Source of the DNA: Nitrospiraceae bacterium
GTDB lineage: Bacteria; Nitrospirota; Nitrospiria; Nitrospirales; Nitrospiraceae
Length of the DNA stretch: 64,000 bases
NCBI GenBank assembly: GCA_019637075.1
Contig: JAHBWI010000008.1
Location: 62,001-126,000, forward strand
Direction of reading: 5' to 3'
The notes below the pieces were generated by a model. That model had not been told where the DNA came from and made no database searches. It saw only the letters and a program-made list of their open reading frames with translations. Each line of letters opens with the position of its first letter. Within the stretch, counting starts at the first letter, position 1. A program made the translations under genes and the position numbers. Below, piece after piece: positions 1-64,000 of the stretch.

Positions 1-1
1 C

Positions 2-1191
<1,190 letters not shown>

Positions 1192-1195
<4 letters not shown>

Positions 1196-3000
1196 GCGTT
1201 ACGTTTCTTCTTCGTTGTCGAAGGCCGGACCGGCGGTGGCCCCGCCGGTCCGGTCCTTTTTTGAGTCGCTGCCCGGCGGTGGGGGGAGTGGCCTCCCCCT
1301 GCCGCCAACGCCTGCCTCAGCAGAACCGAATCGCCCCCGTCATAGAACAATGACCGGAATGCCTGATGCACCGCGGCCGTATGCCGCTTCAGGTCCATGG
1401 TAAAGGCGCCGAGGGCGTCGGCCCGTCCGAGACTCCCGTAGCCCATTCGAATCGCGCAACGTGCCACGTCGGCCTCGCTCTCCGGTAAGGCATGGGTCTG
1501 CAAGTCGTGCATCATCTGGAGTTTGTGCTCGACGTCGCGGAGAAACCAATAGGCGTCGGTGAGCTGTTGTTGCTCGTCGGCAGAAAGAAGCCGGTGGTCG
1601 TGGAACCGTTGCAGCGCCCCCACAGTCCGCCTATCGAGCAGATCGGGCAGGGCCCGGCCGATGAGCACCTGAATCGTCTGAACCAAGAATTCGATTTCCC
1701 TGATTCCGCCGGTCCCGAGCTTCACGTTCCGGTGCGTGTGCCCCCGCCCGGCCATCTTCTCGTCGATCATGTCCTTCACGGAACGGACGTCGCGGACCAC
1801 GGCCAGCGCCCGGTCCTTGCTCACGGGAGCGAGTCCCGGCTCCAAGACGAAGGGCTTGACCATGCGTACAAAGGCTTCTCCCAGCTCGGTTGATCCCGCA
1901 ATGGGCCAAGCCTTCAACAGGGCTAAACGCTCCCAGACTTGCCCGCGTTTTTCGTAATAGCGTCCGTAGGCCTCGAGCGCGCGAGCCAGTTGCCCCACAC
2001 TGCCTTCGGCTCGGAGGCGCAGGTCGACCCGAAACACCGCCCCTTCACGCGTCTGCTCGGCCAAGGCCTTGGTCAGGTTCCTCGCCAGCAGTTCAAAATA
2101 TTCCTCGTTGGAGAGGGTCCGATCCTCGTCGGACTTTCCGGCCAGGGTCCTGCGCGTCTCCCCATCGGCCGAGGAATAGATGTAGATGAGGTCCACGTCG
2201 GAGCTGTAGTTCAGCTCGTGCCCGCCGAGCTTGCCCATTCCGATCACGGAAAATTGGGTTTCGACCCATGTCCCTTCTTTAGTCTGATGCATCGGGGTTC
2301 CATAGAGCGCTTTCAAATCCCGATCCACGATTTCATACGCGGCATGGATGAGCACCGAGGCCAGGTCCGAGAGGGAATCGGTTGTCTCCCACACCGTCGC
2401 AAGCCGCAGCAGATCCCGGACACCGATCCGCAACATCTCGCGCCGGCGGACACGCCGCAACACATCCAACTTGAGTTCGGTAGTCTTCAACGATCCGAGA
2501 CTCTGCCGCACGGCAGCCTCCATGCCTTCGCGGGTCGGTGCTGTCGAGAGGACCTGTTCTTCCGCCAGCCAGTAGACCAGCATGGGGTCGCGGATCAGCG
2601 CGAAGGCCAGCGAGTCGCTGTTGCCGAAAATCGTGCAGAGCAATCCCAGCATGCGCGGCGAGGCTTGTAAGTATTGAAGCAGCGCTGCCCTGTTGGCACT
2701 GCCGGTGAAGAGGCGTTCCCAATGGTTGAGAGCCTGGTCGGGATCCGCAGTACGGGCAATTTCGGCGAGCAGCATGGGAAAGATCGAGGCCAGCAGCCGA
2801 CGCGTATGGGGCTCGCCCGCCATCGTCTGGATATTGACGTCGGCTTCGGCCGGCCGTTCGATGCCGTAGGGGGTCAGGATACGGGCAACCTCCGCCGCCT
2901 CCAGACCGGAGGCAATCAACAACGGAAGTGGATCCGGATAGGTACGGCTGGCGACGGCCGCCGCGCGGCGGCCCTTCACCCCTGTCGGTTTCTTAACCAT
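1192..3000 (-). CDS. glnE: GlnE-like protein, N-terminal (deadenylylating-type) half only
   Basis: Corresponds to the N-terminal half of the bifunctional glutamine synthetase adenylyltransferase/adenylyl-removing enzyme. Seen: a helical N-terminus, the nucleotidyltransferase motif [20 protein letters not shown] (about residues 254-273), the [15 protein letters not shown] and [10 protein letters not shown] segments, and [15 protein letters not shown]. The last matches the first of the two nucleotidyltransferase units in full-length GlnE; E. coli GlnE is about 945 aa, while this protein has 602. It ends after the first helical bundle, with a basic tail (TTKKKRNA) encoded over the groEL terminator. 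The missing half appears to be the divergent gene at 3068. By family the N half removes AMP from GS; that it acts alone here is inference. A TATAAT box ends 8 bases before the ATG. Confidence 0.88.
1225..1262 (+). terminator. Intrinsic terminator of groEL
   Basis: A perfect 12-bp stem (CCGGACCGGCGG at 1225-1236, pairing with 1242-1253) encloses a 5-base loop and is followed by TCCTTTTTT. It lies 30 bases after the groEL stop, entirely within the 3' coding end of the convergent gene on the other strand. Confidence 0.9.
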
Positions 3001-3008
3001 TGCGCCGC

Positions 3009-3037
3009 ATTATACTGTCGCAATTCTCCCGGTACAA
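3009..3037 (-). promoter_or_regulatory. Promoter of the GlnE N-half gene
   Basis: On the minus strand, TTGTAC (3037-3032), a 17-base spacer and a perfect TATAAT (3014-3009). Only 8 bases separate the -10 box from the ATG at 3000, so the transcript is probably leaderless or nearly so. Its -35 overlaps the expected -35 position of the opposing promoter. Confidence 0.75.
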
Positions 3038-3059
3038 CGAACGCTGCTTCGGGTATACT
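3031..3059 (+). promoter_or_regulatory. Promoter of the ACT-GlnE gene
   Basis: TATACT at 3054-3059, exactly 8 bases before the ATG at 3068, mirrors the opposing gene. The -35 (GGTACA, 3031-3036, 17-base spacer) is weak and shares bases with the -35 of the divergent promoter, so the two polymerases may compete. The spacing predicts a leaderless mRNA. Confidence 0.55.
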
Positions 3060-3067
3060 TCGGTCCC

Positions 3068-5344
3068 ATGCAATCCGCGCAGGCCGATCGCGAGCGGATC
3101 CTCAACCTCTTGACTCCGCTATGCCGGGACATCGACCACGAAGTCCTGCAGGACTTCGTCTCGCGAATGGACCAGGACTACTTCGCGGTCTTTTCCCCTC
3201 CTCTCATCGCCGAACATGTCGCGTTGGCCGCGTATCTCACACCCGAGCATCCCTGCGAAGTCCGCTTTGCGAAGGTCGATCGCGGACGCTGGACGATCAC
3301 GATCGTCGCCTACGACTACTTTTCGGAATTCGCCACGATCTGCGGACTACTCTCAGCATTCGGGTTAAATATCGAAGAAGGGCGCATCTTCACCTCAGCG
3401 GAAAGCGAACCCTCGCGGACAGGACGATCCGGCACGCCCTATGGACTACGCCCAAGGCCGCAGGGCCGCCCCGGCCTCACTCGCAAAAAGATCGTGGATG
3501 TCTTCACCGTCAGCCCTATCGAAGGACAGACCTTCGCTGCGGGGGATCAAAAGCGGCTGAAGGACCAGCTCTCGCGCATGATCCTCCTGTTGGACGACAA
3601 CCAGTTTGACGAAGCGAGACAACAGGTCAACCGTCAACTGATCGAGCAGCTCGGCAAACGTCGCAGCTCGTTCAGCGGCTTGCTGCACACCGTGCATATC
3701 ACCTTCGACAATAGCCAATCGGCCACCGACACGATCATGGACATCCGGTCGGACGACACGCCGGCCTTCCTCTATGCCTTCGCCAACGCCTTGGCGATGC
3801 GCAACGTCTACATCAGCAAGGCCCAGTTCGCGATCGAGGAGGGCAAGCTGCACGACCGCTTCTACGTCCGCAACCGCTTCGGGCAGAAACTCCTCGACCC
3901 GGTCGACCAGGAACAACTCCGCCTCACCGCCGTCCTCATCAAACAATTCACCCATGCCCTGACCTGGGCGCCAGACCCGGCCAAAGCGCTGGAATCTTTC
4001 GATCAATTTCTCGACCTCGTACTGGAAGGCTCGCGGCAGACCGGGAAAAAGCAAGCCTGGGATTTCATCAAAGACAAGAAGACATTTCCGCTCTTGGCGA
4101 GACTTCTCGGCGCCAGCGACTTCCTCTGGGAAGACTTTCTCCGTCGGCAGCACGTCAACCTCCTGCCATTGTTGAAAGACTATCGCGACGCCCCGCTGAT
4201 TAAGCCTCAGGCTACGCTGCGTAAAGAACTCACCCGTGCGATCGCCAAAGCCAAGACCGACGAGGCCCGCAAGGAGGCGCTCAACCACTTCAAGGACCAA
4301 GAACTGTTCCGTATCGACATGAAACACATCGTCGAGCCGGGCACGAGCCTCCCCGACTTCTCATTGGCGATTTCGGAGCTGGCCGAAGTGATCGTGGAAC
4401 GCAGCCTAATCGACTGCCAGGCCAAGCTGAACAAGCTCTATGGCGCTCCGCGCCTGCCCAACAAGAAACCCTGCCCCTTCGCCATCCTCGGCGCGGGCAA
4501 ATTCGGCGGACGTGAGTTGGGTTACGCCTCCGACATCGAAGTGCTCTTCGTCTACGGCGGCCCAGGCCGCACCAGCGGCAAACAGGCCATCGAGAACAGT
4601 GAGTACTTCGAGCGGCTGGCACAGGAGCTGTTGCAGTGGATCGAGGCCAAGCAAGAAGGCATCTTTCATATCGACGTGCGGCTCAGACCCCACGGCGGCA
4701 AGGGATCGCTCGCCAACGCGTTCGAGGAGGTCTGTAGGTATTACAGCACCGAGGGTCTCGCCGCGCCGTTCGAACGGCAGGCGCTCATTAAGCTCCGCCA
4801 CATCGCGGGGGACGAGTCACTCGGGAAAAAGGTTGAAGCTCATCGGGACAGCTTTGTCTACAGCGGCGCTCCTTGGGACTTGAAGGTGGCGCTCGACCTG
4901 CGGCGGCAGCAGGTCAAGCAGCTCGTCGAGCCGGGGCAGATCAATCTCAAGCACAGCCACGGCGGGATCGTCACGCTGGAATATGCAATCCAGTATCTCC
5001 AAGTCATGCACGGCCACCGCGTCCCAAGCCTCCGCACACCGAACACGCTTCGCGCCCTCGGCGCCCTCATCGACGCCAGCCTGATCCCCCGCGCCACCGG
5101 CGAGAGCCTCCGCAAATCCTACCTCTTCATCCGCATGCTCATCGATGGCCTGCGCATGGTGCGGGGCAACACGAAGGACCTCGTGCTCCCCCCACCCGAG
5201 TCCGACGAGTTCATTTTCCTCGCCCGCCGTATCGGCTACCAAACAGAAGACTGGCAAACCGGAGCCAAGCACCTGCTGTCGGATATCGAGCAGCATATGA
5301 AACAGAACCGGGAGTTCTTCGAGAAGATGTTTGGGAAGGTGTGA
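3068..5344 (+). CDS. ACT-domain/GlnE C-half fusion (putative GS adenylyltransferase half)
   Basis: A 758-aa protein. An N-terminal region (about 70-110) resembles an ACT fold (RWTITIVAYDYFSEFATICG). A second ACT-like unit (about 205-285) resembles the GlnD ACT repeat: DDTPAFLYAFANALAMRNVY, then KAQFAIEEGKLHDRFYVRNR. From about 380 on it resembles a GlnE nucleotidyltransferase unit: AILGAGKFGGRELGYASDIE (about 472-491), HIDVRLRPHGGKGSLAN (534-550), and a GG-x4-EY-x2-QY segment near 632 like the C-half GGLMDIEF signature. The usual second acidic residue of the active-site DxD is Glu (SDIE). Together with the divergent 602-aa gene it would complete a GlnE, now with possible amino-acid-sensing domains. 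Substrate and direction of the reaction are inferred. Confidence 0.82.
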   Translation: MQSAQADRERILNLLTPLCRDIDHEVLQDFVSRMDQDYFAVFSPPLIAEHVALAAYLTPEHPCEVRFAKVDRGRWTITIVAYDYFSEFATICGLLSAFGLNIEEGRIFTSAESEPSRTGRSGTPYGLRPRPQGRPGLTRKKIVDVFTVSPIEGQTFAAGDQKRLKDQLSRMILLLDDNQFDEARQQVNRQLIEQLGKRRSSFSGLLHTVHITFDNSQSATDTIMDIRSDDTPAFLYAFANALAMRNVYISKAQFAIEEGKLHDRFYVRNRFGQKLLDPVDQEQLRLTAVLIKQFTHALTWAPDPAKALESFDQFLDLVLEGSRQTGKKQAWDFIKDKKTFPLLARLLGASDFLWEDFLRRQHVNLLPLLKDYRDAPLIKPQATLRKELTRAIAKAKTDEARKEALNHFKDQELFRIDMKHIVEPGTSLPDFSLAISELAEVIVERSLIDCQAKLNKLYGAPRLPNKKPCPFAILGAGKFGGRELGYASDIEVLFVYGGPGRTSGKQAIENSEYFERLAQELLQWIEAKQEGIFHIDVRLRPHGGKGSLANAFEEVCRYYSTEGLAAPFERQALIKLRHIAGDESLGKKVEAHRDSFVYSGAPWDLKVALDLRRQQVKQLVEPGQINLKHSHGGIVTLEYAIQYLQVMHGHRVPSLRTPNTLRALGALIDASLIPRATGESLRKSYLFIRMLIDGLRMVRGNTKDLVLPPPESDEFIFLARRIGYQTEDWQTGAKHLLSDIEQHMKQNREFFEKMFGKV

Positions 5345-5360
5345 GGGAAGGTAAGAAGAT

Positions 5361-5556
5361 GGAGGAGGACAGGTCTTCGCAGCTCCGGCGATGGCTCAAG
5401 CGTGCAGGGCCTCCTGGCCTCTGGGCTGTGCAACTCGTTCCATTTCTGGATTCTATCCGAATGGAACTTCGAACAGTGCTCGCCCTCGCCTTCGGCGACC
5501 ATGGCCACAAGGCCCTGCGAGCCATCGCAAGTCGCCGCGCTGATCTGTTCTCCTCC
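5361..5556. repeat. Large imperfect inverted repeat (MITE-like palindromic element)
   Basis: The two ends are inverted copies: GGAGGA at 5361 opposite TCCTCC at 5551-5556, GCGATGGCTC opposite GAGCCATCGC, and GCAGGGCCT opposite AGGCCCTGC. The centre carries a second hairpin built on GTTCCATT/AATGGAAC. It fills most of the gap between the ACT-GlnE gene and the next ORF. I see no credible protein in it. It could be a miniature mobile element, a terminator-like structure or a structured RNA. Confidence 0.65.
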
Positions 5557-5706
5557 AACTCAGAGGTATGAAACGGTGTCAGGTACTGAACGCTTGTCGT
5601 GTGTGGAAACCCTATCAAGAACGGTTTCGTTGAGAGCGCGTGAGATGCTCGAGAAGAAACACCCGACGGTAACACCCCTCGCCATGTTGTCAGGATGCAG
5701 ACCGTG

Positions 5707-6129
5707 ATGACACGCGATCTCGGGTTCCTTGTCGCTGCTCTTGTTTTGACTGCGAGCAGTGTCGCATCAAGTGAGCCGGAACGAATCTCGATTCAGCGGT
5801 TGCTGTCTCCCCAAGGGATTTCATACGAAAGTCATCTGGTGACCCTGCAGGGCAGGGCAAGTGGCATTCACATAACCCCGCCGTTCTCGTTCCAGAAGTG
5901 TCCAGTGCTGTACGGGCGAGCAGCTTTTACACTGCAGGACGATACAGGCGCTCTCACTGTCCACGTACTGGGAAGTTGTTTCCGGCCCGGCGCGGTTGAG
6001 GCCCTTCCCAAGGATGGGGAACACGTGCGAGTGACCGCGATAGTTCATGTGTTGAGTGCAGACCCGCCGATCCAAGTTCGAGTACAGGCCATCGCGATCG
6101 AGATTCTTGATTCAAATCGAACGCCGTGA
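5707..6129 (+). CDS. Small secreted OB-fold-like protein, function unknown
   Basis: About 140 aa. The N-terminus MTRDLGFLVAALVLTASSVA looks like a signal peptide. The mature part has the rhythm of a single OB-fold barrel: HLVTLQGRASGI, AFTLQDDTGALTVHVLG, then HVRVTAIVHVL. It contains a Cys-Pro (KCPVLYGRA) and a further Cys that could pair. The start at 5707 is preceded by AGGA; an in-frame ATG at 5695 is an alternative. It probably acts in the periplasm; ligand unknown. Confidence 0.65.
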   Translation: MTRDLGFLVAALVLTASSVASSEPERISIQRLLSPQGISYESHLVTLQGRASGIHITPPFSFQKCPVLYGRAAFTLQDDTGALTVHVLGSCFRPGAVEALPKDGEHVRVTAIVHVLSADPPIQVRVQAIAIEILDSNRTP

Positions 6130-6315
6130 CACGAGAAATAGCCGAGGCTAGTAGATCGCCTCAGGAACAATCTACCAGATATCGCTATCCACTAACCTAC
6201 CCTTCCAGACCAAACTGAACAGTCGTGCGCTTTCTCTTCTTAGATGGCCCCCCGCTCGTTTCCTTCATATAATCACCCTGTCAGCCGAAACTCTCCTCAC
6301 CCTCGAGAGGTCACC

Positions 6316-7383
6316 ATGAAGCTCCCGCGCAAGCAAGCTGCAGTGATCCGCGAAGCCCTCGCCGCATGGAAACGCGAAGGGTTGATTGCCGAGGCACAGG
6401 CCGCCACCTTAGCGGGAACCATCGAAGTGCAATACTTCGATTGGCGCAGGTTGGCGAAGTACTCCTTTTGGATCGCGCTGTTCTCGATCGTTGCCTCCGT
6501 CAGCGCGGCCTTGTCCGATCGCGCGCTGGTGGCACTTCTCGAAACGCTCTTCGAAACCCCTCCGCTCGCGCGCTGTATCATGCTGTCTGTCGGCGCGGCA
6601 AGCTTGTATCGATGGGGCCTTCACCGACGCACGCAAGCGCCGGACGAGGTCTATCGCAACGAAGCCATCATGTTCCTCGGTGTGCTGGCCACCGCAGGCG
6701 CCGTGTCGCAGCTGGGCCTCGCCTTGGATACGGGTTCCAGGCACATTTCCCTTCTACTGCTGCTCTCGTTTGTCGTATATGCGGCGCTGGGAGTGCTGCT
6801 CCAATCGAACCTTATTTGGATCTTTGCGCTGGCTTCCCTGGGAAGTTGGATGGGAACCGAGACGGGCTACATGTCTGGTTGGGGAGCCTATTATCTTGGC
6901 ATGAACTATCCGCTCCGGTTCGTCTTATTTGGCACGCTGCTCACCGGATCCGCATTGGCCTGGGAGAAGCATCCAATCGGTACGCACCTTCATCGAAGCA
7001 CGCTGGCGATGGGGTTGCTCTACCTGTTCATTGCCCTATGGATCATGTCGATCTTCGGCAACTACGGCGACATGCGTGCGTGGGAGCGAGTCAGGCAGAT
7101 CGAATTGTTCCATTGGTCGATTCTCTTCGCCGCCGTCGCAGGCTGGGCGATCTATCATGGGCTGCGTCACGACGATGACATGACAAAAGGATTCGGGCTG
7201 ACGTTTCTGGGGATCAACCTGTACACGCGCTTCTTCGAGCTCTTTTGGAACGGCCTGCACAAGGCGCTGTTCTTTGGCCTCTTGGGGGTGAGCTTTTGGT
7301 ACATCGGCAGCAAAGCCGAGACGATCTGGAACCTGGGCAAACGTGAGCTAGTGCAGATGCCAAAACCAGAGACTCAGGCCTAA
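6316..7383 (+). CDS. DUF2157-like multipass membrane protein
   Basis: A 355-aa protein. The N-terminal cytoplasmic helix-turn region (MKLPRKQAAVIREALAAWKR, then GLIAEAQAATLAGTIEV) is typical of DUF2157 membrane proteins. It is followed by about nine or ten hydrophobic segments, beginning with YSFWIALFSIVASVSAAL and ending near ALFFGLLGVSFWYIG. ATG 6316 is chosen because GAGAGG lies just upstream; an ORF opening at 6244 lacks a ribosome site and would add an unrelated 24-residue leader. No catalytic motif is visible, so the function is unknown. An MFS gene follows 33 bases later, probably in the same transcript. Confidence 0.75.
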   Translation: MKLPRKQAAVIREALAAWKREGLIAEAQAATLAGTIEVQYFDWRRLAKYSFWIALFSIVASVSAALSDRALVALLETLFETPPLARCIMLSVGAASLYRWGLHRRTQAPDEVYRNEAIMFLGVLATAGAVSQLGLALDTGSRHISLLLLLSFVVYAALGVLLQSNLIWIFALASLGSWMGTETGYMSGWGAYYLGMNYPLRFVLFGTLLTGSALAWEKHPIGTHLHRSTLAMGLLYLFIALWIMSIFGNYGDMRAWERVRQIELFHWSILFAAVAGWAIYHGLRHDDDMTKGFGLTFLGINLYTRFFELFWNGLHKALFFGLLGVSFWYIGSKAETIWNLGKRELVQMPKPETQA

Positions 7384-7416
7384 CCCACTGGACCCAGCCG
7401 TAGGAGGCAGAAGTCA

Positions 7417-8757
7417 ATGGCCAGTGGAGATTCATCAGGACCTGTGCTTCCGAACGCCCCCAACCGCACAGCGAACGCCGGCCTAGGGCTAACGATCGGC
7501 AGGACGCAGGCACGACGGTGGCTGCTGACGCGTGACTTCGGCCTCATCTGGTGGAGCCAGGTGTTGTCGCAGGTCGCAGACGGAGTGAGCAAGCTGGCGC
7601 TGCTCTGGTTCGTCTATGCGATCACCGGATCCCCGCTCAAGACCACGATGATCGGTCTGCTCCAGACCCTCCCACCCATCGTGTTCGGCCCATTTATCGG
7701 CGTGCTGGTAGATCGGCTTCCCAAGAAAGCCATCTTGATCGTGAGCGATGTTACCAGAGGAGTGTTGATCGGTGTTGTCCCCTGCATGGTCGCAGTCCCT
7801 CACTTCACAGTAGGCTCACTCTATATGCTGGTCTTTCTCTATGGCATCGCGACGGCCGTTTTCGTGCCGACATTGTCCTCAGCCGTGCCCTTCATGGTGC
7901 CGCGCAGGCAATTCACAGCGGCCAATGCACTACTCCAAAGTACAACCAGCCTTGGGATCATGATTGGTCCTGCCCTGAGCGGACTCGGCATCGCGCTTAC
8001 CGGTTCTCAGGAAGTCCTCTGCTGGAATGCCGTCACCTACCTGGCCTCTGCCGCCTGCCTCACTCCCATTCGGTTAAGGGAGCAGGGAGCGCCGGCGCAT
8101 CGGACTGAATCTGGTTCTACCGTCCTTCGCCACATGGTGGACGGTATGCGCTACGCGTTCTTCACACACCGGCAATTATTGGTCCTGATCATCATGGCCT
8201 CCGTCTACACCTTCGGCACCGGCGCGTTCACCACCCTTTTCCCGGTATTCGGTTCCACCATGCTGGGACTCGGCCCCGTCGAGGTCGGCTATCTGTGGTC
8301 TTGGTTGGGTGTCGGTTTCTTCCTGACATCCATCGGGCTCATCCGATTGAGCGAATGGCCTATGGACAAGCGAGTCCTAACCATCGCCGCCGCCTGCCTG
8401 CTGGGTGGAGCGTCGGTCTGCGCGCTCACTTGGGTCACCGACGTAAAGGCCGCCGCACTACTCATCACCTGCATTGGAATCGGATTCGGAGCCTGGACGC
8501 CGATGGCCTGGGGAATGATCCAAGAAATGGCGCCGGCAAACATGCTCGGGCGAGTCATGTCCGCCTATACGGCGGTCGCCACTGCTACCTCATTGGCTGG
8601 AATGAGCTTCTTCGGCTGGGTGACGGAAGCGTTCGGCTCCGCCATCAGCGTCGTGGGAATCGGTCTGATCCTGTGCTGTCTCGCGCTCTTGAGCCGATGG
8701 TTCAGCCGGCACGTCCATGAGCTTCGACCCGCCTCGGCAATCAGAAACTCGAATTGA
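7417..8757 (+). CDS. MFS permease (efflux-type, DHA3-like)
   Basis: A 446-aa inner-membrane transporter with the two six-helix halves of the major facilitator superfamily. After a short soluble N-terminus comes RDFGLIWWSQVLSQVADGVS, the entry into helix 1 common in MFS_3/enterobactin-exporter-like proteins. The loop 2-3 motif is GVLVDRLPKKAILIVSD. The second half begins around THRQLLVLIIMASVYTFGTG. AGGAGG lies upstream of the ATG. The substrate cannot be read from the sequence; export of a small molecule is the usual role. It follows the DUF2157-like gene closely. Confidence 0.88.
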   Translation: MASGDSSGPVLPNAPNRTANAGLGLTIGRTQARRWLLTRDFGLIWWSQVLSQVADGVSKLALLWFVYAITGSPLKTTMIGLLQTLPPIVFGPFIGVLVDRLPKKAILIVSDVTRGVLIGVVPCMVAVPHFTVGSLYMLVFLYGIATAVFVPTLSSAVPFMVPRRQFTAANALLQSTTSLGIMIGPALSGLGIALTGSQEVLCWNAVTYLASAACLTPIRLREQGAPAHRTESGSTVLRHMVDGMRYAFFTHRQLLVLIIMASVYTFGTGAFTTLFPVFGSTMLGLGPVEVGYLWSWLGVGFFLTSIGLIRLSEWPMDKRVLTIAAACLLGGASVCALTWVTDVKAAALLITCIGIGFGAWTPMAWGMIQEMAPANMLGRVMSAYTAVATATSLAGMSFFGWVTEAFGSAISVVGIGLILCCLALLSRWFSRHVHELRPASAIRNSN

Positions 8758-9114
8758 CGTTGGATTGAAGTTGGTAGCAGAGTTTCGATTCCGTTCCGTC
8801 AATCCGCTCAGGCGGCACGCAACAAGCGTGAGTCTCCTCGAACGGAGTAGTCGGGCCGTCACAACTCCCCAGTTGCCTCCCATAGCGACGTTCTGCCACT
8901 GCCATGTCCCTCCCCTCGCCTGGCATAACAATCTGTGAATCGCCGCACATGAATGGATGCATTGTTGTGAGGATAGTCATCGGTCGCAAAACCAGCACCG
9001 CCCCTGCGAATACATGCATTTAAACTTGTTGACGCATTCCTGCGCTTGGAGCACGCTACCGCTCACTCAGCTGTGACGCTCCTGAGCCACCAGCCTTTTG
9101 CGCGGAGGCCATTC
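8758..9114. other. Intergenic, no gene recognised
   Basis: 357 bases between the MFS gene and the hydrolase gene. Short ORFs here lack ribosome sites and family resemblance. A TTGACG near 9029 could be a -35 element for the hydrolase gene, but no good -10 follows at the right distance. No strong hairpin or repeat was found. Confidence 0.6.
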
Positions 9115-10572
9115 ATGAAACAAGCGGTGGTGTTGATCCATGGAATCGGTGAACAGCAACCGATGGAGACGCTACGGCGTTTCGTCTCCTCCGTGCTCCC
9201 GCCATCAGAGGACGGACAAGAGGCCTACTTCAGCAAGCCCGATCGGATGTCGGAGTTGTTCGAACTGCGTCGTCTGAAAAGCCGAGGGCGGACGAAGACC
9301 GACTTTTACGAGTATTACTGGGCCTACAATGTCGAAGGCACAAAGTTCTCCCACCTCGCGGGGTGGTTCTTTGGTCTGCTGTTCCGACGTTGGTCGAACA
9401 TTCCTCCTGGGCTCAAGAGCCTATGGGGCCTCTCTTGGTGCACGATGGCTGCACTGGCTGCGGGGGTCGCGATGGGATATGTCGCCCTCATCGGAAAGTG
9501 GTTCGAAGCCCAGCTACGCTATGGACCCGTCGGGCTTGTCCTCGCACTCTTGCTCTTCGGCCTGCAAGGCTTTCTGCTCTATTATGTAGGTGACGCCGCA
9601 CGATACCTGAGCCCGAACCCGCGCAACATCGCCCTCCGGCAAAAGATTCGTGCGGAAGGGGTCCAGTTACTGAGGCACCTGCATGATTCACGGGAGTACG
9701 ACCGTATTGTCGTTGTCGGGCATAGTTTGGGGAGCGTGATCGGCTACGACCTGATTGCGAGACTTTGGCTGGAATACAACACGGTCTACGACTTCAAAAC
9801 CAATGCGACCCTCCTTGCTGCCTATCTCAGCGAGGGGAAGGCCCCCCAACCCATCATCGGACATCGGCTCCATGAGACTGGACAGCTCCTCTCGTCCGAC
9901 CATAGCGACGAGGCCCTTCAAGCATTCCAACGTGCACAGACGGAGGGGTGGAAAGAACAGCAGCGATGGGGCAACCCCTGGCGCGTCTCCGACTTCATCA
10001 CGATCGGCAGCCCACTTGCCCATGCCATGCTCCTACTGGCCAGTGACGGCGACGATTTTAAGGCCCGTCAAGCGCAACGGGAACTGCCGACCTGCCCGCC
10101 GGTCACGGATAAGAAGGGCTATGGGTATGTCGACGAACAGCCGCTCGTTGTCGGAAACGGACGACGGTTCTCGCCCCACATTCTCCATCACGGCGCCGCG
10201 TTCGCGGTGACCAGATGGACCAACCTCTATTGCCCTGCCCGCCTCGGTCTGTTCGGCGATATCATCGGCGGCCCTTTGAAGAAGGTATTCGGCGCCGGCA
10301 TCAGGGACATTGCGGTCACGGTACGGGGATGGCGGCGGTGGACACTTCTGGCTCACACGGCCTACTGGTCACGCAATGCGGCAGGCACTGGGGCAAGCGA
10401 ACCGGAGAGCAAGCCACAGTGGGCCCTGACTGCGCTGAAGGACGCGTTAGGGCTCGAGGACTTAAGACAGTTCCGCATCGGCGGCCCCCCTGCCGAGAAG
10501 AAGGCCCCTGCCGTCGGCGATCAGCGCCTCCAGGAACAGCCGCCCCTCACTACGCAGGGTACCTCGACCTGA
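9115..10572 (+). CDS. Membrane-associated alpha/beta-hydrolase-like protein
   Basis: A 485-aa protein. It begins MKQAVVLIHGIGEQQPMETL, a HGxG oxyanion-type opening of alpha/beta hydrolases, and has the nucleophile elbow VVVGHSLGSVIGYDL (about residues 201-215). Two hydrophobic stretches lie between them (near ALAAGVAMGYVALIG and GLVLALLLFGLQGFLLYYVG), suggesting insertion in the membrane. A late FSPHILHHG stretch could supply the catalytic His. The start is chosen for GGAGG before ATG 9115. Lipase, esterase or PGAP1-like activity is possible; the substrate is unknown. Confidence 0.75.
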   Translation: MKQAVVLIHGIGEQQPMETLRRFVSSVLPPSEDGQEAYFSKPDRMSELFELRRLKSRGRTKTDFYEYYWAYNVEGTKFSHLAGWFFGLLFRRWSNIPPGLKSLWGLSWCTMAALAAGVAMGYVALIGKWFEAQLRYGPVGLVLALLLFGLQGFLLYYVGDAARYLSPNPRNIALRQKIRAEGVQLLRHLHDSREYDRIVVVGHSLGSVIGYDLIARLWLEYNTVYDFKTNATLLAAYLSEGKAPQPIIGHRLHETGQLLSSDHSDEALQAFQRAQTEGWKEQQRWGNPWRVSDFITIGSPLAHAMLLLASDGDDFKARQAQRELPTCPPVTDKKGYGYVDEQPLVVGNGRRFSPHILHHGAAFAVTRWTNLYCPARLGLFGDIIGGPLKKVFGAGIRDIAVTVRGWRRWTLLAHTAYWSRNAAGTGASEPESKPQWALTALKDALGLEDLRQFRIGGPPAEKKAPAVGDQRLQEQPPLTTQGTST

Positions 10573-10785
10573 CCGCAATCAGGACAGTCGGGCATACGCG
10601 CGCTTTTTCATAGCGCCCACTTGACCCTAGTATCACCCACAGCCGCCGACTCCCAACAGTCGCACCCCGGTGGCCGCCCCCCCCACCATGGCCGCTCCCA
10701 TCGCGTGATTTCGCGATGGTTCCCGCCGCGGCTCACCCAACTCGCGAACCCATATTTACCCCTAAGTTCCACAACCAAATGCCTC

Positions 10786-10814
10786 TATACAGTCGCCGGC
10801 CGCTCTGCTAGAGT
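10786..10814 (+). promoter_or_regulatory. Promoter of the lone receiver gene, probably leaderless
   Basis: TATACA (10786-10791), a 17-base spacer and TAGAGT (10809-10814), with the ATG 8 bases further on. No Shine-Dalgarno sequence lies in those 8 bases. The rest of the 250-base gap to the hydrolase gene shows no gene. Confidence 0.5.
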
Positions 10815-10822
10815 CAGCACCC

Positions 10823-11200
10823 ATGGCCGCTTTGCTGGTGATCGATGACGAGCCTGGTGTCCTGGAATTTCTCGCCCTGGTCCTACGCCAAGCCGGACAT
10901 ACCGTTGTCACCGCCGACAACGGTCGCGAAGCATTCCGCATACTCCATCAGTCACCGGTTGACCTGGTGCTCACCGACATCTACATGCCCGAACAGGACG
11001 GGATCGAACTGGTGCAACGTGTCCGTTCGCAGTTCCCCGAAATCAAGCTCATTGCGATATCCGGTGGCGTAGGCGGAGAATCGCTCCTGGAGGCGGCTGG
11101 ACGCCTTGGCGCCGACGCAGCGTTGAGCAAACCCGTGACGTCGAATGACCTCATCAAGACGGTGGCTCAGGTCCTGCAGTGTCCCCTCCCATCTGCATAA
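10823..11200 (+). CDS. Stand-alone response-regulator receiver protein
   Basis: A 125-aa CheY-like domain with no output domain. Acidic pocket: IDDEP near the N-terminus. Phospho-acceptor: D in VLTDIYMP (about residue 52). Switch residue: the S of AISGG. Conserved Lys: K of LSKPV. Family role: accepts phosphate from a histidine kinase and acts by protein contact or as a relay. No kinase gene is adjacent, so the partner is elsewhere. The gene is isolated and convergent with the glycosidase-like gene. Confidence 0.9.
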   Translation: MAALLVIDDEPGVLEFLALVLRQAGHTVVTADNGREAFRILHQSPVDLVLTDIYMPEQDGIELVQRVRSQFPEIKLIAISGGVGGESLLEAAGRLGADAALSKPVTSNDLIKTVAQVLQCPLPSA

Positions 11201-11240
11201 CAAGACGCCCCCAGCAGGAGCCCGGTCATCCTGCTACACA

Positions 11241-12419
11241 CTATTCCACGCAGGCCAGGTAGGACTTCGGACAGTTTGCATCGAGGCCGCCTGACGCATT
11301 GCCCCGCAAGGGAATCCGCTCCATTTGCTCCAACACCTGAGGGAAGTGGTTGGGCGCGCGCGTCCAAAAAAGATAATTGGCCCGCAGCCGATCGCGACTG
11401 AATGCGAGCAATTCGGCAATCGTCGGCACGCGTCCTTTGCCGTCGTGGCGCGTGTTGTCATAGTTGGCCTGCATCACCGACGGCGTCAACGGGATCAAGC
11501 CGGACATCTGCGGATAATAGTGGTAGACCCCCTTGAGCTTGTTGGGATGATCGAAGTTCAACCCAGGGTCCTCGAGAAACACGTCCGGCCCGCCAAGCCC
11601 CGTGCCGATCGACCGCAGCTGATCGACGAAACCGGCGAGAATCTCGCGCGGGTAATTGACGAATTGATACGTTACGGTGTTCGGAAAAGACACTCGCATC
11701 TGTCGCTGCACGCTCAGCAGGTTGTCGAAATATTTGCCGGTGTCGTGGCTCGACACCAGATCGATCGGTTGGCCTAACGCAGTTTCCGTGAATCCGAGGC
11801 CTTCAAAGTGCGCGTGGCCATTGAAGCGTTTTCCTAACTCGGCGACCAGTGCCGCCAGCCGATCGTGGACTCCGGAATTCCACAACTTGAGGTTGTACCC
11901 CCGCAGCGTGCTCTGGCCGAAGTTGCTGAATGCAAAGGCGCCGCCTTCGTACCGTTCATTGCGCATGTAGGTCGGCACCGGGAACACTTGCGGACTGAAC
12001 GACTTCAGCTCCAACAGAATGACCAGATGTTTGTTCATCGGGGCCAATTCTGCCAAGATCTGTTCGATGGCCTTGAAGTCATACCGGCCTTCCTCCGGCT
12101 CTAACTCGGGCCACGGGAACCTGACCTGGAGACCGCGCAATGCGGGCGTTGCCTTCAGCTCCGCGTAGATTTGCGCCATGATGCTCGGATTGGCCCGCAT
12201 AAAGGGCATCGGCGCATAGTAATGACCTGGGTGCCACTTCACCGCCCCCGGAGTCGTCGGCACGTCGGCGGCCGCAACGATGTCCTTCCCCCACCCTACG
12301 ATGACTACCAGCATGACGGCAAGGAACAGCATGACCGGAGCGCAATTCCTCGCTCGATCAATGTGGAGGCGCCAACGATCCGCCGATTGCGCAACGATAC
12401 CACTGGCCTGTCCGTGCAT
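11241..12419 (-). CDS. Glycoside-hydrolase-like TIM-barrel protein, exported
   Basis: A 392-aa protein. A hydrophobic segment near the N-terminus (VMLFLAVMLVVIVGWGKDIV) looks like an uncleaved or late signal. The barrel opening RFPWPELEPEEGRYDF is typical of GH5/GH39/GH42-type clan-A glycosidases. FEGLGFTETAL and VFLEDPGLNFDHP offer possible catalytic acids. The start at 12419 has AAGGA 7 bases upstream; the longer ORF beginning at 12515 does not. The precise family and substrate are unknown; envelope or exopolysaccharide turnover is plausible. Confidence 0.6.
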   Translation of the reverse strand: MHGQASGIVAQSADRWRLHIDRARNCAPVMLFLAVMLVVIVGWGKDIVAAADVPTTPGAVKWHPGHYYAPMPFMRANPSIMAQIYAELKATPALRGLQVRFPWPELEPEEGRYDFKAIEQILAELAPMNKHLVILLELKSFSPQVFPVPTYMRNERYEGGAFAFSNFGQSTLRGYNLKLWNSGVHDRLAALVAELGKRFNGHAHFEGLGFTETALGQPIDLVSSHDTGKYFDNLLSVQRQMRVSFPNTVTYQFVNYPREILAGFVDQLRSIGTGLGGPDVFLEDPGLNFDHPNKLKGVYHYYPQMSGLIPLTPSVMQANYDNTRHDGKGRVPTIAELLAFSRDRLRANYLFWTRAPNHFPQVLEQMERIPLRGNASGGLDANCPKSYLACVE

Positions 12420-12495
12420 ACAGTTCCTTTTCGGTGAGGTGTGCAGCGACTTGCTATAGCGAGAAACCACTGAGGACGCTCCTAGAGGAGGCGCG

Positions 12496-12963
12496 ATGCT
12501 AGCACGATTGGTCATGCGCGTACTGTCCTGGACGCTACTTTTCGGATGTAGTGAGAATCACGAAAGCGGAGGTTCCGATGTGAAGCCGGTCGGCGAATGG
12601 GCCAAGTCGGGCGAGACGGACAACTACGCGTACTATGCCGACTATGCCAGCATAAGGAAGGCCGATGAGACTGTGGCGATGGTCGACCTGTTCGACGATA
12701 AGAACCCGCAGGCCGACGGGGGTACACCCGCACGGTCCAAAGCGACGCTGCGTGAGTATGATTGCCAGGCGAAGAAGAGCCAGGCGCTGCGATCTACGCG
12801 CTATACCGAACACATGGGAACCCGTATCCGAAAAGGAAACGAGCGCGACCATTGGATTGTATTCGCAGGACGCGGGAGAGTCCAACAGCGAGTCCAAGCG
12901 GCCGGATCAGGCCTCTTGAACTGTCACCATAAACGGCACAATCGACAAGGCCCGCAGTGTTAA
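12496..12963 (+). CDS. Small lipoprotein resembling surface-adhesin E domain; C-terminus possibly frameshifted
   Basis: A 155-aa product. The N-terminus MLARLVMRVLSWTLLFGCSE has a lipobox-like LFGC. The centre follows the Adhesin_E pattern: a Trp start (GEWAKSGETDNYAYYADYAS), VAMVDLFDDKNPQ, SKATLREYDCQAKKSQALRS, and a later HWIVFAG. After that the sequence loses family character and becomes Arg/Gln/His-rich, while another frame across the same bases reads SQDAGESNSE, so a frameshift is possible. AGAGGAGG precedes the ATG. Its start region is shared with the divergent glycosidase-like gene. Confidence 0.55.
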   Translation: MLARLVMRVLSWTLLFGCSENHESGGSDVKPVGEWAKSGETDNYAYYADYASIRKADETVAMVDLFDDKNPQADGGTPARSKATLREYDCQAKKSQALRSTRYTEHMGTRIRKGNERDHWIVFAGRGRVQQRVQAAGSGLLNCHHKRHNRQGPQC

Positions 12964-13035
12964 GGAATGGATTGTGAGGAGGTACGACTGGTTGCAGGCA
13001 CAGGTTCGCCTACGAAGATACAATCAGCAAAGAGT

Positions 13036-13073
13036 ACGGCGTGACCGGACGAAAATGGAACCGGCCACGCCGT
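13036..13073. terminator. Hairpin between convergent genes, likely terminator
   Basis: A 13-bp stem with one mismatch (ACGGCGTGACCGG against CCGGCCACGCCGT) lies between the stop of the lipoprotein gene and the stop of the CBS gene. The T-run is weak on both sides (ACTCTTTG on the minus strand), so efficiency is uncertain. Confidence 0.5.
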
Positions 13074-13092
13074 GCTGACGCACAACTTCGGA

Positions 13093-13866
13093 TTAGTCCA
13101 AAACTTCTTCGTAGGCTCGCAGAAGATCTGCGACGGAAAGCAGCCCGACGATCGTCCCATCCTCGGTGACAGGCAAATGGCGGATGCCCTCTTCCTTCAT
13201 GATCGTAATGGCTTCCATCAAGGGCTCGCTGTCCTCAATCGTCACCACCGATTTGCTCATGCACAGGGTGACGGTCGTGGTGTTAGGATCCAATCCCTTG
13301 GCCACGGCCTTGCGGCTCAAATCCGTGTCGGTCAGGATGCCGATATACCGAGACCCGTCGTCGACCAGCAAAGACCCGACCTTCCATTTTTGGAGCAACC
13401 GACCGGCCTCCTTGATCGACGCGGCCCGATGTACGCTCCGGACTTCGCTGGACATGAAATCCGCGACTGTAAGACCATCGAGCAAATCGCCGACGGTCCT
13501 CAGTCTGGCCCGTCCGGTCCTCGCCGCTTTCTTCAATTCCAGATTGGCAAGGCAACTCTCCAGTACTTGCTTCCGCTGATGCAGGCTCTCCCGTTCCACG
13601 TTATGCGTGCCGGATTCCTGGGCCTCCTCCGGCAACAGGCCAGCTTCCCCGAGTTTCGCGTATTGATAGGCCTCCAGCGCATCGGAGGATCCGCCGAATA
13701 CCTCGCCTAAGAGCTCTTCCGTGTCGTCGTCGAATGCGTCCAACGAGGCGGAAGCCTTTCGCCGAGACAGGAACGGTTGAAACGCCCGAAGCGCGCCACG
13801 CAACGCCTCGATATGGTGATCGAGCAAATCGCCCGGCCCCGGATTGCCTTTCGTCTTTTTAGCCAT
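13093..13866 (-). CDS. CBS-domain pair protein
   Basis: A 257-aa cytosolic protein. The N-terminal ~125 residues are helical and Leu/Glu-rich with no recognised domain. A CBS pair follows: first repeat around TVADFMSSEVRSVHRAASIK to GILTDTDLSRKAV, second around LCMSKSVVTIEDSEPL to GLLSVADLLRAYEEVL. CBS pairs bind adenylates such as AMP, ATP or SAM; the ligand here is unknown. AAGGAGG lies just upstream of ATG 13866. It lies 66 bases downstream of nirA on the same strand, so it may be the last gene of that transcript. Confidence 0.85.
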   Translation of the reverse strand: MAKKTKGNPGPGDLLDHHIEALRGALRAFQPFLSRRKASASLDAFDDDTEELLGEVFGGSSDALEAYQYAKLGEAGLLPEEAQESGTHNVERESLHQRKQVLESCLANLELKKAARTGRARLRTVGDLLDGLTVADFMSSEVRSVHRAASIKEAGRLLQKWKVGSLLVDDGSRYIGILTDTDLSRKAVAKGLDPNTTTVTLCMSKSVVTIEDSEPLMEAITIMKEEGIRHLPVTEDGTIVGLLSVADLLRAYEEVLD

Positions 13867-13932
13867 GCATCCTCCTTGGTTGGGAGACCCCGAGGATAGC
13901 CCATCTCCCAATATGGCTCAAGCCCGCCCCGT

Positions 13933-15534
13933 TCAGTCGGGAAGCCGCTGTGGCAGGGACGGTAGCGGCGTACCGGCCTCGTCGGTCGTATTGCGGGCAC
14001 GACCCGCCGGCGCCTTCTTCTCCACCCTACCCCGAACGCGATGCATTTTTTCCCTTGTGTGAAAGGGCATCAGCGTTTCCAAGAGGGCCGGCAACTTCTC
14101 GCAGGGCACATCTTCCAAAATGCGGGTCGCGGGCTTGGGATCGGGCCCGGATCGTCCACCGACGAATACGTCGACCGCATCCACGACTTTCCCTCCGACT
14201 CTCGCCTTCTTCCCAAGCAATCCAATATCCGCTACCAAGTGATTCCCGCAGCCGGCCGGGCAGCCGGACCAGTGCAGGCTAATCGGTTTCAGACCGTCGC
14301 CCAACCGCTTTTCCAGCGCTATCGCGGTCTCGACGGCCCGGCTCTTGGTTTCAATCACCGCCAGATTGCAATAGTCACTGCCGACGCAGCTGACCAGGCC
14401 CTTATAGAGCGGCGAGGGGTTGTATGCGAATTGCTTCACTAAGCGCTCTTCCGCCAGGTCTCCCACCAGGCGATCACTCACGTTGGGAATCATCAGGGCT
14501 TGTCCGGGCGACAACCGCAATTCACCGGTCCCGTACCGCTCGGCCAGTCCGGCAATCGCCCTCAGGTCATCCGCCTTGATGCGCCCCACCAAGATTTTCA
14601 AGCCGACATAATTCATTCCTCGTTGCTTCTGCCGAAAGATGCCCACATGGTCGCACTCTCCGGATTTCCTCGCATCGACGCCGGCGGCCGGCAGAGCTTT
14701 GCCGATCCGCCGCTCGACCTCGCTTCTCAACCGTTCTTCACCCCACTCCTCGACCAAGAACGCCAGCCGCGCTTGGGTTCGATTCTCCCGCGGACCATGA
14801 TCCCGATAGATCTCCAGCAACGCCCGGCATACTTCGAAGGCCTCGGCCGGGTTTACAAAAACGTCGAGCGGGCTCGCGATGCGGTAACCGCCAGACCCCA
14901 GCTTTCCACCGACCAGCACGTTAAAGCCGTAGCACTTGTCATAGCCGAGGTCGTGATAGGCCGGCACCAGCGCAATGTCCTGCGTCTCCATGTGGAGGCA
15001 GTTGTCCAGACACCCCGTCACCGCGACGTTGCACTTGCGCGGGAGATTCGTATAGGCCTTGTTGCCGAGCACTTCTTGATTGATGGCCCGTACGATTTCG
15101 GTGCCGTCCAACAACTCGTTGGGGTTCAGGCCCGCCACCGGGCAGGTCATGACGTTTCGGACAGAATCCATGCCCGTTTGCATCGAGGTCAATCCGACTC
15201 GCTGCAAGAGATCGAACACCGTCGGCACGTCGCCGATCGCCAAATGACGCACTTGGATTTGTTGCCGGGTGGTCACATCCAACACCCCGTTGCCGTATCG
15301 TCCGGCGATGTCCGCCAGCGCGTTCAGCTGATAGGAGGTCGTTCGCCCGCCGGGAATGCGCACCCGCAACATAAACCGACCTGGCGTCGGGTTCCGCAGA
15401 AAGAGCCCGTACCACTTGAGCCGGTGCACGTCCGCATCCGGAATCGCTTCCCACCCCGCGGCCGCATAATGGGCGATCATCTCGCCCACCGTCAGCCCAT
15501 CCCGTTCCGTCTTCAGCGCTTCGATCTTATTCAT
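13933..15534 (-). CDS. nirA: Assimilatory ferredoxin-nitrite reductase
   Basis: Six-electron reduction of nitrite to ammonium with a siroheme-[4Fe-4S] centre, in the cytoplasm. The 533-aa protein has the two nitrite/sulfite reductase ferredoxin-like repeats and siroheme domains: TTRQQIQVRHL, TCPVAGLNPNELLD and KCNVAVTGCLDNC in the first half. The cluster ligands are in the second half, C in VSCVGSDYCN and HWSGCPAGCGNH (pattern Cx5C...Cx3C). The C-terminal tail is rich in Arg/Pro and probably flexible. Its ATG overlaps the stop of the small HTH ORF (ATGA), implying translational coupling. It sits downstream of nirC and cynS behind two ANTAR-type terminators, so it is probably made only when those are read through. 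Confidence 0.95.
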   Translation of the reverse strand: MNKIEALKTERDGLTVGEMIAHYAAAGWEAIPDADVHRLKWYGLFLRNPTPGRFMLRVRIPGGRTTSYQLNALADIAGRYGNGVLDVTTRQQIQVRHLAIGDVPTVFDLLQRVGLTSMQTGMDSVRNVMTCPVAGLNPNELLDGTEIVRAINQEVLGNKAYTNLPRKCNVAVTGCLDNCLHMETQDIALVPAYHDLGYDKCYGFNVLVGGKLGSGGYRIASPLDVFVNPAEAFEVCRALLEIYRDHGPRENRTQARLAFLVEEWGEERLRSEVERRIGKALPAAGVDARKSGECDHVGIFRQKQRGMNYVGLKILVGRIKADDLRAIAGLAERYGTGELRLSPGQALMIPNVSDRLVGDLAEERLVKQFAYNPSPLYKGLVSCVGSDYCNLAVIETKSRAVETAIALEKRLGDGLKPISLHWSGCPAGCGNHLVADIGLLGKKARVGGKVVDAVDVFVGGRSGPDPKPATRILEDVPCEKLPALLETLMPFHTREKMHRVRGRVEKKAPAGRARNTTDEAGTPLPSLPQRLPD

Positions 15535-15728
15535 GTAGTCCCTCTCAAGGTCACGAAGTAGTCCAGTCCCGTTTTGCTCAGCACCACCGTGCCGGCGCGA
15601 CTCAACCGGTCGACGGCAAGGAGCACCTGTGACGCGCTCAGGCCGGAATGCGCCATTAGATCCTCGAACGTCTGGGGCGCCAACCCCTGCAGATGGCTCA
15701 ATACGGTGGTTTCCGCCGTCGTCGTCAT
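15531..15728 (-). CDS. Small winged-helix-like protein coupled to nirA
   Basis: 65 aa, beginning MTTTAETTVLSHLQGLAPQT. The order of elements (FEDLMAHSGLSASQVLLAVD, then RLSRAGTVVLSKTGLDYFV) is that of a small winged helix: helix, turn, recognition helix, beta wing. AGGAGG lies upstream of ATG 15728; the longer ORF to 15800 has no ribosome site. The stop overlaps the nirA start, so it is co-translated with the reductase. It could be a DNA-binding regulator or a protein-interaction partner; function unknown. Confidence 0.65.
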   Translation of the reverse strand: MTTTAETTVLSHLQGLAPQTFEDLMAHSGLSASQVLLAVDRLSRAGTVVLSKTGLDYFVTLRGTT

Positions 15729-15780
15729 GGGATGCCTCCTTCCGCCGCGTGAATGACTTCGTCCTTGAATGGACGGAACG

Positions 15781-16221
15781 CTAGAATGTCTTGTATTCAA
15801 GCCACTTGCCGTTCAGGGTGATCTTGCATCGCGCCTCCCCCTGACTGCCTGTGACCTTTTCCATATCGATCGTGAAGTCGATTGCGCTCATAATCCCGTC
15901 GCCGAACATTTCATTCGCTTGCTCGCGCATCGAATCGCCGTAGACGCCGATGATCTCCAGCAGTCGATATTTGAAGGGGTCGGTCGTGATCGGATAGTCC
16001 GTCCGCACCGGAAAACTGCTCAGCGCCGAGGTCGTCTCTGAGTCGAGTTCGAGCATCGCGCCCACTTTCTTGGCCTCGTCCAACGACAATTTGTGATTGC
16101 CGTTGAGCGCCGCAGCGACGAAGGTCGGATTCTTCCCCACTACCTTTGCGATGGCCGCAATGGTCAGGCCCTTCGCCATCCGCTTCTCCTTGATGATCGT
16201 GCGCACCGTGTCCCTATCCAT
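15781..16221 (-). CDS. cynS: Cyanase (cyanate hydratase)
   Basis: Converts cyanate plus bicarbonate to ammonia and CO2, giving a further nitrogen source and detoxifying cyanate, for example from urea or carbamoyl phosphate. The 146-aa length is the family norm. The N-terminal helix-turn-helix-like dimer region is KGLTIAAIAKVVGKNPTFVA. The active-site region contains PFKYRLLEIIGVYGDSMREQ (Arg and Glu) and SAIDFTID (Ser). The start at 16221 has GGGGG upstream; an ORF opening 73 codons earlier reads into the nirC 3' end and is not real. It lies between nirC and nirA in one operon. Confidence 0.96.
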   Translation of the reverse strand: MDRDTVRTIIKEKRMAKGLTIAAIAKVVGKNPTFVAAALNGNHKLSLDEAKKVGAMLELDSETTSALSSFPVRTDYPITTDPFKYRLLEIIGVYGDSMREQANEMFGDGIMSAIDFTIDMEKVTGSQGEARCKITLNGKWLEYKTF

Positions 16222-16274
16222 GTCTGCCCCCTTGTGTGAGTTGAGTGATCTGTTCGCCCGACGGCCCCCGATCT

Positions 16275-17105
16275 CTACGTCCGCAGCGCTTCCGCTGTCT
16301 CTGTCCGACCGACTTCCCCGGCCTCCGCTTCCTTCACCCGATAGGGGCTGGCCAACCAATACAGCCCGCCCACGAAGAGTCCGCCACCTACGATATTGCC
16401 GAGAGCCACAAACAGCTGGTTGAACCAAAATCCCGTCCACGTGACCGCCGCATCGTGAGGCAGCAACAACGCCATGCCCAGCAAGGATTGATTCGCGATG
16501 CTGTGCTCAAATCCCGTGCCGATGAATGCAAAGAGGCACCAGAAGATCAGCAGGATCTTGGCCGTCTCATTGCTCGTACGCCCCGCCATCCAGACCGCGA
16601 GGCAAATTAGCCAGTTGCAGAGAATACCCCGGACGAACAGCTCCCAAGATCCGAGTGACATTTTCACCGTCGCGAGCTTTGCGATCAGGTCCGTGGTGGC
16701 GCCCTTCGCGAACAGGCCAGATTGGACAATCAACCAGGCCAACAGCAGCGACCCGATCAAGTTGCCGACCCAGGACCAGAAGTTCAGTTGCAACGCTTGC
16801 CCCCAGGTGATCGACCTGGTGAGGCCGCCGATCACACCGACCATGTTGTTGCCCGTGAACAACTCCGAGCCGGCAAAAATCACCAGGGTCAGCGCCACCC
16901 CGAATGACGCGCCCATGACCAATTTCACCAGCGGCGACCCTTCGGCAGCCAACGGACCTCCCAGGCTGAAGATCAGCGCAATCCCGAATCCCAAATAGAT
17001 CCCGGCGAAGGCCGACAAAATGAGATAGCCCGGAAACGAGCGTTCCAAGAACGCCCATTTCTTTGCCGCAAGCCCGCCGATACGCTCGTGATCTGACGCA
17101 TGCAT
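16275..17105 (-). CDS. nirC: Formate/nitrite transporter family channel (nitrite uptake)
   Basis: A 276-aa inner-membrane channel of the FNT family, a pentamer of six-helix subunits moving nitrite or formate. Seen: a first helix around LSAFAGIYLGFGIALIFSLG, the FNT signature AGSELFTGNNM, then NFWSWVGNLIGSLLLA, and the second half with CNWLICLAVWMA and GTGFEHSIAN. Start ATG 17105 has AAGGAGG 5 bases upstream. With nirA and cynS downstream, nitrite is the most likely substrate. The gene is the first of this group and stands directly behind two serial ANTAR-hairpin/terminator units. Confidence 0.94.
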   Translation of the reverse strand: MHASDHERIGGLAAKKWAFLERSFPGYLILSAFAGIYLGFGIALIFSLGGPLAAEGSPLVKLVMGASFGVALTLVIFAGSELFTGNNMVGVIGGLTRSITWGQALQLNFWSWVGNLIGSLLLAWLIVQSGLFAKGATTDLIAKLATVKMSLGSWELFVRGILCNWLICLAVWMAGRTSNETAKILLIFWCLFAFIGTGFEHSIANQSLLGMALLLPHDAAVTWTGFWFNQLFVALGNIVGGGLFVGGLYWLASPYRVKEAEAGEVGRTETAEALRT

Positions 17106-17142
17106 GGATGCCTCCTTCACTAAAAATGGTGCTCTCTGAGGC

Positions 17143-17187
17143 AAAAATAAAAAGCGTCCTCCCCCCTTGTGATCGGGAGGAGGACGC
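17143..17187 (-). terminator. Second leader terminator upstream of nirC
   Basis: On the minus strand a stem GCGTCCTCC paired with GGAGGACGC, extended inward, is followed by TTTTTATTTTT. Its 5' arm contains the 3' arm of ANTAR hairpin P2 of unit 2, so forming P2 should prevent the terminator. It ends about 38 bases before the nirC start. Confidence 0.9.
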
Positions 17188-17251
17188 CTTTGTCCTCGAC
17201 GGCACCGGGATGACCGGGCCCCTATAGTGCTGCGCCGACGTCGCTGCCGGC
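17180..17251 (-). promoter_or_regulatory. ANTAR two-hairpin target, unit 2 (nirC leader)
   Basis: P1 (17251-17234): stem GCCGGC, loop AGCGAC, stem GTCGGC. P2 (17197-17180): stem GAGGAC, loop AAAGGC, stem GTCCTC. Both hexaloops have A at position 1 and G at 4 and a closing C-G pair, as described for RNA bound by ANTAR antiterminators. The P2 3' arm is also the start of the terminator stem. Confidence 0.85.
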
Positions 17252-17253
17252 TG

Positions 17254-17299
17254 AAAATAAGAAGGCGTCCGCCACTCCCGAGAGAATGACGGACGCCTT
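17254..17299 (-). terminator. First leader terminator between glnA and nirC
   Basis: A stem of at least 10 bp (AAGGCGTCCG with CGGACGCCTT) is followed by CTTATTTT on the minus strand. The 5' arm overlaps the loop and 3' arm of P2 of unit 1. Confidence 0.85.
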
Positions 17300-17359
17300 T
17301 GTCCGTTTACGTATATAGGTGAGAGTCAGTCGAGGCGCCATTGCCTCCCGTCACTCACC
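17289..17359 (-). promoter_or_regulatory. ANTAR two-hairpin target, unit 1 (glnA-nirC spacer)
   Basis: P1 (17347-17332): GAGGC, loop AATGGC, GCCTC, with an outer stem GGTGAG/CTCACC (17359-17354 with 17323-17318). P2 (17306-17289): ACGGAC, loop AAAGGC, GTCCGT. Both loops have A1 and G4. Together with unit 2 it makes two antitermination gates in series. Confidence 0.85.
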
Positions 17360-17360
17360 A

Positions 17361-17382
17361 GGGAAAGGTATCATCCTTTCCC
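17361..17382 (-). terminator. Hairpin after glnA
   Basis: Perfect 8-bp stem GGGAAAGG/CCTTTCCC with loop ATGATA, 38 bases after the glnA stop, but no T-run. Possible 3'-end stabiliser or weak terminator of glnA. The loop lacks G at position 4, so it is not counted as an ANTAR hairpin. Confidence 0.4.
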
Positions 17383-17394
17383 GCAATCCGTCAA
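17365..17394 (-). promoter_or_regulatory. Weak candidate promoter of the nirC leader
   Basis: TTGACG (17394-17389), 18-base spacer and TACCTT (17370-17365). The -35 and the spacing match those of the nadE and porin leaders, but the -10 is poor. If used, RNA would start just before P1 of unit 1. Read-through from glnA is the alternative. Confidence 0.35.
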
Positions 17395-17419
17395 GGACCC
17401 TCTTAATGGAGGCAACGGG

Positions 17420-18829
17420 CTAGAGGTCGTAATACAGGAAGAACTCGTACGGGTGCGGCCGCAACCGCATCGTATCGACTTCCTTCGTGCGCTTATAGCT
17501 GATCCAGGCCTCGATGAGATCCTCAGAGAAGACACCGCCCTTGAGGAGGAACTGATGATCCTTCTCGAGCGCATCGAGCGCATCGTCGAGGCTCCCGGGC
17601 ATGGTCCGAATCTTGGCCATTTCCTTCGGCTCGAGATCGTACAGGTCCTTCTCCGCCGGCTCGCCGGGGTTGATTTTGTTCTCGATCCCGTCCAGACCGG
17701 CCATCAACATGGCGGCAAAGGCGAGATAGGGATTGGCGCCGGGATCCGGGAACCGTACCTCAATCCGCTTGGCCTTGGGGCTGGGCGAATACATCGGAAT
17801 GCGGATACCGGCCGAGCGGTTCCGGCTGGAGTAGGCCAGCAACACCGGGGCTTCGAAGCCCGGCGTAAGCCGCTTGTAGGAGTTGGTCGTCGGATTGGTG
17901 AACGCCGCCAACGCCGGGGCATGCTTCAAGATGCCGCCGATGTAGTTCAAGCACAGCTGCGACACGCCGGCATATTCCTTCCCGGCAAACAGGGGCTTGC
18001 CGTCCTTCCAGATGCTCTGGTGCGTGTGCATGCCGGACCCGTTGTCGCCGAACAGCGGCTTCGGCATGAACGTGACCGTCTTGCCATGCCGACGCGCGAC
18101 GTTTTTGACGATGTACTTGTACATCATCATCTTGTCGGCGGTCTTCAGCAGCGAGTCGAAGCGAATGTCAATCTCGGCTTGGCCGGCCGTGGCCACTTCG
18201 TGGTGATGCTTCTCGACCGCAATCCCTGCCTTTTCCATCTCGAGGATCATCTCGGTCCGGATGTCCTGTTGCGTGTCGGTCGGCGCCACCGGGAAGTAGC
18301 CTTCCTTGTGACGGATCTTGCCGCCCAAGTTCACACCCTCCTGGCCCATGTTCCACACGCCCTCATCGGAATCGAGGAAATAGTAGCCGCTGTGGTTGGT
18401 CTGGTCGTAGCGGGCATGATCGAAAATGAAGAACTCGGCTTCCGGGCCCCAATAGGACGTATCGCCGATCTTCGTGCTCTGCAGATACTTCTCGGCCTTT
18501 TGGGCGATGTAGCGCGGATCGCGATCGTAGGTCTCCCGGGTGATCGGATCGACCACGTTGCCGATCAGACTCAAGGTCGGGACCGCGCAGAACGGATCCA
18601 TGCAGGCCGTTTCCGGATCCGGCACGACCAGCATGTCGCTGTTGTTGATCGCCTTCCAGCCGCGGATGGAGGACCCGTCCAAACCGGACCCATCCTTGAA
18701 CAACCCTTCCGTGAGTTCCCCCACCGGAATGCTGAAATGCTGCCACGTGCCGATGAGATCGACAAACTTCAGATCGACCACCTGCACCTTGTTTTTCTTC
18801 GCAAACTCCAACACTTCACGAACGTTCAT
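17420..18829 (-). CDS. glnA: Glutamine synthetase, type I
   Basis: ATP-dependent synthesis of glutamine from glutamate and ammonium; cytosolic dodecamer. The 469-aa length is typical of GSI-beta. Seen: the beta-grasp N-terminus with [15 protein letters not shown], the latch GSSIRGW, the metal-binding [30 protein letters not shown] and the ATP-binding RIPMYSPS. The adenylylation site is present (Tyr in DLYDLEPKE, near residue 398), so GlnE control is expected. An AGGAGG-type site precedes the ATG. glnD lies 48 bases upstream on the same strand; the ANTAR-gated nirC group lies downstream. Confidence 0.98.
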
Positions 18830-18877
18830 CCCCTCCTCCTTTCGGAACCGATGAAAATAACACCCTCACTCAATCTG

Positions 18878-21559
18878 CTATGCCGCCTGTGCCCCTAAAA
18901 ACGCATCGATCTCCCGCAAGATCATTCCTCGAATCGACTCCAGCTGCGCGTGATCTTCGAGTTTCGTTCCATCCTGCCCCGTAACATAGAATACATCCGC
19001 CACCTGGTCGAGTCGCGTGGAGATGCGAGAGGCGTGCACCGACAACCCCAACCGGAAAATGGCGTTGGTGATCACATATAGCAGGCCCTGACGGTCGTCG
19101 GCGAACACGTCGATGATCGTGAAGCGATCCGACGTTTCGTTGTCGACGCGGACCTCCGTGGGCTGACGATGCGCCGGCAGTGACCGTCCGAAACTAAGCC
19201 GTGCCCCTCGCCGCATCACATCCTCGATGGCCTCACGGCCCGTCAGGACCGACTCAATCGTGTTGCCGATGGCGCGGCGCCGTTCCGCCGGTGGAGCGCC
19301 CTGATAATCCGGATCGGTCACCTGGAACGTGTCGACCACGACTCCGTCCTTTCGGGTCAAGATCTGCGCGTCCAAAATCTGCAGCCCGCCCGACGCCATG
19401 ACGCCGGCGATTTTCGAAAACAGTCCCGGGATCAGATCATTGTGGGTAACCACCGCATACTCGCATGTCCCCAACTGAGCGTTGAATTCGGAATCCACCA
19501 CCACCACTCGGCCAGGCTGCAGACAACGGATGGCCGCCAGGTGCGCAGCGATTCGCCGCGGTGATGTCCCGTACGCATAGCGGAGCGGGAACTGCTGCAA
19601 TTCCGACTGAATCCAGTCTCGTTCCATCCGCTCGGTCTCGGCGGCTTCCTGCTGCGCGACCACGTCGGCGGCGATCCGCTTCAACCGCTCCGGCTCATCG
19701 GCGGTCTCGCGTTCGCCGGACACCTCCTGCATCGCGCGCAGGAACAACTCGATCAGCAACGACTCTTTCCACTTCGTCAACACTTCAGGTCCGACGGCTG
19801 CAATATCCGCGGCGGTCAAGGCCAACAGCTTACGCAGGACCTCGGGCGTGCCGACCTCACGCGCAAAAGGCAGCAGCACCTTCTCGTCGTACGGATCGCG
19901 CCGGAACGCCGTATGGGCCATCAACAGATGCCTGTGCACGAGGAAGACGAGCGTGCGGGTTTCTTGTTCCTCGAACCCCAACCGGGCGGCGGCTTCCTCC
20001 GCCAGACGCTTCCCGACCTCGCTGTGGTCTTCTTCGTGGCCTTTTCCCAGATCGTGCAGCAGCACCGCGAGATGAAGGATATCCTTCCGTTTAATGCTGC
20101 GATAGACCTCGCCAAGCACACCCTGCTGGTCCGCCAACGCTTCCACCTTCGCGACCGCCAGAAGGCTGTGCTCATCCACCGTATACTTGTGGTACTGGTT
20201 GAACTGCATCAGGCCCCGGACCCGAGCGAAGGCCGGCACGAGCTTTTCGAGCAGGTGCGCCCGGTGCATCGACTCCAGCGTGCGGGCCGCACCCGGTCCG
20301 GACAAAATCGACAAGAACATGCGTCCGGCTTCCGGCGTGCGGAACTGCTCCTCCGGCACGGCATCCACGTGACGATGGATTTCCTCGAGCAAAAGTGGAT
20401 CGATCACGAGATTCTTGGCCCGAGCCAGATCGAACAATTTCAGCAATGCCACGGCCCGATCCAACACCTTCGATCGAAGTTCGACCGGAACCGTCAGGGT
20501 CGAGCCGTTGACCGAATAGTATTGGTCGACACGGGACGCCGGCATCCAACTACGCAGGCGCTGCCACAGCGACACCCGCCGGCACCGCTCCACGAAGCGC
20601 ATCGACGCCGCATGCAGTTCCATTGTATGGCGGTAGTACTGCTGCATGAACTGCTCGACGGCCAGCAGATGGGGCTGATCGACACAGCCCAACTGCTTGG
20701 CCAGCCACACCTGCTCGTCGAACGTCAAAATCTCCTGCGCCATCCCGGCCCTCGTATGGAGGAACGCCCGGACGCGTAACAGAAACTCGCGAGCGTCCTT
20801 CACGGCGCGATAGTCGGTTTGAGAGAGAATCCCGCGGTCGGACAGTTCCCGGATGGTCGGAGCCTGATACCGGGCCAGTCCGATCCATTGCAACATGTGT
20901 AGATCCCGCAGACCGCCTTTGCTCTTCTTGACGTTCGGTTCAAGCAGATACACGGTCTCGCCGAATTTCTGGTATTCGCGGCGACGCTCCTCGAGTTTCT
21001 GCTCCAGATACTTGTCGACGCCAGCGGAGACGACCTTGCGGAAGTATCGAGAATGAAATTCCTGGAACAGGTCGGCGCTGCCCGCTAAAAACCGCGCTTC
21101 CATCATCGATGTCCGCACGGTTAGGTCGCTCAAACCGAGTTCGACGCAATCCTGAATCGTGCGCACGCTGTGTCCGACCTGGAATCCGCTGTCGTACAGG
21201 GGATGGAGCACCTGCTTGACCAGCTCCGGCACGACCTTCGCCGCTTCCGGACGGAACAAAAACATGAGATCGATGTCGGAGAACGGGGCCAACTCGCGGC
21301 GGCCGTAACCGCCCAAGGCCACCAGACAGCAATGCTGAAAGCCCGCCGTGGTCAGCGCATCACCACCTGCACGGGCCGCGCTACGGTAGCGGCCGATGAT
21401 CAGGTTATCGACCAGTTCGGTCGTGGCGCTTACCACCTCTTCGCCGGAAGCTCCGGCAAACAGCCGACGCTGAATCGCCTGCCGTTGCTCGGCAAGCGCG
21501 GCACCCGCCGAGGCAAACTCCTGCAGGCTCTGTGACGAGGCGTCCAGGCTTTGCGACAT
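18878..21559 (-). CDS. glnD: PII uridylyltransferase/uridylyl-removing enzyme
   Basis: Glutamine sensor that uridylylates PII when glutamine is low and removes UMP when it is high. The 893-aa length is normal. Order: nucleotidyltransferase domain with GGYGRRELAPFSDIDLMFLF near 87, helical linker, HD domain near 460-560 (HLAVLLHDLGKGHEEDHSEV), then two C-terminal ACT repeats (NDLIPGLFSKIAGVMASGGL and DRQGLLYVITNAIFRLGLSV). All catalytic motifs look intact. It lies 2 bases downstream of glnK and 48 upstream of glnA, so sensor, messenger and target enzyme are in one transcript. Confidence 0.97.
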   Translation of the reverse strand: MSQSLDASSQSLQEFASAGAALAEQRQAIQRRLFAGASGEEVVSATTELVDNLIIGRYRSAARAGGDALTTAGFQHCCLVALGGYGRRELAPFSDIDLMFLFRPEAAKVVPELVKQVLHPLYDSGFQVGHSVRTIQDCVELGLSDLTVRTSMMEARFLAGSADLFQEFHSRYFRKVVSAGVDKYLEQKLEERRREYQKFGETVYLLEPNVKKSKGGLRDLHMLQWIGLARYQAPTIRELSDRGILSQTDYRAVKDAREFLLRVRAFLHTRAGMAQEILTFDEQVWLAKQLGCVDQPHLLAVEQFMQQYYRHTMELHAASMRFVERCRRVSLWQRLRSWMPASRVDQYYSVNGSTLTVPVELRSKVLDRAVALLKLFDLARAKNLVIDPLLLEEIHRHVDAVPEEQFRTPEAGRMFLSILSGPGAARTLESMHRAHLLEKLVPAFARVRGLMQFNQYHKYTVDEHSLLAVAKVEALADQQGVLGEVYRSIKRKDILHLAVLLHDLGKGHEEDHSEVGKRLAEEAAARLGFEEQETRTLVFLVHRHLLMAHTAFRRDPYDEKVLLPFAREVGTPEVLRKLLALTAADIAAVGPEVLTKWKESLLIELFLRAMQEVSGERETADEPERLKRIAADVVAQQEAAETERMERDWIQSELQQFPLRYAYGTSPRRIAAHLAAIRCLQPGRVVVVDSEFNAQLGTCEYAVVTHNDLIPGLFSKIAGVMASGGLQILDAQILTRKDGVVVDTFQVTDPDYQGAPPAERRRAIGNTIESVLTGREAIEDVMRRGARLSFGRSLPAHRQPTEVRVDNETSDRFTIIDVFADDRQGLLYVITNAIFRLGLSVHASRISTRLDQVADVFYVTGQDGTKLEDHAQLESIRGMILREIDAFLGAQAA

Positions 21560-21561
21560 GG

Positions 21562-23260
<1,699 letters not shown>

Positions 23261-23333
23261 CACAGTCCGCCTCCTTGGATTAGGGACGAGGCAGGAAGCG
23301 GAACCGCTCCCCGCCCCACGTCCGACATCGCCG

Positions 23334-24212
23334 TTAGAACGTCTTGGTAAACTTGAGCTTGTAGAAGTCCTGATTGTCGGTCAGATCCTTACCGGCCGTA
23401 AACCGAAAGGCCATCCCGCCCGGCAACTTCATCTCCACATACGGACCGATCCAGCGATAGTAGTCCTGCTGTGCACCAGGCGCGCTGCTGTCGCGGGTGG
23501 TCAACAGATGCTCGTAATGCGCCCCGACCGACCACATGCTGTTCACCCGGACACCGACGTTACCCCAATAATGCAAAAAATCCCAGGTCCCGCGGCCTCC
23601 GGCAAAACCCGGTCCAAGGCAGTTCGTCCCGCCCGGGTTCGAACAGGCGATGGCACCGCCCCCGCCGCTGCCACCCTCGCTGCGGATCGCCTTGTAATAG
23701 CCCATGTAGAACTCGCCCTCGAAGCGATCGTCGAGGTAGTTCATCGTGATGTTGGGGACGGCGCCTTCGAATGCGGTCGTCCGCTCGGCCACACTGCCGC
23801 TGCCGTTCGGGAAGAATCCGCCTCGCGAAGACAAGAGTTGCCCATGCACAAAACCGATCATGGGCGTCACGGACAGCCGCTTATCCAAGAAGGTGAAATT
23901 CAACCCGACGTCCGTCTCCAACCAGGGGTTGTTATCGTGAACGCCGACCCCGCTGATCATGGTCCAATACGTAAAACTGAAGGCCAAGGCAATGTTGTCG
24001 GTCAGACCATAGGTCCCGTAAATCGCCGGGTTGAATCCAAAGAAACTGTCCGCCTGCATGGCCATTGTGACCGACACGGGATGCTTCTTCGTATCCATCA
24101 AATCGTCCGTGGTGTCCGCCAAAGCCGGCCCATTCAGACCCGCCCAGACAGCCGCGCACGCCAACATCCCGATTCCCCATTGCCGCACCCTTCGTCCAAC
24201 AAACCTAGCCAT
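23334..24212 (-). CDS. Outer-membrane beta-barrel protein linked to amtB
   Basis: 292 aa with a signal peptide (GMLACAAVWAGLNGPALA, cleavage before DTTDD). The mature chain has alternating hydrophobic/polar beta strands and ends in Phe (LKFTKTF), the usual C-terminal signature for outer-membrane insertion. A Gly/Ser-rich loop with two Cys (ACSNPGGTNC) is probably extracellular. I do not recognise the exact family. Its place before amtB and glnK suggests a passage or surface role in nitrogen uptake (inference). A pair of ANTAR-type hairpins lies in its 5' region. Confidence 0.75.
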   Translation of the reverse strand: MARFVGRRVRQWGIGMLACAAVWAGLNGPALADTTDDLMDTKKHPVSVTMAMQADSFFGFNPAIYGTYGLTDNIALAFSFTYWTMISGVGVHDNNPWLETDVGLNFTFLDKRLSVTPMIGFVHGQLLSSRGGFFPNGSGSVAERTTAFEGAVPNITMNYLDDRFEGEFYMGYYKAIRSEGGSGGGGAIACSNPGGTNCLGPGFAGGRGTWDFLHYWGNVGVRVNSMWSVGAHYEHLLTTRDSSAPGAQQDYYRWIGPYVEMKLPGGMAFRFTAGKDLTDNQDFYKLKFTKTF

Positions 24213-24284
24213 GGCACCTCCAAGAGAATGTATGAGTAATGAGTTCTCCGTGACCGTCCCCGAGAACGGCCCACATCTGCTCTC

Positions 24285-24327
24285 CTAGCGCCATTGCCAG
24301 TCTTGATGACCGACGCCGTTGTCGGTC
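24285..24327 (-). promoter_or_regulatory. ANTAR-type hairpin pair upstream of the amtB-linked barrel gene
   Basis: P1 (24327-24308): GACCGAC, loop AACGGC, GTCGGTC. P2 (24300-24285): CTGGC, loop AATGGC, GCTAG (one G-T pair). Both loops have A1 and G4, separated by only 7 bases. Unlike the other pairs, no T-tailed terminator overlaps P2; a weaker GTTCTC...GAGAAC stem lies further down (24242-24266). No promoter was found, so read-through from nadE is likely. Confidence 0.6.
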
Positions 24328-24386
24328 GCCCTGTTCAGCGGCGCCGCGCCAAGAAGGCCGCGGACCGATCGCAGGGGGATTAGAAC

Positions 24387-26156
24387 CTATCGATACCGAT
24401 TCGTGATGGGCATCCGCCGATCCTTGCCGAAGGCTCGATGTGTAATCTTAATGCCGAGCGGCGCTTGCCGCCGCTTGTACTCGCTGCGATCCACCAACGA
24501 CATGACCCGCACGACCGTGTCCCGTTCGTAGCCCAAGGCCACGATCTCCTCCAGCGCCCGATCCTCCTCGACGTAGGCTTTCAAAATGGGATCGAGCACG
24601 GGATAAGGCGGCAAACTATCCTCGTCCTTCTGATTCGGGCGCAACTCCGCCGTCGGCGCGCGATCTATAATCCGCTTCGGGATCACCGGATCGGTGCCGA
24701 CCAGGTTCCGCAAATAGGAGAGTTCATAGACCATCGTCTTGGGCACATCCTTGATCACCGCAAATCCGCCGGCCATGTCGCCATAGAGCGTGGCATAGCC
24801 AACACTCATCTCGCTCTTGTTGCCGGTCGTCAGTACCAAATGGCCGAACTTGTTCGAATAGGCCATGAGCAAGTTGCCGCGGATGCGCGCCTGCAGATTC
24901 TCCTCAGTGGTGTCAGGCTTGCGCCCGCTGAACGGCTTGGCCAACGCCCGCAGATAACCATTGAACAGCGCGGTGATCGAAATCGTCTCAACCCGAATCC
25001 CAAGCCGGCGCGCCAGATCGTCGACATCTTCCCGGCTCTCCCGAGAGGTATAGGGCGAGGGCATGAACACGCCCAGCACATTCTCGACACCGAGCGCATC
25101 CGCGGCGATGACCGCCGTCAGAGCCGAATCCACCCCGCCGCTAAGGCCGATCACCACCTGCTTGAACCCGTTCTTCTGAACATAGTCCTGCACCCCGAGC
25201 ACGAGCGCGCGATACGCCTCATCGAGGGGATCGAGCTGCGGGCTGAACGAAGGCACGATGATCGAGCGGGACGAGCGATCCGGCAGCGTCGCGTCGACCC
25301 GATCCACCAGAGACGCCAGTTTGGGTGCCGACGACTTCTTGCGCCGATGGGCCAAGCGAGCCCGCCGAACCGCCGCGGTGTCCAGATCGGCCAAGATCAG
25401 ATCTTCCTCAAAGGCTTTGCCCCTCGCAACGATTTCGCCGGTCTGATCGAAGATCAGGCTGTTCCCGTCGAACACCAACTCGTCCTGCCCGCCCACGGTG
25501 TTGGTGTAGGTGACGATCGCCTGGTTGTCGCGCGCGCGGGTGGCCAGCATTTGCTCGCGCAGCCGCCCTTTCCCCACGTGAAACGGCGAGGCATTGATGT
25601 TGACGATGATCTCCGCCCCCGCCGCAGCCTGCAATCGCGTCGGGCCTTCGGGATACCAAATGTCTTCGCAAATATTCACACCGATGGTCGTGCCGTTCAG
25701 CGAGAGGAGCGGCAACCGGCGGCCGGCCTGAAAATACCGGCTTTCGTCGAACACACCGTAGTTCGGCAGGTACCATTTGCAGTAGCTGGCCAGCAGTTTA
25801 CGGTCGGCCATGATCGCAGCCGCGTTGTACAGATCGTGCGGTCCGGCCGGCACCGAAACTGCCTGGTCTCTCGACAGCGCCGAGGCCGTCCCCTGTCCGA
25901 CGTAGCCCACGACCGCCACCAGCCCCCGTGTCTCCGCCACCACCGCCTTGAGGGCGCGTTGGGTGTCTTCGACAAACCGAGGCTTCAGAATCAGGTCTTC
26001 GGGCGGGTACCCGGTGATCGCCAGTTCGGGAAACGCCACGATATCCGCGTGAGCCGCGCGGGCTTCCTTCAACCATGCAACAATGCGTCGGACGTTGCCC
26101 GGCAGGTCACCGACCGTCGGATTCATCTGCACCATGGCAATTCGAAGTGGACGCAT
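24387..26156 (-). CDS. nadE: Glutamine-dependent NAD+ synthetase
   Basis: Final step of NAD+ synthesis: amidates nicotinate adenine dinucleotide using ammonia from glutamine. The 589-aa two-domain form. An N-terminal nitrilase-type glutaminase has Glu in FPELAITGYPPEDL, Lys in YCKWYLPNYGVFDE and Cys in VNICEDIW. A C-terminal synthetase has the ATP P-loop GLSGGVDSALT (near 330), then SEMSVGYATLYGDMAGG. Both active sites look complete. The gene lies behind an ANTAR-type leader, and downstream on the same strand are the barrel gene, amtB, glnK, glnD and glnA, so its placement ties a glutamine-consuming enzyme to nitrogen supply. Confidence 0.95.
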   Translation of the reverse strand: MRPLRIAMVQMNPTVGDLPGNVRRIVAWLKEARAAHADIVAFPELAITGYPPEDLILKPRFVEDTQRALKAVVAETRGLVAVVGYVGQGTASALSRDQAVSVPAGPHDLYNAAAIMADRKLLASYCKWYLPNYGVFDESRYFQAGRRLPLLSLNGTTIGVNICEDIWYPEGPTRLQAAAGAEIIVNINASPFHVGKGRLREQMLATRARDNQAIVTYTNTVGGQDELVFDGNSLIFDQTGEIVARGKAFEEDLILADLDTAAVRRARLAHRRKKSSAPKLASLVDRVDATLPDRSSRSIIVPSFSPQLDPLDEAYRALVLGVQDYVQKNGFKQVVIGLSGGVDSALTAVIAADALGVENVLGVFMPSPYTSRESREDVDDLARRLGIRVETISITALFNGYLRALAKPFSGRKPDTTEENLQARIRGNLLMAYSNKFGHLVLTTGNKSEMSVGYATLYGDMAGGFAVIKDVPKTMVYELSYLRNLVGTDPVIPKRIIDRAPTAELRPNQKDEDSLPPYPVLDPILKAYVEEDRALEEIVALGYERDTVVRVMSLVDRSEYKRRQAPLGIKITHRAFGKDRRMPITNRYR

Positions 26157-26259
26157 AACAAGCTCTGGGCTATCAGCGATCAGATCTCAGCTTCCACGCC
26201 GCAGGAGCACGTCTTCGCACCGGGGCTGGTAGCCGACGGCTGCGACAGCTACTTCGGAT

Positions 26260-26307
26260 AAAAAAAAACGCCCTCTGACCCAGGAGGCCCCTGAGCCGGA
26301 GGACGTC
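26260..26307 (-). terminator. Leader terminator upstream of nadE
   Basis: On the minus strand a long, slightly imperfect stem (about 16-17 bp, beginning ACGTCCTC and closing GAGGGCGT) has a GGCCT loop and is followed by nine T. Its 5' arm includes the 3' arm of hairpin P2. Confidence 0.88.
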
Positions 26308-26359
26308 GTTGTCCTTGTTCGTCTGTATCAAAACGTACGTTGGAGACTCCATTGTCTCC
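26300..26359 (-). promoter_or_regulatory. ANTAR two-hairpin target in nadE leader
   Basis: P1 (26359-26342): GGAGAC, loop AATGGA, GTCTCC. P2 (26315-26300): AGGAC, loop AACGAC, GTCCT. Both loops have A1 and G4 with a C-G closing pair. P2 and the terminator stem exclude each other. Confidence 0.85.
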
Positions 26360-26373
26360 CAAAACGTGGTGCT

Positions 26374-26403
26374 GGTATAGCATTCCGCCTTGCGGAGAGT
26401 CAA
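26374..26403 (-). promoter_or_regulatory. Promoter of the nadE leader
   Basis: TTGACT (26403-26398), 18-base spacer, TATACC (26379-26374). Start of RNA is predicted near 26367, a few bases before P1. The same layout occurs at the porin leader. Confidence 0.65.
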
Positions 26404-26473
26404 TCAAATTTTCCTCGATCTTCTCAACGAAACCATGCAGTTGGGTGTAGGGCTTGTGCTACACTACCGCCCC

Positions 26474-27346
26474 ATGTCGTCCACCAAACCCTATCTTGCC
26501 CGCGCTCGGCGATTCGTCCTGCTCAGTCTGTGCCTCCTGGTCTCAGGCTGTAGCAGCGGAGCCCTCCTCACCAAGGTCGGTGATGGCCCGCTGGGAACCG
26601 TGTCCCTGGAGAAATTGAGCAGCAAGGGAACGACCGCGCGGTACAGCGGGACGGTGAACACGTTTCAAGCGACTCACCCGGCAAATATCCAAGCGGCTCA
26701 AGCCGCAGCCTTCTTGAGTGGCCTTCACCTTGCCGGTGTCGAACAGGCCGTGGGAACCGGCAAGACTCTCTACCCCCTCTTCTCTCATGAGGAAGTCGAT
26801 TTCTTGGCTCCGCTCGTCGCCAGTGCCTTCGCCGAAGCCGCCCCAGACCAGCGGGTACGCCTGTCCGTGAAGGACGACGGTCTGACGACGGAGGGGACGC
26901 TGTATGTGTACCAAAACCTTTTCCGGTTCGCGTTGAGTCGCTATCGCACTGCGCCGGGACGAAGCGATGGCAAATTGACGTCGTATACGCTCCTGTTCAA
27001 ACCGGATCAGGCCGTCGCCAAGGCCGATGCCCCGCAGTCCTGGATGCTCATTGAACCGCAACAGCCCCGCATTGCCGTCGACTATGATGCCCTCCGCACC
27101 ATGCCGGCGTCAGCCACCCCTGCTGCCCAGCCGGCCGGCGCTGCTTTGGTGAATGCGGCGGTCGAGCAGATTCGTCTCGAACAGGAACTGCAGTCTACGA
27201 AGGATCTGGTCGTCAAGCAGGCGGAAGAATTGCAGCGTCTCCGCGATGAACTGGATCAACTCAAGAAGCAGCAAGCTGACAAATCCAATCAGCCGGCCAA
27301 GATCAAACCCAAACCAGCGCCGAAGAAACAGCCCGCCACGCCGTAA
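26474..27346 (+). CDS. Lipoprotein with C-terminal coiled coil, paralogue of the 41094 gene
   Basis: A 290-aa protein. Signal and lipobox: RFVLLSLCLLVSGCSSG. The globular part has FQATHPANIQAAQAAAFLSG, SHEEVDFLAPLVASAFAEA and PDQRVRLSV, followed by an Ala/Pro linker. A coiled coil follows (EQIRLEQELQSTKDLVVKQA, then EELQRLRDELDQLKKQ), with a Lys/Pro-rich tail. The same order of blocks appears in the protein at 41094. Family function unknown. ATG 26474 lies 8 bases after TACACT, predicting a leaderless mRNA; the extended -10 is the 11-mer TGTGCTACACT, identical to the one at 41051-41061. Divergent from the nadE leader. Confidence 0.75.
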   Translation: MSSTKPYLARARRFVLLSLCLLVSGCSSGALLTKVGDGPLGTVSLEKLSSKGTTARYSGTVNTFQATHPANIQAAQAAAFLSGLHLAGVEQAVGTGKTLYPLFSHEEVDFLAPLVASAFAEAAPDQRVRLSVKDDGLTTEGTLYVYQNLFRFALSRYRTAPGRSDGKLTSYTLLFKPDQAVAKADAPQSWMLIEPQQPRIAVDYDALRTMPASATPAAQPAGAALVNAAVEQIRLEQELQSTKDLVVKQAEELQRLRDELDQLKKQQADKSNQPAKIKPKPAPKKQPATP

Positions 27347-27354
27347 CATTCAGC

Positions 27355-28215
27355 TCAGTAGCGCCGCAACACCGGCATCGACAGGCCGAACAGCGCCATG
27401 CGTGTGCGCCCCCACAGTATCGCCTGTGCCTGGGCCAATATCGGAGCGGATCGCGCCATGAGCTTGACGACCAGGCCCGGCATAGAAGGTTCGCTGACTC
27501 CGGCCAGCAGGTCGCTCTCCATCCCCTCCAACCTCACCGCGAGATCTTCCCGAAGCTCAGCCCATCGCGAGCCTTCCACCTTGTCGCTCAGCACGAACAA
27601 TGAGGCCACGTAGTCCCAGTCGCGCGGCAGCGTGCCGACGGTATCGGGCGTGAGATGAAACCGTTCGACGACCGATCCTCCCGATGCAGTGCTGAGACGA
27701 ATCTCATTGTCGTAGGTCTCAAACGCCCAACGCTCCGGCTTGGCGATCCTGCCTGACGCCATTGCATCCCACAGCAACAGGGTCGAGCCGGGAGCAAGGT
27801 CCACCTGGATCGATTGACTGAAGCGGGAGCCGGCAAAGGGAATCGTGCCTTCCGGCATCCACTCCAACCGAGCTCCTGGTCCGACCGAACAACGAACCGA
27901 TTGCAGCGCCGGCTCGGATTGACTGCGATAGACTCGATTGGCGGAGGGACTCGTTATCACCACGTGTGCGTCGGCATGGAGTGTCGCTTCAACCGACAGC
28001 TGGTCCCCTCCCACGAGCCCCCCGGAAGGATTGACCAACCAGACCACTGCGACACCACTTTCATCGAGATAGGTCGGGGGGAAATGATGCCACGGGCTGG
28101 TACACGAGGACTGAGTCAAGACGGTTCGCGCGCCGACTCGTTCAAAGTCATAGCGTAGAAGGCCCTGACGCCCCACCGTTGTCGTGAGGACACCCTCTTG
28201 AGCAGAAAACGGCAT
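27355..28215 (-). CDS. ureD: Urease accessory protein UreD (UreH)
   Basis: A 286-aa scaffold of the UreDFG complex that delivers nickel to apo-urease. Beta-rich sequence with family marks: TSPWHHFPPTYLDESGVAVV, NPSGGLVGGDQLSVEATLHA, ITSPSANRVYRSQ and EWMPEGTIPFAGSRF. ATG 28215 has GAGGGAG upstream; the ORF's earlier start at 28248 has none. Last gene of the urea cluster, 98 bases after ureG, and tail-to-tail with the lipoprotein gene ending at 27346. Confidence 0.94.
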   Translation of the reverse strand: MPFSAQEGVLTTTVGRQGLLRYDFERVGARTVLTQSSCTSPWHHFPPTYLDESGVAVVWLVNPSGGLVGGDQLSVEATLHADAHVVITSPSANRVYRSQSEPALQSVRCSVGPGARLEWMPEGTIPFAGSRFSQSIQVDLAPGSTLLLWDAMASGRIAKPERWAFETYDNEIRLSTASGGSVVERFHLTPDTVGTLPRDWDYVASLFVLSDKVEGSRWAELREDLAVRLEGMESDLLAGVSEPSMPGLVVKLMARSAPILAQAQAILWGRTRMALFGLSMPVLRRY

Positions 28216-28313
28216 GGACGGACTCCCTCGAATCTTGAATGACCGCAATCACGTGAGGCCTACGGGATACGAATCACGAACGACGCGTCACGGAGAGCGG
28301 ATTGCTCGTCCGA

Positions 28314-28985
28314 TTAGTGACGGTGCGAGTGGGAGAGGACCAGGCCCGTGACCCACTCGACGACTCGATCGAGCCCCTCACCGGTTTTCAGGTTGGTGAA
28401 GAGGAACGGCGAAGCGCCGCGCATTTTTCGGCTGTCGCGGTCCATGACGCCGAGGTCCGCACCCACCAGCGGCGCGAGGTCGGTCTTGTTGATGACGAGC
28501 AGGTCCGAGCGGGTGATGCCTGGCCCGCCTTTCCGCGGGATCTTGTCGCCGGCCGCGACGTCGATGACGTAAATCACCTTATCGACCAACTCTGGGCTGA
28601 AGGTTGCCGCCAGGTTGTCTCCCCCGCTCTCCACGAACATCAATTCGACGTCTGGATGGGATTCCAACAGATCGTCCAATGCCGCTTGATTGTGGGAGGC
28701 GTCCTCGCGAATCGCCGTATGCGGGCACCCGCCGGTTTCAACCCCCAGAATTCTGTCTTGCGGCAAGGCCCCCCGACGGGTCAGGAACTCCGCATCCTCC
28801 TTCGTAAAGATGTCGTTCGTCACCACCGCCAGGCTGTAGCGATCCCGCAATTGCCGACAGAGCGCCTCGACCAGCGCCGTCTTACCGGAACCGACCGGCC
28901 CCCCGACACCGATGACGGGAATGTGCTTGGAGCGAGCCAGTGTCGTCCGGCCGCTTCCACAGAAATGTTCGTCTTCGCGATGCAT
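28314..28985 (-). CDS. ureG: Urease accessory GTPase UreG
   Basis: A SIMIBI-class GTPase carrying nickel to urease. 223 aa. P-loop [13 protein letters not shown], the Cys-Pro-His metal site in [15 protein letters not shown], switch [16 protein letters not shown] and base-recognition [13 protein letters not shown]. The C-terminus ends in HSHRH, a small extra metal-binding tail. GGAG precedes ATG 28985. No ureE is present in this cluster, so UreG and its His tail may do more of the nickel handling (inference). Confidence 0.96.
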
Positions 28986-28993
28986 GCTTAACT

Positions 28994-29146
28994 CCGGAGC
29001 TTATAGCTGATGGCCTATGGCGTACGCAGGAACGAAAGCCGACAGATTCTTCTCCTCGTCCGGACCATGGGCGATTCACCCTGCGCGATCAGCGCTTACC
29101 TCCGCTTGTGCCATACGCTAGTTGCCATCAGCCATTAGCTCCTAAA
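28994..29146. repeat. Imperfect inverted repeat between ureF and ureG
   Basis: The arm near 28994 (GGAGCTTATAGCTGATGGC) is inverted around 29146 (GCCATCAGCCATTAGCTCC), with GGCGTAC/CATACGC further in. It overlaps the last 12 bases of ureF coding sequence. Possibly a small mobile or structured element; no ORF. Confidence 0.55.
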
Positions 29147-29821
29147 AAGACGTGATTCCAACCGGCTGTGGCGCATGGCGTAGATGTCATGCACCGGCGA
29201 CCAGGATCGCAGGACGTTCCGCTGCGCCGCCCTCCGGCCGACGCTCCCGATCACCGGCAGCCAGCTGTCCAGAAGCCGCTGCCCTTCTCGTTGCCCGATC
29301 GGCAACAGTTTCATCGCAGCGGCGACAAACCCAGTCGCGCACTGGTACAGCCAGGCGGCGATCGTGGGGGCTTTTTCCCAGCCTGCCGCAGCAAGCGTAA
29401 GCCCGACACAAATCGCCGCATGACCGGGGCTCGTACCGGCTTCGACGGCAGCCAGATACTCGGCCAGCAAAGGCGCAGGCTCTTCCTGGTCTACTGCGAT
29501 CCGAATGACCTGACGACCCATTTGGCGACTTGCCTGCCTGGTCTCACGGCCGAGCTTCATCGCATCGAGTTCACGATCCACCGTGATCAGCACATCCAGG
29601 GTCCCGGCCACAAACGCCTCATGCGCCAACCCCACTGCCACCGCCTCGCGTTCCCCCATGCCGGTCGTCAAGGCTTCGACGACGAAGCGAGACAATTCCT
29701 CCCCATTCTTGACCGAGCCCCCCTGCACGGCCGCCTCCAACCCGGACGAAAACGCAAATCCTCCGGAGGGAAAAAAGCTGTCGACGAAACGGAGCCCGGT
29801 CAGCAGCGATCGCGTGTTCAT
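29135..29821 (-). CDS. ureF: Urease accessory protein UreF
   Basis: A 228-aa all-helical protein that bridges UreD and UreG during nickel insertion. Family marks: LRFVDSFFPSGGFAFSSGLE near the N-terminus, GMGEREAVAVGLAHEA, SPGHAAICVGLTLAAAGW and AAMKLLPIGQREGQRLL. The C-terminus (RHSRLESRLFRS) matches the conserved basic tail. Separated from ureC by a repeat element rather than tightly coupled. Confidence 0.94.
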   Translation of the reverse strand: MNTRSLLTGLRFVDSFFPSGGFAFSSGLEAAVQGGSVKNGEELSRFVVEALTTGMGEREAVAVGLAHEAFVAGTLDVLITVDRELDAMKLGRETRQASRQMGRQVIRIAVDQEEPAPLLAEYLAAVEAGTSPGHAAICVGLTLAAAGWEKAPTIAAWLYQCATGFVAAAMKLLPIGQREGQRLLDSWLPVIGSVGRRAAQRNVLRSWSPVHDIYAMRHSRLESRLFRS

Positions 29822-29845
29822 CGTATGTTTGCTCTTATCCTCAAC

Positions 29846-30075
29846 GGATGCTCAAAATGACTTGCCAACTACGCCGCAGGGTGCGCGATACGAGGATTAA
29901 CGAGCATCATGTTTGCGCGCGCCGGCGAGACGGTAAGCCGGCCGGTTCGTGTATGAGCCGGAGGCGTATCGGTTCCCACCCACCCCGAGCCGTCAAGACA
30001 GCTCGTACTCCGTCTGGGGTACGTTGAGGATGCGTTCAAGGCAAGAACGATGCTGGGCAACGTTTTCAGCAGCCG
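29846..30075. repeat. Dispersed intergenic repeat, copy 1 (ureC-ureF)
   Basis: Begins GGATGCTCAAAATGACTTGCC and ends GTTTTCAGCAGCC; carries the shared core GGTACGTTGAGGATG and an AGAACGATGCTGGGCAACG end. At about 230 bases it is longer than the sister copies and seems to hold an internal insertion rich in GCCGG. Confidence 0.6.
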
Positions 30076-31803
30076 TCAAAACAAGAAATACCGCTGCGCC
30101 ATCGGCAACTCCCCCACCGGCTCACACCTCAACAACACGCCATCCGCCCTGACCTCATACGTTTCCGGGTCGACTTCGATCTGCGGCAGCGCATCATTCA
30201 ACTTGAGATCGCGCTTGCCGATGCCTCGACAGCCCTTCACAGCCGCCACCCGCTTTTGCAGCCCCAACCGCTCGGTAATCCCTCGCTCCAGGGCCTGCTG
30301 GGATAGAAACGTCAGGCTCGTTCCAAACGGCGCCCGCCCAAAGTTCCCGAACATGGGCCTCGTGAGCACCGGTTGCGGAGTCGGGATCGAGGCATTCGGG
30401 TCACCCATCGCGGCCGACAGCGGAAACCCGCCTTTGAGGACGATCTCGGGCTTCACGCCGAAGAAGGCCGGCTTCCAAAGCACGAGGTCGGCCAGTTTTC
30501 CGACTTCCACCGATCCTACTTCATGGGCAATGCCGTGCGCGATGGCAGGGTTGATCGTGTACTTGGCCACGTAGCGCCGTGCGCGCCAATTGTCATGCTG
30601 CCCGGCCGACGCTTCAACTCCACGCTCGGAAAGATGCCCCCGTTGCAGTTTCATCTTATGGGCGGTCTGCCAGGTCCGGATGATCACTTCGCCCACACGC
30701 CCCATGGCCTGCGAATCGGACGACATGATGCTGATCGCGCCCATATCGTGCAGGATATCCTCGGCCGCAATCGTCTCACGGCGGATACGCGACTCGGCAA
30801 AGGCGATATCTTCCGGCACGCGCGGGTTCAGATGATGACAGACCATGAGCATGTCGAGATGCTCATCCATCGTATTGACCGTGAACGGCATGGTGGGATT
30901 CGTGGAGGAGGGCAAGACGTTCGGCTGGCCACAGACTTTGATGATGTCCGGAGCATGTCCCCCACCCGCCCCTTCCGTATGGAAGGAGTGGATCGTTCGC
31001 CCTTTGAAAGCCTTGATCGTATCTTCCACAAAACCGGCTTCGTTCAAGGTGTCGGTGTGGATCGCAACCTGTACGTCGTATCGATCAGCGACGCTAAGGC
31101 AACAGTCGATTGCAGCCGGCGTCGTCCCCCAATCCTCATGGAGTTTGAGTCCGATGGCGCCGGCTTCGACTTGTTCATCCAACCCTTCCGGCAACGATGA
31201 GTTGCCCTTGCCCAGAAATCCCAGATTGATCGGGAATCCGTCCGCCGCTTCCAACATCCGGTGGATGTTCCAAGGACCGGGGGTACAGGTCGTCGCGTTC
31301 GTGCCGGTGACGGGACCGGTTCCGCCGCCGATGAGTGTCGTCAGGCCGTTCGCAAGCGCTTCGGTGATGATCTGCGGACAAATGAAATGGATATGCGTAT
31401 CGATTCCGCCTGCCGTCACGATCTTCCCTTCGGCGGACAACACCTCAGTCCCCGCACCCACCTCCATGCCCTTCGTGACCCCGTCCATCAGGTCCGGGTT
31501 GCCGGCCTTGCCGATCCCCACGATGCGGCCGTCGCGAATGCCGATATCGGCCTTCACCACCCCCCACCAGTCGACGATGATCGCGTTGGTGATCACCAGG
31601 TCCAGCGCACCCTTGGCTCTGGTCGCGGCAGGGGACTGCCCCATGCCGTCCCGGATTACCTTGCCCCCACCGAACTTGGCTTCTTCTCCCGGCAGGGTGA
31701 GGTCGCGGGTGATTTCGATCAGGAGGCCCGTATCGGCCAAGCGAATGCGGTCGCCGACGGTGGGGCCGTAGAGATCGTTGTATTGACGGCGAGACAGTTT
31801 CAT
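30076..31803 (-). CDS. ureC: Urease alpha subunit (catalytic)
   Basis: Hydrolyses urea to ammonia and carbamate; cytosolic nickel enzyme. 575 aa with a full family layout. Seen: [10 protein letters not shown] (first Ni ligands), the carbamylated Lys in GLKLHEDWG, the [15 protein letters not shown] ligand region, [13 protein letters not shown] (mobile flap with active His) and [12 protein letters not shown] (Asp ligand). It ends with the typical RYFLF. ureB lies 52 bases upstream. It supplies ammonium for assimilation and, in nitrifier communities, for export to ammonia oxidisers (known for Nitrospira moscoviensis, inferred here). Confidence 0.98.
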
Positions 31804-31855
31804 CGTTCATCGGCTGCTGAAATCAGCCGCTCTCCTTTCTCCAACAACCAAGCCA

Positions 31856-32302
31856 CTAGGAGGACTTCTTGGCCGTGAACCCTAACTGGCGAGCCCGCTC
31901 CAAGGCCTGTTGTCTCACGGCCGGGTCATCCAATCGGCCGTTCACCAAGCCATTGATGCCGTAGGCGATGCGATTGCCGCCAAGCGCAACGAGCATCACA
32001 CGCTTGGCTTCGCCCGGCTCGAACCGCACGGCCGTCCCTGCGGGGACGCACAAACGAAATCCGTAGGCCCGATCACGATCGAATTTGAGCGCACGATTCG
32101 CCTCAAAGAAATGACAATGCGAGCCGACCTGGATCGGCCGATCTCCCGTATTGGACACCGTCAGCTCGATCGTCTGCCGGCCATTCAATGCCGTCACATC
32201 GCCTTCGCCGAGAATGATTTCGCCGGGGATGATCGTGTCGGCCTGTGCCGATCCTTTCAGGGCACGTTTCGCCTTCATCGACTTTTTGGCTGTGGCTCCC
32301 AT
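31856..32302 (-). CDS. ureB: Urease beta subunit
   Basis: A 148-aa structural subunit. An N-terminal basic extension ([19 protein letters not shown]) precedes the family core [38 protein letters not shown], the [20 protein letters not shown] stretch and [15 protein letters not shown]. The core is normal; the first ~25 residues are longer than in many UreB, so the true start could be internal, but no better ATG is evident. Confidence 0.95.
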
Positions 32303-32359
32303 TTCATATCCTCTCCACGCAACAGACCGTACTCAACATCGACACCTGCTCGCCGGTAG

Positions 32360-32662
32360 TCACCGAATCGGTTCATGCACCGTGACCAGCTTCGTCCCGT
32401 CCGGAAACGTCCCCTCGACCTGCAATTCCGGAATCATTTCCGCCACGCCCGGCATGACGTCTTTCCTTTTGAGCAACGTTGCGCCGTACGACATCAACTC
32501 CGAGACGGTCTTGCCGTCGCGAATGCCCTCCAGGATTTCAGCCGTGATGTATGCCACGGCCTCGGGATGATTAAGTTTCAGGCCTCGCTTCCGACGATCC
32601 TTCGCCAGATTGGCCGCCACATAGATCAACAACTTTTCCTGTTCACGCGGTGTCAGGTGCAT
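32360..32662 (-). CDS. ureA: Urease gamma subunit
   Basis: A 100-aa subunit, the family norm. [20 protein letters not shown] opens the protein, followed by [20 protein letters not shown] and the C-terminal [18 protein letters not shown], all conserved. Separate gamma, beta and alpha genes in this order are the bacterial arrangement. First of the ureABC block. Confidence 0.97.
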
Positions 32663-32688
32663 ATCGGTTCCTCGTTACCCATCGACCG

Positions 32689-33072
32689 TCAGTCGGATTT
32701 CGGACGCCATACCGGTATGTTCAGAATTTCTTGTGCTTGATACAAGTCGGTCGAGCCGGCCGGTTTCTGTCCTTTGTACATGGTCACCGTCATCGACGTG
32801 CGCCGAGACAGCGCCAGCACGTCCGCCCGTTGAGCCAGGTGGAAGTAATCGTAGCCTTCGCGCAGGGTCAGCTCCGCGCAACGCCGCCGCAGATACGCAT
32901 CCAACTGTTCCTGCGAGGTGAAGGAACTCACCCGATACTCGACGCGGTAGACATTCTCCTTGAGCTGCTCGACCTCGTCCTTCTCGGCCTCCGCCAATGG
33001 AGTGAACTGCCCGGTGGCGCAGCCGGCGCAGAGGACGGAAAGCGCTATCAGCCAGCCCCTCACTTCCGCCAT
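32689..33072 (-). CDS. Small lipoprotein resembling CC0125/CC1285 family
   Basis: 127 aa. Signal and lipobox: GWLIALSVLCAGCATGQ. The mature part has VYRVEYRVSSFTSQEQLDAY, RRCAELTLREGYDYFHLAQR and a short threonine-rich strand. This order (beta start, then xRCAELTxxxGYDYF) is that of CC0125/CC1285-type lipoproteins of unknown function. The start at M 33072 gives a tidy signal peptide; the ORF extends upstream to 33117. It sits between urtE and ureA in the urea cluster and may be co-transcribed, though nothing shows a urea role. Confidence 0.65.
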   Translation of the reverse strand: MAEVRGWLIALSVLCAGCATGQFTPLAEAEKDEVEQLKENVYRVEYRVSSFTSQEQLDAYLRRRCAELTLREGYDYFHLAQRADVLALSRRTSMTVTMYKGQKPAGSTDLYQAQEILNIPVWRPKSD

Positions 33073-33457
33073 CCGTTGCCTGCCCAGCAATAGTCCCCTC
33101 GTTTCTCTACGTCTCATCTCCCCTTCCCCCTCGGATGCTCCGCATGCCAGGGTGAATAGTAGCCAGCAACTTAGACCAGATCAACCATGACCTCTCTCGC
33201 AACCAACGGATGACCGTTCAGACGTTCCCTTCTCCGCAATCACAACAACGGGCCGTGCGAGCATTTTGGATCAGCCTCGAGGGTATCTGCGGAAGGAGAG
33301 GTACACCGATCCGGGGAGACTTCCTCGCCTGCGCGGCCCTGCCAACGCCAAAGCAGCAGTCTCTTCCACTCGCTCGCCCTCTATCGCGAGTAACCCTGAG
33401 CTTGCGGGCCTTTCTAACTGTCAGGTGATGTGAGACTGGCCGGCGACAGGACCAACG
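33073..33457. other. Spacer between urtE and the lipoprotein gene, no gene recognised
   Basis: 385 bases. A plus-strand ORF at 33210-33428 has no ribosome site or family resemblance and is dismissed. No ANTAR hairpin, T-tailed terminator or copy of the dispersed repeat was found. Confidence 0.55.
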
Positions 33458-34168
33458 CTACACCGTCAAATGCTGCCTCACCATTTCTGCGCTAAGCTCG
33501 TCTTTTTTTCCCGCCGCCATGACCGCCCCTTTGGCCATGACGACATAACTATCCGCCAGCCGCGCAGCGAAGTGAAGGCCCTGTTCGACCAGCACAATGG
33601 CAAACCGGCGAGCCGTCTTGAAGCCGATGATCACGTCTTCGATCTGATCGACGATCGACGGCTGGATGCCTTCCGTCGGTTCATCGAGCAAGAGCACTTT
33701 CGGGCTCGACAGGATCGCCCGGCCAATAGCGAGTTGTTGTTGCTCTCCACCGCTCAACACACCGCCCGGCCGCTCGAGAATTTGCGTGAGCTTGGGGAAC
33801 AATGTGTACACCTCGTCGAACGCCGCTTTTTCGGTCATGCCGTTGGACGACGTTCCGCGCGCCCAATATCCCAGTTTCAAGTTTTCGCGCACCGACAAAT
33901 GCGGAATGATCTCGCGTCCCTGAGGCACATAAGCCAGACCGCGCTTGGCGCGACGATCGGTCGGGGCTTTCGTAATATCCGTTCCGTCAAAGACCACCTG
34001 CCCGCTACGCACCGGCAGCAGACCCATGATGGCCTTAAGCGTGGTCGATTTGCCGACGCCGTTACGACCCATCACGCATGCCACTTGCCCCGCCTCGATC
34101 TGGAACGACACGTTGCGCAGAATGTGGCTTTCGCCGTAATAGACGTTGACCTTGTCAAGTTGTAGCAT
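33458..34168 (-). CDS. urtE: Urea ABC transporter ATP-binding protein UrtE
   Basis: A 236-aa LivF-type ATPase of the urea importer. Walker A GRNGVGKST, Q-loop at YVPQGREIIPHL, ABC signature LSGGEQQQLAIGRAI and Walker B VLLLDEPTEGI. It pairs with UrtD on the UrtBC permease. Separated from urtD by a repeat element of the dispersed family. Confidence 0.95.
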   Translation of the reverse strand: MLQLDKVNVYYGESHILRNVSFQIEAGQVACVMGRNGVGKSTTLKAIMGLLPVRSGQVVFDGTDITKAPTDRRAKRGLAYVPQGREIIPHLSVRENLKLGYWARGTSSNGMTEKAAFDEVYTLFPKLTQILERPGGVLSGGEQQQLAIGRAILSSPKVLLLDEPTEGIQPSIVDQIEDVIIGFKTARRFAIVLVEQGLHFAARLADSYVVMAKGAVMAAGKKDELSAEMVRQHLTV

Positions 34169-34191
34169 CGTAAGTATTGACTACCTCAAAA

Positions 34192-34311
34192 GGATGTTCA
34201 AAAGGCTCTCCGGCGAGGCCGCAGGCAAGAGAAGACCGGAGACGTACCCTTGCGGTACGTTGAGGATCTTGTCGAGCCGAGAACGAAGCTGGAGGGACTT
34301 TTCAACATCCT
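34192..34311. repeat. Dispersed intergenic repeat, copy 2 (urtD-urtE)
   Basis: About 120 bases with near-perfect terminal inverted repeats: AGGATGTTCAAAAG against CTTTTCAACATCCT (13 of 14). It contains CGGTACGTTGAGGATC and GAGCCGAGAACGAAGCTGG, shared with copies 1 and 4. Confidence 0.75.
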
Positions 34312-34312
34312 G

Positions 34313-35080
34313 TTACGCATGCGCCACTTTCTGGCGCCCAAGATAAATCTCTCTCACCCGCTCGTCCGCCTGCACCTTGTCCACCGTGCCTTCGCAGATC
34401 ACCGTGCCTTCGTGCAAGACCGTCACGATCCGCGCGATCTGGCGAACGAACTCCATATCGTGCTCGATCACCACGATGGCATGTTTCTCGGCGAGCGACT
34501 GCAGTAGCAGACCGGTCTGCTCCGTTTCCTTGTCCGTCATCCCCGCAACCGGTTCGTCCACCAGCAAGAGCAACGGATCCTGCAGGATGACCATGCCGAT
34601 CTCGAGCCACTGCTTCTGTCCGTGCGAGAGGGCGCCCGCGCGCGTCTTCGCCACGTCGCGCAAGCCGATCGTATCCAAGGCCTCGTTGATGCGTTCGCGC
34701 TCCGCCGCCGTGGACTGCCCGGTCAGGGTCGTCCACACCCCGCGGCTCGGACGGCTCAACGACAGATCTAGATTCTCCCACACCGTCAGGTTCGCGTAGA
34801 TCGAGGGCGCCTGAAACTTGCGGCCGATGCCCAGTTGGGTGACCTCATGCTCCCGCAATCCCACCAAATCGGTGTCCTTCCCGAAGATGACTCGCCCCGC
34901 GGCAGGCTTGGTTTTGCCGCAAATGACGTCCAACAATGTGGTCTTTCCCGCTCCGTTGGGGCCGATCACCACGCGCAGTTCGCGGTGGTTCACGATGAAG
35001 TTTAAGTTATTGAGCGCCTTAAAGCCGTCATAGTCGACGACCACCCCTTCAAGGTAGATGATGGAGCCCTGTTCGGTCAT
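34313..35080 (-). CDS. urtD: Urea ABC transporter ATP-binding protein UrtD
   Basis: A 255-aa LivG-type ATPase. Walker [33 protein letters not shown] signature variant LSHGQKQWLEIGM and Walker B LLLVDEPVAGM. The His in place of Gly in the signature is typical of UrtD. Its ATG overlaps the urtC stop (ATGA), so the two are translationally coupled. Confidence 0.95.
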   Translation of the reverse strand: MTEQGSIIYLEGVVVDYDGFKALNNLNFIVNHRELRVVIGPNGAGKTTLLDVICGKTKPAAGRVIFGKDTDLVGLREHEVTQLGIGRKFQAPSIYANLTVWENLDLSLSRPSRGVWTTLTGQSTAAERERINEALDTIGLRDVAKTRAGALSHGQKQWLEIGMVILQDPLLLLVDEPVAGMTDKETEQTGLLLQSLAEKHAIVVIEHDMEFVRQIARIVTVLHEGTVICEGTVDKVQADERVREIYLGRQKVAHA

Positions 35081-36246
35081 GCCGCCTTACGCCCCTCGAC
35101 CTTCGTCGCTCGATGACGTGAAGCCCACGCCGACGCTGCTGCGCTCAGCTGCTTCGACAGGCCCATCACACCGTCGGGGAACAACAGCACCACCGCTACG
35201 AATAGCCCGCCCAGCATGAACGGCCAGAGCTCTGGAAAGTAATTCGTCAGGATGCTGCGCCCCAGGTTCACGCCCACGGCCCCTACGATGGCCCCGACCA
35301 GGCTGGCGCGGCCGCCGACCGCCACCCAGATCACCATTTCCAGAGAAGGCAACACCCCGATCTGCGCCGGCGTGATGATTCCCACCTGTGGTACGTACAG
35401 CATACCCGCCAGCCCGGCCAAGGCGGCCGACACGCCGAATACAAACACCTTATAGTTGGACGGCGCATAGCCCGAAAACCTCAACCGCTGTTCGCTATCC
35501 CGCACCGCAATCAGGACGCGACCCGCCCGGGAAGAGATGATCCAGCGGCAGAGCAGGTAGGCACCGACCAGGCACAATACTGTGACCACGTATAGCGCCC
35601 GTTGCGTCCCGGGGTCGGAGAGGCGGAACCCCAGCAGCTGTTTGAAGTCGGTCAGCCCGTTGGTCCCGCCCAGATTCGATTCGTTTCGGTTTAAGACGAG
35701 CCAGGCCATCATGGCCAGCGCTTGAGTGATAATGGCGAAATAGACACCTTTGATCCGACTGCGAAAAGCCAGGAAGCCGAAAACGGCGGCGCAGAAGGTC
35801 GGGACAAGCACCCCTGCCAGCAAAGCCACCGGAAAACTCTGGAAGGGCTTCCAGAACAGCGGTAGTTCCTTCACCTGATTCCACACCATGAAGTCCGGCA
35901 GCACGCTTCCATACACACTTTCCCCGCCGATGGAGAGCATCAGGTGCATGCCCATACAGTAGGCACCCAATCCGAAGAACACGCCCTGCCCCAGGCTGAG
36001 GATACCGGTATAGCCCCAGATGAGATCGAGCCCCAGCGCGAGAATCGCGAAGGCCAAGAACTTCCCGAATCGGTTCAACGCGAAATCCGAGATGTGCAGC
36101 CACGAGCCTTCCGGCGGGAGCACATTAAGTAACGGTAGGACAAACAACAGCACGAACCCCGTCACCCAGAATGCCGCTCCCTCATGGCCCGCCTTCTCCC
36201 CGCCGTTCACCATCGTCTCGTTCACTCCTGGTGCGTTGACCTTCAT
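35077..36246 (-). CDS. urtC: Urea ABC transporter permease UrtC
   Basis: A 389-aa LivM-type inner-membrane permease with about ten hydrophobic helices. Family marks: DLIWGYTGILSLGQGVFFGL (about 94-113), NLGGTNGLTDF, GRVLIAVRDSEQRLRFSGY (cytoplasmic coupling loop) and VAVGGRASLVGAIVGA. Works with UrtB as the channel. A repeat element lies between it and urtB. Confidence 0.95.
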   Translation of the reverse strand: MKVNAPGVNETMVNGGEKAGHEGAAFWVTGFVLLFVLPLLNVLPPEGSWLHISDFALNRFGKFLAFAILALGLDLIWGYTGILSLGQGVFFGLGAYCMGMHLMLSIGGESVYGSVLPDFMVWNQVKELPLFWKPFQSFPVALLAGVLVPTFCAAVFGFLAFRSRIKGVYFAIITQALAMMAWLVLNRNESNLGGTNGLTDFKQLLGFRLSDPGTQRALYVVTVLCLVGAYLLCRWIISSRAGRVLIAVRDSEQRLRFSGYAPSNYKVFVFGVSAALAGLAGMLYVPQVGIITPAQIGVLPSLEMVIWVAVGGRASLVGAIVGAVGVNLGRSILTNYFPELWPFMLGGLFVAVVLLFPDGVMGLSKQLSAAASAWASRHRATKVEGRKAA

Positions 36247-36279
36247 GAAATGCTGCAGCCCAGGTTGGCTGCACTAGGT

Positions 36280-36410
36280 TGGCAATCGATCAACATGCCT
36301 ATTCCACAAGGCCGCAGCGAATGAGGGCGCTGAGGGCTATGCGGCGGATACGTTGAGGCGGCCGAATGACCGACAACGCAGTTGGAGAGCATTTTATCGG
36401 TTGATCAGGC
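36280..36410. repeat. Dispersed intergenic repeat, copy 3 (urtB-urtC), degenerate
   Basis: Shares AAGGCCGCAGCGAATGAGGG, a ACGTTGAGGCGGCCGA core and a GCATTTT end with the other copies, and is bounded by CGATCAACATGCC / CGGTTGATCAGGC. Boundaries are approximate, and the end may run into the 3' end of urtB. Confidence 0.5.
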
Positions 36411-37940
36411 ATCCGCATGGCGTCCCTTCACCGCAAACAAACCCGACGGCCTCCTCTGCAGGAACAGAATCACGAGCATCAAAATGATCACCTTTCCGAA
36501 GACGGCGCCCAGGCTCGGTTCCAAGAGCTTGTTGAGGCCCCCGATTCCGAGCGAGGCGATGATCGTCCCGGCCAGTTTGCCGACCCCGCCCGTGACCACG
36601 ACCATGAATGAGTCCACGATGTAGTTTTGTCCCAGTCCCGGCTCGACGTTGCCCACGAGGGTCAAGGCCCAGCCCGCCACCCCCGCAAGCCCGGAGCCGA
36701 ATGCAAACGTGTAGGCATCAACTGCCCGCGTCGGGATACCGAGACAGGCGCTCATGCTGCGGTTCTGGGTGACGGCTCGAATGCGGAGCCCGAGGCTGGA
36801 ACGAAACAGCAGCAGATAAATGCCCGTCACGCAGACGATGGACAAACCGAGGATGAACAACCGATTGAATGGCAGATAGACGCCGACCATGGCCTGGATG
36901 CCGCCGCTGAGCCAGCCCGGTGCGGCAACCGCGGTGAGGTCGCCGAACGCGACACGAGCGGCCTGAATCATGATCAAGCTCACCCCCCATGTCGCCAACA
37001 TAGTTTCCAGCGGACGGCCGTACAGAAATCGGATCACGGTCCATTCCAGCACGAGACCGCAAAGCGCAGCGGCCAGAAACGACGCCGGCAGCGCCGCCAG
37101 ATAGTACCCGTCGAACCAGCCCTCGGGGAACCAGGCCTTGAAGGCCTGCTGCACGAGAAACGTCGCGTAGGCGCCGATCATGATCAGTTCTCCATGGGCC
37201 ATGTTGATGACGCCCATGAGGCCAAATACGATCGCCAGGCCCAACGACATGATCAGCAGAATCGAACTCAGGCTGAGGCCGCGGAACAGCGTCTCGAACG
37301 CAGTGGCCCAATCACCCCAGGTTTCAATCTGATCGATGGCCGCGGTCGCCGCTCGCCCGAGCGACTGCTCCTTTTCACCCGCGCCCGGTTCACCGGCTGC
37401 GTGAACCAGCTCTTTTAGCATCGGCACGGCGTTTTGACTCCGCAGGTCGCCGAGCCTCGCCACAGCCGTCAATCGGACCGCAGGGTTGCCGGAGGCCAGC
37501 TTCAGCAGTTGGATCGCCTCCTCCATGCTGTAGCGGACCCAGCGATGGCTCTCCTTGATCACCGCCGCCTCGAGCCACGGGATGGCGGTGCGACGCCCGC
37601 TCATTCCGAGATCGACCGCAGCCGAACGGCGGACGTCCGGATCGGCGCTCCCCAGGTTGGCTCGATGTTTCCAGGCATCGGCAATCGGCTTGAGGGCTTG
37701 GCGAAGGCTGCGGTCCGCATCGGCACGAATCTCATCCAACCGCGGCAACAGCGAGAGGTCCCCCTGCTCGATCAGGAAGGCCACCGCGGCCTCGCGGCGG
37801 CCTTCCGCTTCCGCTCTCAACCCGGTGAAAGCTTCTTCCAGCGTTGCGGGCGACAACAGGGATTCGACCTGTTCCGCCGCCCACCCCACCGCACCGGTGA
37901 AGAGCCACACCCACGTACACAGAACCAGCCGAAGCCCCAT
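36405..37940 (-). CDS. urtB: Urea ABC transporter permease UrtB
   Basis: 511 aa. A signal peptide (LRLVLCTWVWLFTGAVGWAA) and a soluble N-terminal part of about 190 residues with HEAT-like alpha repeats (DVRRSAAVDLGMSGRRTAIP, AVRLTAVARLGDLRSQNAVP) precede a LivH-type permease. The permease includes GLAIVFGLMGVINMAHGELI, AVTQNRSMSACLGIPTRAVD and FGSGLAGVAGWAL. The extended N-terminus is usual for UrtB. Start 37940 has GAGGGGC before it; a GTG at 37955 is the alternative. Confidence 0.94.
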   Translation of the reverse strand: MGLRLVLCTWVWLFTGAVGWAAEQVESLLSPATLEEAFTGLRAEAEGRREAAVAFLIEQGDLSLLPRLDEIRADADRSLRQALKPIADAWKHRANLGSADPDVRRSAAVDLGMSGRRTAIPWLEAAVIKESHRWVRYSMEEAIQLLKLASGNPAVRLTAVARLGDLRSQNAVPMLKELVHAAGEPGAGEKEQSLGRAATAAIDQIETWGDWATAFETLFRGLSLSSILLIMSLGLAIVFGLMGVINMAHGELIMIGAYATFLVQQAFKAWFPEGWFDGYYLAALPASFLAAALCGLVLEWTVIRFLYGRPLETMLATWGVSLIMIQAARVAFGDLTAVAAPGWLSGGIQAMVGVYLPFNRLFILGLSIVCVTGIYLLLFRSSLGLRIRAVTQNRSMSACLGIPTRAVDAYTFAFGSGLAGVAGWALTLVGNVEPGLGQNYIVDSFMVVVTGGVGKLAGTIIASLGIGGLNKLLEPSLGAVFGKVIILMLVILFLQRRPSGLFAVKGRHADA

Positions 37941-37992
37941 GCCCCTCACGCGCACACCTGCCTCATGCCGAGTGCCATCGATCTTCCACCCC

Positions 37993-39351
37993 TCAGACCT
38001 TCTTGTAGGTGCCTTGATGGTTGACCCAATCGCAGCCCTTCTCGGGGTTCGTGTATTCGCTCCAGGGTTCCGGTTTCACCAGACCCTTCGAGCGCCAGAC
38101 CACTTTCAACTGACCGTCCTTCAAAATCTCTCCGATGAGCACCGGCTTGTGCGTGTGTTGATTCGCTTCGTCCATCATGATTTCTCCGCCCGGCGCCAGG
38201 AACTTCTGGCCGTAGACCGCCTTGCGGACCACATCCACCTCGATACTGCCGGCTTTTTCGACGGCCTGCTTCCAGACATGCACGCCGAAATAGGCGGCTT
38301 CGATCGGATCGTCCGTGACGCGCTTGTCGCCGTCCGGTAGATTGTTCTTCTTGCAGTAGGCTTTGAAATTCGCCACGAACTGCTTGTTTTGCGGCGTGTC
38401 GACGCTCTGGTAATAGTTCCAGGCCGCCAAGTGGCCGACCAAGGCGGTCGTGTCCATCCCGCGCAACTCATCCTCGGCCACACTGAAGGCCATGATCGGC
38501 GCATCCTCCGCCCGCAGCCCCTGGTTGGCGAATTCTTTATAGAAGGGGACGTTGCTGTCGCCGTTGATCGTACTGATCACGCAGGCCCCGCCGCCCGCAG
38601 CGAATTTTTTGATCTTGCCGACGATCGTTTGATAGTCCTGGTGATGGAACGGCGTGTACTCCTCCATGATGTTCGCCGTCGGCACCCGCTTGGCGAGCAA
38701 CATGGCGCGGAGAATCTTATTCGTGGTCCGCGGGTACACGTAATCCGTTCCGAGCAGGTAGAACTTTTTGTGCCCGCCCCCTTCCTTGCTCATCAGGTAC
38801 TCGACGGCCGGCACTGCCTGCTGATTCACCGCGGCGCCCGTGTAGAAGACGTTGCGCGAGCACTCCTCCCCTTCATACTGCACGGGGTAAAACAACAGAC
38901 CGTTATTTTTTTCAAAGACCGGCAGCACGGACTTCCGGCTCACGGAGGTCCAACAGCCGAACACGACCGCCACCTTGTCCTGCACCAGCAACTGTTTGGC
39001 CTTTTCGGCAAAGAGGTCCCAGTTCGACGCCGGATCGACGATCACAGCCTTGAGCGGCCGTCCCAGCACGCCGCCTTTGGCATTGATCTCTTCGATAGCC
39101 ATCGAGACCACGTCTTTCAACGATACTTCGCTGATCGCCATCGTGCCGCTCAACGAATGGAGGATCCCGACTTTGATCGGCTCCTTGTCTGCGGCGTAGG
39201 AGAGCGCCCATTGTCCGAGGTTGCCCAGCAAGGCTGCGACTCCGACACCCGCGACAGTCCGCGAGCTGTGCAGGAGGAATTCCCTTCGTGAGGAAGCTGC
39301 CGTAGGCTGGTCGGTCGTGGACGCCGTCGCGATCGTCTGTTTCGTATTCAT
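37993..39351 (-). CDS. urtA: Urea ABC transporter substrate-binding protein UrtA
   Basis: A 452-aa periplasmic urea receptor. Tat-type export signal: SRREFLLHSSRTVAGVGVAA with the twin Arg. The mature part is a LivJ-like type I binding protein: KVGILHSLSGTMAISEVSLK, VFGCWTSVSRKSVLPVFEKN, YPVQYEGEECSRNVFYTGAA and the C-terminal KPEPWSEYTNPEKGCDW. AAAGGAG precedes ATG 39351; an upstream in-frame start at 39408 lies in the repeat and is unlikely. First gene of urtABCDE, downstream of the porin. Confidence 0.95.
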   Translation of the reverse strand: MNTKQTIATASTTDQPTAASSRREFLLHSSRTVAGVGVAALLGNLGQWALSYAADKEPIKVGILHSLSGTMAISEVSLKDVVSMAIEEINAKGGVLGRPLKAVIVDPASNWDLFAEKAKQLLVQDKVAVVFGCWTSVSRKSVLPVFEKNNGLLFYPVQYEGEECSRNVFYTGAAVNQQAVPAVEYLMSKEGGGHKKFYLLGTDYVYPRTTNKILRAMLLAKRVPTANIMEEYTPFHHQDYQTIVGKIKKFAAGGGACVISTINGDSNVPFYKEFANQGLRAEDAPIMAFSVAEDELRGMDTTALVGHLAAWNYYQSVDTPQNKQFVANFKAYCKKNNLPDGDKRVTDDPIEAAYFGVHVWKQAVEKAGSIEVDVVRKAVYGQKFLAPGGEIMMDEANQHTHKPVLIGEILKDGQLKVVWRSKGLVKPEPWSEYTNPEKGCDWVNHQGTYKKV

Positions 39352-39382
39352 TATCAAGCTCCTTTCTCGTGACTCACGAGAA

Positions 39383-39501
39383 GGACGCGCCAAATGACTT
39401 GCCGACATGGTCGCAGGCGGGAAACGCCGGAAGCGTACCCTTGGAGTACGTTGAGGACTGTTTCGAGCCGAGAACGATGTCGGCGAGCATTTTCAGCGTC
39501 C
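39383..39501. repeat. Dispersed intergenic repeat, copy 4 (porin-urtA)
   Basis: Ends are inverted: GGACGCGCCAAATGACTTGCC against GGCGAGCATTTTCAGCGTCC. The core GAGTACGTTGAGGACTG and GAGCCGAGAACGATG are shared with copies 1 and 2. About 119 bases. Confidence 0.75.
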
Positions 39502-39504
39502 ACA

Positions 39505-40800
39505 CTAGAAGTTGTACCAGGTGGAAATCATGAAATTGTCCCCATGAAACCGTTCGCCGGTCGACCATTCCGTCATGAGATGGTTCCATTCGAAGGACCC
39601 GTATAGGTCGCCCCAAATGTGCCGCACAGCCGTCAGGTAGGTCCGATGGTTGAGGACGTATTGCGTGTCGGCCCCTGCCGTCGTCCCCTTCAAGTCCTTG
39701 TTGAGCGGGTTGTCGAACCCGTAGCCCGCGATGAAGGTGTAGTCCTGGTTGTAGGCATAGTCGAGTTCACCCCAGCCGACGATTGTTCTGATGGGCGCGC
39801 CGGTCCCGAGATTACGCTCCTGGCCGAAACGGAAAAACTCGACACCCAAGGCCTGGCCATAGGCGACCTCTCCTGAGAACTTCAGTTGTTTCGTAATCGG
39901 CACGACCAACTCGCCGCCCACGAGATAGGAATTCACATCCCGCCCCGTCGGAATCGAGACCGGCGACGTGGGCGCCGCGCGATAATTGCGAAAGGCCGCA
40001 TTGAAGGCCGCCATGACACCCTGCATGTTCCCCGTGCCCTGATAGCCGAATCTGACGCCGACATAGGGCATTTGCACCGGATCGTTGAACGGCACTTCCG
40101 AGGCCCCGTTCCCGGCCGCCGGCCGGCGCGGAGTCTGTCCGCAGCAGGCGGAGAGGCCGCGTTCGAACCGCATGACCGTAATCAGGCCGTCGAAATTCTG
40201 ATTGAACTGATGCTTCAGGGTGACTTGCGGCAAACGCTGCCACAGGTTGCCGTTGTAGCCCATGATCGAAAAGTCGATCAGGTTGGGGTGGAGCGCCATG
40301 ATCGGCGTCCAGTCCATGCCCGCCGTGATGGTGGTCTTATTTTCGTTCGGCGAATATTTGACGTTCGCCAAGCGCAGACGGGGCGGGATGTTCCCCGCAT
40401 TGTCCGTTTGGCCATAGAAGTCGACTTCCACGACGCCGCTCAAGGTGTGTTTGCCGTCGGTCCGTTCGCCCTTGATGCCGAACACGCTGTAGCGCGGGTT
40501 CAGCGTGGTCGAGGCGTTGTTGCTTTTTCCGGCCGCGGTCGCGTAGCCGTTGAACTGATTCGGATCGAGAGGATTGTTGTTGCGGGTGCTGTAGATGCCG
40601 TCGAGTTCGATACGGCCGTAGGGAGTGATGCTGCCCTTCCCCTGCGACCCGAACATGGGGGAGATACATCCGCCGCAGATGATGCTGGGCGCGGAATCCT
40701 TCGTGCTTGCTTGATCTTCGGCTGTTGCCGTCCCGAGCGATCCGAGCGTCAGGATCGCCGAGAGGCATCCCAGACGCCATACCTTCCAATTGCTGAACAT
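39505..40800 (-). CDS. Outer-membrane porin of the urea cluster (urea/short-chain amide porin candidate)
   Basis: 431 aa with a signal peptide (VWRLGCLSAILTLGSLGTATA). The beta-barrel chain ends in WYNF, the C-terminal Phe expected for outer-membrane porins. Strands such as GSITPYGRIELDGIYS and HTLSGVVEVDFYGQT resemble Gram-negative trimeric porins. Two cysteine clusters are unusual: CGGC near the mature N-terminus and CCGQ in mid-chain. Nitrospira urea clusters are reported to carry an FmdC-like amide/urea porin; this is the likely equivalent. It is the first gene after the ANTAR leader, so the whole porin-urt-ure block may be gated there. Confidence 0.82.
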   Translation of the reverse strand: MFSNWKVWRLGCLSAILTLGSLGTATAEDQASTKDSAPSIICGGCISPMFGSQGKGSITPYGRIELDGIYSTRNNNPLDPNQFNGYATAAGKSNNASTTLNPRYSVFGIKGERTDGKHTLSGVVEVDFYGQTDNAGNIPPRLRLANVKYSPNENKTTITAGMDWTPIMALHPNLIDFSIMGYNGNLWQRLPQVTLKHQFNQNFDGLITVMRFERGLSACCGQTPRRPAAGNGASEVPFNDPVQMPYVGVRFGYQGTGNMQGVMAAFNAAFRNYRAAPTSPVSIPTGRDVNSYLVGGELVVPITKQLKFSGEVAYGQALGVEFFRFGQERNLGTGAPIRTIVGWGELDYAYNQDYTFIAGYGFDNPLNKDLKGTTAGADTQYVLNHRTYLTAVRHIWGDLYGSFEWNHLMTEWSTGERFHGDNFMISTWYNF

Positions 40801-40855
40801 GCGCCGCCCTCCTGGTTGACCACGGTAGTGCTACCGGAACCGTGAAGGGCCGAGC

Positions 40856-40903
40856 AAAAAAAAAAACGCCCTTCCGGTCCGTTCCATTGGACCAAAAGGA
40901 CGT
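40856..40903 (-). terminator. Leader terminator upstream of the urea porin
   Basis: A 15-bp stem with a few G-U pairs (ACGTCCTTTTGGTCC against GGACCGGAAGGGCGT), loop AATGGAAC, then eleven T on the minus strand. Its 5' arm starts inside hairpin P2. It ends 55 bases before the porin ATG. Confidence 0.92.
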
Positions 40904-40958
40904 CATTGTCCTTGGTGAATCTGTCGCGCGGTGAGCCTGGACGTCGTTGTCCTCGCTC
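40896..40958 (-). promoter_or_regulatory. ANTAR two-hairpin target in porin-urt-ure leader
   Basis: P1 (40958-40933): GAGC, tandem GA/AG, GGAC, loop AACGAC, GTCC, then GCTC. P2 (40913-40896): AAGGAC, loop AATGAC, GTCCTT. Both loops have A1 and G4 and a C-G closing pair. P2 and the terminator cannot form together. Confidence 0.88.
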
Positions 40959-40977
40959 CTGTCGCACGTGGACTCGA

Positions 40978-41007
40978 CGTATACCCCGCAGGGCTGGTCG
41001 CTGTCAA
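40978..41007 (-). promoter_or_regulatory. Promoter of the porin-urt-ure leader
   Basis: Perfect TTGACA (41007-41002), 18-base spacer, TATACG (40983-40978). RNA would start near 40971, about 13 bases before P1. Confidence 0.75.
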
Positions 41008-41093
41008 GCAGTTCTCGCAGTCTCGACGAGTCGGCGCACTTCCGCCGCGCTGTGCTACACTGAACTCCTTACGAGCTTACGGAGGGAGTGGGC

Positions 41094-42011
41094 ATGACAT
41101 CGCGATCGTGGACGGCGTCCATCATGACGTTGTGGCTTGGCCTGGCCGGCTGCATGGGAGGGCCGCAAGTCGACATGGTGATCGAAGAAACCCCGCGGAG
41201 CGCGGTCTCGTTGGAACGCATTCCTGACCGCACCTTCCAAGCCGCCCATCCGGTCCGACTGAGTCGGGACTTGGTGCAACGGGCCTTGCAAGGCATCGCG
41301 GTTCGCGACCGCAGCGGCATCGCGCAGACGTTCGGCTCGAGCGAGGCCCCCGTCATCGCGGCCTTCAGCGCGGAAGAGGCCGCACTCCTGGCACCAGGCA
41401 TCGCGGAAGCGCTGGCTCGCGCCGCCTCCGACCAACAGGTCGCGTTTCGGGTCCTTCAACCAAGCAGTTCGCTCACCCGCCCACGCACCGGCGCCGGCGT
41501 CGGTTCATCAGAATCGGTCGCAGCGGGAACCTCCCGGGAGATGACGGAAGGCAGCCTGTTCCTCTACGGCAGATCGATCTATGTCACGCTGCGAAGCTTC
41601 CGAAGCCGCGACGAGCGGCCTGACACGGTCAACATGCCCAATCGCAGGATCCCGGATCCGACGGGCCTGCAGCAGCGTGAAGTGGTCTTTGTGCCGCAAT
41701 CCGTGATGAGAGCCGACACTTATGCGCCGGCGTTCACGGCAGCGCAAGGTCTCACGACGCTCGTGTTGGATCAGGATCGCCTGGCAAGCGCTTCCCTCGG
41801 GCCAGCCCCTTCACCGGCAAGCCCTGCGGTCGCTGCGCCCGCTCCGGCCTCTCCGGCTGGAATGCCAGGCCAGACGCAGGCCGCGCCCGGCGGGGACCTT
41901 CAGCAAATTAAAGAAGACATGAAGAAAAAAGACACGGAGTTGGAAGAGTTGCGGAAGGAGCTACAGGAGATCAAGCGCCAACTGGGTGGACAAGGCACTC
42001 CGAAACGGTAG
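41094..42011 (+). CDS. Lipoprotein with C-terminal coiled coil, paralogue of the 26474 gene
   Basis: A 305-aa protein. Signal and lipobox: IMTLWLGLAGCMGG. Shared blocks with the 26474 protein: FQAAHPVRLSRDLVQRALQG, FSAEEAALLAPGIAEALARA, DQQVAFRV, then a Pro/Ala-rich linker and a coiled coil (LQQIKEDMKKKDTELEELRK, ELQEIKRQ). It is probably periplasmic, anchored in a membrane. A GGAGGGAG ribosome site precedes ATG 41094; the -10 11-mer TGTGCTACACT (41051-41061) is the same as at the paralogue. It is divergent from the porin leader and ends 3 bases before the stop of the ANTAR gene. Function unknown. Confidence 0.78.
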   Translation: MTSRSWTASIMTLWLGLAGCMGGPQVDMVIEETPRSAVSLERIPDRTFQAAHPVRLSRDLVQRALQGIAVRDRSGIAQTFGSSEAPVIAAFSAEEAALLAPGIAEALARAASDQQVAFRVLQPSSSLTRPRTGAGVGSSESVAAGTSREMTEGSLFLYGRSIYVTLRSFRSRDERPDTVNMPNRRIPDPTGLQQREVVFVPQSVMRADTYAPAFTAAQGLTTLVLDQDRLASASLGPAPSPASPAVAAPAPASPAGMPGQTQAAPGGDLQQIKEDMKKKDTELEELRKELQEIKRQLGGQGTPKR

Positions 42012-42014
42012 GCT

Positions 42015-43274
42015 CTAGGATCGATTCTTGTCGGCTCGCTCTTCGATTTCCCCCGCAAGCAGGATGGCTTCGGCGATTTCTCGCATGGATTTGCGAAGGT
42101 CCATGCTTTGGCGTTGAATCAACTTGAACGCCTCTTCCTCGGACAACCGCTTCGAGCGCATCAAGTAGCCTTTGGCGCGTTCCAACAGCTTCCTGACTTG
42201 CAAGGCTTCCTGCATTTCGAAAGACTTCTCCAGCAGCGTCGTATGCTCGATCGAAATAGCCGCCTGATTGGCGATCGCCTGCATGAGCTTCACGTCTTCG
42301 GGCGTGAACGTGTGGGGACGCGACGTGTAGGTATTGATCACCCCGATGGCCTTGTCGCGCACCAGCATGGGCACGGAGAGCAACGAGCAGAGGCCTTCCT
42401 TCCTCGCCATCTCCGGATACATGTAAGTCCCTTCCTTGGTCACGTCCGGCACGATGATCGGCCGGCGCTCCTGCACGGCCCGCCCACTGATGCTCTGTCC
42501 GATCTTGAGGTTCGGTTTTCGACGGTATTGCTCGCTCAAGCTTTGCGTCGCGCCGATCCGCAACTCGCCGGTGGTCTGATCCAACAGCATGATGGAACAG
42601 ATTTTCGATCCCATCATCTGTGCGGTCATCGTTACGATCAGCTGCAACACGTCATCCAACAGCCGGTTGGATGACACCGTCTCGGAGACCTGCGACAGCG
42701 TATCTAACTGAAGGGCCTTGCGGGTCATTTGGTCGTAAAGGCGCGCGTTCTCAATGGCCCCGCCGACCTGAGTCGCGATGGTGGACAGCAGCGCCAGCTC
42801 GTCCGGGCGATAGCGGCGCGAGCGCTTGTGCTGCACGTTGATGACGCCGACGACTTCCTGCTTGGTTAGAATGGGAACGGACACGAACGCCTGGTACCGG
42901 TCTTCAGGAAGGTTATGAAAAAACTTGAAGCGGGTGTCGTCGCTGGCGCTGTTCGGGATGACGACACGCGTCCGCTCGCGGGCCACCCATCCGGTGATGC
43001 CCTCGCCCATGCCGATCGTAATGCGCCCGATCAGTTTGGGATGCGGATTCTTCGAGGCCCGGAGTATCAACTCGTCCCGCCCTTCGGATAAGAGATACAG
43101 CAGGCAGGCGTCGGCCTTGGTGACCTCCACGACGATATCGACGATGTGCCGCAGCACCGCCTCCAAATCGAGCGTATTGCTGATGGATTCGCTGATCCGA
43201 TGCAGGACATCCACCTCACGGGACTTTTCCCGTAAGGCCTGTTCAAGCTGGGCAACCGTCCGTTTCGGTTCCAT
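42015..43274 (-). CDS. GAF-GAF-ANTAR transcription antiterminator
   Basis: A 419-aa cytosolic regulator. An N-terminal coiled coil (VAQLEQALREKSREVDVLHR) is followed by GAF1 (about 30-178: GMGEGITGWVARERTRVVIP, VSVPILTKQEVVGVINVQ) and GAF2 (about 195-345: IGQSISGRAVQERRPIIVPD, LSVPMLVRDKAIGVINTY). The ANTAR domain (about 357-411) has RKLLERAKGYLMRSKRLSEE, EAFKLIQRQSMDLRKSMREI and AEAILLA. ANTAR domains bind paired A1/G4 hexaloop hairpins in leader RNA and stop terminators forming. No receiver domain, so the signal should enter by the GAF domains (ligand unknown). The ORF is open 201 codons further upstream, but only inside aroB; AGGA precedes ATG 43274. It starts 8 bases after aroB. Confidence 0.92.
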   Translation of the reverse strand: MEPKRTVAQLEQALREKSREVDVLHRISESISNTLDLEAVLRHIVDIVVEVTKADACLLYLLSEGRDELILRASKNPHPKLIGRITIGMGEGITGWVARERTRVVIPNSASDDTRFKFFHNLPEDRYQAFVSVPILTKQEVVGVINVQHKRSRRYRPDELALLSTIATQVGGAIENARLYDQMTRKALQLDTLSQVSETVSSNRLLDDVLQLIVTMTAQMMGSKICSIMLLDQTTGELRIGATQSLSEQYRRKPNLKIGQSISGRAVQERRPIIVPDVTKEGTYMYPEMARKEGLCSLLSVPMLVRDKAIGVINTYTSRPHTFTPEDVKLMQAIANQAAISIEHTTLLEKSFEMQEALQVRKLLERAKGYLMRSKRLSEEEAFKLIQRQSMDLRKSMREIAEAILLAGEIEERADKNRS

Positions 43275-43282
43275 CGCCGTTC

Positions 43283-44437
43283 CTATCGGCCTCGTCGCGC
43301 CGTGCCGGTGCCGGGCTGGCGCTTCCCCGCAGCCGTAGCCAGCTGAAACCAATCCCGCGTCGCCTCCCGCTCCAGGGGCAGGATCTGCACCGCGCCGATC
43401 TTCTCCGGCAGCACACAGTAGACGGTGCCGGATGAAACCTTTTTGTCGAGTTGCATCGCCCCCCACAGGGCCGAGAACGTGACGCGGGGCAACGCGGTGG
43501 GCAGGCCGGCAGCGCGAACGAGATCGACCACACGGTCCACCGTTTTCTGATCGCAGAGGCCCAGATGCCGCGCCAAGGAGGCTTCCTGAACCATGCCGAT
43601 CGCGACCGCTTCTCCGTGAATCAATCCGCGATAGCCCCCGAGTGACTCCAAGGCGTGGCCGATCGTGTGGCCGAAGTTCAGAATACGCCGCCGATCCGAC
43701 TCCCGTTCGTCCTCCGACACCACCTGCGCCTTGAGTTCGCAGGAGCGCTTCACGATCGTCGTCGCAGCATCCTGATCGAGATTGATGATCCTGTTGATGT
43801 TGGCTTCCAAATAGCCGAAAAAGGCTCCGTCGGCGATGACCCCATACTTGATCACCTCCGCCAAACCGGCCAGCCACTCCCGCTCCGGCAGAGTCTTCAG
43901 GGTCAACGGGTCAATGAGGACGGCCCGCGGCTGATTGAACGCCCCGATCAAATTCTTCCCCTTCGGATGGTCCACGCCGGTCTTGCCCCCGACACTCGAA
44001 TCCACCTGGGCCACGAGACTCGTCGGCACTTGGATGAAGGGAATGCCCCGCTGGTAGATCGCCGCCGCAAATCCGGTCAGGTCGCCGATGACGCCTCCAC
44101 CCAACGCGAGCAGCGTCGATTTCCGCTCAAACCTGGCCCCGACCAAGGCATCCAATACCGTGCCGATCGTGCGCAGCGTCTTTGTACGTTCGCCTGGCGG
44201 CAGGACCACGGTCACCACTTCGAATCCGGCGGCAGCTAATGCCCGAGTCATGGGCTTGAGGTAATGCCGGGCCAGATTCCTATCGGTCACGACCGCGATT
44301 TTTCCGCCGAGGTTGAGCCGCTTCAGTTCCTTGCCGATCCCGCGCAACAGGCCGCGCCTGATCGTGATCGCGTAGCTCCGCTCGCCGAGTTCGACCCGGA
44401 CCGTCTGAGGATGACCTGAGGTATGTGAGGATGTCAT
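43283..44437 (-). CDS. aroB: 3-Dehydroquinate synthase
   Basis: Second step of the shikimate pathway, NAD+- and Zn/Co-dependent ring closure of DAHP. About 384 aa. Seen: AVVTDRNLARHYLKP, LALGGGVIGDLTGFAAAIY (NAD site), QVPTSLVAQVDSSVGGKTGV, and the metal ligands in LAEVIKYGVI, NFGHTIGHALE and HGEAVAIGM. ATG 44437 gives a conventional length; a TTG at 44458 with GGAGGGAG ahead is an alternative. 63 bases downstream of aroC (42 if the TTG is used) and 8 upstream of the ANTAR gene. Confidence 0.94.
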   Translation of the reverse strand: MTSSHTSGHPQTVRVELGERSYAITIRRGLLRGIGKELKRLNLGGKIAVVTDRNLARHYLKPMTRALAAAGFEVVTVVLPPGERTKTLRTIGTVLDALVGARFERKSTLLALGGGVIGDLTGFAAAIYQRGIPFIQVPTSLVAQVDSSVGGKTGVDHPKGKNLIGAFNQPRAVLIDPLTLKTLPEREWLAGLAEVIKYGVIADGAFFGYLEANINRIINLDQDAATTIVKRSCELKAQVVSEDERESDRRRILNFGHTIGHALESLGGYRGLIHGEAVAIGMVQEASLARHLGLCDQKTVDRVVDLVRAAGLPTALPRVTFSALWGAMQLDKKVSSGTVYCVLPEKIGAVQILPLEREATRDWFQLATAAGKRQPGTGTARRGR

Positions 44438-44500
44438 GTGGGATGGTGGGCGCAACAATCCGCTCCCTCCACCGGCGGAGGGGCCGTCTGATGCGACGCC

Positions 44501-45661
44501 CTAAAACTCTTTGACGTAGGCCTGGTACGCGTCGAAGTTCCGCTTCATTTCGGCAAGCGTGTCGCCGCCGAACTTCTCCAGCATTGCGTTGGCCATCTCA
44601 TAGGCGATGACGGCCTCGCCCACCACGCCGGCCGCCGGCACCGTACAGATGTCGGACCGTTCCACCGTCGCTTCGAACGGCTCTTTGGTGTTGATGTCCA
44701 CGCTGCGCTTGGGACTGTAGAGCGTGGAAATCGGCTTCATCGCAATGCGGATGACGATCGGTTGGCCGTTGGTGATGCCACCTTCGAGCCCCCCGGCATT
44801 GTTGGTCTTGCGGACGAATTCCTTGGTACCCTGGTCGTAGAAGATCTCGTCGTGCACTTCGGAGCCGAACCGGCGGGCAGCTTCGAAGCCCATCCCGATC
44901 TCAACCCCTTTCATGGCCTGAATGCTCATGGCTGCCATAGCGAGCCTGGCGCTGAGCCGGCGATCCCACTGGGCATAGGTCCCGAGCCCGATCGGCGGAT
45001 TGGTCACGACCACCTCGAACACGCCCCCAAGGGTATCCCCGCGGTGCTTCGCCGTCCGAATCTGCTCGACCATCTTACCCCCGGCCTCGGCATCATGGCA
45101 CCGGACGTCGGAATCTTCGGCACGCTCGTAGGCCTGGGTCGGGTCGGTAGGACGCTCGGCCACGACCGATCCAATTTCGGTCGTATAACTCAGCACGCTC
45201 ATGCCGAAATGGCTGAGCAGGGCCTTGGCGACCCCGCCGATGGCGACACGAATCGCGGTTTCCCGGGCACTCGCCTTCTCCAAGACGTTCCGTACGTCCC
45301 GGTGGCCGTATTTGATGGCTCCTACGAGGTCGGCGTGGCCCGGACGGGGTCTCGTGACCACCTTGGCCTCCGGGATCGGACCCGGTTCTGCAGCCATGAC
45401 CTCTTTCCAGTTTTCCCAATCCTTGTTGGCAATGAGCAGACCGATAGGGTTCCCGATCGTGTGGCCTTTGCGGACGCCGCAGGCGAACTCGACCCGGTCT
45501 TCTTCCACGCGCATCCGGCCGCCCCGCCCGTACCCCTTCTGGCGGCGGGCCAGATCGTGGTTCACCATGTCTGCAGTCAGAGGAAGCCCAGAGGGAACGC
45601 CTTCAAGAACGGCGAGGAGAAACTTTCCGTGGGATTCGCCCCCATTGAGATATCGTAACAT
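44501..45661 (-). CDS. aroC: Chorismate synthase
   Basis: Last shikimate step: EPSP to chorismate with reduced FMN. 386 aa. N-terminal MLRYLNGGESHGKFLLAVLE with the conserved GESHG; RRQKGYGRGGRM; RPGHADLVGAIKYGHRDVRN; SARETAIRVAIGGVAK; and a C-terminal part with GGLEGGITNGQPIVIRIAMK. A TTG two codons earlier is possible, but ATG 45661 fits the family. Lies between pilQ and aroB on the same strand. Confidence 0.96.
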   Translation of the reverse strand: MLRYLNGGESHGKFLLAVLEGVPSGLPLTADMVNHDLARRQKGYGRGGRMRVEEDRVEFACGVRKGHTIGNPIGLLIANKDWENWKEVMAAEPGPIPEAKVVTRPRPGHADLVGAIKYGHRDVRNVLEKASARETAIRVAIGGVAKALLSHFGMSVLSYTTEIGSVVAERPTDPTQAYERAEDSDVRCHDAEAGGKMVEQIRTAKHRGDTLGGVFEVVVTNPPIGLGTYAQWDRRLSARLAMAAMSIQAMKGVEIGMGFEAARRFGSEVHDEIFYDQGTKEFVRKTNNAGGLEGGITNGQPIVIRIAMKPISTLYSPKRSVDINTKEPFEATVERSDICTVPAAGVVGEAVIAYEMANAMLEKFGGDTLAEMKRNFDAYQAYVKEF

Positions 45662-45702
45662 CGCCAATGGGGGCGATTATTAGCTCTTAGAGCCTGGAGG
45701 TG

Positions 45703-47655
45703 TCAAGTTGCCGACTTCACAATGGTCGGCGTGAGGAAAATCAGCAGTTCCTGTTTCGACACGTTTTCGGTCTTGCTCTTGAACAGCCAGCCCAGGACCG
45801 GCACGCGGGACAGGTACGGAATACCGGACACGTTGTTCGATTGCGTGTCGACGAAAACACCGCCGATCACCATCGTTTCGCCGTCTTTGACCAACACTTG
45901 CGTGGTGGCTTCGCGGCGATCGATGCTGGGACCAGCCGGGTTGCTGCGCGCACCGACCGCGTTGCGCGTCGCACGGACCTTCATCAGGATCTGCTTTCCG
46001 ATTTCCTTCGGGTCCCGCGACGTGATCTGCGGGGTCACGTTGAGTTCCAGGTTCGCGTCCACGAAGGTGGTCTGAGTGCCTTGCAGAGACGTGGTCTGGA
46101 AGGGAATCGATTCGCCTTGGGCGATCTTCGCATCCCGCTTATCCAAGGTGGTGATTTTCGGCGCCGCGATGACCTTGGTCAAACCGAGCAATTCTCCCGC
46201 GGACAACCGCACATCGAGCAGGGCACCATCGGTCTTGCCGATCGAGAAGCCCGCACCCGGCACGGAGGGGAACCCAGGGTTGGCCGGCAAGTTCACCAAG
46301 AAATCCGACGTCTGCGCGCCGAACGCTCCGGAGGTTCCGGTGCGGAAGGCTGCCGTCCCGAAGCTCGACCCGAGTTGGTTCACGTTCTGAATACCCCACT
46401 GCACACCGAGCGACCGCGTATAGGTCGTATCGGCCTGCACGATCCGGGCTTCGATCTGCACCTGAGGCAACTCGAGGTCCACCCCTTCGACCAACTGGCG
46501 CAGTACTTCCAACTTCGATTCGGTATCGCTGACGATCAAGGCATTGCTCGCCGCGCTGACGTTCATCACGCCACGCGGACTGAGATATTGCCGCAGGGAG
46601 TTTTGCACTTCGCCCGCGTTCAAATTCCGAATATAGAACACGCGGGTCACAACCGGCTCGGCCTTGGCCTTGGAATCCTTGGCCCGGGCCTCTTCATCCT
46701 GCTGCTTGGCGATGTTGGTCAGGCTGTCTACCCAGACGATGTTCCCCTGGCGGATCATCCCCAAGCCATTCATCTTCAGAAGCATGTCCAACGCCTGATC
46801 CCAGGGCACGTTGGCCAGCTTCATCGTGACCTTGTTCTTCACGCCCTCGCCGACCACAATGTTGAACCCGCTCACTTCGGCGATCAGACGCAGCACGTTG
46901 CTGATGTCGGCCTGTTGGAAATCGAGGGAGATTCGACGCCCCACATAACGGCTCGGTCCGTTGACCACCTCATTCTCCGGCTTCCGCTCCTCGTCCTTTT
47001 GGTCCGCATTGGCAGTCAATTGGACGGGCTGGACATGCAGCAGGGACTTCGGCGCTTTGCGGGAGACCAGCACAGGGGCCGCTGCGCGAGGCGCGGAGGC
47101 CGCCTGCTCGGTCGTCGATTCGACGGGCGAGGCTACCGCGATCATCTTCGGCTCCAAACTCACGATCAAGCCCGCGGCCGTAGCCTCGATGCGATGCTCC
47201 ACTTCCTGAGTCAGATCGAGGACCAAGCGAACCTTGTCACGGTGATATCCAAACCGCACGCGCGACAGCAGCGGATGACGCACCGCCATCTGGGCCTGCT
47301 GCGTGGCAGCCTGGACGTGAGGCACGTCGATCACCAGTTTCCGTTCTCCGACCATCTGGGCGCTGTACGTAATCGAGCCGTTGCCCGACACCACAAGGGC
47401 GACGCGACTTCCGTCCGGCTTGGCTTCGACTTTCGTCAGCAGCGTGGCGGCGGCGCGGTCGGCCGGCGCTTCGGACTTTGCAACAGGAGACGGCGGGACG
47501 AGGGCCGACTCCTCCGGTGCGGCAGCCTGCTCGAAACCCGACAGCCCGGTCGTCGACTCGGACGGCTCGGCCTGGGCCAGGCCGGCGGCTCCGAGGAGCC
47601 CGGCCATTACTGCGACGCTGAAGAACGGATGAGCGCAACCATGTGTCTGTTTCAT
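45703..47655 (-). CDS. pilQ: Type IV pilus secretin PilQ
   Basis: 650-aa outer-membrane secretin through which the pilus passes. Signal peptide SVAVMAGLLGAAGLAQA. One N-terminal AMIN domain (about 75-170, VEHRIEATAAGLIVSLEP), then STN/N0 (RISLDFQQADISNVLRLIAE), an N1-like part (SNALIVSDTESKLEVLRQLV) and the secretin domain (VQIEARIVQADTTYTRSLGV, GALLDVRLSAGELLGLTKVI). It ends with KQELLIFLTPTIV. Its ATG overlaps the pilP stop (ATGA). Order pilMNOPQ is classic. Confidence 0.96.
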   Translation of the reverse strand: MKQTHGCAHPFFSVAVMAGLLGAAGLAQAEPSESTTGLSGFEQAAAPEESALVPPSPVAKSEAPADRAAATLLTKVEAKPDGSRVALVVSGNGSITYSAQMVGERKLVIDVPHVQAATQQAQMAVRHPLLSRVRFGYHRDKVRLVLDLTQEVEHRIEATAAGLIVSLEPKMIAVASPVESTTEQAASAPRAAAPVLVSRKAPKSLLHVQPVQLTANADQKDEERKPENEVVNGPSRYVGRRISLDFQQADISNVLRLIAEVSGFNIVVGEGVKNKVTMKLANVPWDQALDMLLKMNGLGMIRQGNIVWVDSLTNIAKQQDEEARAKDSKAKAEPVVTRVFYIRNLNAGEVQNSLRQYLSPRGVMNVSAASNALIVSDTESKLEVLRQLVEGVDLELPQVQIEARIVQADTTYTRSLGVQWGIQNVNQLGSSFGTAAFRTGTSGAFGAQTSDFLVNLPANPGFPSVPGAGFSIGKTDGALLDVRLSAGELLGLTKVIAAPKITTLDKRDAKIAQGESIPFQTTSLQGTQTTFVDANLELNVTPQITSRDPKEIGKQILMKVRATRNAVGARSNPAGPSIDRREATTQVLVKDGETMVIGGVFVDTQSNNVSGIPYLSRVPVLGWLFKSKTENVSKQELLIFLTPTIVKSAT

Positions 47656-48257
47656 TCTATGCCCTCTTTTGGGTGCAGCAGCTTGACGTACTCCCGCTCC
47701 TGCTTGTTCCCATACACGTCAGTGAACCGCTCTTGAACGATGAAGCCACGTTCGGTGATTGAACTGACCACGCCATTGTTGGGTCCGATGCGCGTACCGC
47801 GCTTGATGCTGTACCCCTTACCGTCCGGAGTTTGAACCATCGCCGTATACCCGTAGTTGCCCCACACGACACCGATCAGATTGAGCTCGGTGAGACCGAT
47901 CCGCTGCAACGGAGGCAGACTCGAATCCGCCTCGGTCTGCTGCACCATTTGGCTGATGGGAAGGAACGGATCGCGACGGCCTGATGGATCGTAGGACCCA
48001 CCCGAGAATTCCGGTACCGACGCTGCTCCGACCTGGAGGCTTGGCTGCTCCATCGCCGGCTTAGGCATTTCACTCGGCGGCATCGCGGACGCCGTTTCCG
48101 GCATCGCCGGCACTTTCAAGGTATCCGCCGGCCGCATGCTCTTGACCTGGTTCATCCGGAGCAGACTCTTGGCCTGCACGGTGTACGCGCCCCCACCGCA
48201 GAGGGCCAACACGACGCCCGCCGTCACCCACCGTTTCAATCCGTTTCGTGTTTTCAC
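47652..48257 (-). CDS. pilP: Type IV pilus assembly protein PilP
   Basis: About 201 aa, linking PilNO of the inner membrane to PilQ. Seen: hydrophobic N-terminus (VTAGVVLALCGGGAYTVQA), a Pro/Ala/Met-rich linker, then the beta domain with DPSGRRDPFLPIS and LTELNLIGVVWGNYGYTAMV. The Cys in LALC is a poor lipobox. A GTG start at 48257 with GAGG upstream is preferred; an ATG at 48293, right after the pilO stop, is the alternative. Confidence 0.9.
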   Translation of the reverse strand: MKTRNGLKRWVTAGVVLALCGGGAYTVQAKSLLRMNQVKSMRPADTLKVPAMPETASAMPPSEMPKPAMEQPSLQVGAASVPEFSGGSYDPSGRRDPFLPISQMVQQTEADSSLPPLQRIGLTELNLIGVVWGNYGYTAMVQTPDGKGYSIKRGTRIGPNNGVVSSITERGFIVQERFTDVYGNKQEREYVKLLHPKEGIE

Positions 48258-48296
48258 GTTCAGTCCCTCACAGTGACCGGAACTTCGGCCCATTTC

Positions 48297-48935
48297 CTAC
48301 TTCGGCTGCGCGGGCGCTGCCGGCGCCGACGCTGCGCCCGGGGGGGCTTTCTTTTCCACCGGCGCCGCGTAGGCCACCAAATCAAAGACTGTCTGCGTCA
48401 CCACACGTCCCTGCTCGACGCGCGGCGTACCGATCCGCACATCCTGCACGGTTACGATCCGCGAGAGCTTGCTGATGCGATCGAAGAAAATCGCCGCCGT
48501 ATGATAACCACCAGCCACTTCGACGTTGACCGGCATCCGGATGAACAGTTTGGACGGGTCTTCCGCTTGTGCGCCCGGCTTCCACAGTTTCATGTCCAAA
48601 CCCAGGCGCGTTCCCAGGTCGGAAACCTGCTTCAGCAACATCACCGCTTCTTCTTCCGGCGGGAGGCGTTCTTTCTTCTTCGCAAGCTCGATCTCAAGTT
48701 GCTTGCTCGCCGCGATCAACTCGTCCAGATGCTTGACCTTGATGCTGAGGTTCTGAATCTCGGTGTCGAGCTGCGCAACCTGTCCCTGGACGGCCTCAAT
48801 TTCAGCGTTCTTGGGATCGACCACGTAGTAGTAGAACCCCACCAAAATCGCGGCCACCACCAACCCCAGGAGGGCGACCTTCTGCACCGTCGGGATGCTG
48901 CGCAGGCTGTCCAGGTTGATCGCGTTGAGACTCAT
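48297..48935 (-). CDS. pilO: Type IV pilus assembly protein PilO
   Basis: 212 aa. One N-terminal membrane helix (VALLGLVVAAILVGFYYYVV), a coiled coil (AVQGQVAQLDTEIQNLSIKV and following), then the ferredoxin-like periplasmic domain (LFIRMPVNVEVAGGYHTAAI, FFDRISKLSRIV) and an Ala/Pro tail. Forms the alignment complex with PilN. It starts 1 base after pilN ends. Confidence 0.93.
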   Translation of the reverse strand: MSLNAINLDSLRSIPTVQKVALLGLVVAAILVGFYYYVVDPKNAEIEAVQGQVAQLDTEIQNLSIKVKHLDELIAASKQLEIELAKKKERLPPEEEAVMLLKQVSDLGTRLGLDMKLWKPGAQAEDPSKLFIRMPVNVEVAGGYHTAAIFFDRISKLSRIVTVQDVRIGTPRVEQGRVVTQTVFDLVAYAAPVEKKAPPGAASAPAAPAQPK

Positions 48936-48936
48936 G

Positions 48937-49491
48937 TTAGCCTTTCATCGCCAGGTCGAGCTTGAATTGATAGGTATTCATCTTGTTGTCGATTCCGGCC
49001 CGGCTTTCGTTCAGCTTGATGGTCATGAACTGGTCCGTGCGTCGCAGGTTGTTGACGAACTCGACCAAGTCGTCGTTGGTCATTGCCCGCCCTTCCAACT
49101 CGACGTTCTTCCCCTTGACGTTCAGTCTGATCAACCAGACTTTCAGCGGATCCAGGCTCTGGCTGATGTTGTCCATAACCGTCACCGGTCCGGTACGGGC
49201 TTTTTCAAGCTGCTCGATCACATGATTCTTGGCCTCAAGCTGCTTTTTCTTTTCCTCAAAGTCCTGGACCTGCTTCACTTGCTCTTTCAGCTGAGCGACC
49301 TGCTTGTCCTTTTCCTGTTTCTCGGCTTGCTTGGCTTCGAACTCTTCGTCGAGCGAAGCGGCATACCACCAGCAACCCGTCAGAGTCACGGCCAACAGAG
49401 TGACGGCGATCAAGGCTTCCGCCCGGACGTCCCACTGGGGCTTGGCTTTTCTGGTCTTCGGTCCTGTGGAGAGTAAGTTGATCCTAATCAT
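48937..49491 (-). CDS. pilN: Type IV pilus assembly protein PilN
   Basis: 184 aa. Short cytoplasmic N-terminus MIRINLLSTG, which binds PilM in the family; one membrane helix (ALIAVTLLAVTLTGCWWYAA); a Lys/Glu coiled coil; then a periplasmic domain with VWLIRLNVKGKNVELEGRAM. Start overlaps the pilM stop (ATGA). Confidence 0.94.
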   Translation of the reverse strand: MIRINLLSTGPKTRKAKPQWDVRAEALIAVTLLAVTLTGCWWYAASLDEEFEAKQAEKQEKDKQVAQLKEQVKQVQDFEEKKKQLEAKNHVIEQLEKARTGPVTVMDNISQSLDPLKVWLIRLNVKGKNVELEGRAMTNDDLVEFVNNLRRTDQFMTIKLNESRAGIDNKMNTYQFKLDLAMKG

Positions 49492-50588
49492 CGGTCCCCC
49501 ACCGTCCGGAGTGCGAGTCCCACTCCTACCGCCGCAAGCGGTCCCATTTCATTCAGCATCTCGGGATCGGCATCGCACATCGAGGTATCGATCTCGTTGA
49601 AGGGATTCGCGATCTCGACGTCGATATGCATCCGATCGCGTAGTTGCTGCGCCAACCCCTTGATCTTCGCGCCACCGCCACAGAGCAGGACACGACTGAT
49701 ATCCCCGTCCGTCGACGTCGTCTTGAAATAATCGATGGTGCGCGCGATTTCAGACGCGACCTCGGCGTTGACGCTGTCCACCACGCCCGACAAGGTCTGG
49801 TCCTCCTTCACGCGATCACTCTTCTTCATCTCCTCGGCTTCCTCGAACGAGACGCCCATTTCACGCTGGACCGCCTCCGAATAGCGATTTCCGCCGAGAG
49901 GAATGTCCCGGGTAAACAACGAAATGCCGCCGCGTACGATATTGACGTTCATCACGCTGGCGCCGATATTGACCAGGGTGACGGTCTCGTCCTCCGCGCC
50001 GCCAGCCGCAATCCCGTACATATTCTCGATCGCGAAGGCGTCGACGTCCATGATGACGGGCGTCAGGCCCGCAGCCTTGACCAATTCCGTCAGTTCGTTG
50101 ATCTTGTCCTTCTTCGCCGCCACCAAGATGATGGACATCTCCCCCTGCTCTTCGGGATTGTCCGAGGCAGGAAGGACGTGGAAATCCAAGTTCACTTCGT
50201 TGATATCGAAAGGAATGTATTGCTCGGCCGCCAACTTCACCTGCCCCTCAAGCTCTTCATCCGGCATCGGAGGCAGACTGATCTTCTTGACGATGACGGC
50301 GTGGCCGGAAATGGAAATGGCCACCTGCTTCACCTTGATATGGTGTTCTTCAACCAATTCCTTGATTGCCGACACCACCCGGCCCTCATCCATCACCGTG
50401 CCGTCGACGATGACCTCCGGCTCGAGTTCCTTCACGCCGAACTTTTGGAGAATGTACCGTCCACGGTTCTCCTTCAGCTGCACCAGCTTGATCCCGCTGG
50501 ACCCGATGTCCAAACCGAGGAGCTGCCGCTTCGGAGCGAACATCGACATGAAGTCGAAATCGGTGAGATGTTTCAGCTGAGCCAGCAT
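49488..50588 (-). CDS. pilM: Type IV pilus assembly ATPase-fold protein PilM
   Basis: 366 aa, actin/FtsA-like cytoplasmic protein that anchors the pilus assembly complex through PilN. Nucleotide-binding marks: LLGLDIGSSGIKLVQLKENR, EQYIPFDINEVNLDF, VTLVNIGASVMNVNIV and RVLLCGGGAKIKGL. The first 13 residues before MSMFAPKRQ may be an extension. 14 bases after the MerR-like gene. Confidence 0.95.
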   Translation of the reverse strand: MLAQLKHLTDFDFMSMFAPKRQLLGLDIGSSGIKLVQLKENRGRYILQKFGVKELEPEVIVDGTVMDEGRVVSAIKELVEEHHIKVKQVAISISGHAVIVKKISLPPMPDEELEGQVKLAAEQYIPFDINEVNLDFHVLPASDNPEEQGEMSIILVAAKKDKINELTELVKAAGLTPVIMDVDAFAIENMYGIAAGGAEDETVTLVNIGASVMNVNIVRGGISLFTRDIPLGGNRYSEAVQREMGVSFEEAEEMKKSDRVKEDQTLSGVVDSVNAEVASEIARTIDYFKTTSTDGDISRVLLCGGGAKIKGLAQQLRDRMHIDVEIANPFNEIDTSMCDADPEMLNEMGPLAAVGVGLALRTVGDR

Positions 50589-50602
50589 ACTTGTTGCCCT
50601 CT

Positions 50603-50815
50603 CTAAGCGACTTCTTTTCTGCCGTGCATCACTTGCCTGATTTGCTCAACGTTTTCCGCGGTATACAATCTCCAGTTCCGCCAATCCCGCGGCGGACCTA
50701 TGATCAAGCCTTCCCGTTCCCACCGAAACAGCGTAGCCCGGGAGATGTCGAACATCTCGCAGACCTCGTTGGTCTTGTAGAGTTTCTTCTTTGGGACATC
50801 GGGCACTTTCTTCAC
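50603..50815 (-). CDS. Small MerR-type HTH protein preceding the pil genes
   Basis: About 70 aa. YKTNEVCEMFDISRATLFRW is a MerR helix-turn-helix, followed by EREGLIIGPPRDWRNWRLYT (wing) and AENVEQIRQVM. No effector-binding tail. A GTG at 50815 with GAGG upstream is the preferred start; a TTG at 50827 is also open. First gene behind the strong promoter at 50867-50894, so it likely regulates the pilus transcript or itself. Confidence 0.8.
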   Translation of the reverse strand: MKKVPDVPKKKLYKTNEVCEMFDISRATLFRWEREGLIIGPPRDWRNWRLYTAENVEQIRQVMHGRKEVA

Positions 50816-50866
50816 GCACAGCCTCAAACATCACTGTTCATCAGGGTTTTCGCGCACACAAGGGTA

Positions 50867-50894
50867 AGTATAGTTGATATAGTCCACCTGTCAA
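50867..50894 (-). promoter_or_regulatory. Strong promoter of the MerR-pilMNOPQ transcript
   Basis: Perfect TTGACA (50894-50889), 16-base spacer, TATACT (50872-50867). The genes that follow on the same strand are the MerR-like gene, pilMNOPQ, aroC, aroB and the ANTAR gene, with short or no gaps, so this promoter could feed the antiterminator too. Confidence 0.75.
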
Positions 50895-50949
50895 GGAAAC
50901 CGCAGTTCTACGCAGGGGTCGGTGAAATCGCAGGAATGAGGCGCGGAGA

Positions 50950-51816
50950 CTAGCTTTTCTGAAGGTCGCGGTGGGTGACGGAGACGTCGTAGCCGAGCGC
51001 GGCAAAGCGCTCCTTGAGACGTGCGGCGATGGTGACCGACCGGTGCCGGCCGCCGGTGCAACCGATGCCGATACTGAGATAGCTGCGCTGATCGCGTTCG
51101 AACAGCGGCATGAGGAAGGCGAAAAACCCGTGGAGTTGCTCGAGAAATTGAGAGGCGCTCGGATCGCTGAGTACGTAGTCCTGTACCCGGCCGTCCTCTC
51201 CGGTCAGGGGCTTGAGTTCGGGAACGAAAAAGGGGTTCCGCAGGAAGCGCACGTCGAACAGCAGATCGATGTCGTAAGGGACTCCGAACTTGTACCCGAA
51301 CGTCACCAGGGAAATCGTCATACGGCGTCCGCCCGAATCCTGCCTGAATTCCCTGGTCAGGCGCTCACGCAGGTCATGGACCGTGATGTCCGAGGTATCG
51401 ATGACGCGGTCCGCATGTTTGCGGAGTTCGCTCAAGCGCTCACGCTCGAAGCGTACCCCATCGAGCACCGGCATGTGGGGAAGCACCGGATGCGGGCGGC
51501 GGCTCTCCGAGAAACGGCGCACGAGCACCTCGTCCCGCGCCTCCAGGAAAATCAGTTCCACCGCATGTCCGAGGGCCCGCACCTCGTCGAGGACCTTGAC
51601 CAGGTCTCCAAAAAACACCCGTTCACGGATATCGATTCCCAGGGCGACGTTTTTGATTTCCCCGCCCTGCTGATGACAGAGTTCGACGAAGGTAGGGAGC
51701 AAGGCGGGAGGAAGATTGTCGACGCAGAAATATCCGGCGTCCTCGAACGCCTTGAGCGCATGGCTCTTTCCGGACCCGGAAAGACCGCTGACGACGACCA
51801 GCTTAAGTGCTGCCAT
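50950..51816 (-). CDS. rapZ: RNase adapter / nucleotide-binding protein RapZ
   Basis: 288 aa. Walker A GLSGSGKSHALKAFEDAGYF with VDNLPPALLP (N-terminal P-loop domain) and the C-terminal GIGCTGGRHRSVTIAARL, conserved in RapZ/YvcJ. In enterobacteria it controls GlmS through small RNAs; in other phyla the role is less clear, and UDP-GlcNAc-related functions are reported. Overlaps the hpf stop by 14 bases. The rpoN-hpf-rapZ order is widespread. Confidence 0.94.
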   Translation of the reverse strand: MAALKLVVVSGLSGSGKSHALKAFEDAGYFCVDNLPPALLPTFVELCHQQGGEIKNVALGIDIRERVFFGDLVKVLDEVRALGHAVELIFLEARDEVLVRRFSESRRPHPVLPHMPVLDGVRFERERLSELRKHADRVIDTSDITVHDLRERLTREFRQDSGGRRMTISLVTFGYKFGVPYDIDLLFDVRFLRNPFFVPELKPLTGEDGRVQDYVLSDPSASQFLEQLHGFFAFLMPLFERDQRSYLSIGIGCTGGRHRSVTIAARLKERFAALGYDVSVTHRDLQKS

Positions 51817-52351
51817 GTGCGCGAGCGCGCTTGCGCTCCGGATCGATGAGAGACACCTTGCCGCCGGGAAGGCGCTGCACGACCTGGACGTTGCCGGTCA
51901 CGTCGTTGATGAACATCAGCACGCCGGTCGGCGCCTCGCGAAGCGCCTCCGCGGCTTCCTCCACGCTCAACACCTCGAGCGCCGGTCTCACGACCTCGAC
52001 CTGTACCCCGTCATTGCGTGGAGCCTCGGGCTGCAGATCGGCGAGCCGTCGATGGTCACCGACTTTGTGGTGGGCCCGACGATCCTTGAGCTTCCGCAAC
52101 TGCGCGCCTAACTTGTCGACCACCTGATCAATGGATGCGTACATCTCCTCGGTGGATGTCTTGGCTTGAATCCGTCGGCCCAGCACCACCCCGGTGACTT
52201 CAGCCATGTGGTGAAACCGCTCCACGCTGAGAAGCACCTGAAGGGTATTCAGGCGAACCCCGTATCGATCCAATCGCTCCATCCTGGATTCGATATACCG
52301 ACGCAATGCCGGTGTGACCGCCACGTGCCGCCCCGTGATCATCAATCGCAT
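51803..52351 (-). CDS. hpf: Ribosome hibernation promoting factor, long form
   Basis: 182 aa. N-terminal S30AE domain (ITGRHVAVTPALRRYIESRM, EMYASIDQVVDKLGAQLRKL), a linker, and the C-terminal dimerisation domain (EVLSVEEAAEALREAPTGVL, MFINDVTGNVQVV). The long form makes 100S ribosomes by itself. Sits between rpoN and rapZ. Confidence 0.95.
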   Translation of the reverse strand: MRLMITGRHVAVTPALRRYIESRMERLDRYGVRLNTLQVLLSVERFHHMAEVTGVVLGRRIQAKTSTEEMYASIDQVVDKLGAQLRKLKDRRAHHKVGDHRRLADLQPEAPRNDGVQVEVVRPALEVLSVEEAAEALREAPTGVLMFINDVTGNVQVVQRLPGGKVSLIDPERKRARAHGST

Positions 52352-52448
52352 ACCGACCTCATGAGTACAGCGCTCCGGTCATCGACCGAACGCCGGATCA
52401 AATGTTGCCGATCAGACCGATGCCGCATGTCCGTCCGCGGCCGGTCCC

Positions 52449-53969
52449 CTAGAAAAAGCGCTTCCGCTGGTTCGCTGAGGGAATGTTGTCCTCCGCGCGA
52501 TATTTCGCCACGGTCCTTCGCGCGATCATCACCTGCTGGGTTCTGAGACGCGCGGCGATCTCTTCATCCTTCAGCGGCTTTCGCGCGTCTTCATCCGCCA
52601 CCATCTTACGAATCATCTCCCGCACCGTCAGGGACGACAGCATATCGGATGGCTGGTCAGCCCGCTGAAGGCCGGCATTGAAGAAGAACTTGAGTTCAAG
52701 CATTCCTTGCGGACAGTACATGTACTTGTTGGCCGTCACCCGGCTGATCGTAGATTCATGCATCCCGATATCCTCGGCCACTTGTTTCAGCACCAGGGGT
52801 TTCAGGTATTGGATCCCCTTCTCGAAGAAGGCCTCCTGGAATTTCACGATGCTCGAGACGACTTTGACGATCGTCTTGTTCCGTTGCTCGATGCTGCGGA
52901 TGACCCACTGGGCGGCGCGTAATTTCTCGTCGAGATAGGCCTTGGTTTCCGCCGAACCGGAGCGGCCGGAAGACATGAGCTGCTTGTAGTAAGGGCTGAT
53001 CCGCATGCGGGGCAGGCCATCGTCGTTCAGCAGAACTTCCCATTCGCCTTCGTTCTTGACGACGAACACATCCGGCACGATCACGTAATTTTGTGTATTG
53101 GAAAAAGGCCGCCCCGGCTTGGGTTCCAGCGCCTCGATCACCTTCGTGGCCCGGAACACGTCCTCCATCGAGATATTGAGCGCCTTGGAGATCCTGGCGT
53201 ACTGCTTCTTTTCCAGATCTTTGAGGTGGTGGAGCACGATCGCTTCGAGAATAGACCCCTTGAGCTCACCGGGTCGGGCGCCCAACGCACCTATGGGCCG
53301 GCGGCCGAGGAACCCCAGTTGGAGCAGGAGACACTCCGGAAGATCGCGGGCGGCGACGCCGGTGGGATCAAAGCCCTGCACGTCTTTTAGAACCGATTCG
53401 GCCTCAGCGACGCTATAGGGCGTATCGGAAACCAGCTCATCCAAGGTCATGCGAAGGTATCCGTCGTCGTCCAAGTTGCCGATGATCAGGCGTCCGATCT
53501 CCTTTTCGCGCGGAGACAGTCCCGACAGCGACAATTGCCACGCGAGGTGGTCCTCCAGAGACGCCGATTTTGCGACGGTCTGCTCGTACGAGGGAAATTC
53601 GTCCTGCGAGGATGCCCCATATTCGGCCTCCCCACGTCGAAGGTCAGTGTCGAAATAGTCTTCCCAGCTTGAGGCGGAAAACTCCTCTGCGTTTTCTCCG
53701 CCCTCGACCGGCTTGTCTTCCCGCTCGACCTCCTCTGCACGCGTACTGGTGGAAGAGGGCAATTCCGGTTGTTCCCGCTCAGCGGTCGCAGTCTCTTCGG
53801 CTTCCTCCGTTTCGGCAACGAGTTCGTCGAGCAGCGGATTCTCCATGAGATGCTGCTGCAGGCTCTGCTGAAGCTCTAGGCGAGACAGCTGCAACAGCTT
53901 GATCGCCTGCTGCAACTGCGGCGTCATAATGAGTTTTTGGCTGAGCTTCAGATCGAGTCGCAGTTTCAT
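52449..53969 (-). CDS. rpoN: RNA polymerase sigma-54 factor
   Basis: 506 aa. Gln/Leu-rich activator region I (LSQKLIMTPQLQQAIKLLQL), an acidic region II, core-binding region and the C-terminal RpoN box ARRTVAKYRAEDNIP. It ends NQRKRFF. Intact, so sigma-54 promoters must exist in the genome, although I found no clear -24/-12 site before the nitrogen genes here. Downstream of lptB with 24 bases between. Confidence 0.97.
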   Translation of the reverse strand: MKLRLDLKLSQKLIMTPQLQQAIKLLQLSRLELQQSLQQHLMENPLLDELVAETEEAEETATAEREQPELPSSTSTRAEEVEREDKPVEGGENAEEFSASSWEDYFDTDLRRGEAEYGASSQDEFPSYEQTVAKSASLEDHLAWQLSLSGLSPREKEIGRLIIGNLDDDGYLRMTLDELVSDTPYSVAEAESVLKDVQGFDPTGVAARDLPECLLLQLGFLGRRPIGALGARPGELKGSILEAIVLHHLKDLEKKQYARISKALNISMEDVFRATKVIEALEPKPGRPFSNTQNYVIVPDVFVVKNEGEWEVLLNDDGLPRMRISPYYKQLMSSGRSGSAETKAYLDEKLRAAQWVIRSIEQRNKTIVKVVSSIVKFQEAFFEKGIQYLKPLVLKQVAEDIGMHESTISRVTANKYMYCPQGMLELKFFFNAGLQRADQPSDMLSSLTVREMIRKMVADEDARKPLKDEEIAARLRTQQVMIARRTVAKYRAEDNIPSANQRKRFF

Positions 53970-53993
53970 TGCACGTATACTCCGTCCCGGCTG

Positions 53994-54779
53994 TTACAGG
54001 CGGAAGCCTTCCCCAAGGTAGACGGCCCTGGCCATTTCGCTCTTTTCGATCACCGCAGGAGAGCCGGCCTCGAGTATCGTTCCCTCGTTGATGATATAGG
54101 CACGATCGGTGATCGACAGGGTTTCCCGTACGTTGTGGTCGGTGATCAGTACGCCGATGTGCCGTTGCTTCAGGCGGATGATGATCTGCTGAATATCCGC
54201 GACGGCGATGGGATCGATACCGGCGAACGGTTCGTCAAGCAGCATGAAAGACGGGCTCGTCGCCAGCGCGCGTGTGATCTCCAGCCGGCGCCGCTCGCCG
54301 CCTGAGAGGGCGTAGGCCTTGCTCTTCCGGATATGAACGAGATCCAATTCTTTCAGCAAATTCTCCACTCGCTCTGCCCGCTCACTTCCGGAATAGCCCA
54401 GCATCTCCAGAATCGCAAGAATATTGTGTTCCACCGACAAACGACGAAAGACCGACGACTCCTGCGGCAAATACCCGATGCCGCGGCGGGCCCGCTTGTA
54501 CATGGGCAGATCGGTAATATCGTCGGTATTCAGGGCAATCCGTCCGGCATCAGGCTGGCAGAGTCCCACCATCATATCGAAGATCGTCGTCTTGCCCGCG
54601 CCGTTCGGTCCCAGCAGGCCGACGACCTCTCCCGCCCGCACATCGATCGACACACCCTTGACGACCTTGCGGCTACGAAAGCTCTTCTCGAGGCCCGTGG
54701 CAGCGAGTCGATCCTGCTGGACCGGCGCGGCGGTCGGCCGCGGCGATTCCGCTCGCATCTCGGAGGAGGTCCCGATCAC
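53994..54779 (-). CDS. lptB: LPS export ABC ATPase LptB
   Basis: 261 aa. Powers LPS extraction from the inner membrane with LptFG. Walker [17 protein letters not shown]-loop [12 protein letters not shown], signature [15 protein letters not shown] and Walker [14 protein letters not shown]. The first ~25 residues are an extension of no known domain. Overlaps the lptA stop (ATGA). Confidence 0.95.
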
Positions 54780-55384
54780 CGCTTTCCGCTCCCTTCACCC
54801 TCAATTGTGACTTGCGAATCACCCTCGACCAGGCTGCGGTCCTCATCCAGGAACATCGTAATCCGCTTGCCGGATACTCGGGTTCCCTTTTGCCAGGCCA
54901 CGGGCTGGCCGGTCAAGACGATCTTTCGCTCGACTTCATAGTAAATAGCTTTTTGACACGTCGCCCGACCGTCCTCTTTTTGTATCTCCACTCGACCGGT
55001 GGCCTCAATCATGCTGATCGTCCGGTCCGATACGGCAGGCATGGCCTCTGAGCCTCCAGCTTGCTCCTTTTTCGTCGCCTTCCCGCCCGTGGCCGCATTC
55101 TTTGGAGCAACAGCGGGCTTCGGATCGACGCCGTTGCTGGAGGGATGAAACGACACCACCATGTGGTCGGAGTGGACTGTCAGGGGCCCGCGAGTCAACA
55201 CCACCTCGCCCTCGAATATCGCCTTGTTCTCGTGATTGCTCACAGTCATCGTTTTGGAGGTGATGGTCGTGGGAGCCTCCTCCGCGCTGCGCCCCTTCGG
55301 CACGCTGGCTTGAGCCGATGAGGGAGCAGGGGCGCTGAACCCGATCGCGGCATTAAGAAGCAGGAACAACATCCACACGAACAT
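54776..55384 (-). CDS. lptA: LPS transport periplasmic protein LptA
   Basis: About 202 aa. Signal peptide [18 protein letters not shown]. The OstA beta-jellyroll has [37 protein letters not shown] and RISGK-type strands, interrupted by a Lys/Ala/Gly-rich insert (about 95-125). The ORF is open to 55432, but the Met at 55384 gives the clean signal peptide; it then overlaps lptC by 32 bases. Confidence 0.88.
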
Positions 55385-55925
55385 CGTGCAATACCTGAAA
55401 CTCTTCCGTATCCAATTTGCCAAGCAATCCACGACCCGTCACCTGTAGTCCATGGCCGTTGATCGTGACATCTTCGGCGGTTTGGATTTCGTGGCGCGCG
55501 TCGGTCCACACCAAATGGTTGGTAAGGATGGTGTACCCGCTCTGCGTTTCCACCACGATGGGTTTCGTCCGATTGGAGAGATTGAAGTTTTTGGTTTGGG
55601 TATCGAGGGAGCCCTCTTCGCCGGACAGCGTGAGTTCTTTCCCCTGCGCACCGTAGAGTGTAATTTGCACATTATTCAGCAGGGCACGATTTTCGTGTTC
55701 GAACAAACGGGCCTGTTCGGCCTGCACCTTCCACTGAACAGTCTCGCCCTTGGTCTGGGTAAACGTGAAATCCTGTATGCGTGCGTCCGCCGGCTCCTTC
55801 CCGACTGCGGCGACCGATCGAGAAGATGACCCCGAGTCGGACCGGGTGATGAGGAGATATCCCAACGATGCGGCTAACATCACGCTGAGAGCGAGTAAGC
55901 CACGCCGTATCCAACGTTCCCACAT
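55353..55925 (-). CDS. lptC: LPS export protein LptC
   Basis: 190 aa. N-terminal membrane anchor (GLLALSVMLAASLGYLLIT), then the YrbK/OstA-type beta domain ([53 protein letters not shown]). Passes LPS from LptBFG to LptA. First gene of the lptCAB-rpoN-hpf-rapZ group. Confidence 0.9.
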   Translation of the reverse strand: MWERWIRRGLLALSVMLAASLGYLLITRSDSGSSSRSVAAVGKEPADARIQDFTFTQTKGETVQWKVQAEQARLFEHENRALLNNVQITLYGAQGKELTLSGEEGSLDTQTKNFNLSNRTKPIVVETQSGYTILTNHLVWTDARHEIQTAEDVTINGHGLQVTGRGLLGKLDTEEFQVLHDVRVDVVPAS

Positions 55926-55957
55926 GGTGAAAAGCCCTTGATTCCCAGAGCTTCCCC

Positions 55958-55985
55958 GCTACGATGCTGCTGGCATGATCGTAGC
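55958..55985. repeat. Stem-loop upstream of lptC
   Basis: Perfect 8-bp stem GCTACGAT/ATCGTAGC with a 12-base loop. No T-run. Could be an operator or a structured 5' leader of lptC. Confidence 0.4.
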
Positions 55986-56074
55986 ATTCTGGTTGATTCA
56001 AGTAAACCGGGCTCCGTACTCTTGTCGCCCGAGGTATGAAGGAAAAACGAGGAAGAATGAAATGCGGGAAACGA

Positions 56075-56104
56075 GGCTGCGGCGACGGTTCTGCCGCCGC
56101 AGCC
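56075..56104 (-). terminator. Terminator after rplQ (end of ribosomal operon)
   Basis: 10-bp stem GGCTGCGGCG/CGCCGCAGCC on the minus strand, directly after the rplQ stop, followed by the moderately T-rich TCGTTTCCCGCATTTC. Position fits the end of the alpha operon. Confidence 0.7.
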
Positions 56105-56114
56105 ATGCTGTTCG

Positions 56115-56561
56115 TTAGGCCTCCGCGGAGGGAGCGTCCTTATCCGGATTGCCGCTTTTTGCTGCCGGCGCTGCGGGCTCGGAGGGTTTCGCCACCGCAC
56201 GTTCCGCCCTTGCAACCAGCTCAATGGCGACCATCTCGGCTGCGTCACCAACGCGCCGACGCGTCTTGATGATCCGCGTATAGCCGCCCTGGCGATCGCG
56301 GAAGCGCGGCGCCACATCTGTGAACAATTTTGAGACGACCGCCTTGCTGCGCAAGAAGCTGAGCGCCCGACGACGGGCAGGGAGACTCCCTTCTTTGCCG
56401 AGGGTGATCATCTCGTCGGTAAAGCCTCTGATCTCCTTGGCCTTGGCCTCGGTGGTCTCGATCCGCTCCTGATCAATGAGCGAGGTCACGAGGTTCCGAA
56501 ACAGCGCCCATCGATGTTTGGTTTGACGTCCGAGCTGTCTGCCCTTCTTTTTGTGCCGCAC
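56115..56561 (-). CDS. rplQ: 50S ribosomal protein L17
   Basis: 148 aa. [20 protein letters not shown] at the start, then [20 protein letters not shown] and [20 protein letters not shown], all conserved. The Ala/Glu/Lys-rich C-terminal 30 residues are an extension beyond the core. Last gene of the operon, 18 bases after rpoA. Confidence 0.97.
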
Positions 56562-56579
56562 GGTAGTCCTGTTCCTTTC

Positions 56580-57581
56580 TTACTCTGTCCGCACTCCACC
56601 GTCACCGGACGGTAGGGCGTCCACCCTCATCCCGAGGCTCAAGCCCATTTCGGTCAGAATTTCCTTGATCTCGTTCAGCGACTTCTTGCCGAAATTCTTG
56701 GTCTTCAGCATTTCGGCTTCGGTTTTTTGCACCAAGTCGGCAATCGTCTTGATGTTGGCGTTTTTCAAGCAGTTGGCGGCGCGAACCGACAACTCAAGCT
56801 CGTTGACGCTGCGGTACAGATTCTTGTTAACCTCGAAAGAGGATTCCTCTGCGCCAGCCGCAGGCTTGGCATCGGAGCGCTCCTCGGGATTGATAAAGAT
56901 ATCGAGGTGATCCCGGAGAATACTGGCCGCATTCGACAAGGCATCCCGCGGGGAGATGGTCCCATCCGTCCAGATTTCCAAGGTAAGCTTGTCGTAGTCC
57001 GTCATCCGACCGACACGCGCGTTCTCCACATGGAAGTTGACTCGCTTGATTGGGGAGAAGATGGAGTCCACCGCAATGACCCCAATCGGCAGCCCCTCTT
57101 CCTTGTTTCGTTCAGCCGGCACATAGCCTCGACCATGCTTGACGGTCATTTCCATGTCCAGCGTGGCATCCTTATCCAGCGTGGCAATATGCAAGTCCGG
57201 CGTGAGAATCGACAAATCGCCGTCGTGAATGATATCGGACCCTTTAGCTTCCCCTGGCCCCTTCTTCTTCAGGCGAATGGTCTTTGGCTTGTCGCCCTGC
57301 AGCGCCAGACGAAGACTCTTGATGTTCAGAATGATCGAGGTCACATCCTCCGTGACGCCGGGAATTGTGGAGAACTCATGCAACACCCCTTCGATCTTCA
57401 CGGTCGTAACCGCAGCGCCCGTCAATGAAGACAAGAGCACGCGGCGGAGAGAGTTTCCGACCGTGGTCCCGAATCCTCGCTCGAACGCCTCTGTGGTGAA
57501 TCGACCAAATGTCGGGGAAAGAGTGTCCTTGTCGACTTCCACCCGCATGGGGATCTGAAAGTCTTTCATCGCTTTAATCAT
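56580..57581 (-). CDS. rpoA: RNA polymerase alpha subunit
   Basis: 333 aa. N-terminal dimerisation domain ([20 protein letters not shown]), insert domain and C-terminal domain with NRSV-type entry ([20 protein letters not shown]) and [26 protein letters not shown] precedes the ATG. Between rpsD and rplQ, as usual. Confidence 0.98.
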
Positions 57582-57663
57582 GACTCCCCCTTCAGTAACT
57601 CGTGTGAGCCCATCGATCGCTCAACCTGCGAACGGCCGCACCGCCCGTGGCCGAGCGGGTCGT

Positions 57664-58290
57664 CTACCGAGAGTACAACTCGACGACCATCTGCTCATTA
57701 ACCGGCAATGCAATATGTTCCTTGGCGGGCAAGGACCGGATCGTCCCTTTGTACGCCGTCTTGTCTAATTCCAACCATTCGGGAATGCCACGACCATCGA
57801 CCGCCGCAAGCGCGCCTTGGATCGGCTGGAGTTCGCGGCTGTTTTCCCGTACTTCGATGGCATCGCCGACCTTCACGAGTGCGCCGGGAGCCGTGATCTT
57901 CCGGCCATTGATCATCATGTGTCCGTGATTAATGAGTTGGCGAGCCTCTTTGCGCGACGCGCCGAATCCCAAGCGGTAGACCACGTTGTCCAAACGGCAC
58001 TCCAACAGACGAAGCAGGGCATCGCCGGTCACACCGGTTTGACGTTCCGCGCGTTCAAAAATACCGCGGAACTGGCCTTCCTGCAGGCCGTAGATCCTCT
58101 TCAGCTTCTGTTTCTCACGCAACTGCAGACTATAGTCCGAGATCCGCGGACGAGCTTGACCGTGCTGACCCGGCGGATAACTCCGGCGCTCGATGGCGCA
58201 TTTCTCGGTCATGCATCGAGAGCCTTTCAAAAACAACTTCTCGCCTTCTCTCCGACATAACCGGCAGACAGGCCCGCAATATTTAGCCAC
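57664..58290 (-). CDS. rpsD: 30S ribosomal protein S4
   Basis: 208 aa. N-terminal zinc-type cysteines (CGPVCRLCRREGEKLFLKGS, then the CMTEKCAIERR stretch), the S4 RNA-binding domain (RLDNVVYRLGFGASRKEARQ, LINHGHMMINGRK). In E. coli S4 represses the alpha operon. Four Cys retained (C+ form). Confidence 0.97.
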   Translation of the reverse strand: MAKYCGPVCRLCRREGEKLFLKGSRCMTEKCAIERRSYPPGQHGQARPRISDYSLQLREKQKLKRIYGLQEGQFRGIFERAERQTGVTGDALLRLLECRLDNVVYRLGFGASRKEARQLINHGHMMINGRKITAPGALVKVGDAIEVRENSRELQPIQGALAAVDGRGIPEWLELDKTAYKGTIRSLPAKEHIALPVNEQMVVELYSR

Positions 58291-58367
58291 GCTACTCCTC
58301 CATTACCTCAAACAATCGAGATCCAACTCGACCCGCGGCCTCGCGCCGCACGGGATCGAGGGCAATA

Positions 58368-58751
58368 TTACACCCGTCTCCGCTTAGGAGGACGGCATCC
58401 ATTGTGCGGAATCGGCGTGACGTCCCGAATCAGATTGATTCTCAGTCCAGCGCTTTGGAGCGAACGGATGGCTGATTCTCGCCCGGCACCAGGACCGTTG
58501 ACGTACACGTCTACCTGACGCATTCCATTTTCCATCGCTTTACGCGCCGCCGCTTCACCGGCCCGCTGGGCGGCGAAGGGAGTGCTTTTCCGCGACCCCT
58601 TGAAGCCCTGGTTGCCTGCACTGGCCCACACGACCGTGTTGCCGCTCATATCAGTGATCGTCACGATGGTATTGTTGAACGACGCCTGCACGTGGGCGAC
58701 GCCGCTCTGTACGATCTTGCGCTCTTTTTTCTTACCCTTCTTCACACTCAT
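58368..58751 (-). CDS. rpsK: 30S ribosomal protein S11
   Basis: 127 aa. [40 protein letters not shown] and the C-terminal [18 protein letters not shown] are all family-typical. Between rpsM and rpsD. Confidence 0.98.
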
Positions 58752-58796
58752 AGGATCTCCTCAGCGCCTGGCGCCTGCTCGGTCTGGTGCTTCTGG

Positions 58797-59186
58797 TCAG
58801 CCTGCCGAACCGGCCGGCCTCTTAGGTTTGCTGCCGACACCCGCGCGACGCCCCTTTCGGGTCCGTGCATTGGTCTTGGTGCGCTGTCCGCGCACAGGCA
58901 GACTCTTCCGATGCCGGAGGCCTCGGAACGTGCCGGTATCCACCAGCCGCTTGATGTTCATGGATACTTCTTTACGAAGATCGCCTTCGACCTGATAATC
59001 TTGGTCGATCACCTCACGAAGCTTGACGATCTTGTCTTCGCTCAGATCTTTCACGCGCGTGGCCCCATCGATGCCGGCCTTTTTCAGAATCGCCAGCGCC
59101 GACGCGCGGCCGATCCCATAGACATACGTCAGCCCGATGTCGATGCGCTTTTCCCTGGGCAAATCTACTCCGGCAATGCGTGCCAT
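58797..59186 (-). CDS. rpsM: 30S ribosomal protein S13
   Basis: 129 aa. [40 protein letters not shown] and the basic [21 protein letters not shown] slightly longer C-terminal tail ends in PKRPAGSAG. Confidence 0.98.
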
Positions 59187-59267
59187 ACTTCCTCTCCTCG
59201 TCAGACGTCGCTCGTCTCTCGCCGGAGGAACCGGTTTGTCCCTCTCGCACGTTCGACGGATCTTACA

Positions 59268-59381
59268 TTATCCCTGCCGCTGCTTGTGCCGAGGGTTCGC
59301 GCACAGGACCCGTACCACACCTCGGCGGCGGACGACCTTACATTTTGCACAAATAGGCTTAACCGACGACTTCACTTTCAT
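59268..59381 (-). CDS. rpmJ: 50S ribosomal protein L36
   Basis: A 37-codon gene: [20 protein letters not shown], then [17 protein letters not shown]. It keeps the zinc ligands Cys11, Cys14, Cys27 and His32. It lies between infA and rpsM, the standard place. Confidence 0.97.
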
Positions 59382-59399
59382 GACAGACTCGTTTCTTCG

Positions 59400-59618
59400 C
59401 TACTTGAAGCGATAGGTAATGCGTCCCCTGGTCAAATCGTACGGGGACAGTTCCACCGTGACTTTGTCGCCCGGCAAGATACGAATAAAATGCATCCGCA
59501 TTTTGCCGGAAATGTGGGCTAAAATCTTGTGCCCGTTCTCAAGTTCTACTCGAAACATGGCATTTGGAAGCGTCTCTGACACCGTACCGGTTACTTCTAT
59601 GACGTCTTCTTTCGGCAC
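59400..59618 (-). CDS. infA: Translation initiation factor IF-1
   Basis: 72 aa, a single OB fold that binds the ribosomal A site during initiation. [40 protein letters not shown] and the C-terminal [13 protein letters not shown] are near-canonical. 18 bases upstream of rpmJ. Confidence 0.98.
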
Positions 59619-59638
59619 CGATCGGTTCGCCTCCTATA

Positions 59639-60394
59639 TCAGTGGGACGTACTAGACAAAATCCGGGCCGGCCCAGACGGCTGAATAGCGATGGTATGCT
59701 CGAAATGGGCCGACCACCGACCGTCCTGTGTCACCGCCGTCCAGCGATCGTCTAAAATCCGAATTCCGCTGGCCCCCATATTTACCATTGGTTCGATCGC
59801 CAGTACCATCCCAACTTGTAAGCGAGGTCCCTGACCGGGACGCCCGTAATTGGGGACCTGGGGTTCTTCGTGCAACTGCCTACCGATTCCGTGCCCCACG
59901 AACTCCGTGACGACTGAGAAGCCTGCCGCCTCGACGTGCGTTTGAATCGCGTGGGAAATATCGGAAAGCCGATTGCCGACAACCGCCTTCGCAATCCCAC
60001 GGTGGAGCGATTCTTCCGTCACCTGAATCAGCCGTAGCGATTCCGAAGAAGCCGTTCCCACAGGAACTGTCACTGCCGAATCACCGTAAAAGCCCGATAC
60101 GATGGCGCCAAGATCCAATCCGATAATGTCGCCTTCCTTCAATCGCCGCTTGGAGGGGATCCCGTGGACTACCTGTTCATTGACTGATGCACAGAGAGTC
60201 TTAGGATAGCTCCGATATCCCTTGAACGCCGGGATGGCGCCTCGCCCCTTAATACCCTCTTCGGCCATCCGGTCCAGATCGTCGGTGGTAATGCCCGGCG
60301 CGACCTGCTCCTTCAGTACATTCAGGACTTCCGCCACCACTTTCGACGCCTTGGCGATGAGTTCCACTTCCTCCGGCGTCTTCATCACGATCAT
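59639..60394 (-). CDS. map: Methionine aminopeptidase, type I
   Basis: 251 aa. Removes the initiator Met. Five metal ligands: Asp in IGLDLGAIVSGFYGDSAV (two), His in EFVGHGIGRQLHEEPQVPNY, Glu in LAIEPMVNMG and Glu in SAHFEHTIAI. The ATG overlaps the adk stop; an in-frame ATG three codons later is possible. Confidence 0.97.
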   Translation of the reverse strand: MIVMKTPEEVELIAKASKVVAEVLNVLKEQVAPGITTDDLDRMAEEGIKGRGAIPAFKGYRSYPKTLCASVNEQVVHGIPSKRRLKEGDIIGLDLGAIVSGFYGDSAVTVPVGTASSESLRLIQVTEESLHRGIAKAVVGNRLSDISHAIQTHVEAAGFSVVTEFVGHGIGRQLHEEPQVPNYGRPGQGPRLQVGMVLAIEPMVNMGASGIRILDDRWTAVTQDGRWSAHFEHTIAIQPSGPARILSSTSH

Positions 60395-61050
60395 GTGCGG
60401 GTCCCAAGCCCAGACACGAGATGGCTCAATCGCGAATAAACTTGGTCCATTCCCCCAGACCCGTCGAGATCGGTCAAGAGGCTTTTCTTCTGGTAGTAGG
60501 AAATCAGCGGGGCCGTCTGCTCATCATAAACCTTAAGCCGCGCCTCAATCGTTTCAGCTTTGTCGTCGCTCCGCTGGATCAATTCCCCGCTGCAACGATC
60601 ACAAATCCCTGCCTTCTTCGGAGGGGAAAAGTCTACATGGAACACCGCCTGGCACTTCGGGCAGCTTCGCCGGCCGCTGAGGCGCTTGATGACATCTTCG
60701 CGCGACACGCGAAAGTTGACGACGCGATCGAGACTGACGCGATTCTCCAGAAGGATTTTCGCCAACTCCTCGGCCTGCGGCACAGTCCTCGGGAACCCAT
60801 CAAGGATGAACCCTTTGGCACAACTGGGCTCAACCAATTTCGCCTTGACCATTCCAATCACGACGGCATCGGGAACCAACTTGCCTTGGTCCATGAATTT
60901 CTTGGCCTCGAGACCAAGCGGCGTCTGGTTCCGGACTGACTCACGCAAGAGATCGCCGGTGGAAATCTTCGGTGGACCGAACTGGGCGGTCACCCGGTCA
61001 GCCTGTGTGCCCTTCCCAACCCCTGGAGCCCCTAAAAATACGAGTCGCAT
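60391..61050 (-). CDS. adk: Adenylate kinase
   Basis: 219 aa. Balances ATP, ADP and AMP. P-loop GAPGVGKGTQ, AMP-binding STGDLLRESV, DGFPRTVPQAEEL, and a zinc-type LID with CPKCQAVFHVDF and ICDRCSGELIQRSDD. Start 61050 is family-consistent; the ORF's earlier opening at 61158 lies in secY. 7 bases after secY. Confidence 0.98.
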   Translation of the reverse strand: MRLVFLGAPGVGKGTQADRVTAQFGPPKISTGDLLRESVRNQTPLGLEAKKFMDQGKLVPDAVVIGMVKAKLVEPSCAKGFILDGFPRTVPQAEELAKILLENRVSLDRVVNFRVSREDVIKRLSGRRSCPKCQAVFHVDFSPPKKAGICDRCSGELIQRSDDKAETIEARLKVYDEQTAPLISYYQKKSLLTDLDGSGGMDQVYSRLSHLVSGLGTRT

Positions 61051-61057
61051 GCTCCGC

Positions 61058-62371
61058 CTACGACGTCCTGCCACGGAGACGGCCCTTGGCAAGGAAACCG
61101 TCATAATTCCGATTAAGCAAATGAGATTCAATCTGCTGAGCCGTGTCCAACCCCACACCGATCACGATCAACAAGGAGGTGCCGCCGAAATAAAACGGCA
61201 CATTGAGTTTGTAGATCAGAAACTCAGGGATGACGCAGACTATAGCCAGATAGATCGCTCCGGCAAAGGTGATTTTCGTCAGTACCGAGTAGATATAGTC
61301 AGACGTCCGTTGTCCCGGCCGGATACCCGGGACGAATCCGCCGTACTTTTTCAGATTATCCGCCATATCAACGGGATTCATGACCACCGCCGTATAGAAG
61401 AAACAGAAAAAGACGATCAAGCCGACGTACATAAGCGTATACAACAAGGAGCCCGGGGCGAGCTGCGCCCCGATAGCTTTGATCCACGGCGTCTCAAAAA
61501 ACCCAGCGATTGTCGCCGGAAACGCGATAATCGATGACGCGAAAATCGGAGGAATGACTCCAGCCGTATTGATCTTCAGCGGAATGTGGGTGCTTTGGCC
61601 ACCATACACTCGACGACCGATGACTCGTTTGGCATACTGGACCGGCACCTTCCGTCGTCCGCTTTCAAGAAAGACGATCGCCGCAACGACTCCAACCATC
61701 ACCACGGTCAGCACGATTAGCAAGGGGAAGCTCAGCTGCCCCAGCTTGTAAAGGTCGAACGTTTGCGCAACCGCCGCCGGGAGTCGTGCCACGATGCCGG
61801 CAAAGATGATCAGCGAGATGCCGTTGCCGATCCCACGCTCAGTGATTTGTTCACCCAGCCACATCAGGAACCCCGTTCCCGCGCAGAGGGTGATCACCGT
61901 CATGAACCGGAAGCCCCAGCCAGGACTCAGCACGAAAGCGCCCTGATTCATTTGCTCCAGACCGATAGCAATCCCGAATCCCTGAATCAGCGCAATGACG
62001 ATGGTACCGAAACGGGTGTACTGAATGATCTTCTTCCGACCGCGTTCCCCTTCCTTGGCCAACTTGGAAAGGTGGGGGATAACAACCGTGAGCAACTGCA
62101 GAATGATCGAGGCGCTGATGTAAGGCATGATACCCAGCGCAAAGATCGTGAGCCTCGACAGCGACCCACCGGAAAAAATGTCCAGGAAGCCAAGCAGCGC
62201 ACCACCCTGCTTGGTCAGGAATTCAGATAATGCTTCTCCGTTGATCCCCGGGGTTGGAATGTGCGCGCCGATTCGATAAACGACGAGCATCCCAAGCGTG
62301 AACAGCACGCGGGTGCGCAATTCGGGAATCTTGAAGATGTTCTGAAAACTGGTCAGGAGTCGCTCAAACAC
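61058..62371 (-). CDS. secY: Protein translocase subunit SecY
   Basis: 437 aa, ten-helix channel of the Sec translocon. Plug and early helices: IGAHIPTPGINGEALSEFLT; ALGIMPYISASIILQLLTVV; GQRTSDYIYSVLTKITFAGA. Overlaps rplO by 8 bases. Confidence 0.98.
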   Translation of the reverse strand: MFERLLTSFQNIFKIPELRTRVLFTLGMLVVYRIGAHIPTPGINGEALSEFLTKQGGALLGFLDIFSGGSLSRLTIFALGIMPYISASIILQLLTVVIPHLSKLAKEGERGRKKIIQYTRFGTIVIALIQGFGIAIGLEQMNQGAFVLSPGWGFRFMTVITLCAGTGFLMWLGEQITERGIGNGISLIIFAGIVARLPAAVAQTFDLYKLGQLSFPLLIVLTVVMVGVVAAIVFLESGRRKVPVQYAKRVIGRRVYGGQSTHIPLKINTAGVIPPIFASSIIAFPATIAGFFETPWIKAIGAQLAPGSLLYTLMYVGLIVFFCFFYTAVVMNPVDMADNLKKYGGFVPGIRPGQRTSDYIYSVLTKITFAGAIYLAIVCVIPEFLIYKLNVPFYFGGTSLLIVIGVGLDTAQQIESHLLNRNYDGFLAKGRLRGRTS

Positions 62372-62813
62372 CGCGAATGACCTCGGCCCTCCCGCCGGCA
62401 GCCTGAATCTTGGTCTCCGCGGACTTGCTGAACTTGTGGGCCTGGACCACGAGCGGTCTGGAGACCTCTCCCTGTCCGAGGATTTTCACGAGTTGCCCTT
62501 TGCGTCGCACGAGGCCTTGACTGATCAGGAGCTCAGGCGTAATCGCTTCCGTGGTCTGCAGTTCTGCAAGACTCTTCAAATTCACGATCGCATATTCCGT
62601 ACGGAAGGGGTTTTGGAAACCAAACTTTGGGATACGGCGAATCAACGGCATCTGGCCGCCTTCGAAGCCCGGCCGTTTGGCACCGCCGGACCTGGCTTTT
62701 AAGCCCTTATGTCCTTTAGTGGCAGTCTTGCCATGACCCGATCCCGGCCCGCGCCCGATGCGTTTTCTCTTGTGCTTTGCTCCCTTAGCGGGTGCTAATT
62801 CATGTAATTTCAT
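62364..62813 (-). CDS. rplO: 50S ribosomal protein L15
   Basis: 149 aa. Start MKLHELAPAKGAKHKRKRIG, then GRGPGSGHGKTATKGHKGLK and GFEGGQMPLIRRIPKFGFQN. Overlaps both neighbours by 4-8 bases. Confidence 0.98.
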   Translation of the reverse strand: MKLHELAPAKGAKHKRKRIGRGPGSGHGKTATKGHKGLKARSGGAKRPGFEGGQMPLIRRIPKFGFQNPFRTEYAIVNLKSLAELQTTEAITPELLISQGLVRRKGQLVKILGQGEVSRPLVVQAHKFSKSAETKIQAAGGRAEVIRGV

Positions 62814-63016
62814 TGCGGACTCACTTCCAGCAAGTAACCCACTTTGTCGATCATACCCTTGACCTGGTCGGTGGCGGGCCGAACAACCGTTGCGTTCAGC
62901 TTTCGCAGCCCCAGCCCACGAAGGACTAGACGATGCCGGTACGGCGTACCGATCGGACTTCGCTTCAACGTAATGCGCAGCCCCGCCTGGGGGGTTCCCT
63001 TTTTTGTGGTGCTCAT
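62810..63016 (-). CDS. rpmD: 50S ribosomal protein L30
   Basis: 68 aa. LRITLKRSPIGTPYRHRLVL, RGLGLRKLNATVVRPATDQV and KGMIDKVGYLLEV. The ATG shares one base with the rpsE stop (TAATG). Confidence 0.97.
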   Translation of the reverse strand: MSTTKKGTPQAGLRITLKRSPIGTPYRHRLVLRGLGLRKLNATVVRPATDQVKGMIDKVGYLLEVSPQ

Positions 63017-63519
63017 TAGATCGTCACCTGTACTTGGGCACCCACGCTCCGGCGCAGATGCATAACCTCTTGCGGATCTCGCAATTGCTGCAAGCCTTGA
63101 ATCGTGGCCCGCACGGTATTGAATGGATTGCCGCGTCCGAGCGTCTTGGCGATAATATTATGGGCGCCGACTAACTCCACAACCGCGCGCACTGCGCCGC
63201 CAGCGATGATCCCAGTCCCATCGGCCGCCGGCTTGAGCAGCACGTGCTCGCCACCGAACAAGCCGTGAACTTCATGCGGAATCGTGCCCCCCTTGAGGGG
63301 TACCCGAACCAGATGCTTCTTGGCTTGTTCGACCGCCTTGGAGATGGCTACGGGTACTTCGGCTGCTTTCCCCTTGCCGACTCCGACATAGCCGTGACCG
63401 TCGCCCACGACGACCAGCGCGCAAAAATTGAAGCGCTTACCGCCCTTGACGACCTTGGCCACACGATTGATGAAGACCACCTTGTCTTTTAAACTCAGTT
63501 CTTCAGGATTGACTCGCAC
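63016..63519 (-). CDS. rpsE: 30S ribosomal protein S5
   Basis: 167 aa. N-terminal dsRBD-like part with [20 protein letters not shown] and [21 protein letters not shown]-terminal domain with [20 protein letters not shown]. 74 bases follow rplR. Confidence 0.98.
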
Positions 63520-63593
63520 AACGTAACTCTCCTTTAAATCGTGGCGTTCGGCTCGGCACGGAGCTTCAGCCCCGCGGCCTCACAGCGGCCCAT

Positions 63594-63959
63594 CTAAAAC
63601 TGTAGCCCACCTTCCCGCGAAGCGTCGGCCAATGCCTTGATTCTACCGTGGTAGATACGCCCACCCCGGTCGAACACAACCGACGAAACTTGCGCCGCCT
63701 TGGCCCGCTCGGCCAAAAGCTTTCCGACAGCCTTAGCCGCCTCAATACTGCCTGTGGATTTTAGGGTTGTCCGTAACCCCTTGTCCAACGTCGACGCGGC
63801 TGCGAGCGTATGCCCTCGCAAATCGTCGATAATCTGAGCGTAGATATGCGAGCGGCTCCGGAAGACATTCAGCCGCGGGCGGTCGGTAGTGCCGACGACG
63901 GTCTTACGAACGCGCTGACGGCGCCGTTCAAGTTGACGTGTTTTTTCTAGAGTATTCAT
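63594..63959 (-). CDS. rplR: 50S ribosomal protein L18
   Basis: 121 aa, 5S rRNA-binding. Basic start ([20 protein letters not shown]), [20 protein letters not shown], and the C-terminal [20 protein letters not shown]. The 41 bases to its right hold only a spacer; by usual order rplF would follow outside the window. Confidence 0.98.
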
Positions 63960-64000
63960 GGCGCGATCTTACTTTCCTGTCTTTCCTTCTTTCTTTCTCA

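Follow-up and report, generated by a model that had tools for sequence, protein, structure and literature searches.

The region ahead of an outer-membrane porin gene, on the minus strand of a 64-kb window (the whole stretch of Nitrospiraceae DNA analyzed here), appears to be a transcription attenuator worked by the neighboring GAF-GAF-ANTAR protein, a reading to which we assign a probability of roughly 0.88 from sequence comparison. The support computed for it consists of a conserved promoter, a covarying first hairpin (P1), the mutual exclusivity of a second hairpin (P2) and a terminator, a near-invariant G at position 4 of the hairpin loops (G4), and the co-occurrence of the leader with an ANTAR gene across the family.

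Architecture of the leader upstream of the porin

Read along the minus strand from 41007 to 40801, the region is made up of TTGACA-N18-TATACG, two hexaloop hairpins with A1 and G4 in their loops, a terminator, a run of eleven T, and the porin gene. An earlier sequence-only reading had named these elements, and all of them are present where it placed them. The -35 element (TTGACA, 41002..41007) is similarly placed in nearly all relatives, while the -10 element (TATACG, 40978..40983), separated from it by an 18-nt spacer, appears in relatives as TATAAG, TATACA, or TATAGA. Transcription is predicted to start at 40971, 7 nt past the end of the -10 element, which agrees with the proposed distance of 13 bases to P1 provided that the P1 lower stem is counted (i.e., from 40958). 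Scored with a matrix derived solely from relatives, this promoter reaches 23.1 and ranks first over both strands of the 64 kb, and the promoter of the nadE unit discussed below (TTGACT-N18-TATACC, starting at 26403) ranks third. A generic promoter scan was blind to the porin-unit promoter because it demanded a final T in the -10 element. In most porin-class leaders, TTGACA and a TATA-like -10 element are found 28 to 33 nt ahead of the P1 loop, and in nadE-class leaders the promoter is mostly about 20 to 22 nt ahead of it. A nitrogen operon under sigma-54/NtrC control was considered and rejected, as the search for an upstream -24/-12 site found none scoring at least 9/11 near urt, ure, nadE, or nirC, and none inside the urt-ure block. 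No protein of the genome passes the curated NtrC cut-off, and many sigma-54 activators are encoded there.

The covariance model, built from 48 leaders, matches positions 40857-40958 of the minus strand, upstream of porin, urtABCDE, and ureABCFGD. The covarying P1 hairpin (40933..40958) is made up of GAGC and GCTC arms, an A.A/G.G internal loop, and the upper stem GGAC(AACGAC)GTCC (40952-40939), with A1 and G4 in its loop. P2 (AAGGAC(AATGAC)GTCCTT, 40896..40913), recovered by the hairpin scan, is the predicted antiterminator. The intrinsic terminator stem (40865..40904) borrows its 5' arm from P2, namely the last part of the loop and the 3' arm, and runs into the U tract of eleven T (40856..40866); the terminator described earlier is thus present, but with 16 predicted pairs rather than 15. 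The linker between P1 and P2 measures 25 nt between upper stems, or 19 nt when the P1 lower stem is counted, and fits the 2 to 25 nt found between the stems of ANTAR RNAs (PMC8164766). Both hairpins therefore carry the six-base A1/G4 loops of a dual-hexaloop ANTAR leader, and P2 overlaps the intrinsic terminator in the correct orientation.

Folding of the 127-nt leader gives a z of -4.7. When the 3' half of the terminator is left out, P1 and P2 form, and when it is included, the terminator wins. When the window was scanned for hexaloop hairpins overlapped by a terminator, exactly four places emerged, against zero in 20 dinucleotide-preserving shuffles. A plain hexaloop pattern allowing one mismatch was discarded; its counts were at chance level genome-wide, and therefore terminator-containing patterns and the covariance model were used. 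The sole Rfam match in the window at gathering score is 5_ureB_sRNA (31362-31653, plus strand, E 6e-20), antisense to the 5' part of ureC, which may merely mirror conserved ureC coding sequence.

The sequence-only reading had also described tandem GA/AG mismatches under a 4-bp P1 stem, unlike the other hairpins, and had suggested that these may tune affinity. The 4-bp stem is real, but the mismatch step is a 2x2 internal loop of A.A and G.G oppositions, which rules out tandem mismatches of the sheared G.A type. Below this loop GAGC/GCTC re-pairs and an additional outer helix closes. A four-pair stem is not unusual among relatives either, as uninterrupted P1 pairs range from 3 to 10 over 22 porin-class leaders, with 4 pairs in the urea-unit leader and three others and 3 pairs in one. 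EutV contacts just the closing three stem pairs (PMC8934654), all of which are intact here, and tuning of affinity by the internal loop is not supported.

In the read-through mRNA, a further hairpin (40806..40850, minus strand) is predicted to pair the porin Shine-Dalgarno sequence AGGAGG (40813-40808) with GCCCTTC in a C-rich segment (40850-40844), with a pairing probability of 0.98. Over 24 leaders, Shine-Dalgarno pairing probability averages 0.89, compared with 0.66 when the upstream part is shuffled. This hairpin could give translation of the porin a further control point.

Conservation across Nitrospirales

Across the family, the promoter is conserved together with P1, P2, and the terminator as one unit, and with the sole ANTAR gene of this genome lying next to it, the proposal of a promoter and an ANTAR-type antitermination leader ahead of porin-urt-ure has held up. 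The covariance model finds leaders in 110 of 172 Nitrospiraceae genomes and in a second family of the order, and has no match in the other orders sampled. Leader and ANTAR gene occur together in 101 of the 172 genomes, with the gene alone in 2, the leader alone in 9, and neither in 60 (p = 7e-34, a value computed with related genomes as independent). The nine leader-only genomes are mostly incomplete, G070 and G117 being 99% complete. At 40 loci of relatives the leaders precede the same units, and a reversed control of the first, stricter pattern gave 0 matches in every genome.

In a search that left the P2 loop unconstrained, G4 turned up in 102 of the 104 listed places, and position 1 read A 92 times and G 10 times (hand tally). 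The crystal structure of EutV shows G4 contacted and A1 not (PMC8934654), so a near-invariant G4 with A or G at position 1 is what contact at G4 would predict. The P1 stem has 54 double-change cells against 14 in shuffles, a count in which the inner pairs are partly selected, since the scans that collected the alignment demanded A1/G4 and a stem of at least 3 to 4 pairs; the outer P1 pairs were not demanded. The terminator stem is 97% paired (22 sequences), and in the porin class the sequence shared by P2 and terminator keeps both nearly invariant. Loop-to-loop distances in relatives are mostly 38 to 46, with extremes of about 31 and 54.

Urea units usually begin with a gene for an outer-membrane porin. 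Two porins that have no detectable sequence similarity to each other occur ahead of urtA behind the same leader, and a third type, BBP2 (PF07642), is found between leader and amtB in other genomes; the porin is exchanged and the leader stays. Unrelated porins stand first behind the same leader type at L130:14358-15728, L196:6680-8032, and L134:12610-13998. At L120 (13742-14294), a porin-class leader keeps P2 and terminator with no standard P1 found, and urtA matches there in fragments only. At L112 (424-816), L206 (1524-1934), and L114 (7126-7470), the porin leader is preceded by a small lipoprotein-like gene that has an ANTAR leader of its own. In the window, lipoprotein-like genes of one family lie on the plus strand at 41088-42011 and 26390-27346, divergent from and upstream of two leaders, and their homologues are likewise placed in relatives. 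The ure genes are inverted in some relatives, and urtA has no leader in some. In others (Nitrospira moscoviensis, L226), urea genes lack such a leader though the genome has an ANTAR gene; the gate is therefore not a universal feature.

The distribution in ammonia oxidizers differs by lineage. AmoA was found in 58 of the 172 genomes. In the genus g15, the ANTAR gene is found in none of 46 AmoA-positive genomes and AmoA in none of 14 ANTAR-positive ones, a pattern that may reflect one or a few losses, while in g17 the ANTAR gene is kept in 12 AmoA-positive genomes. The g15 ammonia oxidizers inspected (loci L177-L188) keep urtA, with no attenuator found before it. In two g15 genomes lacking the ANTAR gene (G101 and G052), the promoter before urtA is as strong as those of the gated operons; it is weaker in other g15 genomes. 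The AmoA-positive G070 is an exception in that the nadE leader is kept and an ANTAR gene was not detected. Many ammonia-oxidizing relatives have lost the switch.

Regulator, regulon, and extent of the transcript

The 4.06-Mb genome has one ANTAR gene (PF03861), which is the nearest upstream same-strand neighbor of the porin leader. It encodes a GAF-GAF-ANTAR protein of 419 aa (42015..43274, minus strand), with a likely start at ATG 43274, just past aroB. The first ~200 codons of a longer, 620-aa reading frame overlap aroB in another frame; this frame was rejected and the start therefore taken as 43274. Six of the 11 RNA-contact residues of EutV are identical (R142, K143, K149, E160, M172, and R175), two show conservative changes (K147R and Y164F), and two are altered (R168Q and R177S). 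A further change, N173D, also occurs in Rv1626 and in NasR, an ANTAR antiterminator of nitrogen genes that has its own sensor domain and no kinase. The genome thus encodes an ANTAR protein in which the RNA-contact residues are mostly kept relative to EutV (PMC8934654). Its GAF domains are similar to the ones in PtsP and NifA.

The genome has four ANTAR leaders, none more than 27 kb from the sole ANTAR gene, and the covariance model matches no others. The second (26259..26363, minus strand) precedes nadE-DUF6733-amtB-glnK-glnD-glnA, while the third (17256..17352, minus strand) and fourth (17145..17255, minus strand) form a tandem before a nirC-type FNT transporter gene, cynS, and nirA. The tandem attenuators (17145-17352) lie in series about 110 nt apart, and the tandem recurs at several loci of relatives. 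Because the same leader precedes the nadE and nirC units, it is not specific to urea but serves a nitrogen-status regulon, and ammonium limitation would be a likelier inducer than urea.

In the attenuator model, protein binding, the signal, the direction of control, and transcript length are what we infer. RNA polymerase would start near 40971 at a strong, apparently standing promoter of the sigma-70 type. By default, the nascent RNA would fold into the terminator (40904-40865 plus U11) and transcription would stop after about 115 nt. The active ANTAR protein would bind the P1 and P2 hexaloops; its GAF domains would sense nitrogen scarcity, a signal suggested by the regulon, which is a nitrogen-scarcity set, and by the likeness to PtsP and NifA. 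With P2 held closed, the terminator would lose its 5' arm, permitting read-through into porin, urtABCDE, and probably ureABCFGD. The same protein would act on the nadE-amtB-glnK-glnD-glnA leader and the two serial attenuators of nirC-cynS-nirA, so that a single regulator would open urea, ammonium, and nitrite/cyanate assimilation together.

All genes from porin through ureD lie on the minus strand over 13.4 kb, as the earlier estimate of about 13 kb of same-strand urea genes behind the leader had it. The first product (39505..40800, ATG 40800) is a 431-aa protein with a signal peptide and a C-terminal Phe, probably an outer-membrane porin according to a low-confidence beta-barrel model. The model made from a 13-sequence alignment has a pLDDT of 47 and its best fold matches are OmpF/OmpC-type porins; the one built without an alignment (pLDDT 30) was unusable, and Pfam has no family for the protein. 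The urea ABC transporter follows (33458..39408; urtA 37993-39408, urtB 36405-37955, urtC 35077-36246, urtD 34313-35080, and urtE 33458-34168), and then the ure genes (27355..32662; ureA 32360-32662, ureB 31856-32302, ureC 30076-31803, ureF 29135-29821, ureG 28314-28985, and ureD 27355-28248).

The attenuator may be real and yet govern the porin only, perhaps with urtA, while urt and ure are expressed mainly from their own promoters. Such promoters could fit into the intergenic stretches ahead of urtA (97 nt), behind urtE (340 nt), and behind ureC (254 nt). Ammonia oxidizers have a promoter directly before urtA, and the ure-like genes of G045 (L129) are encoded on the opposite strand, showing that the unit does not always include ure. 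However, the conserved-promoter matrix places no site in an internal gap above rank 50 in the window (rank 328 in the gap after urtE), the block contains no sigma-54 site and no strong terminator-like site on the minus strand, and the order porin-urtABCDE-ureABCFGD behind the leader is kept in many relatives. We consider separate expression rather unlikely. As neither a same-class promoter nor a sigma-54 site scores well in the gaps, one continuous transcript from porin to ureD is the simplest reading and a plausible one.

Two further explanations would remove the ANTAR protein from the mechanism. The leader might be a small-molecule riboswitch or another terminator/antiterminator beside which the ANTAR gene lies by coincidence, and any terminator overlapping an alternative hairpin would indeed fold alike. 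This is very improbable, as no Rfam riboswitch or attenuator family matches the leader at gathering score, the conserved positions are those of ANTAR RNAs (G4, A or G at position 1, two hexaloops, and narrow spacing), and leader and ANTAR gene tend to occur together among the 172 genomes. Still less credit can be given to an ordinary constitutive operon whose hairpins insulate it by ending upstream transcription. The upstream same-strand gene is the ANTAR gene, whose transcript could be stopped here, but the conserved promoter between that gene and the terminator would then have its own transcript stopped, and P1 and the alternative P2 pairing are conserved.

Implications and comparison with known ANTAR systems

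Beyond this locus, we tentatively propose, at somewhat short of even odds, that GAF-GAF-ANTAR is the general nitrogen-status switch of Nitrospirales, acting through RNA leaders only in place of NtrC/sigma-54 and opening urea, ammonium, cyanate, and nitrite assimilation together. Ammonia-oxidizing lineages would have dismantled it wholly or partly, freeing urea uptake from nitrogen hunger; their members without regulator and attenuator offer a natural experiment. Urea-cleaving nitrite-oxidizing Nitrospira can feed ammonia oxidizers, and such feeding would hinge on the gate, i.e., on their own nitrogen need. For organisms whose nitrogen regulation is scarcely described, there is now a named regulator with its targets and with specific bases to mutate.

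ANTAR antitermination of nitrogen genes was already known (Ramesh et al. 2012), and the Nitrospira leader and regulon are a new instance of it. That study had reported multi-operon ANTAR nitrogen regulons including urea and ammonium transporters, and no characterized example of a GAF-ANTAR architecture existed in 2012. No paper joining Nitrospira and the ANTAR domain was found in the literature searched; an unlabeled earlier entry for Nitrospira defluvii leaders in the supplementary tables of Ramesh et al. is possible. Among the closest known systems are multi-operon ANTAR nitrogen regulons such as that of Desulfotomaculum acetoxidans, in which 13 leaders are spread over six units (PMC3369931). 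Both systems place one leader type over genes for P-II, ammonium and urea transporters, nitrite, and glutamine synthetase, with several leaders per unit. In contrast, the present regulon belongs to Nitrospirales nitrifiers, has porin-led units and normally one ANTAR gene per genome, and is absent in many ammonia oxidizers.

The proposed antitermination mechanism is that of EutV, NasR, and AmiR (PMC3369931, PMC8934654). In NasR-nasF attenuation of Klebsiella oxytoca (PMC7496416), an ANTAR protein that carries its own sensor domain and works without a kinase antiterminates nitrogen genes, as proposed here, although NasR is a nitrate sensor and the present regulator is GAF-GAF. The eut leaders of EutV/EutW in Enterococcus faecalis (PMC3369931, PMC8934654) share the two hexaloop hairpins, each with G4, the overlap of P2 and terminator, and an ANTAR domain with most of the RNA-contact residues. 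The regulator here differs in that it carries two GAF domains but lacks a receiver domain, an architecture that does not imply a histidine kinase partner; the stems are longer, and the targets are those of nitrogen assimilation rather than ethanolamine.
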